Source: Erythroxylum novogranatense
Taxonomy: Eukaryota > Streptophyta > Magnoliopsida > Malpighiales > Erythroxylaceae
NCBI GenBank assembly: GCA_029891385.1
Contig: CM057226.1
Span: 89,784,977-89,848,976, forward strand
Direction: 5' to 3'
DNA length: 64,000 nucleotides
Positions 1 to 64,000 of the stretch are shown in pieces. Position numbers and translations under genes: made by a program. The first letter of the stretch is position 1; every line of letters begins with the position of its first letter. The notes under the pieces were generated by a model. The model did not search any database. It was not told the origin of the DNA and saw only the letters and a program-made list of their open reading frames with translations.

Positions 1-1576
1 GGTTTTATGACTTAACTAAAAACTGAGAGTTGATTTTATTTCGCGAAAATTCCTGTTTTTGCTTATGGGTTTTGTTATGTTTATGAATCGATTATTGATT
101 TGAACAATAAAATATTTGTTCTGGAAATTGTTTCCACAGTTGATCTTTGTTTTGATTTCTGAAAATTTGTTCTATATGCCTCTGTGTATGTTCTGGCCAT
201 CTTTGTGTTACAATTGTTTTGTTTTGCTCAGGACAATTAATTCCTTGAAAACCAGACTGCATGTTCCTTGTCAGCCCATATTCATATTTCTACTTCTAAA
301 AATTTGCATATGGTTTTATTTTGCTGCCAGCGACCCCGTTTTGATTATGGCTAACATTAAAACCACCAGTGGCGGTTTACCGCCGATTGGGTGGTCGAAA
401 TCAATTGTGAATCGCAGATAGTGTTGAAGGACGGACGGTTTACGCCTATGGATAACACAGCACACTACGCGACGGGGAGGCGACAGTGGAGACCAATGGA
501 CGGCAGAGGGTGGCAGCATAAAGGACGCAGTTGGAGAAACATAGGCGCAAGAAAAACATAGCGAGAGAAATATGGGCAAATGAATCGTGAGCACGTTTAT
601 CATCAGACATGCTTGACGTGTGCACTTGTTGACTGTGGGCACGTGCAGTGCACTCGTTCCATAGTAAATCTCTGCCGCTTGCACAGTCTCTTGGCCTTAT
701 TTTATTTGGTTATTTATGTTTTTAAAGCCTTAATTACAATTTAATTAATTTAATGAAGATTAAATTAGTTTATGTTCCTAATAAAATTGAAAACTACATT
801 TTTTCCAATTTTGAAAATTGTTTTCAAGGGTAGTTTTATGGGAATATTTTGTAATTTAATTTAATTTTTCAAGAGTTGAATTATGAAATTAAATTAGAAA
901 TCAAATCAATAATTAGAATCAAGCAAACTTTTGAATAATTTCTTTCATAATTAGATTATGTTTGAAATCATAAATATAATGAGATTATATTTATTTTGAT
1001 GAGATCAAAAATGTAAATTTTAAATCCTTCAATTAAAGATTAAGTACACATTAGGAACATGATAGTTATCTTCTATTATTTAAGTATAAAATCAGAGTTT
1101 TGTTTGACTTTTCAGTAAACTCAAGGTTACTTTAACTTGGATATGTTTTATGTTAAATTAATATTTCCTACTTAAATAAATTTGTATGATTGAATGAGCA
1201 AACCTATGATCATATGAATTTAACATGAGGTTTGGAATAAATGATATATTTTGGCAAAGAGTTGTTACCTAATGGATCTAAGAGTTACATAAGATATGAT
1301 TAAGAAAGTTGTTTTCTACCTAATTTAAATTTAGTTGGTTTGTTGAGCAAACTTAAGATTAATTATTTTTAATGAGATCCTAGCTCATTAGAAAATTATT
1401 TGATAATTTCTCATTTTAATAGTGCGGGCTATTATTTTGAATAAAATAGTGGGAGTAATCAAATGTTTTAAAGTCCTTAGTTTATTTGATTTTGGGTATA
1501 AACTAATAATTGGTCCTTTTCTGTATTCTGGTTATCGAATTAAAAGATAAGTACCAACCTAATGTTGAGGAGCATC
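1..1576 (+). other. AT-rich stretch, probably LTR/leader debris of a Copia element
   Basis: No gene is recognisable here. Bases 370-690 are richer in GC than the rest, which is AT-rich. From about 1080 the sequence resembles the leader of Cop-1: it has short fold-backs with a TAAA or CAAA loop (1111-1124 and 1343-1356) like those at 32702-32989, and it leads straight into a Copia gag relic at 1577. I infer that at least 1080-1576 is the untranslated leader of that relic. The left LTR edge and primer site were not found. Confidence 0.4.
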
Positions 1577-1911
1577 ATGGATGCTAACAAGCTGACTAGG
1601 CCTAAATTTTTATATTGGTTTCGAAACTTGAGAATAGTTCTCTGGAAAAAAAAAAAGAAGTTATACATTCTTGACAATCCACCAGAACCTAATTTAGATG
1701 TAGCAGATAAGGTTTACGAGAGAAATCAACGTTAAATTGATAACGTTAAGCAAGCCATATATGTGATGTTGACAAGCATGCCTCTTAAGCTTTAGAGGCA
1801 GCACGAGAACATGGATGCACTATTATGATTCTACATCTCAAGGAGTTATTTGGTGCACAAAGTAAAGTAAAGAGTTATCAATTCTCCAAGGCGTTGTTTC
1901 TATGTAAGTTG
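1577..1911 (+). pseudogene. Ty1/Copia gag N-terminal relic
   Basis: The ATG at 1577 opens a frame beginning MDANKLTRPKFLYWFRNL, the start of a plant Copia gag; the intact parallel is Cop-1 gag at 33181 (MDSNKLTGPNFLDW). Gag would form the virus-like particle. The frame is soon broken by an A-run and by stops. Scraps further on still match gag, including a stretch near 1765-1800 equivalent to MLASMSP in Cop-1 and one near 1825-1850 equivalent to its HLRELF. The relic ends abruptly at 1911 where the Gyp-A LTR begins, so it was probably the target of that insertion. No nucleocapsid or pol remains. Confidence 0.7.
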
Positions 1912-2972
1912 TGTAACACCCCTATACGAAACCTACAACCATCCACATACTTAGCACCCAAATTCTTATACATGCATTCAAGGTATACAATTCTATTCAA
2001 TGCCATACATATACACATTACAAAACTTCCCAATGCTTAACATTATCATTTAACAGCAATAATACATCTTTACATTTAAATGGTGATCCAAAGGAAAACA
2101 TAAAATTTCCTTTCTGCATTACATGTACAATCATCTTTAATTAAAACAAATTCCAAAAGTACTTTTTCTCCTATCTGTCGGTCTTGATCCCTACAAATAT
2201 TCCATATACCTCACTCCTATAACTTGGACCTACATCAATTAATACCCATGCTAAGCTTGAAAGCTTAGTGAGGAAATACTTAATTTCGGTGATACCACTC
2301 ACAGCAGTCATCAGCCAAGTACACACATTCAGAAATAGCACGACAAATATAAATAGTGATGGCATACATAATCAAATGCATAATTTGTTTTTCATATACC
2401 ATAAATGCACCTTAAAAAGTCAAACATTGATATTCAACACTCATGTAAACAATGGTGGCATACTTAAGCAAAGTATATAATGCAAATATGCCTCAAGATA
2501 TTATGCATATTCCAAAAATGCACATTTATATGCCAAATATTGATATTTAACACTCATTGATACAAATTATCAATACAAATGCAAATGCTCATCCAATTAT
2601 TTATGTTGTCATGCTGCATTTCTTATTTATAACCATTTACTTTACTTTTTGGAGTAGGCCTGCACGATTTCATGAGTGTGGATAACAAGCACTGTAACAT
2701 TTCCTTTAATCATTTTTCAATTTCACAATTCGTATATTGAAAAATCATATGATATACATTTCAAGTCATAAAATCTATATTTACGTTCACACATGCAATT
2801 CATGGCTTGCCACCATTGGAAGGGTATCAAAATCACACTTGTATAATCATACTATACATATAAAAGTAATGAATATACATATAAATCATTTATGTACATG
2901 TAAATTTTTTTTGGAATGCATTATGCTCAATCTTATATTCCAATACTCAATCAATATGGGGTGATTGAGTAT
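1912..2972 (-). repeat. Gyp-A 3' LTR, truncated
   Basis: The plus strand starts TGTAACACC, so on the minus strand the LTR ends in ...GGTGTTACA. About 770 bp (1912-2690) match 7701-8480, the copy that has a primer site beside it, including a shared GCTAAGCTTGAAAGCTTAG dyad at about 2250 and 8040. The similarity fades after 2690, and 2691-2972 carries no recognised signal. At 2972 the sequence joins reverse transcriptase coding, so the U3 half of this LTR and the 3' half of pol were lost in one large deletion. Confidence 0.65.
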
Positions 2973-3430
2973 TCATACCTGTATCCCCATAATGACACAC
3001 TGGGCCGGATAAAACCTTTTCCTAAAAGCTCTTGTAACTGAATCTTTAACTCTATAGGAGCCATTCTATAAGGTGCCCTTGAAATAGGAGTAGTGCTAGA
3101 TACAATATCGATTGATAATTCCACCTCCCTCTTGGGTGGAAAACCCGATAACTCTTCTAAAAACACGTCACGAAACTCATTTACTAGCAGTATGTCTTTT
3201 AAGTTCACCTTCTCTCTTTTTAAATCAAGTAATAAAATCAAATATGCCTAATAACCTTTTCTAAGTAGTCGTCTTACTAGGATAGCTGATATTATATTAG
3301 TCAAATGATTAGACATAATACCATGAACCACTATTTGTAAACTATCAGAATCTTTGAGCACAACTATTTTCAACCCACAATGTAGGACCCTGTTTTCGAA
3401 GCCCAACATCAGAATCATGAAACGTGAGCT
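2973..3430 (-). pseudogene. Gyp-A pol relic: protease-RT linker and start of RT
   Basis: Read on the minus strand, the stretch from 3430 aligns with the linker between protease and RT of Tek-2. It passes one stop near 3245 and then gives [20 protein letters not shown] and [10 protein letters not shown], ending at PSVSLWG just before the RT fingers. In Tek-2 the same landmarks are [21 protein letters not shown] and [12 protein letters not shown] would copy element RNA into cDNA in the particle. The catalytic core is absent, and the break at 2973 joins LTR sequence. It presumably belonged to the same pol as the protease scrap at 6533-6718, the two now separated by the Gyp-B LTR. Confidence 0.75.
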
Positions 3431-3473
3431 TATTCCAATGAAATCTCCTTAACTATCATTGATTCATCTTTAT

Positions 3474-3484
3474 GCTCTAATACA
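3474..3484 (-). other. Degenerate primer-binding site next to the Gyp-B LTR
   Basis: On the minus strand this reads TGTATTAGAGC, against the consensus TGGTATCAGAGC complementary to initiator tRNA-Met. It sits 4 nt downstream of the LTR end at 3489, the normal spacing. It marks the adjacent repeat as a 5' LTR whose internal region has been lost. Confidence 0.6.
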
Positions 3485-4153
3485 TAAATGTTGGGTCTCT
3501 GGGCCCCAACGGGTGGGCTCGCCATGATAAACTTTATGTTTCGTATGCCAAACAAAGGAGAACTTATATTGAGACCCTTTAGGAAAAGTTCACTGCAGCG
3601 AAGTTCCCATATTAGACCTAAATATCTCTCGGGATAAGTACGCCGTGGCGAGAAACTTAACTTCACCATAACGAAGACGCACAATTAACCATAATAATAC
3701 CTTTCGGGAAGGGTTCACGCAAGAGCCTTCCCTAGGTTTCTCCATCTATCCTAACCTTACTTTCACTCTAAGTTGTCCCGAATTCACTCCCTTTAAGGTA
3801 ACATCATTTCCTGACAATTCAACCACCAATGTTATTTCATCATACTCTCTAATCTCTTTTCTTAAAACATTTAATTCATTTCTTATAACTAATTCTCATT
3901 CTTCACAATTTCTTATCTTTCCTTTTTCCATATCACATCTCACTTATATGTTACCACAATTCGTAATCAAAAGGATCAATCTCAAAACGATGACTTCCTC
4001 AAGTATACCTAATTTCATCTCAACCTCATCCATGCACAAATTCATATTTCATTAACCTCAAAAGTACAGAGTTTTACAAACTTTAATCACATATCAACAT
4101 GGCTTCATTCACTTAATACAAAATACACACGGATGCTTATGCTTGATATGTTG

Positions 4154-4239
4154 CTAAAGCTATTCAAAAATCAAACTAACTTAGTACAAAGGCTAACTAA
4201 AGCTACTCAAAAATCAAACTAACTTAGTACAAAGGCTAA
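4154..4239. repeat. 43-bp tandem duplication
   Basis: Two adjacent copies, 4154-4196 and 4197-4239, each starting CTAAAGCTA and differing at about one base. It lies inside the Gyp-B LTR. Confidence 0.9.
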
Positions 4240-4980
4240 CTATCTTGTAGTTTCCAAATGCCTTTATGCTCTTAATCACTCATTCTTTTGCTTATCACCT
4301 AAAGATGGGGAGGAACGAGAGGTGAGCTTGAAAGCTCTTGAGTAACAATTTTATAACGGAGAAACAAGCAAAAACCATTGAAATATTTTTTAGTTATGGA
4401 AAAATTCTTATTGAATCATCAAATGCATAGTTCTCAAATTCTCAACCAATTCATAATAACACAAATCATGTATGCATCAACTTGTTGACATATCATAAGC
4501 ACATCATAATGATTTAAGTAGGTCCAAAATAGAATATACTACACATTTCCACATAATGGTCCTATGTAGCTGTGATCAAAACGTACTATCACAATCCCAC
4601 TTAATGGCCTTGCGTAGCTGTAAACTTATGGGAATCCATGAAAGGATTCCATGCTATTAGCAGGCAGGAGGAAGAAGCCTTTGGTTAAAGTGCACTTGAC
4701 TTAACTTAGGGGACCACCACAAACCCATATAACATGTATTTCATGACTTATAAAACATATTGCTTAAAAGGCACTTTTTCGAAAACATGATTTTCTTAAC
4801 ATTTTGTCATAAATGCATATTTTAGAAACCCATTTTTGAAAACATAATTTCATAAACCATCCACGCAATTCATATATCAAACATAAAGCAATTTCTCAAT
4901 TCAAGAAGCAATAAATGCAACATTTATTATTTAATTGAAATCATTAAACTTCCTTGATTCAAAGAAAATATTTGTTGACT

Positions 4981-5420
4981 TATTTACTCTATTATAGACA
5001 TGTACCCACCTTAGAAATCCTTGCTTAAACCTTGCTCAAAGATGCATCTCCTCTTGATCCTCTTGCCTTCCTTGATTCCCTTTAACAATAATCAAAACTC
5101 CATTCAATAGGCATTCCAATTTAGAACCTAAAGAAACAAATTCACTAAAATGAATTTAGAGTACTTAAACCCATGCATTTCCTAAGCTTCATGTGATAGA
5201 GTACTTATTTACTCTACTATAAATATGTACCCACCTTAGAAATCCTTGCTTAAACCTTGCTCAAAGATGCCTCTCCTCTTGATCCTCTTGCCTTCTTTGA
5301 TTCCCTTTAACAATAATCAAAAAATCCATTCAATAGGCATTCTAATTTATAACTCAAAGAAACATATTCACTAAAATGAATTTAGAGTACTTAAAACCAT
5401 GCATTTCCTAAGCTTCATGA
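4981..5420. repeat. 225-bp tandem duplication in the Gyp-B LTR
   Basis: Copies at 4981-5205 and 5206-5420, both beginning TATTTACTCTA and ending near CTAAGCTTCATG. They differ by scattered substitutions and short indels, so the duplication is not very recent. Confidence 0.9.
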
Positions 5421-6532
5421 ACCAAAACCCTTCCATAAACCCAAACCTTCGGTTCAATTTTCCATGATCATGCTGATCAAGTAAATGAAAATTTTTGATA
5501 ACACTTTCTTTTAGAAAAATGTTCCTCATTGTCTTAAATGACACTAAAATCATTCAATTTAGTTTAGTACTCTAAAAGTTACGCCCCAAACATTTTCAGG
5601 TTGTTCTTATACTAAAACAACATTCTATGCTCAACTTCCATCCAAAAATTGAAATCCTTATAGACTAAATTAAAAATTGATTTCATTAGACAATTTGTAG
5701 TTCTATGTCCCTAGTTTAATCCAAATCAAAAATCACTCCATCTGGATAACTAGAAAAAAGTTATGCTTAAAATATTGAAATATGTTTAAACTATGTGGAG
5801 AAAAACTTCACCGTAGTGAGCTTTGATTTCTTGCAATTTTTGTTGTGACGAACCTCAGAGTTGGCCGTAGCGAACCATGGGGACTTTGCCGTAGCAAAGA
5901 TAAATGTTCACCATGGCGAACTTTGACAGAAACTCGACTCGTCTTCCAAATTTTCCCGATTCTAACTCTTCATTTACATCATTTTACTTCTAACTATCAC
6001 CAAAACATGCTTCATTCATCAAATCAAGAACAATGATGCTTATACTTACTTGTTTATCTAAAGCTATTTCATTCACCATGAAACCCTAGCTTAGAAATCC
6101 ATAAAAATAAAAAAATGATTCTTTAGTTCTTCCTTTCTTCCAACACAAACCCCACACAAATCCATTGCTCTAATACCTTTTCTAACAAAGCAAGAAGGAG
6201 AGATGATTACCTTAGCAAATCCTTTTCCTTCTTCTTCTTTTCACGTTTTCTTCCCTCTTCCTTAACTCTCCATGCACACTTCTCTTCTACTCTCTTTTTC
6301 TTTCTTTCTTCTTTTCTTATTAATTTACGACAAACTTTTGTCTTTCTAAGTTTACCCTTCCTTATTTCATCTAATACCTTCTAACTCCTTAACTAAATCC
6401 TTAATTCAATTAACCAATGAAATAAATCCTACTAGCATAGACATAATAATTAACTCCACAAAATAATTCCATAAAGACCTCATATTTAATTTAAATCATG
6501 CTTGATTTAAGAAAAAAATTCGGGGGCCAACA

Positions 6533-6718
6533 CACAATTAACTACAACTTGGTGTTTGGATAACTAATCCATGCCCAAGATCAAGTCAAATTCATGGAAG
6601 GGTAACTCCTCATTGGGTTCACACTATCAATCGACTCCTCAATTGCTTCATAACATCTTTGCATCTCTACTATCTATAAGAAAACAAAGACATCTGCATT
6701 AGGCCAATACTAAACCAA
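6533..6718 (-). pseudogene. Gyp-A protease relic
   Basis: On the minus strand, bases from about 6625 to 6535 read PFHEFDLILGMD, then a stop where W is expected, then LSKHQVVVNC. LILGMDWL is the conserved C-terminal motif of Ty3/Gypsy aspartic proteases (VILGMDTL in Tek-2, VILGMEWL in Tek-1). The protease would cut the gag-pol polyprotein. The catalytic D-[ST]-G segment is missing. The frame is cut at 6532 by the Gyp-B LTR and on the other side by a solo LTR, and gag is missing altogether. Confidence 0.65.
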
Positions 6719-6723
6719 ACCAT
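6719..6723. repeat. TSD ACCAT (left) of the SIRE solo LTR
   Basis: Matches ACCAT at 7634-7638 exactly; both abut the LTR termini. Confidence 0.85.
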
Positions 6724-7633
6724 TGTTGAGTCAAAATGACTTTACATATATATGATTTTGATGAATAACAAAGAAGAAGAAAAAGCAGGCGCAGAAATGA
6801 AAAGCAGGCGCAGAAATGAAAAGTAGACGCAGAAATGAAAAGCAAACGTTGAAATGAAAAGCAGACACAGAAATGAAAACAGACGTTGAAATGAAAAGCA
6901 GACGCAAAAATGAAAAGCAGACGCAGAATTCAAAAGCAGACGCAGAATTCAAAAGCAGACAAAGAAAGAAAAGCAGACACAAGACTTAGTTCGAGTTAGT
7001 TACAGAACTCAACTGATTAACCGTTTCTTTCAAGATTCAAGAAGCAAGATTCAAGAAGAAAGAATCAAGAAGCAGTTGCAGACAAAGGCTATAAATATGA
7101 GTCGAAGTCGAAGATTACAAAGTTAGTTAACTTACGTATACGAGAACGAAAAAGCTTGTTTGTTAGATTATTGTGCGAATTAGCTAAGAGCTAGTGTTAC
7201 TGTAATATAGTTTAAACACTTTTGTAAGAAAGTAGTACAAATAGCCTGTCGAGGCTAAGAGTAAAAGAATACTGAGTGTAGAGACCTGAAGAGGCTCAGA
7301 AAGCGTTGAAGAGAAAGTGAAATCTCAGAAAGACTTTTGAGGACTGGACGTAGCCCACGGTTTGGGGTGAACCAGTATAAAATTGTTGTGTCGACTTCTC
7401 TCTACTCTATCTTTCTTTAAGTTCAAAGTTTTGTTATTACTTAGATTTCAAAATAAGTTTTCAAAGTTTTGATTAATTCGAACGTACCGAAGTTTCTGTG
7501 AAAAGAACTTGTTTTTAACAAAATGGTTTTCTGGAAAGATTCATCAAAAAGGGGAATACACAATTCAAACCCCCCCTTCTCGTGTATTCATATATCGTAT
7601 TATAAGCATTGTAATAACGTGTGATTCACTTCA
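6724..7633 (+). mobile_element. SIRE-type Copia solo LTR
   Basis: This 910-bp LTR starts TGTTGAGTC and ends GATTCACTTCA, with a perfect 5-bp TSD (ACCAT). It is homologous to the Sir-1 LTR read on the minus strand (34284 to 33388). Both share the start TGTTRAGTC, a GAATAAC/AATAAACAAAG stretch, a U3 minisatellite, GACGTAGCCCACGGTTTGG, a C-run followed by TTCTCGTGTAT or TTCTTGTGTAT, and the same end. No internal sequence remains, so it arose by LTR-LTR recombination. It sits inside the Gyp-A remnant and is younger than it. Confidence 0.88.
6784..6985. repeat. U3 minisatellite, about 18 bp unit
   Basis: About ten degenerate copies of AAATGAAAAGCAGACGCAG. The same array type, reversed (GTCTGCTTTTCTTTAAATG), is present in both Sir-1 LTRs around 34085-34210 and 42620-42750. 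Confidence 0.88.
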
Positions 7634-7638
7634 ACCAT
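7634..7638. repeat. TSD ACCAT (right) of the SIRE solo LTR
   Basis: Partner of 6719-6723. Confidence 0.85.
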
Positions 7639-7683
7639 TACATACATCACTGTACTCTTATTGGCCATAACCGCCTAAATTGT

Positions 7684-7695
7684 GCTCTGATACCA
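7684..7695 (-). other. Gyp-A primer-binding site
   Basis: The minus strand reads TGGTATCAGAGC, a full match to the 3' end complement of initiator tRNA-Met, 5 nt from the LTR end at 7701. It fixes Gyp-A on the minus strand. Confidence 0.85.
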
Positions 7696-7700
7696 CAAAA

Positions 7701-8480
7701 TATAACACACCCTATACGAAACCTACAACCATCCACACACATATCTACCAAATTCTTGTACATGCATTCAAGGTATACAATTCTATTCAATTCCATACAT
7801 ATACATATTACAAAACTTTCCAATGCTTAACATTATCATTTAACAGCAGTAATACATCTTGACATTTATATGGTATCCCAAAGGAAAACTTAAAATTTTC
7901 TTTCTGTGCTACATGTACAATCATCTTTAACTAAAACACATTCAAAAAGTACCTTTTCTCCTATTTATTGGTCTTCGTCCCTGCAGATGTTCCCTGTACC
8001 TTAATCCTATGACTTGGACCTACACCAATTAGCACCCGTGCTAAGCTTGAAAGCTTAGTGGGGTAACATTTAGCTTGGATCATCACTCACATCAGTCATT
8101 CACCAAGTACACACATTCAGAAATATCACAACAAATATAAATAGTGAGGGTATACTTAATTAAATGCATAATCTGTTTTTCATATACCGTAAATTCACCT
8201 TCAAAAGTCAAACATTGATATTCAATGCTCATGTAAACAATGGTAGCATACTTAAGCAAAGTACATAATGCAAATATGCCTCAAAATATTATCCATATTC
8301 CAAAAATGCACATTTATAAGCTAAATATTGATATCCAATGCTCATTGATACAAATTATCAATACAAATGCAAATGCTCATCAATACCAACTATTTATGTT
8401 ATCATGCTACATTTCTTATTTATAACCATTTCCCTTATTTTTTGTGTTAGGCTTGTAAGTTTATTTGGGTGTGGATAATA
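7701..8480 (-). repeat. Gyp-A 5' LTR, U5-side part
   Basis: Homologous over its whole length to 1912-2690, differing by many point changes and small indels. The LTR end has decayed to TATAACACACCC, where the other copy has TGTAACACCCC. It stops where a 24-bp minisatellite begins, so the U3 side is lost. Confidence 0.7.
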
Positions 8481-8618
8481 GGATTTGTGGATATTTGGAG
8501 ATATCAAGCTATGGATACTAGAAGGCATCAAACTATGGATAACTAAAGGTATCAAACTGTGGACACTTGAAGGCACAGAATTATGGATACCCAAAGGTAT
8601 CGAATTGTGGAGATACTA
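8481..8618. repeat. 24-bp minisatellite
   Basis: About 5.7 copies of a 24-bp unit near CAAACTATGGATAACTAAAG plus GTAT (register 8505, 8529, 8553, 8577, 8601). It lies exactly between the Gyp-A and Gyp-C LTRs. Its last unit ends in GTGGAGATACTA, which could be a decayed primer site for Gyp-C. Confidence 0.85.
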
Positions 8619-8620
8619 TA

Positions 8621-9477
8621 TGTTGGACTTCGTTTCTGGAGCCCAACAATCGATTCGGATACCAAAAGATATTTGACCTAGTTCTTGAGACTAATTTCGA
8701 GAAGACCATTCGGGACAGAGCGAGAGGGTGGTGTGAAAGAAAAGTGAAAAATATTACATTTATTAAAAAAAATCTCAGCGTAGCCACGACGAACCCATGG
8801 AGTTATCTCCATAGACCATTCAGGAAAAGTTCGCTGCAGCATAAGTCATTCTTCACCACGGCAAAACCCTTAGAAATCAAAATCCACAAACATTTTAAAC
8901 AATCCAACTCACCCACCAAACAAACATATTCATACACAAATGGAATTTCAATTCTGCATTTCCTTACTAATTCAAAGAGTTTGAGCAAATACATATCATC
9001 ATACACATCAAAACTTAAACAAAATACATAAGGATGCTCAATGTTGAGATGTTTATAAGGCTAACCAAAATCACTAACTTAGTACAAAAGTCTCTAACTT
9101 TCTTGGAGTTTCTGATGCCTTACAAGGATCAACGATCTTCTCGGTCTACACGTGAGGAGTGGAAGGTAATGGGGTGAGCTGCAGAGCTCAGTGGCTTATA
9201 TATTTATAGCCATTGGCAACGAGCCACACATTCAAACATACAAACATATATATGTAACAATTTAACACTCCACAATTTAAACTCATAGTTACCAAGATCT
9301 CATCACAAAGAACATGTCATGTAATTTATTCATCATCACATAACACTCCATTATGCATCATGCTTAACAAAACAATGATGAAATGCACAAAAAATGGCTC
9401 GAGAGTTCTGTGGAACAAAACGGATAAACCGAAATTTATACTGTGAACAAAATGAGTCCAATTTCTCAGGATCTCAT
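8621..9477 (-). repeat. Gyp-C LTR, U5-side part (split by Nona-D)
   Basis: The minus-strand LTR end is ...GTCCAACA at 8621. It contains a GC dyad block (about 8775-8870) and a GAGCTGCAGAGCTC dyad (9174-9187). The LTR resumes at 18075. Joined across the insertion, the sequence aligns with the reverse complement of Tek-2 LTR around 20870-20945, including the CTCCCGGC box and the GTGCACGTGAC motif. Total LTR is about 2.4 kb. Confidence 0.78.
9473..9477. repeat. TSD CTCAT (left) of Nona-D
   Basis: Repeated at 18070-18074, flush with the other terminus. Confidence 0.85.
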
Positions 9478-9876
9478 TGTTGGACCCCGATTTTGAGTGA
9501 AATTTAGAAATATTAAGTGAAATTAAAGTAGTGGTTTTATATATGTATTGTGAAATAGATGTATTTATGCTTTGAGGAAAATTCATGAGAAAAGAATTAT
9601 TGGGTTTTGATAATTTTGATTATTGTGGAGATTTGTATAGTTTATGAAAGTTCAAGTGGATGAGTTGGTTGAAACAAAGTTGAAAAGCATAAATTAAATA
9701 GAAAAAGTTTGCAAAATTGAAATTTCATTTCTTCATATGATTTGTAGCCCCATGTCTTAATTTTATTTTGCCTCAAGAATCAATTCAATCGGATCTCCAC
9801 AGATCCCGAATTTCGCAAAAGACTGAACCATGTTCAGAAAATTATCTAACTCACTTTTATTAAATTAATTCAAGTA
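9478..9876 (+). repeat. Nona-D short-LTR fragment, U3 side
   Basis: Matches the reverse complement of about 10510-10889. It breaks at about 9876 and continues as internal sequence on the other strand. Confidence 0.85.
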
Positions 9877-10124
9877 TTCCTCAATTTCATCTCATAATTG
9901 CATATTCAAAACCAATTCATCCCAATTCATCAAGAACTTTAAATCTCAATTTCATTTTCACAAGCCTAAAATCAATCATCATTTCTAACCTTAATCAACC
10001 AATCACTTTACTCTTCACATAAGTCATGGAAATACTTTTCCATGTTCAGCAAATTCTCACAAATTCAATCTTAACAAACATATAGCCCAATTAAGATCCT
10101 AATACTGGGCTCTGATATCATAAA
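9877..10124 (-). other. Nona-D internal fragment with primer site
   Basis: Matches 11141-11394. The primer site, at 10110-10121 on the minus strand, reads TGATATCAGAGC, one mismatch from consensus. No coding. Confidence 0.8.
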
Positions 10125-10889
10125 TGTTGGGACTCGATCTCAGAACCGAATCCCAACCAAAAAATGAAACGAAAACGAAAAGACGGTAACGAAAACATAC
10201 GAATAATCCAATACCAAAAGCGGAAACAAAAGTGAAAGAGAAAACGAATACAAATTGATGGAAACGAAAGCAAAAATAGTGGATCAAAGCGAAAGGCGAA
10301 ATGAACTAAACGAATAATCGAATGGGAATCAAACAAACAATGTAAACAAATGAAAGCAAATCGAATACGAATTACCGACATCCGAAAACATATCCCTTAG
10401 AAAAACTATCTTAGAAAGTGATCGCGTTGCATTCCTTGGACTATTATCTACATTCTCAGGAAAAAATTTGTATTTTTATGAGATTAAATTGAGGATGATT
10501 AATTTAATCAAAGTTAGTTAGATAATTTTCTGAACATGGTTCAGTCTTGTGCAAAATTCAGGATTTATGGAGATCCGATTGACTTGATTCTTGAGGCAAA
10601 ATAAACTTAAGACATGGGGCTACAAATCATATGAAGAAATGAAATTTCAATTTTGCACACTTTTTCTATTTAATTTATACTTTTCAACTTTATTTCAATC
10701 AACTCATCCACTTGAACTTTCATAAACTATACAAATCTCCACAATAATCAAAATTATCAAAACCCAATAATTCTTTTCTCATGAGTTTTCCTCAAAGCAT
10801 AAATAAATTTATTTCACAATACATATATAAAACTATTCATTTAATTTCACTTAATATTTCTAAATTTTACTCAAAATCGGGGTCCAACA
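10125..10889 (-). repeat. Nona-D complete short LTR (765 bp)
   Basis: The minus strand starts TGTTGGACCCC and ends ...GAGTCCCAACA. It consists of the first ~240 bp of the long LTR, a ~230-bp block that is inverted relative to the long LTR, and the last ~305 bp. The ~3 kb between, including the promoter, is missing. Confidence 0.8.
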
Positions 10890-11394
10890 TTTCTCCCCCT
10901 TTTAAAAGAATTTCGTCCTCGAAATTCTAAATTAAGAAAATCTCCAAGTACTTACTTCTTAATGACCATAATCATTCACTTTTCACTTCCTAAATCTTAT
11001 ATCTCCAATATCATATACAAATTACTATATCCACAAAACAATATTCCTTAAGTTATGGACACCAATCAATGGTCCAATACAATTTAATCCAACCCCTTTT
11101 TGAACTTCCACACATATATCCTTATCATTTTCGTATCTTTCAAGTATTCCTCAATTTCATCTCATAATTGCATATTCAAAACCAATTCATCCCAATTAAT
11201 CGTAAACTTCAAATCTCAATTTCATTTTCACATGCCTAAAATCAATCATCATTTCTAACCTTAATCAACCAATCACTTTACTCTTCACATAAGTCATGGA
11301 AATACTTTTCCATGTTCAGCAAATTCTCACAAATTCAATCTTAACAAACATATAGCCCAAGTAAGATCCTAATACTGGGCTCTGATACCATAAA
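10890..11394 (-). other. Nona-D internal region with PPT and PBS
   Basis: Reading leftward, this 505-bp stretch has the primer site TGGTATCAGAGC at 11391-11380, non-coding sequence with no long frame, the pol-tail relic (TTCGAGGACGAAATTC) and the polypurine tract AAAAGGGGGAGAA at 10903-10891, directly against the 3' LTR. Compared with the ~4.9-kb internal region of Tek-2, everything coding has been lost while the replication signals are kept. Confidence 0.85.
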
Positions 11395-11697
11395 TATTGG
11401 GACCCGATCTTGGAACCGGATCCCAACCGAAGAATGAAACGAAAATGAAAAGGCGATAACGAAAACATACGGATAATCCAATACCAAAAGTGGAAACAAA
11501 AGTGAAAACGAAAACGAATACAAATTGATGGAAACAAAAGAAAAATAGTGGATCAAAGCGAAAGGCAAAACGAACTAAGCGAATAATCGAATCGGAACCA
11601 AACAAACGGTGCAAACTAATGAAAGCGAATCGAATACGAAGTTCCGACATCCGAAAACATACACTTTAGAAAAACTATATTAGAAAGCGATCACGTT
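11395..11697 (-). repeat. Nona-D LTR end, minus orientation
   Basis: Reverse-complement match to 14955-15278, the end of the plus-strand long LTR. It stops at the CGTTGGA/TTCC junction at 11697. Confidence 0.8.
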
Positions 11698-14600
11698 GGA
11701 TTCCTTGGGCTTTTATCTACATTATCAGGAAAAAAATTGTATTTTTATGAGATTAAATTGAGGATAATTAATTTAATCAAAGTGAGTTAGATAATTTTCT
11801 GAACATAGTTCAGTTTTTTGTGAAATTCGGGATCTGTGGAGATCCAATTGACTTGATTCTTGAGGTAAAATAAAATTAAGACATGGGGCTACAAATCATA
11901 TGAAGAAATGAAATTTCAATTTTGCCCCTAGGACTTTCAATTTCTGAATTGAATTTCAGATTAGTGTGCAGTCTTGGATTAGGAACATCTGAAAGTATTT
12001 TGGCCATAACGTTTGTTTTAGTAATCCAAATGAGGTGATTCTTGATTTTGAGTAACCTAGAGAAATAGGCTACAATTGTTATGAAGAAATTGAATTTCAA
12101 TTTTGGCTTTAAGAATGTCAATTTTTTAATGGAAATAACTTATTAGAAAATGTTTTAGCTTAAGACATGTCTGAAATGTTTTGAGCATAACTTTTGATAT
12201 AGTGCTCAAAATTGGATGATTTTTGTGGCATTATGAAATTAAGACAATAAGGAACAATTCTATAGAAGGACATTTTGGAAAATTCCTTCAATTTAATAGT
12301 GAGAAAAATGTCCTAAAATAAGCATGAATTAGAATCAAGTTCAAGGGCATTTGTGGCACATCACTTAAGGATTTAAGACTTTAGGCTTAAGTGGAAGGGC
12401 AATTTGGTCTTTTAGCTCTCATCAAATGACATGGCACTATATAAAGCTCATGACTGTCGTTTAAGGGAGGAGACTCACGACTATTGCCTAAAGATTTGAA
12501 AGAAATAAGAGAGAGGAGAAGAGAAGCATTCGGCCATAGAGGAGAAGCAAAGTTTCGAATTTTTAGGAGACTTCAAACATGATTTCAAGTTGATTCTAAA
12601 GGAAAAAGATGGAAAAGGAGAAAATCTTTTCATGGAGCTTTGAAAATTTGAAATTTGGAGGAAAAATGAGGTAAGAGAAAAGTTTAAGTTTTGAGTTTTT
12701 CTTGAAATTTTGGTTTAAAATAATGGAAAATGATATGGGTTTGTGTATTATGAAGTCAATTTTGATGATTGCTAAGTATTATGGGTTTAATTTTAGTTGG
12801 AAATGAATTAGGGTTATGCCCAATTTTGTGAATTGGGGATTTTGGAAATTTGTGATTTAGATGGCTTGATTATAAGTGGAATTAGTGTTTTCTAAGTTCA
12901 ATTTGAGGATTTTGTCATTTATGAAGTTGAATTTGGGTTAATTTGATTTAGGAAAATTTCAATTGGAAGAAAGAAAGAAGCAATGGTCAAATTGATGCTA
13001 GGGACAAGCTTCTAGCATTGATTCGAGGTGGGTAACATGTTTATTTTTCGAATTATAAGTTGATTATAATTTTTCAAAAATTAAAGAAGTGAAATTTCAA
13101 ATTATTGCTTATATTTTCGAAAAATAAAGAAAGAGGATTTTGATTTGAGTTGTTTCCGAATGTTTTGGAAAAATTGGACAAGTTTTTGAGAAAATAAGGA
13201 ATTTTCTGAAATTATGGAAATTGTTATAAAAGTTAGAATTATTGTTTAAAATGTTTTCGAGAAATTGTTAAAAAATTCTGAATTTCTTTATGCTTGAAGA
13301 ATTTTATTATTTATGAATTGATACTTTTTGTTACATATATGTGAATTATAAAAAGTGTTGCATTTTGTGTTTATGAATGGTTGTGATTTGATTACGATTT
13401 TGTTTATTATGTGATTGATTGAGGATTTGTACTTTGCATTTTAAATTGCTATAAGAAATCATGTGATTATGAATACGTCATGTATGACACAATGTGAAAA
13501 ATGAGATTTTTTTTAAAATCTGCCTTCGGGCAATTCGATTTTCGAGTATGATTATGTGATTTGTGAGTTTGGTTAGGTCCCTTAAGCTAGAGTCAGTGCA
13601 CTGGTCTCGTTTTTAGTAGCTTTCTCCCGGCTGCCCAATAGTGGCACTAGAGCTCTGATTTTAAACTCCTATAAGTCACGGCTATACTGGACCGCTATGT
13701 GGGAACGTGTAGTATGTTCCGTTCAAGGCTACACAGGACCGCTATGCGGGAATGTGCAGTATGTTTCATTTTGGACCGACCCAAACCATTTTGATATGTT
13801 ATTTATTTTTGGTTTGTGTATTTCTTGATTCATTGCATGTTTTGAATTTGATTATGAAATGTGAAAATTTGAAAAATTTTAGAACAGCGAAAGTGAGCAT
13901 TAAATGATGAAAATTTTTAATTTGATTATGATGGTTTGATTTTGAAGAATTGAAAAGGTTGAAAATGAGCTTTTGAATTTTTCGACTGAGAAATGTTTAA
14001 ACTGTTAAACGCCTTGAAAAATGTTTTTGCTTATTATTCGTTTTATAAACATATTATCCACGAGCTTTGTGCTCACCCTCCTCTTTCATCCCCATCTCTA
14101 GGTTTTGAGTAGGAGATCGGATGGAAGAATGTCAAGATGTGTTGTTCGATTTAGTATCGTTTGTATTTTGTATAAATTGGGATTTTTGTATCAGTTTGTA
14201 TAAGGCTTGATTTGCCCATTTATGTATGACAAGCACACATTTCAGGATGTATGTGATTTATGAAATTTGTGTATATAGTGAATATGGTGTATATGAATTC
14301 TGGAATGGTGTATTTCATTGAATTATGGATATGATTGGTGTTTGTATATAACTGTGATCGATTTTTGGGTTTGGATTGAATGGGGAATTAGAATATGGAA
14401 TTGAGATATTGAATGTGATTTGGGATTAAATGATGAATTTGTATATTGACTTAAGAAATGAATATGAATTGAATTTGGATAATGTGTTTTGGATATGGAT
14501 AAATTTGATTGATTGGAACTTATTGAAGTTTTTTAGAAATAGGATTGAGTTTGTTTATGCTGAGTTTATGGATGGGGGGTCTGAGAAATTTGATGATTGT

Positions 14601-15278
14601 GTGATTGAACTGGTTTATTGAAGTGAATTTTAAACCTTTTGCAGGTTTGGGTTAGTTAAAATGCAGCTGTTATGTTGTCGAATTTTTGATTCAATTAGAG
14701 ATAGAATAAAATAAGAATTGATTAAAAGATGAATTTTGGATTTGTATGAATGGATAAGAAGATGATTAAGGATTGAGACTTTACTTGTATAAGAAGTTTG
14801 TTACGCTTTGAGAAATTGATTGAGGATAATTTCTAAGAAAAGGGAAATTATATGGATTTGCATGAATTTGAATAAAGATGGTTATAAGAAAAGGAAAAAA
14901 AATTACACCGGTTTGATTCGTTTCGGATAGGTTTAGTCTAGGTTTCCAACACGATAGTTTCTAAGATATTTGTTCCTGGATGTCGGACATTTGTTTCGTT
15001 CAAATTGATCCGTTTGTTTGATTCGGTTCGATCAGCTTTGTTATTCAATTTTGCTTATGTTTTTGCCTTACGTATCCGTTTCGCATCCTTTCGATTTTGT
15101 TTTTTGCAATTTGAATCCGATTTTTCTTTTTGTTTCGCTTCATGATTCAATACTTTTGCTTTGTTATTCCGCTTTCGTTTCGTTTCGATTCATTGCTTTC
15201 GCATCTGTTTTGCATTCGTCCGCTTGTTTTCGTTTCGCTTCCCGGTTGGGGCCCAGATTGGAGATCGAGTCCTAACAG
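11698..15278 (+). repeat. Nona-D long LTR, plus orientation
   Basis: This carries a central block, a promoter region with a TATA box (12438-12445), a GGTGGGTAACATG box (13027-13039), a CTCCCGGCTGCCC box (13624-13636) and the LTR end ...GAGTCCTAACA, 4 nt before a primer site. The U3-side ~1.5 kb seen in the other long copy is replaced by the inverted LTR end at 11395-11697. An open frame at 15018-15275 is only a GC-skewed LTR tail. Confidence 0.75.
12438..12445 (+). promoter_or_regulatory. TATA box of the plus-strand Nona-D LTR
   Basis: TATATAAA in CATGGCACTATATAAAGC, followed by a purine-rich leader (12460-12700). The same promoter lies inverted at 15985-15992. Confidence 0.65.
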
Positions 15279-15782
15279 TTATGGTATCAGAGCCCAGTAT
15301 TAGGATCTTACTTGGGCTATATGTTTGTTAAGATTGAATTTGTGAGAATTTGCTGAACATGGAAAAGTATTTCCATGACTTATGTGAAGAGTAAAGTGAT
15401 TGGTTGATTAAGGTTAGAAATGATGATTGATTTTAGGCTTGTGAAAATGAAAATGAGATTTAAAGTTCTTGATGAATTGGGATGAATTGGTTTTGAATAT
15501 ACAATTATGAGATGAAATTGAGGAATACTTGAAAGATACGAAAATGATAAGGATATATGTGTGGAAGTTCAAAAAGGGGTTGGATTAAATTGTATTGGAC
15601 CATTGATTGGTGTCCATAACTTAAGGAATATTGTTTTGTGGATATATTAATTTGTATATGATATTGGAGATATAAGATTTAGGAAGTGAAAAGTGAATGA
15701 TTATGGTCATTAAGAAGCAAGTACTTGGAGATTTGCTTAAGTTAGAATTTCGATGACGAAATTCTTTTAAGAGGGGGAAAAT
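15279..15782 (+). other. Nona-D internal region, plus orientation
   Basis: Primer site TGGTATCAGAGC at 15283-15294, then about 470 bp non-coding, then the pol-tail relic (AGAATTTCGATGACGAAATTC) and the polypurine tract TTTTAAGAGGGGGAAAA near 15765-15781. Nearly the reverse complement of 10890-11394. The U3 expected after the polypurine tract is replaced at 15783 by an inverted, internally started LTR. Confidence 0.85.
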
Positions 15783-18069
15783 TTTTCAAAGATCCATGGA
15801 AAGCTTTCCTCCTTTTCCTTCTTTTTTCCTTTAGAATCAACTTGAAATCATGTTTGAAGTCTCCCAAAAATTCAAAACTTTGCTTCTCCTCTATGGCCGA
15901 ATGCTTCTCTTCTCTTCTCTCTTATTTCTTTCAAATCTTTAGGCAATAGCCGTGAGTCTCCTCCCTTAAACAACAGCCATGAGCTTTATATAGTGCCATG
16001 TCATTTAATGAGGGGTAAAAGACCAAATTTCCCTTCCACTTAAGCCTAAAGTCTTAAATCCTTAAGTGATGTTCCACAAATGCCCTTGAACTTGATTCTA
16101 ATTCATGCTTACTTTAGGACATTTTTATCACTATCAAATTGAAGGAATTTGCCAAAACGTCCTTCTAGACAATTGTTCCTTATTGTCTTAATTTCATAAT
16201 GGCACAAAAATCATCCAATTTGGAGCAATATACCAAAAGTTATGCTCAAAATATTTCAGACATATCTTAAGCTAAAACATTTTCTAGTACGTTATTTCCA
16301 TTCAATAATTGACATTCTTAAAGCCACAATTGAAATTCGATTTCTTCATAACAATTGTAGCCCTATTTCTCTAGTTTAATCCAAATAAATATCATCTCAT
16401 TTGTATTACTAGAACAAAAGTTATGGCCAAAATACTTTCAGATGTTCCTAATCCAAGACTGCACACTAATCCGAAATTCAATTCAGAAATTGAAAGTCTT
16501 AGGGGCAAAATTGAATTTTCATTTCTTCATATGATTTGTAGCCCCATGTCTTAATTTTATTTTGCCTCAATAATCAAGTCAATCGAATCTCCACAGGTCC
16601 CGAATTTCGCAAAAGATTGAACCATATTCAGAAAATTATCTAACTCACTTTGATTAAATTAATCATCCTCAATTTAATCTCATAAAAATACAAATTTTTT
16701 CTGAGAATGTAGATAATTGTCTTAGGAATCCAAAACTTCCAAAACCAAGTCAATCGGATGTCAAACAAAAAATTTATAAGCAAAAGAGTGAGAGGAGGAC
16801 ATTCAGAGATTAGGAATGGGCACGTCTAAGAAACTTAGAGACTAGGCGTAGCCACGCCTAAAGATGAAATCTGGATCTGTAGGAAAATTTCAGAATTTCC
16901 AAATCATATCTTTTGCTCCCGAACTCTAAAATTAACAAATTTGGTATCAATAGAAAGCTTAAATGAATTTTTACAACTTCCATGTAGAACTCCACAACTA
17001 ATTCAGTCTCTAATGTGGCCAAATTTCTAATCAAAGATCCTGTCCAAATGAATATGCCCTAAGTTATAACTCAAATTTGAAAAATTCTATCTTTCAATTC
17101 CAAAGTCCAAACATATCATATTTTATATCAATGCAAAGATTAGAAAGTCACCTACAACTTTCATGAAGGACAGAAAAATCAATTTGACCTTTAAGGAAGT
17201 CAATTTTCCCATCAAAAATTCTGTCATCTAATAATCATGCTAAAACAATAACAGAAATTTGTAAAAATCATAACTTCTTATTCCATGATCGAAAAATTCT
17301 ATACTTTATATCAAAATAAAGATCAAATCAAAATCTTCAACTTTCATGAAGAACTTAAAGACTAAAACAACCTCTAACTAGGTCAATTTTCCTGTCAAAG
17401 CTTCAGCCATAACATAGGTCAACCTATAACACACCTAAACTTTTAAATTTTATAATTTTCAATTCTCACATCCACTAATTGCATATTATACATCATTTTA
17501 AAGCTTGAAAACTCTTTTATGATTTTCATGAAGACCACTTTACTCAATTCAGACCACATCAATCCGACGATTTGCCTCAAAGTACAGCATACACAATTCC
17601 ACTCTTCATAGCATTTTTCAAACAATAAACTAACCCTAACTTTGACTGATCAAAACTTTTACTCCCGATATCGAAAAATATCAAACTTTATGGCGACAGA
17701 AAGCTTTCAACAGGAGTTACAAGTTTCTTGAAAATCATTTTCTCAAATTGTGCCTATATCAAAAAGTCAACTCTCTATGGCCAAAAGTCAAACTTTCTAT
17801 ATCCAAAAGTCAACTTTCTTAAATCTTCAAATTTGCACACTTTTTCTATTTAATTTATGCTTTTCAACTTTATTTCAATCAACTCATCCACTTGAATTTT
17901 CATAAACTATACAAATCTCCATAATAATCAAAATTATCAAAACCCAATAATTATTTTCTCATGAATTTTCCTCAAAGCATAAATACATCTATTTCACAAT
18001 ATATATATAAAATCACTCATTTAATTTTACTTAATATTTTTAAATTTCACTCAAAATCGGGGTCCAACA
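15783..18069 (-). repeat. Nona-D long LTR, minus orientation, U5 side missing
   Basis: It starts (minus strand) at 18069 with TGTTGGACC and runs through U3, including a dyad at 16843-16860 (TAGGCGTAGCCACGCCTA) and ACTTTCATGAAG modules about every 180 bp, then through the promoter (15992-15985) into the leader, where it stops. Bases 15785-16700 are an inverted copy of about 11700-12650. Confidence 0.82.
15985..15992 (-). promoter_or_regulatory. TATA box of the minus-strand Nona-D LTR
   Basis: TATATAAA on the minus strand, in the same context as 12438-12445. Transcription from it would run leftward into Nona-D, converging on the plus promoter. Confidence 0.6.
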
Positions 18070-18074
18070 CTCAT
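18070..18074. repeat. TSD CTCAT (right) of Nona-D
   Basis: Partner of 9473-9477. Confidence 0.85.
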
Positions 18075-19674
18075 GTCCTCAAGCAGGAAGCCGGGAGAAG
18101 GCTATATGTCGATGTGCACGTGACTAACGAAACGTTCCTCTCTCACTCAAACACAATCAAATTTCAATGTTTAACTCATTTCGTACACATTCATACTTTT
18201 CATGCTCATCATGCTTTTTCTCTATTTACTTATACAAGGTGCCATGACATATTTCAAGGCATAAAATGATCACAATCACAATGCATTTTCATAATTTTCA
18301 TAATTCAAATAAAGCAATTTAACAAATAACATACAAGCAAGCAAGACAGTTTTCTTATATTACACAACAACTATAAATATATTACCCACCTAATTTCGCT
18401 TGACAATCTAATTCAGTGTTGTCTTTCCTCTTGCTCTTGGATTGGGCTTGCTTGGTTTCCTATAACAAACTAAGTTCTAATTCAAACAACATTCAAAGGA
18501 AATTCGTAAAGCTTCAATAATAAGAAATGCTAAAATTGACTATAATCATTTCAAAACCTGGACTCTCGGGTCAATTTTTCATGATCATTATGATCAGGTA
18601 AATGAAGAAATTTGGTTACACTTCCTTCTAGAAAAAATGTTCTTCATTATCTTAAGTTTCCAATGACACCAAATCATTCAATTTGGTTCAGTAATCCAAA
18701 ATTTATACTCTAAACATTTTCAGAGTGTTCTTATACTTAGACAATATTCTATACTCAACTTCCTTCCAAAAATTTATATCCTTAGAGAATGAATTTAAAC
18801 TTAATTTCTTCATACAACTTGTAGCCCTATGTCTCTAGTTTACTCTAAATTAAAAATCGCTCCATTTAAATAACTATAGAAAGGGTTATACTCAAAATAC
18901 TGAAGCATATTCAGTGCTGAAAGTTCGTTGCGATGAACTTTTCTAGAAAGGAAAAATTTGCCCGAAATAAGGAGTTCGCCGCGATGAACTTCACCCTTCA
19001 AGTTGGCCGCAATGAACTTTGATAGAGGCAACGCAGACATGTTTCATTTTTCAGATTTTCCTCCCACCTTTCACATATAATCCATCTTAAACCTGAACCA
19101 TCCCTTCTAAATCATTTTCAACTCCATTTCAACCACAAAATCATTCACAAATACATCATAATCTATCTTTGATCATTAACCCTAAAATATTAAAACATTT
19201 TCATATACCATTCATCAATAACTTCCTACACCCATTCAACTTCATTTTCACTTCTAACTATCACTAAACATGGTTCATCTAACAATCAAGAAGGGTTAAT
19301 GTTTATACTTACTTGTTTTAGCCTCAAAGTCTTCAAGATCTCCAAACCCTAGCTTCCTTCTTTCTTTTCTTCTTCTTTTCTCTTCTTTTCCCTCTTCCAT
19401 GACACTTCCCTTCTTTTTTTCTAATCTAAGACTACATTTTATTCTAATCTTCCAATTTTGCCCTTCATGTAGTTGTTCTTTCCAAAAATGACCCTCCTTC
19501 ATTTAATCCAAAGTCTACTTACCTTAGGCCATTTATCTAATACCTTAATCATACACTAATTTAATTTTAACTTTGGAATAATAATTAAATCCAAATAAAA
19601 TCGTTTATCTAGCAAGACCACCAAATTTATTCAAATCATGCTTAATAAATAAATAAATAATTCGGGGTCTAACA
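18075..19674 (-). repeat. Gyp-C LTR, U3-side part
   Basis: The minus strand starts TGTTAGACCCCGAATTA next to a polypurine tract. It holds three dyad-like copies of GTTCGCCGCGATGAACTT (18923, 18974, 19002) and a conserved ATCACTCCATTT...AACTA module. It continues at 9477 on the far side of Nona-D. Confidence 0.8.
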
Positions 19675-19693
19675 TTTCTCCCCCTCTTAAAAG
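19675..19693 (-). other. Gyp-C polypurine tract
   Basis: The minus strand reads TCTTTTAAGAGGGGGAGAAA, the plus-strand primer of reverse transcription, flush with the LTR start. Confidence 0.8.
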
Positions 19694-19828
19694 AATTTTG
19701 TCTTCGAAATTCTTACCTGATTCGTTGAAGAGGTGTGGATACTTATCCTTCATGGCTTCCAATGGCTCCTATGTTGCTTCCTCGTTTGCATGGTTCTTCC
19801 ACAAAACTTTAACTAATTTCACAGTCTT
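19694..19828 (-). pseudogene. Gyp-C pol C-terminus (chromodomain-like tail)
   Basis: Minus-strand translation gives [19 protein letters not shown], a stop, EPLEAMKDKYPHLF, then GKNFEDKILLRGGE. The tryptophan expected after EEAT is a stop codon. Tek-2 has [18 protein letters not shown] in the same place. In chromoviruses this C-terminal module helps direct integration to particular chromatin. The rest of pol was displaced to the right by Tek-1 and lies beyond the window. Confidence 0.82.
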
Positions 19829-19840
19829 TGTAGCACCCCC
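19829..19840 (-). repeat. Tek-1 3' LTR, terminal 12 bp
   Basis: TGTAGCACCCCC, cut off by Tek-2 and resuming at 51437 with TTACCATAG; the intact copy at 60085 reads TGTAGCACCCCTTTACC. Confidence 0.88.
19836..19840. repeat. TSD CCCCC (left) of Tek-2
   Basis: Partner at 51432-51436. Confidence 0.8.
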
Positions 19841-22800
19841 TGTTGGGCCCCGAATTTTTATTTATTTATTTATTTGAATTATTTATTTATTTATTTATGG
19901 ATTTATTCGTTAATTATTTATTTTTCCTTAATTGATTTAATTATGTGTTTATATAAATATTTTTATGTTGGGCTTGGGATTAGAAGTTAGAAATTAATTT
20001 AAGGCTTGGATTTAATATTGGAAAGTATTGGCTTTAGGAATGAATGAGTAAGAAGAGGGGAGCCCAAAAGCCTTGTAAGTTAGAAGAGGGAGAGCCCAAT
20101 ACCAAAACTATGTAGTTTTGGAAGGAGGTTTTAAGTGAAAGCAAATAAATGAGTGAAAGGAATTAAAGAGGAGAAGAGGAGTAAGCAAGTGTCGTAGAAC
20201 AAAAGGAGAAGAGAAGGAAAAACGTGAGCTAGCAAGGGAGAAAGAAGAGGACCTTCGGCTAAGTGGAAGAGAGTCGTAGGGAAGAAGAAAGAAGGAGAAA
20301 AAGAAGAGAAACCAAGTGAGAAAGGTAAGCTTTCATCTTTTCTTAAGTTAGATTTGAAAATGGTGTATGATGAAAGTTAGGGTTTATGTAGAGATTGAAG
20401 AAAAATGGAAGAGAAGGTGAGATCTATGGATGTTAAGGAAGGTTATGGTTATTCTAGCTTAAATGAGCCATGGGTAGGTTAGGTTAAGGTTAATTTTAGT
20501 TTTCCTTTAATTTATGAATATTATGACCTTTCCTATGAATTTAGAAATTGATTGGAGATGTGTTTTGTTTAAAGGAACTCAAGAAAACCCTACTCAAGAC
20601 AAAGAGGAAGGGCAATCTTGACTTCTGATTTCGACGATAGGTGGGTAACATGTTTATAGTTGTTGTGTAGTGGGCAAATGCCTATGTGTGCTATCTTTGT
20701 TATATTATGAGCATATTGAAAGTGTATTCATATGATTTGAAAGAAAAGAATGGAACTTTGATGATTCGAAAGTATGAAAGAAGCATAAAATGCTACTTTT
20801 ACGTATGAATATGTGAACATAGTTTGTTTGTGTTTGGGCGAGAGAGAACCTCTATCGTAAAGTCACGTGCACGTTGACCCCTTTTTGCCTTCTCCCGGCA
20901 GCCCGCTTGTGGCCCACGAGATCCGAAAAATGGACTCGTCGTGTTTACGGTAAACTTCGGTTTTAATCGTGTTTAAGGAACTCTCGAAGCCTATTGGGTG
21001 CATTTCATCCTTTGATTATGTATATGATGCATAATATGTGTTTTAATTGATAAAAGATGTTTCCTTATGTTTTATGTAAGAAGTTCGATTAATTGTGATC
21101 TTGGTGATGAAGTTGGATATTATGACTTATATGTTGATTTCTAATGCTCTGGAATACTATCGTGTTATGTGTGGCTCATTACTCCTTGTTAGCCACTGAG
21201 CCGTGTTAGCTCATCCCATTCTCCCTCCTCAGGTGAAAATCCAAGTTGAGAGACGAACCTTGCAAAGGCATCGGGCATAACTCCAAGAAATTTTAGAAAC
21301 TTTGTATTAAGTTAGTAACTAGCTCTTGAAATGGCTTTGTAAGCATATTGACCATTGAGCATCTCATCTTTTGTATTTTGCACTTGTTCTTGATGATTAT
21401 GCCATTTTGTAACTTGAAGCTATGCATGAATCATTATGCTTGGAAGGGAACTTGAGTGCTTCAGTACACTCTTTTCATGTGTTGGTATTGATTTTTGTAG
21501 TTTGTGTATGGTATGGGAAAATGTGTGTATGATTCTTCTTTTGTTGAGTTACTGTTGATGTTGTGCTTTGGGAGAGCTCCTGGAATATTTGCTATGGTCT
21601 ATGTGTTGTTGAAGTTGAGAAGAGTACTGCAGAAAGGATGGGCTGAAGTGTTCATGTGGGAAATTTTGGGGTTGTTGTGTTTTCTGCAGATTTCTGGGTT
21701 AATACGAGTAGTATGGGATCATTTAGTATTGTTGAGAGTGTTAGCCGGTCTGTAGAGCTCTCCCAGGGGGGTTTATGAGTTATTTAAGATAAGTTAATGG
21801 GTTGGTGTAAGTCGTTGGAATTAAATGTAGGTGCTGTCAAAGTGACAGATTGGTAGCATAAGCTTTGAGTCCACTTTTTACCCATATAGAGTTGGAATAT
21901 AGGTCGGTGGTTTTCATGAAAGTTGTAGATAATTCTGTTACCTTTCCATAGACACTAAGTTTGCTAAATTTGGAGTTCTGGGTCAAAAGTTATGGAGGTC
22001 ACAAGTTCTGGTACTGTTTGTGGAGAGCTAGCCGACCTGTCTTAGTGGGAACTTTTGATTCCCTTAGAGTCCGAGCTTGCTTGTGAGCCCTTCTCAAAAA
22101 ATATATATTTTTCTCCTAGCTTTCCAACGCTTCTGACCGTGTCTAATTTGGAGCTCGGAGTCAAAAGTTATGAGGGTTAGAAGTCGGTTAGGTCGGGCGG
22201 TGAGGCGGTCGCCCAGCGCGTGGTGCGGCGCCGCGCTCACCCATGCCGGGCTTATGGCGGCGTCGCGCTCGCCCATGCCGGGTGAGTGCCCGCTCGCCTA
22301 TCTGGGCGAAGGCTCAGCCTTCGCATCGCGTGAGGCGCCAAGAGCCCAGTGGCCGGGCTCTTGCAGCAATTGGGGTCGATCTCGGCCGACCGAACCCTCC
22401 TCCTTCTTTTGGTCATAACTTTTGCACAGACCTCCGATTGAGCTGATTTTCGGAGCGATGGATTCCTAAGAAAATTTTATATCTTTATACACCTGATTTA
22501 TCACTATTTATTTTAAATTGAAAAAGGTGGTTTGAAACAAAGTGTGGAGATCAGCTGATTCTTTCTGAATATACTTCACTAATTTTTAAATATCTGGAGC
22601 TATAGGGCTCGGATTGAGGCGATTCTTGTTTTAAATGAAACTAGAGTTATAAAACTACAAGTTTTATGAAGGAGACGATCAGTAATTCAGCCTCTAAAGA
22701 TTTCAAATTTTGACATGAAGTCGGTAGAGGGACTGTTTTCACTGTTTTCTTTAAGATTGTATTTTTGCCATAACTTTTTCATTTCTAATCTGAACTGAAC

Positions 22801-23004
22801 GATTTCAGTGGTGTTAGAATTGTGAGATCATGAGGAACAATTTTCTTAAAAAAGCAAACCCCAAATTCTTTCTATTAAAAGTTTCTCTATTTGTGTTCGG
22901 TTTGGGTCTTCCATGCTTATATGTGTCCGAGTGAGTCATGGGTCTTCTATGCGTATGTGTGCTTGTGTGTTCCGAATGTTGGGCCTCGGAGATGGGGTCC
23001 AACA
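19841..23004 (+). repeat. Tek-2 5' LTR
   Basis: Opens with a TTTA-rich tract (19855-19925). A purine-rich segment (20100-20340) suggests the leader. The CTCCCGGCAGCCC box is at 20892-20904, the GTGGCTCATTACTCC and GTTAGCTCATCCC motifs at 21170-21220, and a GC-rich block at 22190-22375 that is about 110 bp longer than in the 3' LTR. Confidence 0.92.
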
Positions 23005-23009
23005 TTGTT

Positions 23010-23021
23010 TGGTATCAGAGC
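23010..23021 (+). other. Tek-2 primer-binding site
   Basis: TGGTATCAGAGC, 5 nt after the LTR end; pairs with initiator tRNA-Met. Confidence 0.92.
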
Positions 23022-23181
23022 TTAGGTTTCACTCCTAGGCTTTTGTTGGGATATAGGATTAAATGTTTGTATTATGAATTGATGGTTTGCATTAAGTGAC
23101 ATGCATTTCATACATACATATAGGAACTAAGATTAAAAAGAAATATAGCTAATCGGTAAATGTTTTCATTGAAGGAGTAAG

Positions 23182-24363
23182 ATGCCACCTCGTAGAAGGA
23201 CACGAGGAGTTCTGCAAGGTTCTATTGCACCTGACTCTCCACAGAGAGAGGAGAGCATGGATGAGTCCGTAGCCCCGGGAGTGGCCGCAGTTGAGGCTTC
23301 TCTAGGGGCGAGTAGAGAGCCCTTCGATCTCGAGACTCAGCGATCGCTTAGTCGATCTGAGCAAGTGCTCGCTCTAGACCGAGACTCTTCAGGCATTTAC
23401 CCAAGCATTCGTTCAGCTATGGGTCAAATGCCCTGTGCTTCAGTTGACCCAGTAAGAGGGGAGACAGTTTGACAAGTCGAGGAAGTATGGGCGGTGGATT
23501 TCCACGGACCACGGATCTGAGGAAGCCGAGACATGGTTGAGGAAGACGAGAGGGTCTTGGATCAGATGGAGTGCGAGGATGATGAGAGGGTGGTTTATGC
23601 TGCCAGTCTGCTCCAGGGTGATGCCTTGCATTGGTGGGAGACTGTGCCAGGAAGTCAGACGAGGCCAGTAGGATTGACTTGGGGAGACTTCCTGACTGTG
23701 TACAGGAAGAAGTATCTGTCTGAAGTGTACATTCAGCAGAAGCAGAGGGAGTTTCTGAGTCTCGCCCAGAGGGAGATGACTGTTGCTGAGTATGAGCGTC
23801 GGTTTACTCAGTTGTCGAGGTATGCTTCGGAGCTGATGTTTAGTGAGGCTGCCAAGTGCCGCAGGTTTGAGTCGGGCCTACATTTAGCTATCAGAGAGAA
23901 GGTAGTGGTGCAGAATTTTTCTGATTTCCAGCAGCTGGTTGAAGCGGCTCTGAGGTTGGAGAACATTGAAAACATTAAGAGTGCAGTTAGCAGAAAGAGG
24001 AAAGGAAGAGAGCAGTTCAGGAGGGGAGGTGGTACTTCTATGCCTGAGAGAAGTGCCAGAACCTTTCCTGGGCAGTCTGAGGAGAGGAGTACCGGTGGGA
24101 GCCGGCCTAGATCGATGAGGATTCCTACTGTTTCTCACCAAGCTTCAACGGTGGGCGGCAGTAGAAGAGGTGACGGGGAGAGACCACCTCCTCCTAAATG
24201 TGAGCATTGTGGGTATCTCCATAAAGGAGAATGTCGCAGATTGTCAGGAGCATGCTTCAATTGTGGGCAGAAAGGGCACATAGCAAATTTTGTCCTAAGC
24301 GGACGTAAGAGAGGGACACAGATGCAAGCTTCGGAAGGACGAGGCGATGGGATAGAAAATTGA
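23182..24363 (+). pseudogene. Tek-2 gag (frameshifted)
   Basis: The start ATG at 23182 follows a 160-bp leader and opens MPPRRRTRGV, the usual basic start of Tekay gag. This frame stops at 23472, and the gag core resumes in another frame at 23533. There, residues 1-145 hold the Retrotrans_gag fold (ALHWWETVPG, TWGDFLTVYRKKY, RRFESGLH), followed by a basic linker and a zinc-binding part: CEHC at 223-226, then C241, C244 and H249, with V254 where the last Cys of CX2CX4HX4C belongs. A single-base loss near 24287 explains the lost Cys and the shift into pol. Gag would build the particle and bind genomic RNA. At least two frameshifts make it non-functional as read. Confidence 0.88.
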
Positions 24364-26054
24364 TGACAGTAGGTAGCTCTGGTGTACCTAAGAGAGCTTA
24401 TCCTCCAGACAGATCCAGGGGGCAAGCACCAGCTAGAGTGTTTGCTATGACTCGAGAGGAGGCAGAGACAGCTCCGGAAGTGGTAACGGGTATGATTAAA
24501 TTGTTTGATGATTGTGTGCTTGCTTTGATTGATCTGGGTTCTACCCATTCCTTTGTGTCGTCGGGTAGAACTGTATGTGGTAGAGTCTTGAGCCCATTGG
24601 ATACTCCGCTGATGGTGAGTACTCCGATCGGCCAGTTTATTATTATCAGTCAAGTGTATAAAGACTGTGAGATAGAGATTAGTGGAGGGAAGTTTGTGAT
24701 GGATTTGATGCCTTTGAAGATGGGAGGATTGGATGTGATCCTAGGTATGGATACTTTAGAGAAGTATAATGCCAACTTAGACTGCAAGCAAAAGACAGTG
24801 GAATTCGAGTCAGAGAATGGCAGAAAAGTGGTATTTGTGGGAGATAGAAGAGCCAGTCCACCTCGGATTGTTTCAGCTATGTCAGCAGAAAGATTGATGA
24901 GTAAGGGGTGTGAAGTGTATTTGGCCTATGTGTTAGACACGGAGGCAGATAGAGGGAGGTTGGAGGATATTCCTGTAGTCAGGGAATTTCCGGACGTCTT
25001 TCCCGAGGAATTGCCAGGACTACCTCCTCCGAGGGAAATTGAGTTTCCCGTTGAGCTTCTTTCAGGTACTACGCCGATTTTGATTCCGCCTTACCGGATG
25101 GCTCCGGCGGAATTTAGGGAGCTTAAGGAGCAATTGGAGGATCTTTTAGAGAAGGGCTACATTAGGCCGAGCTCTTCGCCTTGGGGAGCTCCGGTGCTAT
25201 TTGTGAAGAAGAAGGATGGGTCGTTGCAGATGTGTGTGGATTATAGGAAGTTGAATCATGCCACCATTAAGAACAGATATCCGCTCCCGCGTATAGATGA
25301 TTTGTTTGATCAGTTGCAAGGGGCGAGAGTCTTTTCCAAGATAGATTTGAGATCGGGTTATCATCAGTTGAGGATTAAGGAGACTGATGTGTCCATGACT
25401 GCTTTTAAGACGCGGTATAACCACTTTGAGTTTTTGGTTATGCCTTTCGGGTTAACAAATGCTCCTGCAGTCTTTATAGATTTAATGAATAGAGTTTTCA
25501 AGTCTTTCCTAGACCAATTTGTCATTGTTTTTATTGATGACATATTGGTCTATTCTAAGAGTGATGAGGAGCACGAGGATCACTTGGGAGTTGCTTTAGA
25601 GACCTTGAGAAAGAACGAGTTGTATGCCAAGTTCGACAAGTGCGAATTTTGGCTAAGAGAAGTAGTATTTCTAGGGCATGTAATTTCAGAGCGTGGAGTG
25701 CATGTGGATCCACAAAAGATAGAAGCTGTGGTTAAATGGGAAGCACCTAAGAATGTGGCTGAGGTGAGGAGTTTCTTGGGACTAGCTGGATATTACTGGG
25801 AGGTTCGTGGAGGGCTTTTCTTTGATAGTTGCTCCACTTTCCAAATTGACGAGAAAGAATCGAAGTTTGAGTGGGTGAGGAATGCGAGTAGTTTTGAGGA
25901 ATTAAAGAATAGGCTTATTCTCGCACCGATTTTAACATTACCTATGGTGATGATGGATATATTGTGTCTGATGGACTTCCGGAAGGGTTTAGGATGTGTA
26001 TTGATGCAAGGAGAAAGTGATTGCTTATGCTTCCAGGCAATTGAAGCCTTATGA
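24360..26054 (+). pseudogene. Tek-2 pol, first part: protease and reverse transcriptase
   Basis: A 564-residue frame. The protease has DLG at 58-60 (family D-[ST]-G) in [11 protein letters not shown] and LDVILGMD at 124-131. RT runs from YRMAP (245) through [17 protein letters not shown] (283-299), [12 protein letters not shown] (308-319), [11 protein letters not shown] (326-336), MPFGLTNAP (361-369) and the catalytic FIDD (391-394) to FLGLAGYYW (472-480). After that the reading departs from the family: residues about 480-505 are out of frame, and a further shift ends the frame near RNase H. The RT catalytic residues are intact, but the protease motif is altered. Transcribed together with gag; overlaps its end by 4 nt. 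Confidence 0.9.
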
Positions 26055-27993
26055 GATGAACTATCCTATACATGACCTGGAATTGGCTGCTATAATTTTC
26101 GCCTTGAAGATTTGGAGACACTACTTGTATGGAGTTACTACTAGAGTATTTACGGATCATAAGAGCCTTAAGTACTTGTTGACTCAGAAAGAGCTGAATT
26201 TGAGGCAGAGGCGATGGTTGGAGTTATTAAAAGATTATAATTTGGTGATAGACTACCATCCGGGGAAAGCTAATGTTGTAGCTGATGCATTGAGTAGGAA
26301 GTCCACTATGGCACATGTGGAGACAGTGTACCTTCCCTTACTGAAGGAATTAGCCAGACTTGATGTGACATTGAGGCAAGTTGAGCCTGACTGTATTTTG
26401 GTGAATTTCAGAGTGAGACCGGTGTTGAGGGGGAAGATCAAAGAATTGCAGGAATGGAATGAGTACTTGAGTAAGCTTAGAGCAGAGATAAAAGATGGTA
26501 AGCCCTCTGTTGTAGAGGTAAAGGAAGATGGATTGATGGTTGTGGGTGATAGATTGTGTGTTCCAGATGTGGTAGAGCTGAAGGATGAGATCCTTGATGA
26601 AGCACATAACGCTCCTTATGCAATGCACCCAGGGAGTTCTAAGATGTATCGGGATTTGAAAGAACATTTCTGGTGGAAGGGAATGAGAAAAGATGTGGCA
26701 GAGTACGCTAGAAGATGTTTAGTGTGTCAGCAAGTTAAAGCTGAACACCAAGCACCTTCAGACAAGCTTAATCCTTTGCCGATTCCGGAATGGAAATGGG
26801 AGAAGATTACCATGGACTTTTTGATGGGATTGCCGAGGACTAGCAGGAAGCATGATGCTATTTGGGTGATTGTGGATAGGCTGACTAAGTCAGCCCATTT
26901 CTTGCCAATTAAACAGACGGATTCTTTGAATGTTTTGGCTAAGAAGTATGTAGATGAGGTAATCAGACTTCATGGGATTCCGAGTTCGATAATGTCTGAT
27001 AGGGATCCTAGGTTTACCTCTAGGTTTTGGGAAAGCTTACAGGAGGCTTTGGGGACTAGATTGCATTTCAGTACAGCTTTCCATCCACAGACTGATGGAC
27101 AGTCGGAGAGGACGATACGGACTTTGGAGGCTATGTTGAGAGCTTGTGCTTTGGATTTCAAAGGTTCGTGGGATGATCACTTACCTTTGATTGAGTTTGC
27201 TTACAATAATTCCTATCACTCGGGAATTCAGATGGCACCTTATGAGGCTTTGTATGATAGGAGATGCAAGACTCCTTTATGTTGGGATGAGGAAGGTGAG
27301 AGGAAGCTTGTAGGACCTGAGTTAGTGCAGGTTACTGTGGATAAGGTGAAGTTAGTGAAGCAGAGACTTAAAGCAGCTCAAGATAGGATGAAGAGCTACA
27401 CAGATGCCCATAGGAAAGAGATGGAGTTTGAAGTGGGTGAGAAGGTGTTTCTTAGAGCTTCTCCATGGAAAGGTGTTTTGAGGTTTGGCAAGAAGGGCAA
27501 GCTTAGCCCAAGGTATATAGGCCCATATGAGATCATTGAGAGGATCGGGCCTTTGGCTTATAAGATAGATTTGCCATTGGAGTTGTCTAAGTTTCACAAT
27601 GTGTTCCATGTATCGATGTTGAGGAGATATAGATCGAATCCTTCGCACATAGTTCAACCTTCAGAGGTTCAGTTAAGAGAGGATTTGACTTATGAGGAGC
27701 AGCCAGTGGAGATCTTAGATTCAAAGGAAAAAGTGTTAAGGAATAAGATTGTAAAACTGGTTAAGGTCTTGTGGAGGAATCATTCGACCGAGGAGGCTAC
27801 TTGGGAACCTTTGGAAGCCATGAAGGAGAAGTATCCGTACCTCTTCATGGATTCAGGTAAGGATTTCGAGGACGAAATTTTTTTAGGAGGGGAGAATTGT
27901 TGGGCCCCGAATTTTTTATTTATTTATTTATTTGAATTAATTATTTATTTATTTATGGATTTATTCGTTAATTATTTATTTTGCCTTAATTGA
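26017..27993 (+). pseudogene. Tek-2 pol, second part: RNase H, integrase, chromodomain
   Basis: A 658-residue frame continuing pol after a shift; its first Met is internal to RNase H, not a real start. RNase H has FTDHKSL (D47) and VVADALSRK (D90). Integrase has the zinc motif H197/H204 and C234/C237, then D267 (TMDF), D328 (SDRD) and E364, a DD35E layout, followed by the GPY/F region (RYIGPYEI, about 499-506). The tail [18 protein letters not shown] (581-598) is the chromodomain-like module of Tekay chromoviruses. The frame runs through the polypurine tract and stops inside the 3' LTR. The integrase looks catalytically complete. This part would join cDNA to chromosomal DNA. Confidence 0.92.
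27885..27897 (+). other. Tek-2 polypurine tract
   Basis: AGGAGGGGAGAAT directly before the 3' LTR start; it overlaps the [11 protein letters not shown] end of pol. Confidence 0.88.
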
Positions 27994-29217
27994 TTTAATT
28001 ATGTGTTTATATAAATATTTTTATGTTGGGCTTGGGATTAGAAGTTAGAAATTAATTTAAGGCTTGGATTTAATATTGGAAAGTATGGGCTTTAGGAATG
28101 AATGAGTAAGAAGAGGGGAGCCCAAAAGCCTTATAAGTTAGAAGAGGGAGAGCCCAATACCAAAACTATGTAGTTTTGGAAGGAGGTTTTAAGTGAAAGC
28201 AAATAAATGAGTGAATGGAATTAAAGAGGAGAAGAGGAGTAAGCAAGTGTCGTAGAACAAAAGGAGAAGAGAAGGAAAAACGTGAGCTAGCAAGGGAGAA
28301 AGAAGAGGACCTTCGGCTAAGTGGAAGAGAGTCGTAGGGAAGAAGAAAGAAGGAGAAAAAGAAGAGAAACCAAGTGAGAAAGGTAAGCTTTCATCTTTTC
28401 TTAAGTTAGATTCGAAAATGGTGTAGGATGAAAGTTAGGGTTTATGTAGAGATTGAAGAAAAATGGAAGAGAAGGTGAGATCTATGGATGTTAAGGAAGG
28501 TTATGGTTATTCTAGCTTAAATGAGCCATGGGTAGGTTAGGTTAAGGTTATTTTAGTTTTCCTTTAATTTATGAATATTATGACCTTTCCTATGAATTTA
28601 GAAATTGATTGGAGATGTGTTTTGTTTGAAGGAACTCAAGAAAACCCTATTCAAGACAAAGAGGAAGGGCAATCTTGACTTCGGATTTCGACGATAGGTG
28701 GGTAACATGTTTATAGTTGTTGTGTAGTGGGAAAATGCCTATGTGTGCTATCTTTGTTATATTATGAGCATATTGAAAGTGTATTCATATGATTTGAAAG
28801 AAAAGAATGGAACTTTGATGATTCGAAAGTATGAAAGAAGCATAAAATGCTACTTTTACGTATGAATATGTGAACATAGTTTGTTTGTGTTTGGGCGAGA
28901 AAGAACCTCTATCTTAAAGTCACGTGCACGTTGACCCCTTTTTGCCTTCTCCCGGCAGCCCGCTTGTGGCCCACGAGATCCGAAAAATGGACTCGTCGTG
29001 TTTACGGTAAACTTCGGTTTCCGTCGTGTTTAAGGAACTCTCAAGCCTATTGGGTGCATTTCATCCTTTGATTATGTATATGATGCATAATATGTGTTTT
29101 AATTGATAAAAGATGTTTCCTTATGTTTTATGTAAGAAGTTCGATTAATTGTGATCTTGGTGATGAAGTTGGATATTATGACTTATATGTTGATTTCTAA
29201 TGCTCTGGAATACTATC
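27898..29217 (+). repeat. Tek-2 3' LTR, left part
   Basis: Matches 19841-21163 with few differences, then is cut at CTATC by Cop-1. Confidence 0.92.
29213..29217. repeat. TSD CTATC (left) of Cop-1
   Basis: Partner at 49674-49678. The uninterrupted site is visible in the 5' LTR at 21159-21163. Confidence 0.9.
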
Positions 29218-31173
29218 TGTAGGTGTAAGTCGACTTGTATGGAGATGTAAGTCGACTTATACCAGTTCGGTACTAATAAGTCGACTTGTATTCCCGTGTA
29301 AGTCGACTTATACGTGTACAGTACCGTGAGATTGTTAGAGTAGTGCCCTAAAGGCAACCCCCTTTAGCGCTTTTTGTTCATAGTCATGTACAGACTTTAT
29401 GAATAAATAAAGAAAGGCATGTTTCATTTATTTGATGTTCTTTATGAATTGATATTGATCTTTAATCAAATTAATGAAGTCCATGATATATGACATAGCA
29501 TGAAGGAAATTATGATGTGATCATAATCCTGAGATTCCTATCATGTGCAATTATGTCAGTATCTAAATTCTCCCTAGTCATAGGATTAATGAGACTGGAC
29601 ATCATTAATCCGGACAGACTAGCATATATTATACTCCTTGATTGGATCAAGCAGTGGATCTTAGAAACTGTAAATATGGGATATTTAAAGTTGACATGTG
29701 GATGCTTACTAGCGGTAGTAAGTACATTAGATGACCTGCCATGAGATCATCACATGGATGTCCTATTCTAAAGTCAGTGATAATCTCATCATAGCAATGG
29801 TGCAAGTATCCTTAGACTTGAGGTACTCAAGGATATCTTGGATATTGATTATGTGCTTTGACTCCATTCCTTGTTGCCTTTCAGAGGTTACTCATAGGGT
29901 GGTGCTTGGGTACAGCTTGAGGTATTCGAAGGTAATTGAGTAGCCAATAAAGGATTCATCACTTCTGTGATAGCGAAGAGAGAGATACCCGCCTCTTGTC
30001 GGGATCATTACTTTAAGTCTCGGTCGGAGCATAATTATGTCATGAAGAGGTCTTCATGGACATATAATAATGAGTCTAAGACAGAACCGATATCACTTGG
30101 GCTAGACTTAGTCTAGTAAGAGTTGACACTTTGACCATACTCATAACCAAGTAGGGTATAGGATGTTGAAAGGACGAATTGCACAGTAATTGTCTATGGA
30201 AGGGTTCGTGATCTGGTTCGTGATGAATTCATCAAACCAATTACTTTCCGGTCAATTGGAGGTCATGATGTGTTGCTAGACGCCGCTCATGACTTGCTCA
30301 GATTAATTGTTAATCTAAGTGGCCAACATAACCGGGAACCTAAAGGGTCACACGCATAAGAATGTTTCAGAGAATCCGTAAAATAGTATTGGACAGAGTT
30401 CCATAATGGAGAGCATTAGGATTAAATGGATCTCGATGAGATTAGGATATGTCCCGATGAGATCGCGACATCAATATTGCTAAGAAAAGTTTAGAGTTTG
30501 TTTGAAGATCGAGTTCCGCAGCCGGTAGGACCCGACCCAGCTTGATGGACCTCTTTAGCAATTATATATTAATTAATTAATTAATTAATTAAGATTAATT
30601 AATTACATATATATAAGCATGTGGGACGTTGGAAAGGATGAGAGGATAAGAGCTTTGAAAAGTCAAAGCTTGATTTCTTTATTCATTTAATTAATGAATG
30701 GTCATTAAGCCTCCATTTGTAAGCATCTTAAGGCTAGTATTTTTAATTGTTAAAATAACTATAAGATGGCTTATTTGGGAGAGGATGGACGACGGTTTTT
30801 GCTAGGATGAGAAGTTGAAAAACTTAATTGTTAAGTTTCCTTTGAAAAGTTGATTTTCAAGTCTTCTTCCTTAAGCATCATCAGATCTTCTCTTCTTCTC
30901 CAAGTGTTCCAAAGTCAATCTCAAGCTCTCCAAGGATAGAGGTAGGGTCTAGCAGCCTTTATTTTGTTCTAGCTATTCCCGGGTCAAAAGGGTTTGTCCC
31001 GGTTAGGTTTTCTGATCTCTGCGTGGATACCTTTAGAGATAGTCTCTATTGGCTATTCAGGTTTGAGTCTTCATACCGACACATAGATCCTGGCCTTCGG
31101 GAAGGTCCCGGTGACAAAACTTTTTGTTTTCCGCACCTGGTACATGTGATGTACCTCCCGGGATTTTTCTACA
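29218..31173 (+). repeat. Cop-1 5' LTR
   Basis: Four AAGTCGACTT palindromes lie within the first 92 bp (29227, 29249, 29278, 29300). A TTAA repeat (30570-30604) leads into a TATA box at 30608. The LTR ends TTTTTCTACA at 31173. Confidence 0.93.
30608..30616 (+). promoter_or_regulatory. Cop-1 LTR TATA box
   Basis: TATATATAA followed by GCATGTGGGACG; the same signal is at 49111-49119 in the other LTR. Confidence 0.6.
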
Positions 31174-31174
31174 G

Positions 31175-31187
31175 TGGTATCAAAGCC
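31175..31187 (+). other. Cop-1 primer-binding site
   Basis: TGGTATCAAAGCC, one change from the initiator-Met complement TGGTATCAGAGCC; 1 nt after the LTR. Confidence 0.85.
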
Positions 31188-33180
31188 ACTTGTGTCGTGT
31201 ATGAAGCTAAAACCCTAGCTAGGTCGGACTTCCTATTTGAATTTGACGTTGATGCATGTATGCTGTCCAAATTTCGAATTAATATAGGGATATGTTTTTC
31301 GAAATTTTTCTTCCCAGAATTGTTCATAACATGTTATAGAATATGTCTGTGAAAGATGAGAATTTATCAATTTGCTTTGATATAGTTTTGCTATTTTATT
31401 CCCTAAGGTTCTGGATGCTGTTTTGTGACACATTCTGTGAACAGGCATGTGTATAAATTCGATAACAAATTCTAGAATTTTTTTTTTTCGGATTTGCCTT
31501 CACCAACATGTCCCTAAGATGTTTTTGAATTTCTATGTGGATGGAAAAGTGTTTTCAAGGTGATTTTCTATTTATTCACGAATTTATTCTATGCTGTTGG
31601 GAATAGCTGTGTTGATGAACACAGATTTTGAATCGGTTTTGTTGCTTAGGTTGACTGAGTTTTTGATGGCTATAAATCCTGAACAAATTCATGAAGCATG
31701 TTCTGAACATTTAGTAACCTGTGTAATTTTCTCAGAATTTATTGAAATTGTTTCAATGATTATTTCGAGCAATGTACAGAACTTGGCAGTTTTGTGAAAA
31801 TTGCTGGGACTGTTTTGCTTGACATAATTGAATGTGTATTTTTCAGTTCCAATGCCTTGGACCATTTTTAATGTGATTGAAAATGAGTTATCTTGATGTA
31901 GTATGCTTTCCAAACTGAATTGCTTGAAGTTGGTTTTCCAAGAATTTTCGGATGCCGAATAGGTCACATTAGCGTCTCGTTAGTGTATTTCATTATCTTG
32001 CTTGTTTTGGCCGTCATAATTTTTTGTGACTTGTGCCGAAGTAATTTGATAATATATGGACTAGCTAGAGATGCTTAGGGTGATAATTTGGTGTTTCCTG
32101 AATTGTTTGGATATTTATGAGTAATGACTCATTTTCAAGCTTTTCTTGTATGGTTTGACTGTATATGGCAATCATGTAACAATGAAGTATTCATTGGTAC
32201 ATCAAATTAACAGATATTACCTTAGGTATGTTGGTATTGTGAATTGGGATTACATGGATTGAGGAATTAGCCGATTAGAGATAATAGCAATTTTCGTTGG
32301 ATAAGTCGACTTGTTCAAGGTCTTGCCATAAGTCGACTTGTATCATGATATAAGGCGACTTGTGCGTGGGCAGGGGCATAAGTCGACTTGCATTCTTTGT
32401 AAGTCGACTTGTGACATGCTCAAGAGGGATGATGGATGATTATAAGGAAAGATTCAATGTGATTGATGAAACCTAAATCATTCCATATAGTCCTGGCGAC
32501 TATAATCCTTGACTTGGAGTCTAGAGTTCAAATCCTCCTCGGTATATGAAAACTAACGCCTTCCATTAATATGGTAAGAACCGAGTTCTTATAGGGTTGG
32601 GTCGTTAGGTAAACCCAAGCTCGCTTCTATACGGATATGTTGAACCATGAAAATGTGATTTTCGGATTAATGGGTTGGTTTTCACTAGAAGCGTTGGTTT
32701 GTTGAGTAAACTCAAGGTCAACGTGGACAGAGGCGAAATTGGGTAGCATACATCAGATGTATGCACATCAAAGAGTTGATAACCCAATGTAAGTGCACAC
32801 ATCAACAAGTTGATAGCACGGATCGATAGTTGTGTCTAAGATGTGATTGGTATATTTGATACCTCCCGAGACATAAGGTGGCTTGTTGGGTAAACCCAAG
32901 GTCATGCTTAATGTCGGTTATCGATGATGCAATTGGTATATTCGATACCTACCGATTGACCTAAGATGTGGCTTGTTGGGTAAACCCAAGGTCATTCTTA
33001 GCAATATCGGATATCAACCCACTAGGACATTATGTCATCTTATTTTTTTGGCTTTGTAATGAGGGTTATGGATTCTATGAAACTAGTGGGAGCTTTTTGC
33101 ATATCATTCAAGTCCATATGATTATGCATCTTTTCTTATTCTAACATTCTTTCTCTCTTTTCATTTAGGTTGGTTGAAGA
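31188..33180 (+). other. Cop-1 long untranslated leader
   Basis: About 2 kb between primer site and gag with no supported coding. It contains a second AAGTCGACTT array (32303-32410), four fold-backs ending in CCCAA or CTCAA (32597-32989), and a ~90-bp tandem duplication (about 32838-33006). Such leaders usually carry packaging, dimerisation and translation signals; which of these apply here is unknown. Confidence 0.7.
32838..33006 (+). repeat. ~90-bp tandem duplication in the Cop-1 leader
   Basis: Each unit holds GGTAT-loop-ATACC (32849-32863; 32935-32949) and TTGGG-TAAA-CCCAA (32886-32899; 32976-32989). Confidence 0.8.
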
Positions 33181-33387
33181 TGTCTTCCAGTGTGAACTTA
33201 CGCTCGCTAATGGATTCCAACAAGTTAACTGGACCGAATTTTCTTGACTGGCTAAGGAATCTGAGAATTGTTCTTAGATCCGAGGCGGGATACATCTAGA
33301 TGTTCCACTTCCAGATGCACCTGCTGTCGATGCTTCTGATGAGGATCAGAAGGCATATCGTAAGCATCTAAAGGACAGTGACATGGC
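33181..33387 (+). pseudogene. Cop-1 gag, N-terminal part
   Basis: The ATG at 33181 opens MSSSVNLRSLMDSNKLTGPN, the start of a plant Copia gag (UBN2-type capsid). The frame is lost after about 40 residues by a small deletion in a GC-containing stretch near 33285-33300, and then recovers as DVPLPDAPAVDASDEDQ and YRKHLKDSDMA, where Sir-1 is inserted. The sequence resumes without a gap at 44014 (TCIMLASMSPE). Gag would form the particle shell. Broken both by the insertion and by its own indels. Confidence 0.85.
33383..33387. repeat. TSD ATGGC (left) of Sir-1
   Basis: Partner at 44009-44013; gag reads on across the joined site. Confidence 0.9.
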
Positions 33388-34284
33388 TGAAGTAAATCAC
33401 ACGTTAATATATTGAGTAATAATATGACCAAGATACACAAGAAGGGGGGGTTGAATTGTGATAAACTTTTCTTTAATCCTTGATAACAATTGCTTGTTCT
33501 TTCGAAAACTTATCGTAAATCAATTCTTAACTAGTTTGAAAAACTTTGTTAATAATGAAAACTACGATTTAAGAAAAGTAAGAGTTAGAGAGAAACACGC
33601 AATTTTATTCGGTTCACTCCAAACCGTGGGCTACGTCCGGTCCTCGATATTCTTCCGAGATTTTCACTATCTCAAACCGATTACAAGTATTCTTTAGACC
33701 GAGCCTCTTGAGTCTCTTAATGGCAAGTATTCTTTACTCTTAGCCTCTTCAGTTATCTCAGAAGCACTTTTTCAAAATGAAAAAGCGATAAAGAGCTTTT
33801 ACAAAAGAGTTGCTCTTCACAATATACACTCGAAAATAGTTCGCAATTTTTCTCGATAGCGGATATTAAATATACGAGTTTCATTCACTTTTTCCAAAAG
33901 TTATTTCTTCTTCAATCTCGACTCTTATTTATAGTGAACTTCAATTTGTTTCTTTGACTATCTCGCTTGAATCTTTAAAAAGCGGTTATTCAGCTTTAGC
34001 TCCATAACCGTCTTAAGCGATGTTTCTTTCTTCCGTCTTATTTTCGTATAAATCGCTTTTTGTCTTCGTAAAGCTTCCGCCGCTTTTGTATCGCCCGCTT
34101 TTCTTAGTCTGCTTTTTCTTTAAATGCCTTTTGTATCGCCTCGCTTTTCTTCCGTCTGCTTTTCTTTAAATGCCTTTTGTATCGCCTTTTCCGCCTCGCT
34201 TTTCTTTAAATCTTTTTCTTTCAGTATATTTCTCTTTGTTTATTATCAAAATTATTTAATCGTGAAGTCTGGTTTGACTTAACA
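33388..34284 (-). repeat. Sir-1 3' LTR (canonical, 897 bp)
   Basis: The minus strand runs from TGTTAAGTCAAACC to GTGATTTACTTCA. Includes the U3 minisatellite (about 34085-34210) and GACGTAGCCCACGGTTTGG. Confidence 0.88.
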
Positions 34285-34297
34285 TTCTCCCCTTTTG
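34285..34297 (-). other. Sir-1 polypurine tract
   Basis: CAAAAGGGGAGAA on the minus strand, flush with the LTR start; duplicated at 42825-42837. Confidence 0.88.
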
Positions 34298-34469
34298 ATA
34301 ATAACAAATACTTGTGAATTTAGAGAAATATGAAAAGTATCATATACTTGTGAATTATCTGAAGTATTGAGATAAAAAATTATCTTCATCCTTCCAATTG
34401 ATTTCTTCCTTCTCCTTCTCTCTTCCTTCTCCCTTCTCCCTATTTGTTATTGATCAAAATTATTTTCCA

Positions 34470-36793
34470 ATATGCTTCACCAACTTTTCAGCATCTTCTT
34501 AATCTTCTTCATATCTTTATCAAGCTTCGAACATGCTTCTTTAGAGTTGATGATTCATCTACGATCGAGTCTTGTCTTAACAACTTGCTTTTCAACGATA
34601 GCCTTTGTTGTTGTATAAGCTTCCTTGTTAAAGACATCGGTTCAATGATTTGCGAAGAGGAGGAGGAACAAATCTGACTTGTTCATTGATATCAAAATCA
34701 TAGGAATCTCTTATTCGTTGAAAAGTGCGTCCAAACCATGGCATAGCTTCTGCGATTGAAGTGATCTCCCGGAGGTCGATTTAGCGAGAATGTTACGTAT
34801 TATAGTAAAACAACATTACGAGTTGCCAATCGAATGAACAATCTTGACCCATTACGATATTGCCTCCTGTGGATCATCTGCTGTGGCCTTAGTTAGACTT
34901 GGTCACGGATCTTGATACACGCAGATGGACTTACCACTCCTTTTCTCCTTACATGCTTCATCAATCAATTTTTGCCTCTCAATCGATCGGAAGACATGTC
35001 ATCCAATCTTGGCTCAGTTGAACTTTCACTTTAGCTTCTCATAATTGAGTTCAACAAAATTTGGTGGTTGAAGATCGGTACCACCTTGATTATTGTCGCC
35101 AATATAGGATAAGAAGTGATCGCCTCCAAATGGCTCTGGTGGATATGGTTCTCTCCCAACTCTCTTGATTGATCATAGAAATTTTGTAACCCCTATCCAA
35201 CGGATGAGAAATGCCATTATCATATTCTCTGATTTGAAGAATGCTTTAACAAATCTCTTGGGTTTGTCTCGATGATGGTGACTTGGTCTTCTTCTCCTTT
35301 CTTACAACCAATCTATGTTCCCATCTTTCTCTTTGAGAAGTTAAATACTTGGATGGAACATTATTCATCACACTTACAACTTTTGAAGTAGCCTACATTC
35401 CAAAACATGTGTAGCAACTTGTTTATGGACAAGTGTGGACTGAAAAGTAGTAGGAACTATTTCTTCAAAATTGGATTATTAAAATTTTGTGAGAATCCTT
35501 AATATTACCCTTAATGACTTCCACAATCGCCCGATGGCAGCTTCCATATTAACTTGGTGACATCAACAAGACTAACAAAGACATGCAGCAGATTTTTAGA
35601 AATGTCAACAACGGTTTCTTCTAGCCTTGTCTTCTTAGCCTTTGCCTCTGTTGTTGGATTTTCTTCTTTTCTTGCACTCATTTTCTTTAACCTTGGTGAC
35701 CTCTTGGATTGAACTTTCTTCTTCTCGGGTTCTTCTACTTTCCTTTTCCTTCATTTCCTTGAGATTGAGTTTCGAAACTTTCTCAAGGATTGATGATGAT
35801 GATTTTGTAGCTTTTGATCTCATCGTTCATAATGCTTTGGTTTGCTTGAATCTCTGGAAGGATGGCTTCTTTCATCGTCAGAGTTTCCTTTGTGGGTGGC
35901 GTTCTTGCTTGCTTATGAATGTCACTCACCAAAGGTTCCCTTTCCGCTTTAAGTCACCCGATTCAAAAATCGAGCAGATCTTGACTTGACTCACGAGTGT
36001 GATCTTCTCTCCTTCATAGAGGATTTCTTGGTTTAGGCTCCCCTCGGTTGTTGCTTTCCTTGATTCTTACGCTCCTTGTTTGTCTGAAAATCTCGGACCC
36101 ATTTTGGCAATCGATGTAGAATCTATATAACTTCTTACAGATACCTTACATCGACTCCCAACTCAATCGATTCACGATTCTTTAAACATCCTTGTCAACA
36201 ACATCCCATACGGAGAGTGTTTGTATCCTTTATTGATTTAACCATATATTGATAAATCAAAATGGTAAATCTATTGGTTGGTGATTCAGGAGATGAAGGA
36301 TACATTGTTCATCAAAGTAGTGACTTGATGTCTTGAACCTATCCTAGGTAACACACATCACACAAAGCAAACAAACAAAACCCTTACCTTTGGTACAAGC
36401 CAAGAGGCTCTTCTTTCGATTGGGTTGTTACGACCATAAAGTTGACGAGTAACTTCATCTTCGTTCAACTTGACTTAGTCATCCATTTCACCATGTTAGT
36501 AGGTTGAACTCCACTACTCGGACATTCGGTGACTCTTTCCGGTAACTCCTTGGTTACTATAACGAGGAGTGTTTCTACATCGATACGATTGTATTATCCA
36601 CAGTTTTAGTATGTTTCCAGAACTCATAAACTTCTTTGAGATAAACTTGCTCTCGTATTTGAAAGAAGTTTCTCCATCCTGCCGCTATTATCTCCGGCTC
36701 TATATCCATTTGTTCCCTTCTTAGATCTTCAAAGTTTACCAATCTTCCCCAGTTTGCTCCTGGATCAACTCGCAAAATGGGCTTGACATTCAT
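34470..36793 (-). pseudogene. Sir-1 env-like third ORF (broken)
   Basis: SIRE elements carry an extra, so-called envelope-like ORF between RNase H and the 3' LTR, and this 2.3-kb region is in that place. Recognisable pieces are an N-terminal 72-residue frame (36793-36575, with NWGRLVNFEDLRREQ and AAGWRNFFQIREQVY), a scrap around 36450 (TRQLYGRNNPIERRASW), a Lys/Glu-rich stretch (35823-35635) and a C-terminal coiled-coil-like end (KKHVRKLDKDMKKIKKML in the copy at 43243-43016). The order fits a single former ORF of roughly 700 codons. No signal peptide or membrane segment can be argued from these scraps, and function is unknown. Several frameshifts and stops; the last part is duplicated upstream of the 5' LTR. 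Confidence 0.65.
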
Positions 36794-37267
36794 CTTGTTG
36801 ATTACGGTGAATAGGAACTTGCTTGAAGAATTTTGAGAGATTTCAGAGAACTAGCAATTTCTGAATTTGTTAGAGATCCCAAACGTCAGTTTTAGGGATT
36901 TTATAGCAAATTCTAGAACGATTGTACTTCTCGATGATCTGACAGCCTTTTTTCCCTCTAAAATTTTTCTTTGTGAAAGAAGTTTTAAGTGCGAAACCGT
37001 CAGCGCCGTTTAACTCCACCGTTTCATTGTCTTTCTTTTGAAAAATCGATGATCAATCTGTTAACTCTGTAATCTTCTGTCTTTGTCTTTAAAAATCGGA
37101 TGAATGATCCGTTAACTCCTCCGTCTATCTCTGCTTTCTTTACGAAAAAAACCAGATGATTGGTCCGTTAACTCACGCGTCTATCTGCTTTCTTCTTTTT
37201 GAAAAACCGGATGATTGGTCCGTTAACATTACCATATTGAGGTTCGTCGATTTCTTTAAAGCGATCT

Positions 37268-37704
37268 TCACTTAGTGGTTTTGTGAAGATATCGCCCACT
37301 GAAATTCGTTTCCATTAATTGTAGGTCGACAACTTTCTTCCGAGCGTAATCTCTCAAGAAATGATGTCTAACTTCAATGTGCTTCACCCTTGAATGTTGA
37401 ATTGGATTCTTTGACAAGTCGATGGTATTTGGTGTTGTCGCGATATATTGGAATCTCTTCCTCTTGTATTGAGTAGTCCTCCAATTGATACTTGATCCAC
37501 GAGAATTGTGAACAACAACTTGCGGCGGACATATATTAAACCTGCGGTTGATAATGCAATCGAGCTTTGTCTCTTGCTTGACCATGACACGAGTTTGGTC
37601 GAGGTAGTGACAACCACCACTCGTGCTCTTCCTTTCAATCCTATCACGGCATAGTCCGCATCGCAATATCCATTCAACCTGAAATCTTTACCTTTCTCAT
37701 ACAT
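37268..37704 (-). pseudogene. Sir-1 RNase H
   Basis: The minus-strand frame 37704-37384 has GYCDADYA and LVSWSSKRQSSIALSTA, matching the RNase H of SIRE-type Copia (YCDADYAG ... SWSSKKQ ... ALSTAEAEY). The KSTSGGCHYL segment appears in a second frame (within 37666-37268), showing a frameshift between the first catalytic Asp and the rest. It would remove the RNA template during cDNA synthesis. The C-terminal half (PTKHIEIRHHF-like, near 37385) is again in the other frame. Non-functional as read. Confidence 0.85.
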
Positions 37705-38746
37705 TAAGCAAAGATCGGTAGTACTGCGAGATATCTCAAATTTTGTTTTACAACTATGTAATGAGATTCTCTAGGATCGGCTGAAACCTTGCACAAGCAT
37801 ACACTTGAATAGAATGTCAGTCTACTTGCGTAAGATAAAGAAAAGAACCAATCATCCTCTAAATAGGGTTTGATCCACCTTCTTACCACTTTCGTCTTTC
37901 GACAACAAGTTTGAAGGATGCATCGGTGTAGACATACTTTTAACACTACACATATCAAATTTAGACAACAATTCTTTGACATATTTTGTTGATGGATAAA
38001 ATCTTATCCTTAGTTTGCTTTACTTGCAATCCAAGAAAGAATTTTAACTCACCCATCATGCTCATCTCAAATTCATTTTCATCATATTTTCAAAGCTTAT
38101 GCATAACTTTTTGAGGTGGCACCAAAATAATATCATCAACATAGATTTGCCTGATAATAAAATCATTATACAAGTTCTTCCTAAAAAGAGTTTTGTCAAC
38201 TTTACCTCTAGTAAATCCATTTTCAATAAGAAATGAGCTCAGACGATCATACCATGCTCTAGGAGCCTGTTTCAGTCCATATAAGGCTTTATGAAGTCTG
38301 TAGACATGATCTGGATACTTTATATCCTCAAATCCAGGAGGTTGCTTGACATAGACTTCTTCATCTATAAAGCCATTCAGAAATGCACTTTTTACATCCA
38401 TCTGAAAAAGCTTTATGTCATGGCAAATAGCATATGCAAGCAGTATCCTTATTGCTTCAAGTCTTGCTACTGGAGCATATGTCTCATTATAGTCTATTCC
38501 TTCCTGCTGATTATAGCCTTGTGCTACTAATCTTGCCTTGTTGCGACTTACTTTTCCTGATTCGTCTAGCTTATTCTTGAATATCCATCTAGTACCAATA
38601 ATGGATTTCTTTTCAGGTTTAGGAACTAAGGACCAGACTTTATTCCTACTGAATTGATTCAACTCCTCTTGCATAGCTAATATCCATGCTTCATCTTTTA
38701 GAGCTTCATCAATCTTTTTAGGTTCTACTTCAGATATAAATGCCAC
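37705..38746 (-). pseudogene. Sir-1 reverse transcriptase
   Basis: The frame 38746-38090 gives 218 residues of RT: WILAMQEELNQF (21-32), NKARLVAQGY (69-78), YNETYAPVARLEAIR (86-100), the first catalytic Asp in LFQMDVKSAFLNG (113-125), ALYGLKQAPRAWY (154-166) and the YVDD catalytic loop (202-205). It then fails shortly after YVDDIIL. The remainder to RNase H (38089-37705) is in fragments, among them LSKNCCLNL and CLHRCILQT scraps. Catalytic Asp residues are present, so this was an active enzyme until recently. Confidence 0.9.
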
Positions 38747-39862
38747 GTTGGCTTCTCTTCTGAACTTGGACCTTGTTCTTACACCTTCGATGTTTCTCAG
38801 ATAATTGACTCTTTAGGATGAGAGCTTTTGTATCTCAATCTTTCTTTAACTCAAAATTCTTAGAGATATCATCTTTTCATCATGAAGTGTTCCGATGAAG
38901 ATACTTCCTTACAACTGCGTCAAGGGCATCTATTAAGATCATCATCTTGATTCCTCTTCCTTATTGGGTTGAGAGCTATCATCGAACTTAACGTGAATAG
39001 TTTCCTCAGCAGTCTTTGAGGTGAGGTTGAAGACTCTAAATGCCTTTGAAGTGAGAGAATAGCCTAGAAAAATTCTGAAAGTGTCTTAGCATCAAATTTG
39101 TCAGAGCTTCCTTTGTGTTCGAGAAAAGTGCACTTGCAGCCAAAAGGATGGAAATAAGAAATGTTTGGTCTCCTTCCATTCCACAACTCATAGGAGTTTT
39201 CTTGACATTGGTCGCATGAAGACTCTATTACGAATGTAGCATCTTTGTATTGATGACTTACGCCTTGAAGTATTTAGGAAGATTCATCTCGCACAGCATT
39301 GTTCTTGCCATCTCTTGAATCGTCATATTCTTCCTCTCAACAATTCCATTCTCATTGTGGAGTCCTTAGGGGCGGAGAAGTTATGAAAATTCCTTTTCTT
39401 CGCAGAATACTCTGAACTTCTCATTTTCAAATTCTCCTCCATGATCTCCTTATGCTTGCTATAGACATTCCTCTTTCATTTTGTAATCTCATGGAAAGGT
39501 TTCTAAAACACTTGAAAGACTCATCTTTATGTGATAGAAAAGTATCCAACAAAACCTTGTAAAATCATCAACAATCACAAGTCCATACTTCTTTCCACCA
39601 AGACTTATTGTTCTTGTTGGACCAAATAAATCCATATGTAACAACTCAAGTGGTCTAGAAGAAGTTATGAAATGTTTTGAAGAGAAAGAGGTTTTAACTT
39701 GTTTCCTTTTCGACAACTTTCACAAAAGAAATCTTTGTCAAAAGCAATTTGTGGCAAACCTTTTACCAAATCATGTTTCAAAAGTTTTGAAATATGTTTA
39801 AAACTGACATGACCTAGTTTTTTATGCCAGATCAGTCTTTCATCTTCAGTAGATAAAAACAT
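38747..39862 (-). pseudogene. Sir-1 integrase
   Basis: Frame 39862-39665 holds the zinc-binding part: WHKKLGHVSFKH and CESCRKGNKLK give HHCC. Frame 39716-39489 holds the start of the catalytic core with LELLHMDLFGPTR (first Asp) and YGLVIVDDFTRFCW. From 39488 to 38747 the core and C-terminal domain are scattered through frames, for example a scrap near 39340 corresponding to the conserved N-G-V-E-R-K region. It would insert cDNA into the genome. In the Copia order it precedes RT. Confidence 0.85.
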
Positions 39863-40215
39863 GAAATATTTTGAGACTGAAAAACGTCTAAATCAATTTT
39901 ATAAAGATTGTTTCGTCTTTTGGCTGAAAAGAAGATGGAACCATCTTTGTTTCTGACTTCACAAAATTTTTGATTAAAAGAAACTTCAAAACCAGAATCA
40001 CATAATTGACTAATACTTATCAAGTTATGCTTTAAACCATCAACTAGTAAGACGTTATTAATGCATGCATGAGAATTCTTACCAATCTTACCAAACCCGA
40101 TTATCTTTCCTTGTTGGTTGTCTCCAAAGTTATTGATCCTCCTTTCTTGATGAAGATCTAGGAACATAGACTTGTTTCCGTCATGTGACGCGAGCATCCA
40201 CCGTCCATATACCAA
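39832..40215 (-). pseudogene. Sir-1 protease and pre-integrase region
   Basis: The active-site stretch near 40215 reads WYMDGGCSRHMT in one frame and shifts into the frame 40215-39832 (MFLDLHQERRINNFGDN, KIIGFGKIGKNSHACINNVL, HNLISISQLCDSGFEV). Family members have D-S-G at the active site; here the middle residue is Gly (GACGGTGGA), a CAG-to-CGG type change. The LISISQLCDSG segment is the conserved link to the integrase zinc domain. Confidence 0.85.
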
Positions 40216-41915
40216 TGGTGCTTCTTTGGTTCTTCCAACGAAGGATTTCGTGGGAGATATTATTTTATTTTAGGTACCAGATTCTCTTGGGTCCTTTAGG
40301 GTTAATCGATGTAATGAATGATAATGATGTGTAGAATGATAATGTTGATGACCTTTCGAAAATCGATTGATATCTTTTCTTATTTTTTGAGCAAGCTGAT
40401 TTTACTACGTAATCTTGGGGCTTATTTTTAGTAAACCCTAATCCAGCTTTTATCCTCGGATGTACGTATTCTCCTATCATTTCATTCATCTTTTTGTACT
40501 ATCTCAGTAAATTTAGCTAGATCAATTGAGAGATTATTAATTCTCGATTTCAATTGATTAATCTCTTGAGATCTATCTACAACTTTGTTGTTATTCAATT
40601 CCTCAACTTGCTTTCTCAAACTTATATTCTCTCTCTATCTCATGAGTATGTTTGAGGTTTCTACATATTTCTTCTTCAACGGCTTGTCTTTGTTTGAGAA
40701 TAGCATGAGAATCCTCTAACAATTATGAATATGCATCTTGTATATCATTATAGTGGAAGTTACCTCCTCATCACTTTCTTCTTGACTACGGACATATGTT
40801 AGCATGTTACGACGCTTGTGAACTTGTATCGATTACGATGAATCCAGATCTTCCCACGTTGCCATCATGCTTTTCTTGTTATCTCTACTCCTTCCGGTTG
40901 TCTTTTCAACATTGGACACTCGGACTTGTAATGTCCCGGCTTCTTGCATTCATAACGGTAATGGATGCTTTATCGACTTTTCATTGTCTTTGCCATTGTT
41001 CCTTCTAAATGTTGAATTTCCTTTGGACTTCTTTTCCACATTCTTCTTATCTTTCTTGAAATGAAAGATAGCTCATCGTCTTCATCACTTGATTCAGATT
41101 TCGACTTCTGGAATCATCATCCTTTGCTTCTTCAATCTTTAACGCCTTTGATGTATTCCTTTTGTTTTTTCTTCCGGATTTTGTGATTATTTTGACTTGC
41201 TTTGGCGCTATGGACTTCTCCTTTTGGGCTTATCTTCCGCATCAAGCTCTACTTCGTGTATCTTCAACGATCCAAGCAATTCATCAAGCTTGAAGACGCT
41301 TAGGTCTTTGGCTTCTTGTCTGTGATTACTTTGGGTCTCCATCTTTTGGGAGACTCCTCAAAATCTTTGAACATGGTCTTAGCTGTTATGCGTTCTTCCA
41401 AGAGCTTTTAGCCCATTAACAATTGTTTGGAATCTTCCAAACATTTGATCAATGGTCTCTTCTTCTTTCATCTTGAATAACTTCGTCTTGATGCACCAAA
41501 AGACTTATCTTGGACTCCTTCACTTGATTTGTTCCTTCATGTGCAATTGATAATGTATCCCACATTTCTTTGGCATATCGCATCCATGCACTTTGTCATA
41601 CTCGCTTCGCTTTCAATGCACAACTCAAGAAAAATTTCGCTTTGGAGTTTAGTTGAAATCTTGCTTTACGCTCATTGTCCATCTTTCTCGTGGAATTGGA
41701 TTTTATCATCATCTTCAGGTGTGTAAGGTCCATTCTCGATGATGTCCCAAAGGTCAATGTGAGTAGACTCGATAAACAATCTCATCCGATCCTTCCAATA
41801 GTGGTAGTCTTCACCATTGAATCTTTGGAGGTCCGTGACCGAGGCTCCTACGCAATATCGTGTGTGATTCCACCATTTTCTTTAGTTCACACTTTATTAG
41901 AGTGATTCTTGAACA
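40216..41915 (-). pseudogene. Sir-1 gag (multiply broken)
   Basis: Minus-strand scraps in order: near 41840-41700, RFNGEDYHYWKDRMRLFIES and IDLWDIIENGPYTPE, the SIRE gag N-terminus; near 41480-41395, MKEEETIDQMFGRFQ and IVNGLKALG; near 40960-40915, a zinc knuckle YECKKPGHYKSECP (its first Cys is Arg); and near 40490-40400, IKAGLGF from the region before protease. No frame longer than about 80 residues survives. It would form the capsid. Many of the breaks are 1-4 nt indels. Confidence 0.82.
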
Positions 41916-41930
41916 CCTTGCTCGATACCA
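41916..41930 (-). other. Sir-1 primer-binding site
   Basis: Reads TGGTATCGAGCAAGG. The initiator-Met complement is TGGTATCAGAGC, so one A is missing from a CAG. It lies 2 nt from the LTR. Confidence 0.85.
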
Positions 41931-41932
41931 AT

Positions 41933-42824
41933 TGAAGTAAATCACACGTTAATATATTGAGTAATAATATGACCAAGATACACAAGAAGGGGGTTGAATT
42001 GTGATAAACTTTTCTTTAATCCTTCAATAACAATTGCTTGTTCTTTCGGAAAACTTATCTTAAATCAATTCTTAACTAGTTTGAAAACTTTGTTAATAAT
42101 GAAAACTACGATTTAAGAAAAGTAAGAGTTAGAGAGAAACACGACAATTTTATCTGGTTCACCCCAAACCGTGGGCTACGTCCGATCCTCTCGATATTCT
42201 TCGAGATTTTCACTATCTCCAAACTGATTACAAGTATTCTTTAGATCGAGCCTCTTCAGTCTCTTAACAAGCAAGTATTCTTTTACTCTTAGCCTCTTGG
42301 GCTATCTATAACACTTTTCAAAATGAAAAGCGATAAAGAGCTTTTACAAAGAGTTGCTCTTCACAATATACACTTTCGAAAATAGTTCGCAATTTTTCTC
42401 GAGATAGGCAGATATTGAATACACGAGTTTCATTCATTTTTCCAAAAGTTATTTCTTCTTCAATCTCGACTCTTATTTATAGTGAAACTTCAACTATTTC
42501 TTTGACTATCTCGCTTGAATCTTTAAAAGCGGTTATTCAGTTTAGCTCCGTAACCGTCTTAAAGCGATGTTTCTTTCTTCCGATCTTATTTACGTATAAA
42601 TCGCTTTTTGTCTTCGTAAAGCTTAAAATGCCTTTTTATCGCCCGCCTTTTTCTTAAAATGCCTTTTGTATAAATACGCTTTTCTTAGTCTGCATTTTTC
42701 TTTAAATGCCTTTTGTATCGTCGCTTTTCTTCCGTCGCTTTTCTTTAAATGCATTTTTCTTTCGTATATTTCTCTTTGTTTATTATCAAAATTATTTAAT
42801 CGTGAAGTCTGGTTTGACTTAACA
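41933..42824 (-). repeat. Sir-1 5' LTR (canonical part, 892 bp)
   Basis: Same termini as 33388-34284, and very similar apart from small indels. Confidence 0.88.
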
Positions 42825-44008
42825 TTCTCCCCTTTTGATAATAACAAATACTTGTAATTAGAGAAATATGAAAAGTATCATATACTTGTGAATTATCTGA
42901 AGTATTGAGATAAAAATTATCTTCATCCTTCCAACTGATTTCTTCCTTCTCCTTCTCTCTTCCTTCTCCCTTCTCCCCTATTTGTTATTGATCAAAAATT
43001 ATTTTCCAATCTGCTTCACCAACTTTTCAGCATCTTCTTAATCTTCTTCATATCTTTATCAAGCTTACGAACATGCTTCTTTAGAGTTGATGATTCATCT
43101 GCGATCGAGTCTTGTCTTAACAACTTGCTTTTCAACGATAGCCCTTGTTGTTGTATAAGCTTCCTTATTAAAGACATACGGTTCAATGATTTGCGAAGAG
43201 GAGGAGGAACAAATACTGACTTGTTCATTGATATCAAAATCATAGGAATCTCTTATTCGTTGAAAAGTGCCCAAACCATGGCATAGCTTCTGAATTGAAG
43301 TGATCTCCACAGAGGTCGATTTAGCAGAATGTTACGTATTATAGTAAAACAACATTACGAGTTGCCAATTAGAATGAACAATCTTGACCCATTACGATAT
43401 TGCCTCCTGTGGATCATCTCTTTGTGGCCTTAGTTAGACTTGGTCACGGATCTTGATACACGCAGATGGACTTACCACTCCTTTTCTCCTTACATGCTTC
43501 ATCAATCAATTTCTCGCCTCTTCAATCGATCGAAGACATGTCATCCAATCTTGGCTCAGTTGAACTTTCAGACTTTAGCTTCTCATAATTGAGTTCAACA
43601 AAATTTGGTGGTTGAAGATCGGTACCACCTTGATTATTGTCTTTGCTCGATTATAGGATAAGAAGTGATACGCTCTCCAAATGGCTCTGGTGGATATGGT
43701 TCTCTCCCAACTCTCTTGATTGATCATAGAAATTTTGTAACCCTATCCAGCGGATGAGAAATGCCATTATCATATTCTGATTTGAAGAATGCTTTAACAA
43801 ATCTCTTGGGTTTGTCTCGATGATGACCGACTTGGTCTTCTTCTCCTTTCTTACAACCAATCTATGTTCCCATCTTTCTCTTTGAAGTTAAATACTTGGA
43901 TGGAACATTAGTCATCACACTTACAACTTTTGAAGTAGCCTTCTGTTCCAAAACATGTGTAGCAACTTGTTTATGGACAAGTGTGGACTGAAAAGTGTGG
44001 ACTTAACA
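42825..44008 (-). repeat. Extra upstream segment of Sir-1: duplicated PPT/env-like 3' region with a U3 tip
   Basis: Bases 42825-43996 copy 34285-35448, including the polypurine tract and the env-like C-terminus. The final 12 bp (minus strand TGTTAAGTCCAC) do not match the continuation at 35449. Their first 9 nt equal the canonical LTR start, and the TSD follows directly. Confidence 0.87.
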
Positions 44009-44013
44009 ATGGC
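44009..44013. repeat. TSD ATGGC (right) of Sir-1
   Basis: Partner of 33383-33387. Confidence 0.9.
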
Positions 44014-44680
44014 TACTTGCATTATGCTTGCCTCGATGTCACCAGAGTCGTAGAAAAGACGAGTCCATGGATGCTCACACTATAGTATTTCATCTTAGGG
44101 AGGCTGTTTGATGAGCAAGTTCGATGCGAAAGGTTCGAGACCTCAAGGCTTCTCTTCACCATTAAAGATGGCTCGGGGACATCTGGCATGCGATGCCACG
44201 AAGATGAATGGCTATATTGAGAGATTGGCCGTCTTAGGTTTTGTAATGGATTATGAGTTAAGTATAGACTTAATTCTGGTTGGATTGTCCGAGAGTTATT
44301 CACAGTTCGTGTTAAACTATCGGATGAACCAAATATCCACAACAATACCTGAGTTGATCATTCTGCTCAAGACAGCTGAGTAGACTATCAAGAATGATAG
44401 TAAGCAAGTGTTAATGGTGGCTGCTTCTTCTTCTGGTTCAAAGAAGAAAAAGAACCCAAAGAAGAAGAAGGCCAAGAAACCAAAGGGAAGTGCCATCAAG
44501 AAGAAAACCAAAGAAGCTGCCCCGAAAGGAACTTGCTTCCATTGTGGTAAAGATGGCCATTGGAGGCGCAATTGCAAAGTCTATCTGGAGTCACTAAAGC
44601 AGAAGAAGGCATCAGATGCCTCAACTACTTCAGGTATGTATGTCATTGAGGTTATCATGCTTCGATCACAACATTTGGGT
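44014..44680 (+). pseudogene. Cop-1 gag, C-terminal part with zinc knuckle
   Basis: Continues gag after Sir-1: TCIMLASMSPE, then frameshifts, then a 91-residue frame (44108-44383: MARGHLACDATKMNGYIERL, LILVGLSESYSQFVLNYRM, ISTTIPELIILLKTAE), the capsid C-terminal part. A stop separates it from 44408-44686, which has a Lys-rich linker and the nucleocapsid knuckle CFHCGKDGHWRRNC (C43, C46, H51, C56 of that frame), all four ligands intact. Binds genomic RNA in the particle. Inactivated by frameshifts. Confidence 0.88.
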
Positions 44681-45006
44681 ATTTGATCTTGGTTGTGGCT
44701 CACACATATGTAATGATATGGGGCCTAAGGGACGATGAGCATTTCATGAAGGAGAAGTAGAACTGCGTGTTGGAAATGGAGCAAGAGTTCTTTGCATTAG
44801 CCGTAAGAACCTATGTTTTGTCTCTCCCCACTGGGCTTGTACTCAAATTGGATGATTGTTATTTTGTACCTGTTTTGACAAAGAACATATTGTCTGTTTC
44901 TTATTTAAATAGAGCTGGTTTCCATTTGAATTTTAATAGCAATGGTTGTTCTATTAATTCTAATGGAATGCTTTATGGTACTGGTACATTATGCAATGGA
45001 ATTTAG
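44681..45006 (+). pseudogene. Cop-1 protease
   Basis: The active-site stretch at 44681-44712 reads FDLGCGSHICND in one frame, where plant Copia proteases have D-T-G or D-S-G followed by C-[GS]-S-H-[IV]-C. The next frame (44767-45006) continues with the pre-integrase sequence LVLKLDDCYFVPVLTKNILS and VSYLNRAGFHLNFNSNG. The change to DLG would be expected to disable the enzyme if real. A frameshift lies between the two pieces. Confidence 0.82.
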
Positions 45007-45015
45007 ATATTAGAT

Positions 45016-46000
45016 ATGTCTCATTCAATTATGAATGTCAATGACACCAAAAGACATAAAAGAGATAATTTAAAGTCAACTTACTTATGGCATTGTCGGC
45101 TGGGCCATATAAATGAGACACGCATCGCTAAGCTCCATAAGAGTGGCAGTTTAGGCTCATTTGATTATGAATCATATGACACATGCGAATCTTGTTTATT
45201 AGGCAAGATGACTAAGTTACCCTTCAGGAAAGGGTGAGCAAGCGATGGAGTATTAGACCTAATACATTCGGATGTATGCGGTCCGATGTCCATCCATGCT
45301 AGAAGTGGTTGTCGTTACTTCATTACCTTTATCGATGATTATTCTCGATATGGGTACTTGTATCTGATGAGATACAAATCTGAAGCGTTTGAAAAGTTCA
45401 AACAATTCGGACATGAAGTAGAAAACCAACTTGGTAAAAGTATCAAGGCATTACGATCGATCGTGGTGGAGAATACTTAGACCAACGGTTTGGATTATCT
45501 CGGAGATAATGTCATTTTATCTCGATGAGACTCCTCCTTACACACCACAAAGACAATGGTGTGGTGAAAGGAGAAATCGAACCTTGTTGGACATGGTAAG
45601 ATCAATGATGGGTTTATGAAGTTACCAAAATCGTTTTGGGGGTATCGCTAGAGCAGATGTTTACTTGCTAAGCAGAGTTCCCTCTAAGGCAGTTGATGTT
45701 ACTCCATATGAGATGTGGACTAACGAAAACCTTATCTTTCTCATTTGAAAGTTTGGGGTTGTCACCTTACATGAAGCGGATTGATCGAGATAAGCTTGAG
45801 CAAAGTCGACAAGTGTTTGTTTGTAGGATATCCTAAAGAGACCATGGGATATCAATTCTACCTTCTTTGAGGAACAAAAGGTGTTTGTTTCAAAGCATGC
45901 TGTCTTCTTAGAGAAAGAGTTTCTTCCGCAAGAAGGCGGTTGGGAACAAAGTCGAACTTGAAGAAGTTCAAGATGCTTAAATGCATACGGATCAATTGCT
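45016..46000 (+). pseudogene. Cop-1 integrase
   Basis: Zinc domain at 45016-45237: LWHCRLGHINETRIAKLH and CESCLLGKMTK give HHCC. The catalytic core follows in pieces: DLIHSDVCGPM-like coding at about 45250-45285, YFITFIDDYSRYGYLYLM in 45286-45480, the third region and YTPQRQWCGERRNRTLLDMV in 45431-45619 (equivalent to the catalytic Glu region), then PSKAVDVTPYEMW-like coding near 45675-45720. Up to about 46000 the C-terminal part is in scattered frames. At least four frameshifts. Confidence 0.85.
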
Positions 46001-47190
46001 CGAACTCAGAGGCTGTCACTCATTCGGATGAAGTAATTCAACCTTCTACTACATACAAAGTTAAGAGGTCAAGTAGGATCGCCTTGTTCCCGAGAGATAT
46101 GGATTTCGTAAGTGAATAGAATGACGTATTACTCATAGAAGATGATGAGCTTGCTACCTATGAAGAGGTTCTGAAAAGTTCAGAGTTTGAAAAATGGCTT
46201 TGTGCCATGAAAGCTGAAATGGATTCCATGTACCAAAACCAAGTATGGACTTTGGTTGATGCACCTGAAGGGATAAAACCTATAGGGTGCAAATGGGTTT
46301 TTAAGAAGAAATCCGGCGTGGATGGTAATGTGATTACTTATAAAGCAAGGCTTGTGGCCAAAGGATTTAAATCGAAGACAAGGAGTTGACTATGGCGAGA
46401 CCTTGACCCGTAGCAATGCTTAAATCCATTAGGATACTCCCAGCCATTGCCGCTCATTATGATTATGAGATATGGCAAATGGATGTGAAGACGACTTTCC
46501 TTAATGGAAATCGGCGAGGATGTACATGACACAACGGAGGGCTTCACTTCCATCGATGGCGAAAAGGTATGCAAGCTTGTAAATCCATTTATGGATTGAA
46601 GCAAGCATCCGGGAGTTGGAACATCCGTTTGATGAGTCAATCAAAGAGTTTGGTTTCTCACAAAATCCGGATAAACAACTTTGTGTGTACAAGAAGGTTA
46701 ATGGGACTGCAATCGTATTCCTTGTGTTATATGTAGATGACATATTATTACTTGGAAACAATGTTTCTATGTTGCAATCGATTAAAATTTGGTTGTCGAA
46801 CAATTTGCGATGAAAGACCTTGGTGAAGCAACTTTTATCCTCGGGATAAAGATTTATAGAGATAGATCGAAGAGGTTGCTTGGTCTTTCATAATCATCGC
46901 ATACATAGACAAGATCTTTGAAGAGGTTTAGCATGGAGCAATCCAAGAGGTTTCTTCCATGTCTCATGGGATAACACTCTCGAAATCTATGTGTCTAAGA
47001 CACAAGATGAGAGGATGCGCATGGATCGAGATCGTATCGTCTGCGATAGGATCGATCATGTATGCTATGTTATGTACGAGGCCGATGTATCGCATGCTCG
47101 AGTGTCACGGCGGATACCAATCGAATCTGGTGAGGGTCCTTTGGGTGGTATCAAGAATATCCTCAAGTACTTGTGAAGGACTAAGGATGT
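46001..47190 (+). pseudogene. Cop-1 reverse transcriptase
   Basis: Frame 46207-46389 gives the RT start (MDSMYQNQVWTLVDAPEGI, GCKWVFKKK, TYKARLVAKGF). QMDVKTTFLNG, with the first catalytic Asp, is at about 46472-46505 in another frame. IYGLKQASGSWN is near 46580-46620, and LYVDDILLLGNN, with the YVDD loop, is in 46616-46813. Scraps of the thumb and connection follow to 47190, including SAIGSIMYAMLCTRPM at about 47045-47085. Catalytic residues are all present but spread over several frames. Confidence 0.87.
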
Positions 47191-47194
47191 TTTC

Positions 47195-47704
47195 TTGATA
47201 TATGGAGATGGAAATCTCAGTGGCGAGCATCTGGATGCCGATTTTCAATCGATAAGGATGATTCAAAATCCGGTCAAAGTTATATTTTCACATTTGAGCA
47301 ATGAAGCGATTAGTTGGAAGAGTTCCAAACAAGAGACGACTGCTGATTCAACGATCGAGGTAGAGTACATTGCTGCATCAGAGGCAGCAAAGGAAGCTGT
47401 TTGGATTAAGAAGTTCATTACTGAACTTGGTGTGGTTCCTAGCTGTGATGGGCCCATACAGTTGTATTGTGACAATAATGGGGCTATTGCTCAGGCAAAG
47501 GAACCAAGGTCTCACCAACGATCTAAACACATACTCCGCAGATATCATCTGATTCGAGAGATCATTGCCAGAGGTGATGTCGCGATCGAGAGAATTCCCA
47601 CAGAGCAGAACATTGCTGATCCGTTGATGAAGCCATTGTCACAGAAGAATTTTGATTCTCATGTACTCGCTTATGGTATTAGATACCAAGGCGATTGGCT
47701 TTAG
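47195..47704 (+). pseudogene. Cop-1 RNase H (near-intact C-terminal domain)
   Basis: This 169-residue frame is the best-kept part of Cop-1: DADFQSIRM (first Asp region), SHLSNEAISWKSSKQETTAD, EVEYIAASEAAKEAVWIKKF, QLYCDNNGAIAQAKEP (Asp), RSKHILRRYHLIREI and NIADPLMKPLSQ. It stops at 47704, 15 nt before the 3' LTR, the normal end of a Copia polyprotein. The start Met is internal; the domain was part of the gag-pol product. Confidence 0.9.
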
Positions 47705-47707
47705 GTC

Positions 47708-47719
47708 AAGTGGGAGATT
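47708..47719 (+). other. Cop-1 polypurine tract
   Basis: AAGTGGGAGATT(T) against the LTR start at 47720. Confidence 0.8.
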
Positions 47720-49673
47720 TGTAGGTGTAAGTCGACTTGTATGGAGATGTAAGTCGACTTATACCAGTTCGGTACTAATAAGTCGACTTGTATACCCGTG
47801 TAAGTCGACTTATGCGTGTACAGTACCATAAGATTGTTAGAGTAGTGCCCTAAAGGCAATTCCCTTTAGCGCTTTTTGTTCATAGTCATGTACAGACTTT
47901 ATGAATAAATAAAGAAAGGCATGTTTCATTTATTTGATGTTCTTTATGAATTGATATTGATCTTTAATCAAATTAATGAAGTCCATGATATATGACATAG
48001 CATGAAGGAAATTATGATGTGATCATAATCCTGAGATTCCTATCATGTGCAATTATGTCAAGATATCTAAATTCTCCTAGTCATAGGATTAATGAGATGG
48101 ACATCATTAATCCGGACAGACTAGCATATGTTATACTCCTTGATTGGATCAAGCAGTGGATCTCAGAAACTGTAAATATGGGATATTTAGAGTTGACATG
48201 TGGATGCTTACTAGCGGTAGTAAGTACATTGGATGACCTACCATGAGATCATCACATGGATGTCCTATTCCAATGTCAGTGATAATCTCATCATAGCAAT
48301 GGTGCAAGTATCCTTAGACTTGAGGTACTCAAGGATATCTTGGATATTGATTATGTGCTTTGACTCCATTCCTTGTTGCCTTTTAGAGGTTACTCATAGG
48401 GTGGTGCTTGGGTACAGCTTGAGGTATTCGAAGGTAATTGAGTAGCCAATAAAGGATTCATCACTTCTGTGATAGCAGAAGAGAGATACCCTGGCCTCTT
48501 GTCAGGATCATTACTTTAAGTCTCTGGCCGGAGCATAATAATGTCATGAAGGGGGTCTTCATGGACATATAATAATGAGTCCTAAGACAGGAACTAATAT
48601 CACTTGGGCTAGACTTAGTCTAGTAAGAGTTGACACTTTGACCATGCTCATAACCAAGTGGGGTATAGGATGTTGAAAGGAAGAATTGCACAGTAATTAT
48701 CTATAGAAGGGTTCGTGATCTGGTTCGTGATGAATTCATCAAACCAATTACTTTTCGGTCAATTGGGGGTCATGATGTGTTGCTAGACGCTGCTCATGAC
48801 TTACTCAGATTAATTGTTAATCTAAGTGGCCAACATAACCGGGAACCTAAAGGGTCACACGATAAGAGTGTTTCGAGAATCCAGTAAAATAGTATTGATG
48901 AGTTCCATAATGGAGAGCATTAGGATTAAATGGATCCCGATGAGATTGGGATATGTCCCGATGAGATCGCGACATCAATATTGCTAAGAAAGGTTTAGGA
49001 GTCGCTTTTTGATCGAGTTCTAAGCAGTTTGGTAAGAGCCGACCTAGTTTGTTGGACCTCTTTAGCAATTATATATATATTAATTAATTAATTAAGATTA
49101 ATTAATTATATATATATAAGCATGTGGGACGTTGGAAAGGATGAGAGGATAAGAGCTTTGAAAAGTCAAAGCTTGATTTCTTTATTCATTTAATTAATGA
49201 ATGGTCATTAAGCCTCCATTTGTAAGCATCTTAAGGCTAGTATTTTAATTGTTAAAATAACTATAAGATGGCTTATTTGGGAGAGGATGGACGACGGTTT
49301 TGCTAGGATGGGAAGTTGAAAACTTAATTGTTAAGTTTCCTTTGAAAAGTTGATTTTCAAGTCTTCTTCCTTAAGCATCATCGGATCTTCTCTTCTTCTC
49401 CAAGTGTTCCAAAGTCAATCTCAAGCTCTCCAAGGACAGAGGTAGGGTCTAGCAGCCTTTACTTTGTTCTAGCTATTCCCGGGTCAAAAGGGTTTGTCCC
49501 GGTTAGGTTTTCTGATCTCTGCGTGGATACCTTTAGAGATAGTCTCTATTGGCTATTCAGGTTTGAGTCTTCATACCGACACATAGATCCTGGCCTTCGG
49601 GAAGGTCCCGGCAACAAAAATTTTTGTTTTCCGCACCTGGTACATGTGATGTACCTCTCGGGATTTTCCTACA
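47720..49673 (+). repeat. Cop-1 3' LTR
   Basis: Close match to 29218-31173. AAGTCGACTT copies at 47729, 47751, 47780 and 47802; TATA box at 49111. Differs from the 5' LTR partly by small indels at CAG/CTG sites. Confidence 0.93.
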
Positions 49674-49678
49674 CTATC
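49674..49678. repeat. TSD CTATC (right) of Cop-1
   Basis: Partner of 29213-29217. Confidence 0.9.
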
Positions 49679-51431
49679 GTGTTATGTGTGGCTCATTACT
49701 CGATGGCTATAAGCTTGTTAGCCACTGAGCCGTGTTAGCTCATCCCATTCTCCCTCCTCAGGTGAAAATCCAAGTTGAGAGACGAACCTTGCAAAGGCAT
49801 CGGGCATAACTCCAAGAAATTTTAGAAACTTTGTATTAAGTTAGTAACTAGCTCTTGAAATGGCTTTGTAAGCATATTGACCATTGAGCATCTCATCTTT
49901 TGTATTTTGCACTTGTTCTTGATGATTATGCCATTTTGTAACCGAAGCTATGCATGAATCTGTTATGCTTGGAAGGGAACTTGAGTGCTTCAGTACACTC
50001 TTTTCATGTGTTGGTATTGATTTTTGTAGTTTGTGTATGGTATGGGAAAATGTGTGTATGAGTCTTCTTTTGTTGAGTTACTGTTGATGTTGTGCTTTGG
50101 GAGAGCTCCTGGAATATTTTCTATGGTCTATGTGTTGTTGAAGTTGAGAAGAGTACTGCAGAAAGGCTGGGCTGAAGTGTTCATGTGGGAAATTTTGGGG
50201 TTGTTGTGTTTTCTGCAGATTTCTGGGTTAATACGAGTAGTATGGGATCATTTAGTATTGTTGAGAGTGTTAGCCGGGTTGTAGAGCTCTCCCAGGGGGG
50301 GGGGGGGGGTTTATGAGCTATTTAAGATGAGTTAATGGGTAGGTGTAAGTCGTTGGAATTAAATGTAGGTGCTGTCAAAGTGACAGATTGGTAGCAGAAG
50401 TTTTGAGTCCACTTTTGACCCATATAAAGTTGGAATATAGGTCGGTGGTCTTCATAAAAGTTGTAGATAAATCTGTTACCTTTCCATAGAAACTAAGTTT
50501 GCTAAATTTGGAGTTCTGAGTCAAAAGTTATGGATGTCGCAAGTTCTGGTACTGTTTGTGGAGAGCTAGCCGACCTGTATTAGTGGGAATTTTTGATTCC
50601 CTTAGAGTCCGAGCTTGCTTGTGAGCCCTTCTTGAAAAATATAGATTTTTCTCCTAGCTTTCCAACGCTTCTGACCGTGTCTAATTTGGAGCTCGGAGTC
50701 AAAAGTTATGAGGGTTAGAAGTCAGTTAGGTCGGGCAGTAGGGCAGGTCGCCCAGGCGCTCGCGGGCGAGCGAGCGCCGGGCTCTTGCGAGCAATTGGGG
50801 TCGGTCTCTGGCCGACCGACCCCTCCTCCTTCTTTTGGTCATAACTTTTTGCACAGACCTCCGATTGAGTTGATTTTCGAAGTGATGGATTCCTAAGAAA
50901 ATTTTCTATCTTTATACACCTGATTTATCACTATTTATTTTAAATTGAAAAAGGTGGTTTGAAACAAAGTGTGGAGGCTCATTGATTCTTTACGAATATA
51001 CTTCACTAATTTTTAAATATCTGGAGCTATAGGGCTCGGATTGAGGCGATTCTTGTTTTAAATGAAACTAGAGTTATAAACCTACAAGTTTTATGAAGGA
51101 GACGATCAGTAATTTAGCATCTAAAGATTTCAAATTTTTACATGAAGTCAGAGAGGAATTTGTTTTCTTTGTTTTCTTTAAGATAGTATTTTTGCCATAA
51201 CTTTTTCATTTCTAATCCAAACTGAACGATTTCAGTGGCGTTAGAATCGTGAGATCATGAGGAACAATTTTCTTAAAAAAGCAAATCCCAAATTCTTTCT
51301 ATTAAAAGTTTCTCTATTTGTGTTCGGTTTGGGTCTTCCATGCTTATATGTGTCCGAGTGAGTCATGGGTCTTCTATGCGTATGTGTGCTTGTGTGTTCC
51401 GAATGTTGAGCCTCGGAGACGGGGTCCAACA
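49679..51431 (+). repeat. Tek-2 3' LTR, right part
   Basis: Matches 21164-23004. It differs by a contracted GC block (50729-50789), a 15-G run (50295-50309) where the 5' LTR has six, and a short extra stretch near 49700. It ends GGGGTCCAACA. Confidence 0.92.
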
Positions 51432-51436
51432 CCCCC
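51432..51436. repeat. TSD CCCCC (right) of Tek-2
   Basis: Partner of 19836-19840. Confidence 0.8.
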
Positions 51437-54400
51437 TTACCATAGTATATGTACCGGGACGCCTGTAGGTCATTCCGATACACACCCTACGATAAGGGTG
51501 CGCTACGAACAAACACTAACACTCCACATGGCATCGAAAATCATAAAGCATTAATATGAAATCCACTAATGTTTGAAACCATAAATTTCTCATTTCATAA
51601 CCTCAAAGCAGTAAATTACACAAATGTTATTTTCTGTACATTAGTCCAAAAGAGAGTTAAACATAAACCTAGCTAGGTCATCCCTCAAAAAGTGCCAGCT
51701 GACCGACCTGTGTGCCATGACTTCTCTTGCCAACTCAATCTATACGGCAGGAAAAGTCCCTCTGGAGCTATAAGTCTACTCTCGGTCCTGAAAAATAATT
51801 TACAATTTTGGGTGAGTTTGCGAACTCAGTGAGGAACCATCATGGATGGTTCACCCAATTCATGCATATACACAGTGTATCACAGCTACACAGTTATTTC
51901 ACTAAAACACATTCAGAAGTACCACATGATTATTACGATATCAGTCAAAAGAACCAATTCAGATGCACATGAGATGCGTATGTGACGCTTTTCCAATTTA
52001 TTACGTTGTTGTGACTGGCGCCTAAAAGCTGTCCCATTAGGCAAGATTAAGCGATGAGCCATAGGCTCGAATCATCTTAATGGGCTCGAGGCCCGATTAC
52101 GTTGAGCTTAAAGCTCTGGTCGCTGCGTCACAACCGCAAATTACTGATCATGCAATTATGCATGGATGCAAATGTCCAAATAACAACATCTATACCATAA
52201 CCGATTCCCATTTAACATAATCACATAAGTCAATCCCAAGTAATCACATGAAAATCAATTATAACACTTCGATATCTCATTCCAAATATTTCAGACATCC
52301 ATGGTTCGAAATCAATCAAAATCAAATACACATATTCCCATCCATTATCTCCACATGGCATCAACGCGTAATATTAAACACATCAAGATTGAGAAACCAA
52401 CTAGGTTACTCACCTAATAACTTCCGAGCTAATGCCGGGAAGTCTCTGCGATGTCCGTGGAACGACGGTCCAACTGAGCCTCTATAGCAATAACAATAGG
52501 TACACATTACTAACTGTATACTTAGAAATATTAAACAAGGCACATGGAATCATTAAAACGTGTATAATGCATGTTCATGGCATTCCCGGCCCTAATCCAA
52601 ATTTTTCCCATCATAAAAATTCCATCAAAAATTAGAAAGCTATAGCCACTGACAGCACCCAATTTGGAACTCAATCGGTCGAAAAATAAATAAAACAGTG
52701 ATTAAAGGCTCCGTTACCCGGGGCCACGTCAATTTCTCGTCTAAAAAATCTCAATTTCTCATAAAATGAAATTAAATATGTTACAAATCCGATGCCTCAA
52801 GAATCAGGTCAATCGGACTTCGGACGGAAAAGAAATTGACAAAAGAAGCAAGAAATTCTAAAATACCAATTAACAATTAAAAAAAAAAAAAAAATGAAAG
52901 ACCAGCCTCACTGGGGCGAGACATCGCCCTAGTGAGGCCGACTTATCCGGCCTCGTTACTAGGGCGACGCGTCGCCCTAGTGATGCCGCCCCCTTATAAG
53001 CCTCGTCACTAGGGCGACGCGTCGCCCTAGTGACGGGCGTGAGTCCCATTCCTTCGCCCTCTTTCCTACTTCCAACCCAAAATTTACAACAACAATAATT
53101 CTTAGCATACAAATCAGAAAAATACAAATTATACCTTGTTGGAAAGAGCATAAAAAGCTCTACAATTCTCAAGAAGACCATAAAAATTAATTCCAACCCT
53201 AAAGGTGTCAAAAATCCCATCAAAACTACTGCCTACTCAAAACCCATCAACACTGGACAGTACATTGCAAATTCAAAAACTCACTGATTATTAAGCCAAA
53301 AATTACCACATAAATATGCTCAATAATTTCATAATGTCATCTACAACTTTCATGAACAACCAAAAATCAAATTCCATTGCTAAACAAATCAATTAATTCA
53401 CCCAATGTTGCTGTCCCTGAAATCTTTCAATTTGAGCAGTAAACTTATAACAAGCATAACTCCCTGTACACAAGTCAGAAAAATCAGAACTTTACATCCC
53501 TGAAAAGATAAATCCTCAAACTTCAATTCTTCCTGAAATAACCAAACTCCAATTCGGCCTCATCCAGTTTCAAATCTATTATGCAAGTTTCTAACCTAAT
53601 CAGCACTTAACATCACAATGTAGGTTCAGATTTTGAAATTCCATATCTCCCACATCTAATTTCCAAAACTTATAAGCCATATATCATTTTCAAGATAAAT
53701 GTATCATCTAGAACGCTTCAGTACATTTCAAACTCCAATTCAATTTACAAAAATTACTAAAATTCTTCCAAACCCGAATGTGTACTAAATGTGCCAATCC
53801 AACTAGGTTTCAGTCAATGCATAAAAACAGTCAATAGTAATCAGGTCATATCTCCTAATATACAACTCGAAAAATAGCAAGATCAGTGACAATGAAAAAC
53901 TAACTCAATATTATACAACTTTCATGAAGACCATTTTCCCAAATTCCACATCAATTAATTCAGAAAAATCACCAAACTAATTAGGTCATAAATGCGGGTA
54001 CTGTTTACAGGCAATAAAACAGTAACTTCCCATGCAAAATTTCACCCTTCTAACATTACAATTTAACAACACCTATTTCACACTAAATTGAAGCCAACAT
54101 CCCAAAGTTTACTTGGGCACAAACCTCACATCATTTTCTCACCTATACCATTAGTTATGAACAAAACATGACAGTAGGTTTAAAACTCAATTTCCAGCTT
54201 TCATCAACAACCTAGCTTCTATCACTTCTAACATCAATAACACATCACTAAGCATCCATTTCTACCTCTAATTCAACCACAAATTCATCACAACATACAC
54301 TTCTATAATGACACAAAAATTGGCAGCCCATACCTACACACTTCCATACTTTATTTCCCTTCATTACACATCACAAACATCATTAACAACATTCTTATCA

Positions 54401-55411
54401 CATACTTTAACTACCATAACCAATTCCCTTACACAAATATGCATTAAACCCATTCAAACCTACCTCTTTCATAATCAAATAAATGCTAAAAGGATGCTCA
54501 TAAATGCTTCTAACTACCAAAAGCATAAAAACAACTCTATTCCTTACCTTAATAAGTTCAAGCTCTCAATACTCCTTAATTCTTCAAGCTCACACCAATT
54601 TCTTTTTTTTTTCACATCTCACCCACGGTTTTCATAAGCTTACCAAAGGTTTTCATCCACTCAAAGCTTCAACTTGGTTTATGTGTGAAGAAGAGTAAGC
54701 AAAGAACCAAGGAGAAATGTCTTGTATGATATAAGTAGAAGAAAATTTCGAAGGAGAAAAAGAACACTCCAAGGAAAGAGGAACCAAGTTTCGGATGGGA
54801 AGGAAGAAGAGCTTTCCAAAGCTTTCCAAGACCAATTTTATAAGTATAATAAGGAGGAAGGTCGTGGGTGATAATAAGATGGGACAAAATCAATTAATGG
54901 AAGGGGACACTTGGCTTTTGAAATGGAGAAAAGACAAAATAACTTAAGTAACATACTTTATTCATAATCTAATCTCATTTACTCCCACTTAAACACTAAT
55001 CATGACTCTCACATAATTTCCACAATTAATTTATTCAATAATCCTATGCCATTATGCAGCCCCTTTTCAGTACAGAAAAGGCTCACTCAGTCCGTCAGTT
55101 GGAATTTTCCAGTCCGGGAAATAACCCCGAAAAATTCCAGAAAAATTTTCATAAATCCCTAAAAATGTAAAACAATTTATGGCACACTCCAAATAATTTT
55201 TCAAATACGATTATCCAATAATTTTCACAAAGAAACTCAATTAGACACTTATGCCGGAAATGTCATGAATGCATGTATACCATGTGCATGTGCAAAACAA
55301 TCATCAGTTATAGAGGCTATATAATGTAAGTTCATGCCGAGTTATAATTTAATACTTCTAACCCGTCCCAAATGACCAATAAACCCTTCCAATAGAAGAT
55401 GGGATGTTACA
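51437..55411 (-). repeat. Tek-1 3' LTR, main part
   Basis: With 19829-19840 it makes a 3,987-bp LTR starting TGTAACATCCCATC on the minus strand. It holds perfect GC palindromes (52958-52981; 53004-53035), several ACAACTTTCATGAA modules, a GTGAGTTTGCGAACTCA dyad (51811-51827) and a possible TATA box (54836-54844). Confidence 0.92.
54836..54844 (-). promoter_or_regulatory. Possible TATA box of the Tek-1 3' LTR
   Basis: CTTATAAAA on the minus strand, about 10-200 bp upstream of a pyrimidine/purine-rich leader; duplicate at 63497-63505. Confidence 0.4.
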
Positions 55412-55424
55412 ATTCTCCCCTCCT
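55412..55424 (-). other. Tek-1 polypurine tract
   Basis: AGGAGGGGAGAAT on the minus strand, the same as Tek-2's. Confidence 0.9.
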
Positions 55425-57578
55425 AATAAAAATTTCGTCCCTGAAATTCTTACCTGGTTGATCGAAAAGATGAGGATACTGTCTCCTCATATGCTCCTCG
55501 GTCTCCAAGGTAGCCTCCTCAGTCGAATGGTTCCTCCAGAGAACCTTCACCAGTGGAATACTCTTATTCCTCAAATGTTTCACCTGTGACCCGACAATCT
55601 GTATCGGCTCCTCTACATAACTCAGATTACTAGAGATTTCAATCTCCTGAGCCGGTATCACATGTGTCGGATCTGACCGATATCTGCGGAGCATACTCAC
55701 ATGGAAGACGTCATGCAACTGAGACATCTCACTCGGTAAAGCTAGCCTGTAGGCCAAAGGTCCTATTCTCTCAGTAATCTCATATGGACCAATGTACCTA
55801 GGGCTTAGCTTACCCTTCTTGCCGAATCTCAGCACACCATGCCACGGTGATACCCGTAAGAATACTATGTCGCCAACATGATACTCCATCTCCCTCCTAT
55901 TCTGATCCACATAGCTCTTACATGCATCTTGGCGGCTTTAATTGACTCGAATCAGTTTCACCTTATCAACAGTGTCCTGAATCAACTCTGGACCCTCAAT
56001 CATCCTGACACCCTCTTCATCCCAATACAACGGTGATCTACACGGTCGCCCATACAATGCCTCATAAGGTGCCATCCCGATGCTGCTATGATAGTGATTA
56101 TTATATGCAAACTCTATCAAGGCCAAATACTGGTCCCATGCTCCTCTGAACTCCAATACATATGCCCGAAGCATATTCTCAACAATCTTAATAGTCCTCT
56201 CACTCTGTCCATCTGTCTGAGGATGAAATGTTGTACTGAAGTTCAGCTTAGTACCCATAGCAGACTGCAAACTCTGCCAGAATCTCGACGTGAATCTGGG
56301 ATCCCTGTCTGACACTATCGACACTGGGACCCCGTGCAGTCTCACTATCTCTTTCACTTACTTCTAGGCCAACTGATCAAGAGAATTGTTCTCCCTCACT
56401 GGCAAGAAATGGGCCGATTTAGTCAACCGGTCCACTATGACCCAGAGAGCATCATGCTGCCTCGGCGTCCTAAGCAAACCCATAATGAAATCCATGGTAA
56501 TTAGTTCCCATTTCCACTCCGGAATAGGCAACGAATGAAGTTTCCCTACTGGAGCCTGGTGCTCAGCCTTAACCTGCTGGCACGTCATACATCTGTAGAC
56601 ATATTCTGCCACCTGCTTCTTCATACCAGGCCACCAGAAATGTTGCTTAAGAGTGTTATACATCTTGGTAGTACCAGGATGCATAGCATAGGCAGCCATA
56701 TGTGCCTCCTCTAGGATCTCTCGCCTCAAGTCATCTACATCAGGTACACAGAGTCTCTGTCCCAACCATAAGGTCTCATCTCTCAACTCAAACTCGTAAC
56801 TCGAATCGACTTTTACCTTCTCAATCAGTCTCACCATAACAGGATCCTTGTCCTGAACTCTCCTGATCCTGTCCAGTCGCATCGGTCTCAGTTTCAAAGT
56901 AGCCAACAACACTCCATCCTGCTCCAAATCCAACTGCACATTCAAGGCTCTCAACTGAATCAAATTAGGCAACCTCATTGCCTGCATCTGAGCTGTACTG
57001 GTATGTGACTTCCTACTCAGAGCATCTGCCACTACATTGGCTTTCTCCGGGTGATACTCAATAGTACAATCATAGTCCTTCAACAACTCAAGCCATCTCC
57101 TCTGTCTCAAATTCAACTCTCTCTGGCTCAATAGGTATCTCAAACTCTTATGATCTGTGAAGATTTGGAATGTCTCACCATACAGGTAATGCCTCCAAAT
57201 CTTCAAAGCAAACACAACCGCAGCTAACTCCAAATCATGAACAGAATAGTTTACCTCGTGAGACCTCAACTGTCTCGAGGCATAAGCAATGACTCTACCA
57301 TGCTGCATCAAGACACACCCCAATTCCTGATGCGATGCATCACTGTATACCTCAAATCCTCCAGTCCCAGATGGAATAGCTAACACCGGTGCAGTAGTCA
57401 ACCGATGTTTCAGCTCCTCAAAGCTCCTCTGACACTCCTCACTCCATCTGAATGGCACATTCTTCCTCAGAAGTTTTGTCAGAGGGGAAGAGATCAGTGA
57501 AAACCCCTCGACAAACCTCCGTAATAACCAGCCAATCCGAGGAAACTCGAATCTCGGCACATTCCTAGAGCCTCCCAC
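55425..57578 (-). pseudogene. Tek-1 pol: RNase H, integrase, chromodomain
   Basis: Three minus-strand frames. In 57578-56364 (404 residues), RNase H has D80 (VYSDAS), E117, D142 (FTDHKSL) and D185 (VADALSR), followed by the integrase zinc part ([12 protein letters not shown] ... CMTCQQVK) and the first core Asp (LITMDFIMG). A stop in LDQLA* breaks it. Frame 56357-55938 has IVRLHGVPVSIVSDRDPRF (second Asp) and [11 protein letters not shown] (Glu). Frame 55910-55407 has the GPY/F region and the tail [17 protein letters not shown], with Leu replacing the usual Trp of the chromodomain-like module. RNase H and integrase catalytic residues are all present. Two breaks would need repair for activity. 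Confidence 0.92.
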
Positions 57579-58366
57579 TTCAAGACCGCCTCAACCTTAC
57601 TCGGATCCACTCAATACCCTCTCCGGTCACTATATGTCCCAAAAGATCACTGATCCGCCAAAATTCACACTTCATCAACTTGGCATATAAGCTGTCTCGC
57701 CTCATAGTCCGCAACACAATCCTCAAGTGCTCACTATGCCCTGTCGTCCCTCGAATACACTAGAATGTCATCAATAAATACAATAACAAACCGATCCGGT
57801 GGGGCTGAAATACCTTATTCATCAAGGCCATAAAATTCGCGGGGCATTAGTCAACCCAAACGACATCACTAAAACTCAAATGCCCATACCGCCCTCAGAA
57901 GGCACTCTTGGGCACATCGGCCTCAAATCTTCAATTGATAGTAACCAGATCGCAGATCTAACTTGGTGAATACCTGAGCCCCCTGCAACTGATCAAATAA
58001 ATCATCAATCCTAGGCAGTGGATACTTATTCTTCACTGTCACCCGATTCAACTGCCTGTAATCAATACACAACCTCAATGTCCCATCCTTTTTCTTCACA
58101 AACAAAACTGGAGCTCCCCATGGTGAGACACTAGGTCTGATAAACCCCTTCTCTAGCAACTCCTGCAACTGCACCTTAAGCTCCCTCAGTTCCACAGGTG
58201 CCATCCTGTATGGAGGTATAGATATAGGAGCAGTACCTGGAATGAGGTCAATAGTAAACTCTGTCTCTCGATCCGGCGGCAAACCTGGTAGCTCATCAGA
58301 AACACATCCGAAATTCCCTAACCACGGAATATCCGAAGCCTCTCGCTCAACTCGTATCAACCACAT
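57579..58366 (-). pseudogene. Tek-1 reverse transcriptase
   Basis: Frame 58366-57923 gives the start of [56 protein letters not shown] and [15 protein letters not shown]. Between 57922 and 57579 the palm is in fragments. [15 protein letters not shown], with the catalytic FIDD, is readable near 57795-57750, but frameshifts occur on either side. RT copies element RNA. More damaged here than in Tek-2. Confidence 0.9.
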
Positions 58367-58899
58367 GAGCAGATATGCCTCATGACCTCCCGCATCGGCC
58401 TCGTGGCACTAAGGAAAGAGATCATCCGGCCGGTATCGCCGACTAACTCCTCTCGAACATCGCTTCAGTCGACCAGAGACTCCAAAATAACCTCCTTGGT
58501 ATAACAGTCCATAATAGCCCTATGGGCCGTCAGCCATTCCATCCCCAGAATGACATCGATCTCTCTCAGAGGTAATACTATAAGGTCTGCCCTCAGCACT
58601 GCTTGATCAATCTGGATCGAGCATCCCCTGCAGACCTCTCCCAATATAGTAGTCATACCTAGAGGTGTACTCACCTCTAACCCATACTGTAACATCTCCC
58701 TATCCCCATGCAATCTACATGCCATATGAGGTGCAACAAAAGAATGGGTGGATCCAGGATTCAGCAATGCAAACGCCTCAATGTCAGAAATATAGAGCAT
58801 ACCAGCTACAACATCAGGGGAATCCTGGGCCTCCTGTCTCGTCATGGCGTAGACCCTGGCTTGGGAGTGTGGTCGGCTGCCCCGACCCTCAGTCCTCAC
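58367..58899 (-). pseudogene. Tek-1 protease
   Basis: Frame 58899-58465 has 144 residues. ALLNPGSTHSFV (44-55) is the active-site loop, where the family has LIDSGSTHSF, so catalytic Asp is replaced by Asn and Ser by Pro. The C-terminal motif IDVILGMEWL is intact. The link to RT (58464-58367) is out of frame. As read, the protease cannot be active. Confidence 0.88.
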
Positions 58900-59990
58900 A
58901 AAGGATCCCTCAGCTCTACCATGGCCTCTACCTCGGCCCTCTCATGACGGATCCATGCTCGATCCACCCACTACTACTCACAGATCAGAAGATTACTCTG
59001 GCTCGGCCACTACCAAGAGATCGAGCTCCCAATGTAGCTGGGCAATCCCGAATCTGATGATCCATGGAGCCGCATTTAAGGCAAGCTCCAGTCACTCGCC
59101 AACACTCTCCACTGTGCCTCTTCTCGCAGTACTCGCAGACTGGGGGAACCTACCCAAAACCTCTCGCCATCGCCACCGCCATCGCCATCAGGTAAATCTC
59201 CTCTTTGTCCAAAACTCGATTGTCTGGATCCTCCGAAGATCTAAAGGTCCCGCTCTGGCGCTGCTAAAACTCCTACCAGAGTCGCCTCGATGTCACTAAC
59301 TCTCTTCCCTCGGACCCTCGACCTATCTCTCGATCGTCTCGTCTCACTATCTCGCTCCACTCTCTGGCATGCAGCTCTCAATCAGTATAAAGGAGCCCAT
59401 GTCGATCGGGCCAATCTCGCACGGATTTCCAAATTCAGCCCCATCTCAAACCTCCGGCACCTATCTGTCTCAAGAGAAACCACGTGAGTCAGATACCCCA
59501 TCAACTCATTAAACCTCACCTCGTACTGCCATCACATCATCCTACCTGTCTCACTCAAGAATTCCTACATCTTCATTTCCAGATACACCTTGGGCATATA
59601 GTTATCTCTGAAAGCCCTCAGAAAATCTGCCTAGGTCAGTAAGCAAGGCCTGGTGGTACTACCCGGAACAGTCTTCCACCATGTATAAGCGGGGCCCTGC
59701 AGAAGAGATACTGCATAATCGAACCTCTCATCAGGTTCGCAATCCATCTGATCAAGGACTCTCTCAGTCCTCTCCAAACATCCCTCAGCCTCGGCCGAGT
59801 GCATCTTCGCCATAAGTTCTGACCTTCTACTTACGCATGACAAATCGTATCTCCTCTCCCGTCTCACGGGAACGCTAGGATGTAACTCCTCAAATCGAGG
59901 CACCGATGACTCTCTGCTAGCTCCTACAGATCCCTGGTCAGCTGGTTGATCTATCTGATCACCTAAAACAGATGACCTATAACAAAACAA
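58900..59990 (-). pseudogene. Tek-1 gag (broken)
   Basis: Frame 59990-59631 holds the capsid N-terminal part (ERTERVLDQMDCEPDERFDY, SLLQGPAYTWWKTVPGSTT), close in pattern to Tek-2 gag. From 59630 to 59200 the capsid continues in pieces (scraps like YMPKVYLEMK and RRFEMGLN). Near 59155-59030 is a zinc-binding part (CEYCEKRHSGEC-like, then a CX2CX4HX4C knuckle with DHQIRDCP). Several frameshifts. The true start would lie near 59990, about 80 nt inside the primer site. Confidence 0.82.
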
Positions 59991-60067
59991 GAACTCTGAT
60001 CAGTTTCTACGTTTCTCACAATAATTCAAGCCTAATTATGTCCTAGTCCCAACAGATGCCAAACCAG

Positions 60068-60079
60068 GCTCTGATACCA
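60068..60079 (-). other. Tek-1 primer-binding site
   Basis: TGGTATCAGAGC on the minus strand, 5 nt from the 5' LTR; full initiator-Met match. Confidence 0.92.
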
Positions 60080-60084
60080 CCTAA

Positions 60085-63000
60085 TGTAGCACCCCTTTAC
60101 CATAGGATATGTACCGGGACGCCCGTAGGTCATTCCGATACACACCCTACGATAAGGGTGCGCCATCTTAACAAACACTAACACTCCACATGGCATCGAA
60201 AATCATAAAGCATTAATATGAAATCCACTAATGTTTGAAACCATAAATTTCTCATTTCATAACCTCAAAGCGATAAATTACACAATTGTTATTTTACGTA
60301 CATTAGTCCAAAAGAGAGTTAAACATAAACCTAGCTAGGTCATCCCTCAAAAGTGCCCGGTGACCGGCACGTGTGCCATGACTTCTCTTGCCAACTCAAT
60401 CTACGGCAGAAAAGTCCTCCTGAGCTATAAGTCTACTCGGTCCCGAAAAATAATTTGCAATTTTGGGTGAGTTTGCGAACTCGGTGAGAACCATCATCGA
60501 TGGTTCACCCAATTCATGCATATACACAATGTATCACAGCTACACAGTTATTTCACTAAAATACATTCAGAATTACCACATGATTATTAAGATATCAGTC
60601 AAAAGAACCAATTCAGAAGCACATGAGATGCGTGTGTGATGCTTTTCCAATTTATTACGTTGTTGTGATTGGCGCTAAAAGCTGTCCCATTACGCAAGCA
60701 TTAAGCGGTGAGCCATAGGCTCGAATCTTTATGGGCTCAAGGCCCGATTACGTTGAGCTTAAAGCTCTGCGTTCGCTCTCCGTCACTGTTGTCAATTACT
60801 GATCATGCAATTATGCATGGATGCAAATGTCCAAATAACAACATCTATACCATAACCGATTCCCATTTAACATAATCACATAAGTCAATCCCAAGTAATC
60901 ACATGAAAATCAATTATAACACTTCGATATTTCATTCCAAATATTTCAGACACCTATGTTCCGAAATCAATCAAAATCAAACACACATATTCCCATCCAT
61001 TATCTCCACATGGCATCAACGCGTAATATTAAACACATCAAGATTGAAAAACCAACTAGGTTACTCACCTAATAACTTTCGAGCTAATGCCGAAAAGTCT
61101 CTGCGATGTCCGTGGAACGACGGTCCAACTGAGTCTCTATAGCAATAACAATAGGTACACATTACTAGCTGTATACTTAGAAATATTAAACAATGCACAT
61201 GGAATCATTAAAACGTGTATAATGCATGTTCATGGCATTCCTGCCCTAATCAAATTTTTCCCATCATAAAATTCCATCAAAATTAGAAAGCTATAGCCAT
61301 CGACAAGGCACCCAATTTGGACCTCAATCGGTCCAAAAATAAATAAAACAGTGGTTAAAGGCTTCGTTATCCAGGGCCACGTCAATTTCCCGTCTAAAAA
61401 ATCCCAATTTATCATAAAATGAAATTAAATATGTTACAAATCCGATGCCTCAAGAATCAGGTCAATCGAACTTCGGACGGAAAAGAAATTGACAAAAGAA
61501 GCAAGAAATTCTAAAATACCAATTAACAATTAAAATAAAAGTAAAAAATAAAAAAAATGAAACACCAGCCTCACTGGGGCGAGACGTCGCCCTAGTGAGG
61601 CCGACTTATCCGGCCTCGTCACTAGGGCGACGCGTCGCCCTAGTGATGCCGCCCCCTTATAAGCCTCGTCACTAGGGCGACGCGTCGCCCTAGTGACGGG
61701 CGTGAGTCCCATTCCTTCGCCCTCTTTCCTACTTCCAACCCAAAATTTACAACAACAATAATTCTTAGCATACAAATCAGAAAAATACAAATTATACCTT
61801 GTTGGAAAGGGCATAAAAAGCTCTACAATTCTCAAGAAGACCATAAAAATTAATTCCAACCCTAAGGGTGTCAAAAATCCCATCAAAACTACTGCCTACT
61901 CAAAACCCATCAACACTGGACAGTACCTTGTAAATTAAAAAACTCACTGATTATTCAGCCAAAAATTACCACATAAATATGCTCAATAAGTTCATAATGT
62001 CATCTACAACTTTCATGAACAACCAAAAATCAAATTCCATTGCTAAACAAAACAATTAATTCACTCAATGTTGCTGTCCCTGAAATCATTCAATTTGAGC
62101 AGTAAACTTATAACAAGCATAACTCCCTGTACACAAGTCAGAAAAATCAGAACTTTACATCCCTGAAAAGATAAATCCTCAAACTTCAATTCTTCCTGAA
62201 ATAACCAAACTCCAATTCGGCCTCATCCAGTTTCAAATCGATTATGCAAGTTTCTGACCTAATCAGCACTTAACATCACAATGTAGGTTCAGATTTTGAA
62301 ATTCCATATCTCCCACATCTAATTTCCAAAACTTATAAGCCATATATCATTTTCAAGATCAATGTATCATATAGAACTCTTCAGTACATTTCAAACTCCA
62401 ATTCAATTTACAAAAATTACTAAAATTCTTCCAAACCCGAATGTGTACTAAATGTGCCAATCCAACTAGGTTTCAGTCAATGCATAAAAACAGTCAATAG
62501 TAATCAGGTCATATCTCCTAATATACAACTCGAAAAATAGCAAGATCAGTGACAATGAAAAACTAACTCAATATTATACAACTTTCATGAAGACCATTTT
62601 CCCAAATTCCATATCAATTAATTCAGAAAAATCACCAAACTAATTAGGTCATAAATGCGGGTACTGTTCACAGGCAATAAAACAGTAGCTTCCCATGCAA
62701 AATTTCACCCTTCTAACATTACAATTTAACAACACCTATTTCACACTAAATTGAAGCCAACATCCCAAAGTTTACTTGGGAACAAACCTCACATCATTTG
62801 CTCATCTATACCATTAGTTATGAACAAAACATGACAGTAGGTTTAAAACTCAATTTCCAGCTTTCATCAACAACCTAGCTTCTATCACTTCTAACATCAA
62901 TAACACATCACTAAGCATCCATTTCTACCTCTAATTCAACCACAAATTCATCACAACATACACTTCTATAATGACACAAAAATTGGCAGCCCATACCTAC

Positions 63001-64000
63001 ACACTTCCATACTTTATTTCCCTTCATTACACATCACAAACATCATTAACAACATTCTTATCACATACTTTAACTACCATAACCAATTCCCTTACACAAA
63101 TATGCATTAAACCCATTCAAACCTACCTCTTTCATAATCAAATAAATGCTAAAAGGATGCTCATAAATGCTTCTAACTACCAAAAGCATAAAAACAACTC
63201 TATTCCTTACCTTAATAAGTTCAAGCTCTCAATACTCCTTAATTCTTCAAGCTCACACCAATTTCTTTTTTTTTTCACATCTCACCCACGGTTTTCATAA
63301 GCTTACCAAAGGTTTTCATCCACTCAAAGCTTCAACTTGGTTTATGTGTGAAGAAGAGTAAGCAAAGAACCAAGGAGAAATGTCTTGTATGATATAAGTA
63401 GAAGAAAATTTCGAAGGAGAAAAGAACACTCAAGGAAAGAGGAACCAAGTTTCGGATGGGAAGGAAGAAGAGCTTTCCAAAGCTTTCCAAGACCAATTTT
63501 ATAAGTATAATAAGGAGGAAGGTCGTGGGTGATAATAAGATGGGACAAAATCAATTAATGGAAGGGGACACTTGGCTTTTGAAATGGAGAAAAGACAAAA
63601 TAACTTAAGTAACATACTTTATTCATAATCTAATCTCATTTACTCCCACTTAAACACTAATCATGACTCTCACATAATTTCCACAATTAATTTATTCAAT
63701 AATCCTATGTCATTATGCAGCCCCTTTTCAGTACAGAAAAGGCTCACTCAGTCCATCAGTTGGAATTTTCCAGTCCGGGAAAGAACCCCGAAAAATTCCA
63801 GAAAAATTCTCATAAATCCCTAAAAATGTAAAACAATTTATGGCGCACTCCAAATAATTTTTCAAATACAATTATCCCATAATTTTCACAAAGAAACTCA
63901 ATTAGACACTTATGCCGGAAATGTCATGAATGCATGTATACCATGTGCATGTGCAAAACAATCATCAGTTATAGAGGCTATATAATGTAAGTTCATGCCG
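60085..64000 (-). repeat. Tek-1 5' LTR (cut by the window edge)
   Basis: Copy of 51437-55411; about 74 bp of U3 lie beyond the window. Perfect palindromes at 61619-61646 and 61667-61698. Differences from the 3' LTR are mostly transitions and 1-4 nt indels. Confidence 0.92.

What the first reader, a model, noticed from the sequence alone, without database searches (positions are those of the whole stretch)
9473..18074. Element inserted with a perfect TSD but with U3 starts at both ends
Nona-D begins with TGTTGGACCCC at 9478 and ends with the reverse complement of the same U3 start at 18069. About 240 bp match at the two ends in opposite orientation. Both ends abut CTCAT, and the flanks rejoin into a continuous Gyp-C LTR that aligns to the reverse complement of Tek-2 LTR 20870-20945. 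A normal LTR element has one U3 and one U5 end. An inversion after insertion would have had to break exactly at the TSD. I infer integration of an already rearranged cDNA, such as a fold-back or template-switched dimer of a short-LTR and a long-LTR copy. I know of no named class like this.
Basis: partly seen in the sequence, partly recalled or inferred. Interest (0 to 1): 0.88.

Follow-up and report, generated by a model that had tools for sequence, protein, structure and literature searches.

The report
LTR retrotransposon with two U3 ends
A retrovirus-like jumping element sits in a plant-like genome as one clean insertion, but both of its ends are copies of the same 'front' end, most likely because its DNA copy was scrambled by strand-switching before it was inserted.

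Summary
At 9478-18069 (8,592 bp) both ends are U3 starts, 248 bp alike at 94%, inverted. CTCAT flanks both sides and the flanks rejoin in related sequences. It belongs to an abundant non-autonomous Gypsy-like family (LTR about 4.7-4.8 kb, internal about 0.5 kb). Read on the minus strand it is LTR-internal-LTR: a 6,675-bp 5'LTR holding an inverted [LTR part + internal] segment, a 505-bp internal region, and a 765-bp 3'LTR that is the same LTR minus one 5.9-kb stretch. A 647-bp cap (PBS, half an internal region, fold-back to U3) replaces the expected U5 end. The 'short LTR' is thus not a separate element. Each of four joins was spanned only by the window's own copies among 40 scored hits; at least three show microhomology, and one lies at the PPT/U3 border. 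Pooled arms differ by 3-9%, LTR pairs of three other members by 5.1-6.1%, so the arms date from about the insertion. Best reading: strand-switching in reverse transcription made a cDNA with U3 at both ends, which integrase inserted. Main rival: an ordinary U3/U5 insertion whose U5 tip gained the cap during integration repair, by a switch within TGTTGG that leaves no trace. One clear case; frequency not measured.

The parts
9473..9477 (.). left target-site duplication CTCAT
9478..9725 (+). cap: U3 start ('a', 248 bp), left terminus of the element
   Evidence: 94.4% to rc 17821-18069; 93-96% to the genomic U3 starts among 40 scored hits
9711..9897 (-). cap: piece of b (b 229 to 49) in antisense; join J2 at 9711-9725
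   Evidence: 2 of 40 scored hits span the join, both in the window
9869..10124 (-). cap: internal region 255 to 1 incl. PBS in antisense; join J3 at 9869-9897 within a 29-bp imperfect overlap
   Evidence: 1 of 40 scored hits (its own) spans J3
10125..10889 (-). 3'LTR, 765 bp, TGTTGG..CCAACA: a + rc(b 229-1) + c; equals the 5'LTR with a 5.9-kb stretch missing at J2
   Evidence: J1 at about 10427
10890..11394 (-). internal region 505 bp: PPT at 10890-10903, PBS TGGTATCAGAGCCC next to the U5 end at 11395
11395..18069 (-). 5'LTR variant V, 6,675 bp: a - mid - b949 | J4 | rc(internal - d - b) | J1 | c - U5 end
   Evidence: J1 spanned by 2 of 40 scored hits, both in the window
11395..11696 (-). U5 end 'c' of V
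   Evidence: 89% to 10126-10427 and 13-19% different from the d end
11696..12649 (+). b (U3/R part), forward copy; TATAAA at 12440-12445
12650..15277 (+). d (R/U5 part of an ordinary LTR), U5 end CCTAACA
   Evidence: main pieces 88-89% to L017, other pieces 76-85%; U5 end read
15278..15783 (+). second internal region: PBS 15282-15295 to PPT about 15769-15780
   Evidence: 97-98% to the other internal copies
15780..15785 (.). join J4: PPT/U3 border joined to antisense b949
   Evidence: 1 of 40 scored hits spans it (its own); 27 stop at or before 15785, 12 start at 15780-15783
15785..16733 (-). b in antisense (rc TATAAA 15985-15990)
   Evidence: 93% to 11697-12645
16734..17820 (-). mid part of U3
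   Evidence: main pieces mostly 83-90% to ordinary family members
17821..18069 (-). U3 start 'a', right terminus
18070..18074 (.). right target-site duplication CTCAT

Best explanation
A single integration event, with 5-bp TSD, of an aberrant cDNA of a non-autonomous Gypsy-like LTR element. Shown: the anatomy; the rejoining target site; four joins each spanned only by own copies among 40 scored hits, three with clear microhomology and J3 in a stretch of imperfect homology; J4 at the PPT/U3 border; repeated arms about as old as ordinary LTR pairs. Inferred: during reverse transcription a strand ending at the PPT/U3 border switched onto U3/R sequence of opposite sense (J4). A second switch from the U5 part (J1) put an inverted LTR+internal segment into the LTR. 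One LTR copy then lost 5.9 kb across that hairpin (J2). A plus strand that had run past the second LTR into PBS and internal sequence folded back onto a PPT-initiated plus strand (J3) and ran off at that strand's 5' end, which is exactly the U3 start. Both termini of the linear product are then U3 ends. The integrase accepted them because U3 start and inverted U5 end share TGTTGG and further partly matching bases.
For: TSD and a rejoining empty site in L025 and two window sequences. Ordinary member L017 has U3..U5 ends with TSD AGATT/AGATT; L012 has CCATC/CTATC, 4 of 5. Joins: J1 2 of 40 scored hits, both in the window; J2 2 of 40, both in the window; J3 1 of 40; J4 1 of 40. Microhomology: J1 TTGGA; J2 GCAAA plus TTGAA around one mismatch; J4 about 3-6 bases; J3 a 29-bp imperfect overlap. 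J1 is in both LTRs, which a reverse-transcription cycle explains most simply. Pooled arm divergence 3.0-8.9% against 5.1, 5.2 and 6.1% for three ordinary LTR pairs. U5 parts c and d differ by 13-19% plus 35-36 gap runs, internal copies by only 1.8-3.5%, which fits two co-packaged RNAs. Precedent for like ends: an RSV integrase paper assays concerted integration with donors bearing a single U3 end (PMC3579926, passages).
Against: Only one clear case. No cDNA intermediate was seen. Switch points and templates are inferred. Window copies are hardly closer to each other than to the nearest genomic copies, so parent RNAs cannot be told apart. J3 has only about 1 exact base in common at the break itself. 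A switch inside TGTTGG at the tip during or after integration would look identical. The 3'LTR/5'LTR divergence (8.9%, SE 1.0) is above the ordinary pairs, and single pieces range from 1.8% (internal) to 11.0% (c, rich in CG transitions). The genome search scores only the best 40 candidates, so rarity of the joins is likely, not proven.
Confidence: 0.52

Rival explanations
1. An ordinary-ended (U3 right, U5 left) but internally rearranged cDNA was integrated. While the 5-bp gap at the left junction was repaired, the host polymerase switched within TGTTGG to an inverted U3 copy, copied about 420 bp, switched again at J3 and rejoined at PBS/U5, leaving the 647-bp cap between TSD and U5 end.
For: U3 start and inverted U5 end share TGTTGG and more. 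An intact U5 end sits at 10125 just inside the cap. Cap divergence 29/618 = 4.7% fits an age near the insertion. The other joins also use short microhomology. C2:56134473-56138647 shows an internally inverted LTR with ordinary U3 and U5 ends in this family.
Against: Needs a separate repair episode on top of the rearrangements that made V, and a switch within the first 6 bases. No base specific to U5 is left at the tip.
Confidence: 0.28
2. Later DNA rearrangement (inversion, gene conversion, replication template switching) of an old ordinary insertion.
For: Inverted segments inside an LTR with ordinary ends occur in the family.
Against: A break exactly at the element edge is needed. The arms are about as old as an ordinary insertion; a much later event would give nearly identical arms. 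J1 is in both LTRs.
Confidence: 0.13
3. Two nested or adjacent insertions of opposite orientation whose outer ends happen to look like one insertion.
For: Head-to-head U3 pairs of other origin exist: C184 (two right ends), C4, C6. In the C6 pair the flanking 5 bases even match (TTTCC/TTTCC).
Against: C184 and C4 flanks do not match (actac against cagtg and aggta; aaatc against tccag). For C6 the flanks do not rejoin: 0 of 40 scored hits span the joined site, and its two U3 arms differ by 43/232. Here the flanks do rejoin.
Confidence: 0.03
4. Assembly artefact.
For: Palindromic repeats are assembly-prone (recalled).
Against: Arms differ by 3-9% and a TSD with rejoining flanks frames the structure.
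Confidence: 0.04

Closest known systems
Template-switching complex LTR retrotransposons (Sabot and Schulman 2007, PMC1950507)
   Different: Theirs are same-orientation complexes with a shared third LTR and ordinary outer LTRs. Here parts are inverted and both termini are U3.
LARD / TRIM non-autonomous LTR elements
   Same: No long ORF seen, PBS and PPT present, LTR-internal-LTR.
   Different: Family LTR about 4.7-4.8 kb with an internal region of only about 0.5 kb: long LTR like LARD, tiny interior like TRIM (size definitions recalled).
Foldback / long-TIR DNA transposons
   Same: Terminal inverted repeats and a TSD.
   Different: The repeats are LTR U3 ends next to PBS/PPT of a Gypsy-like family; no other copy of the joins appeared among the scored hits.
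Ginger and TDD DNA transposons with Gypsy-like integrase (PMC2836005, start of abstract only)
   Same: A Gypsy-type integrase acting on two like inverted ends.
   Different: Those are cut-and-paste transposons; this is a rearranged product of an LTR family.
Retroviral autointegration or inversion circles (recalled)
   Same: Inverted LTR segments in unintegrated DNA.
   Different: None of J1-J4 joins an LTR tip to an interior site, and the product was integrated.

Membership tests
LTR retrotransposon (non-autonomous, Gypsy-like) | LTRs beginning TG, ending CA | tested here: met
   TGTTGG..CCAACA at 10889/10125; same ends in L012 and L017
LTR retrotransposon (non-autonomous, Gypsy-like) | PBS and PPT next to LTRs | tested here: met
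   TGGTATCAGAGCCC, and a purine tract next to U3; that the PBS fits initiator Met tRNA is recalled
LTR retrotransposon (non-autonomous, Gypsy-like) | 5-bp TSD | tested here: met
   CTCAT twice; one copy of the site (CTCGT) in related sequences
LTR retrotransposon (non-autonomous, Gypsy-like) | one U3 and one U5 terminus | tested here: not met
   U3 at both termini
LTR retrotransposon (non-autonomous, Gypsy-like) | mobilised by a Gypsy integrase | not testable with these tools
   a nearby element has RT, RNase H, integrase zinc-binding and SH3 matches above cut-off; integrase core and chromodomain below cut-off; it shares the PPT region
Template-switching complex (Sabot and Schulman) | single TSD around a multi-domain element | tested here: met
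Template-switching complex (Sabot and Schulman) | outer LTRs highly similar and in the same orientation | tested here: not met
   outer U3 ends similar (94%) but inverted
Foldback DNA transposon | a family of copies sharing the same structure | tested here: not met
   J1-J4 spanned only by own copies among 40 scored hits each

The most novel reading that the evidence does not exclude
Plant Gypsy integrase can insert cDNAs with two U3 ends, and run-off of a strand-switched end on the PPT-initiated plus strand is a natural route to such ends. This would be an unrecognised class of like-ended LTR insertions with perfect TSDs that annotation tools built on direct LTR repeats would miss.
Probability: 0.4. 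Interest if true: 0.72.

Novelty: new variant of a known kind. Interest (0 to 1): 0.5.

Why it matters
If the two-U3 cDNA was integrated, it is genomic evidence that an integrase pairs two like ends in a plant, and it records strand-switching steps of reverse transcription that are otherwise transient. LTR finders that require direct repeats would miss such insertions. The element also carries two facing TATA-bearing b arms, so a transcript could fold into a long hairpin; whether it triggers silencing of its family, as the title of a paper on a transposon inverted duplication suggests (title seen in a reference list), is open.

Tried and rejected
Short-LTR element as an independent parent: rejected. 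The 765-bp LTR lacks the TATA part, shares J1 with the long LTR, and no other copy appeared among the scored hits.

Single origin of the copies from private shared sites: weak. Window copies are almost as far from each other as from the nearest genomic copies. States seen only in window copies and shared between them: aL+aI 2, bI+b2 4 (b1-215), b2+bR 3, intL+int2 1, int2b+intRb 2.

Other U3/U3 insertions: 6,034 U3-start matches exist (22-mer, up to 2 mismatches), of which 100 were listed. A longer variant gave 33, all listed. By eye, in these 133 rows two places have head-to-head starts within 25 kb: this element, and C2:56135870/56138647. The second has a U5 left end with TCATA on both sides and an inverted segment inside, so it is not U3/U3. 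Two more pairs at 29-30 kb were not examined. In the six extended neighbourhoods, more diverged head-to-head pairs appeared: C184 (two right ends) and C4 have unlike flanks. C6 (L033:6261 to L024:9420) has TTTCC on both sides, but its left tip reads AGTTGG, its U3 arms differ by 43/232, another LTR element with no TSD found lies inside, the sequence preceding the site in the one related stretch held (L026) does not match (score 19, shuffled best 22, window/L025 control 128), and 0 of 40 scored hits span the joined flanks. I take it as chance, not as a second case. Frequency remains unmeasured.

Age of L028's LTR pair: the alignment was meaningless (40.7%) and was dropped; 3 of 4 pairs were kept. 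Source of U5 part c: that genome search did not complete. Rfam: no match at gathering score in 9400-18200. Papers: 10 answered searches listed nothing on two-U3 insertions by title or start of abstract; most listed papers were not opened. PMC1950507 was read whole; PMC3579926, PMC12312487 and PMC12112155 by passages, the last two of little relevance.
Full report
Observation. The element spans 9478-18069. Both termini read TGTTGGACCCCGATTTTGAG into the element, and 249 columns match at 94.4% in opposite orientation. CTCAT lies on both sides. Joined with one CTCAT, the flanks align across the site to L025 at 81.6% without a gap there, and to window 21035-20823 and 29091-28880 at 74% with a one-base gap beside it; all three carry a single CTCGT. 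L008 and L016/L036 align across it at about 69%. The insertion and its TSD are therefore real.

The family. The window lies at G000:C3:89784977-89848976 of a 1.3-Gb genome, which from its size and elements is a plant (inference). Of 40 scored hits to the U3 start, 3 are the window's own and the others are about 93-96% alike. Twenty neighbourhoods were fetched and annotated with pieces of the window element. L012, L014, L015, L017 and L028 show a whole LTR-internal-LTR-start order (in L014 with other sequence inserted); the other 15 were cut, nested or not resolved. Ordinary order is a - mid - b - d (LTR about 4.7-4.8 kb), PBS, about 500 bp, PPT, LTR. Three members were followed to the 3' end: L017 ends in U3 and U5 with TSD AGATT/AGATT, L012 has CCATC/CTATC, L028 was not resolved. 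The 7 ORFs of 80 codons or more that overlap the region are 80-113 codons, counted stop to stop. A nearby element (LTR-like direct repeats 19845-21161 and 27903-29217) has reverse transcriptase, protease, RNase H, integrase zinc-binding and SH3 matches above cut-off, and integrase-core and chromodomain matches below it. It shares the PPT region (19659-19713, 27860-27915), so its kind could supply the proteins (inference).

Anatomy. On the minus strand, in element sense, the order is: 5'LTR V 18069-11395, internal 11394-10890, 3'LTR 10889-10125, cap 10124-9478. V is a - mid - b949 | J4 | antisense internal - d - b | J1 | c - U5 end. The 3'LTR is a | J2 | antisense b 229-1 | J1 | c - U5 end, that is V without one 5.9-kb stretch. 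The cap continues from the U5 end into PBS and internal 1-255, then J3, b 49-229, and antisense a down to its first base, which abuts CTCAT. The two-U3 state rests on this cap.

Joins. J1 is spanned by 2 of 40 scored hits, both in the window. J2: 2 of 40, both in the window. J3: 1 of 40. J4: 1 of 40. The search scores only the best 40 candidates, so rarity is likely but not proven. J1 has TTGGA in common, J2 GCAAA and TTGAA around one mismatch, J4 about 3-6 bases. J3 lies in a 29-bp imperfect overlap with about one exact base at the break. At J4, 27 hits from the internal side stop at or before window 15785, which in L018 is a few bases into U3, and 12 hits from the b side start at 15780-15783. 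The break is thus at the PPT/U3 border.

Age. Pooled arms: cap against its sources 29/618 = 4.7%; 3'LTR against V 68/763 = 8.9%; b arms 65/946 = 6.9%; internal copies 15/503 = 3.0%. Single pieces range from 1.8% to 11.0%. LTR pairs of other members: L012 5.1%, L017 5.2%, L015 6.1% (two LTRs of a multi-LTR array, first 4 kb); L028 dropped. The arms are about as old as an insertion of this family. Given the errors, a cap added within roughly the first half of the element's life is not excluded. U5 parts c and d differ by 13-19% with many gaps, more than the arms, so U5 probably came from two sources.

Mechanism. Shown: one integration, rearranged interior, microhomology at most joins, a break at the PPT/U3 border, arms dating to about insertion. 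Inferred: strand switches during reverse transcription, with both termini made by run-off at the 5' end of PPT-initiated plus strands. Integrase would accept the two U3 tips because U3 start and inverted U5 end are alike (TGTTGG shared). In vitro, RSV integrase is assayed for concerted integration with donors having a single U3 end (PMC3579926, passages). The serious rival is templated addition of the cap at an ordinary U5 tip during repair of the integration gap. It needs a switch within six shared bases and would leave the same sequence.

Controls. Other head-to-head U3 pairs were tested: C184 with two right ends and C4 have unlike flanks; C6 has TTTCC on both sides but strongly diverged arms (43/232) and flanks that rejoin in 0 of 40 scored hits. 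A palindromic LTR at C2:56134473-56138647 has an ordinary U5 left end and U3 right end with TCATA on both sides, and an inverted PPT-U3 segment inside. So an inverted segment inside an LTR is not unique to the window, but two U3 termini with rejoining flanks were seen only once. The genome holds 6,034 U3-start matches, of which 100 could be listed, so the frequency is open.

Novelty. The closest published case read is the template-switching complex of Sabot and Schulman (PMC1950507, whole text), which is same-orientation with ordinary ends. Ten paper searches listed nothing on two-U3 insertions; subscription papers are mostly outside that library.

Noticed in passing
L041/L040, G000:C2:56134473-56138647: LTR-only insertion of the same family with TCATA on both sides, U5 left and U3 right, containing an inverted PPT-U3-b segment that makes a 1.3-kb palindrome (89% arms).
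   Followed up: partly
L033:6261 to L024:9420 (G000:C6): Head-to-head U3 pair of two subfamilies with TTTCC on both sides; flanks did not rejoin in 40 scored hits, arms differ 18.5%. Probably chance.
   Followed up: partly
G000:C2:34023070-34038993 (L015): Tandem LTR-internal array of this family: PPT-region hits at 34028338, 34033585 and 34038897, about 5.25-5.3 kb apart.
   Followed up: no
G000:C1:54922311-54961516: Five PPT-region hits, four of them spaced about 12.0 kb apart: a larger tandem array.
   Followed up: no
window 19845-29217: Gypsy-like element with LTR-like direct repeats 97-100% alike; its pol domains lie in two overlapping ORFs.
   Followed up: partly
window 12440-12445 and 15985-15990: Two TATAAA boxes in the two b arms face each other; transcripts would be convergent and could form a long hairpin.
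   Followed up: no
window 49011-51431: Stretches 95-96% alike to window 30507-31173, 21185-22220 and 22352-23004: another copy of the neighbouring LTR family, with a U5-type CCAACA tip at 51431.
   Followed up: no
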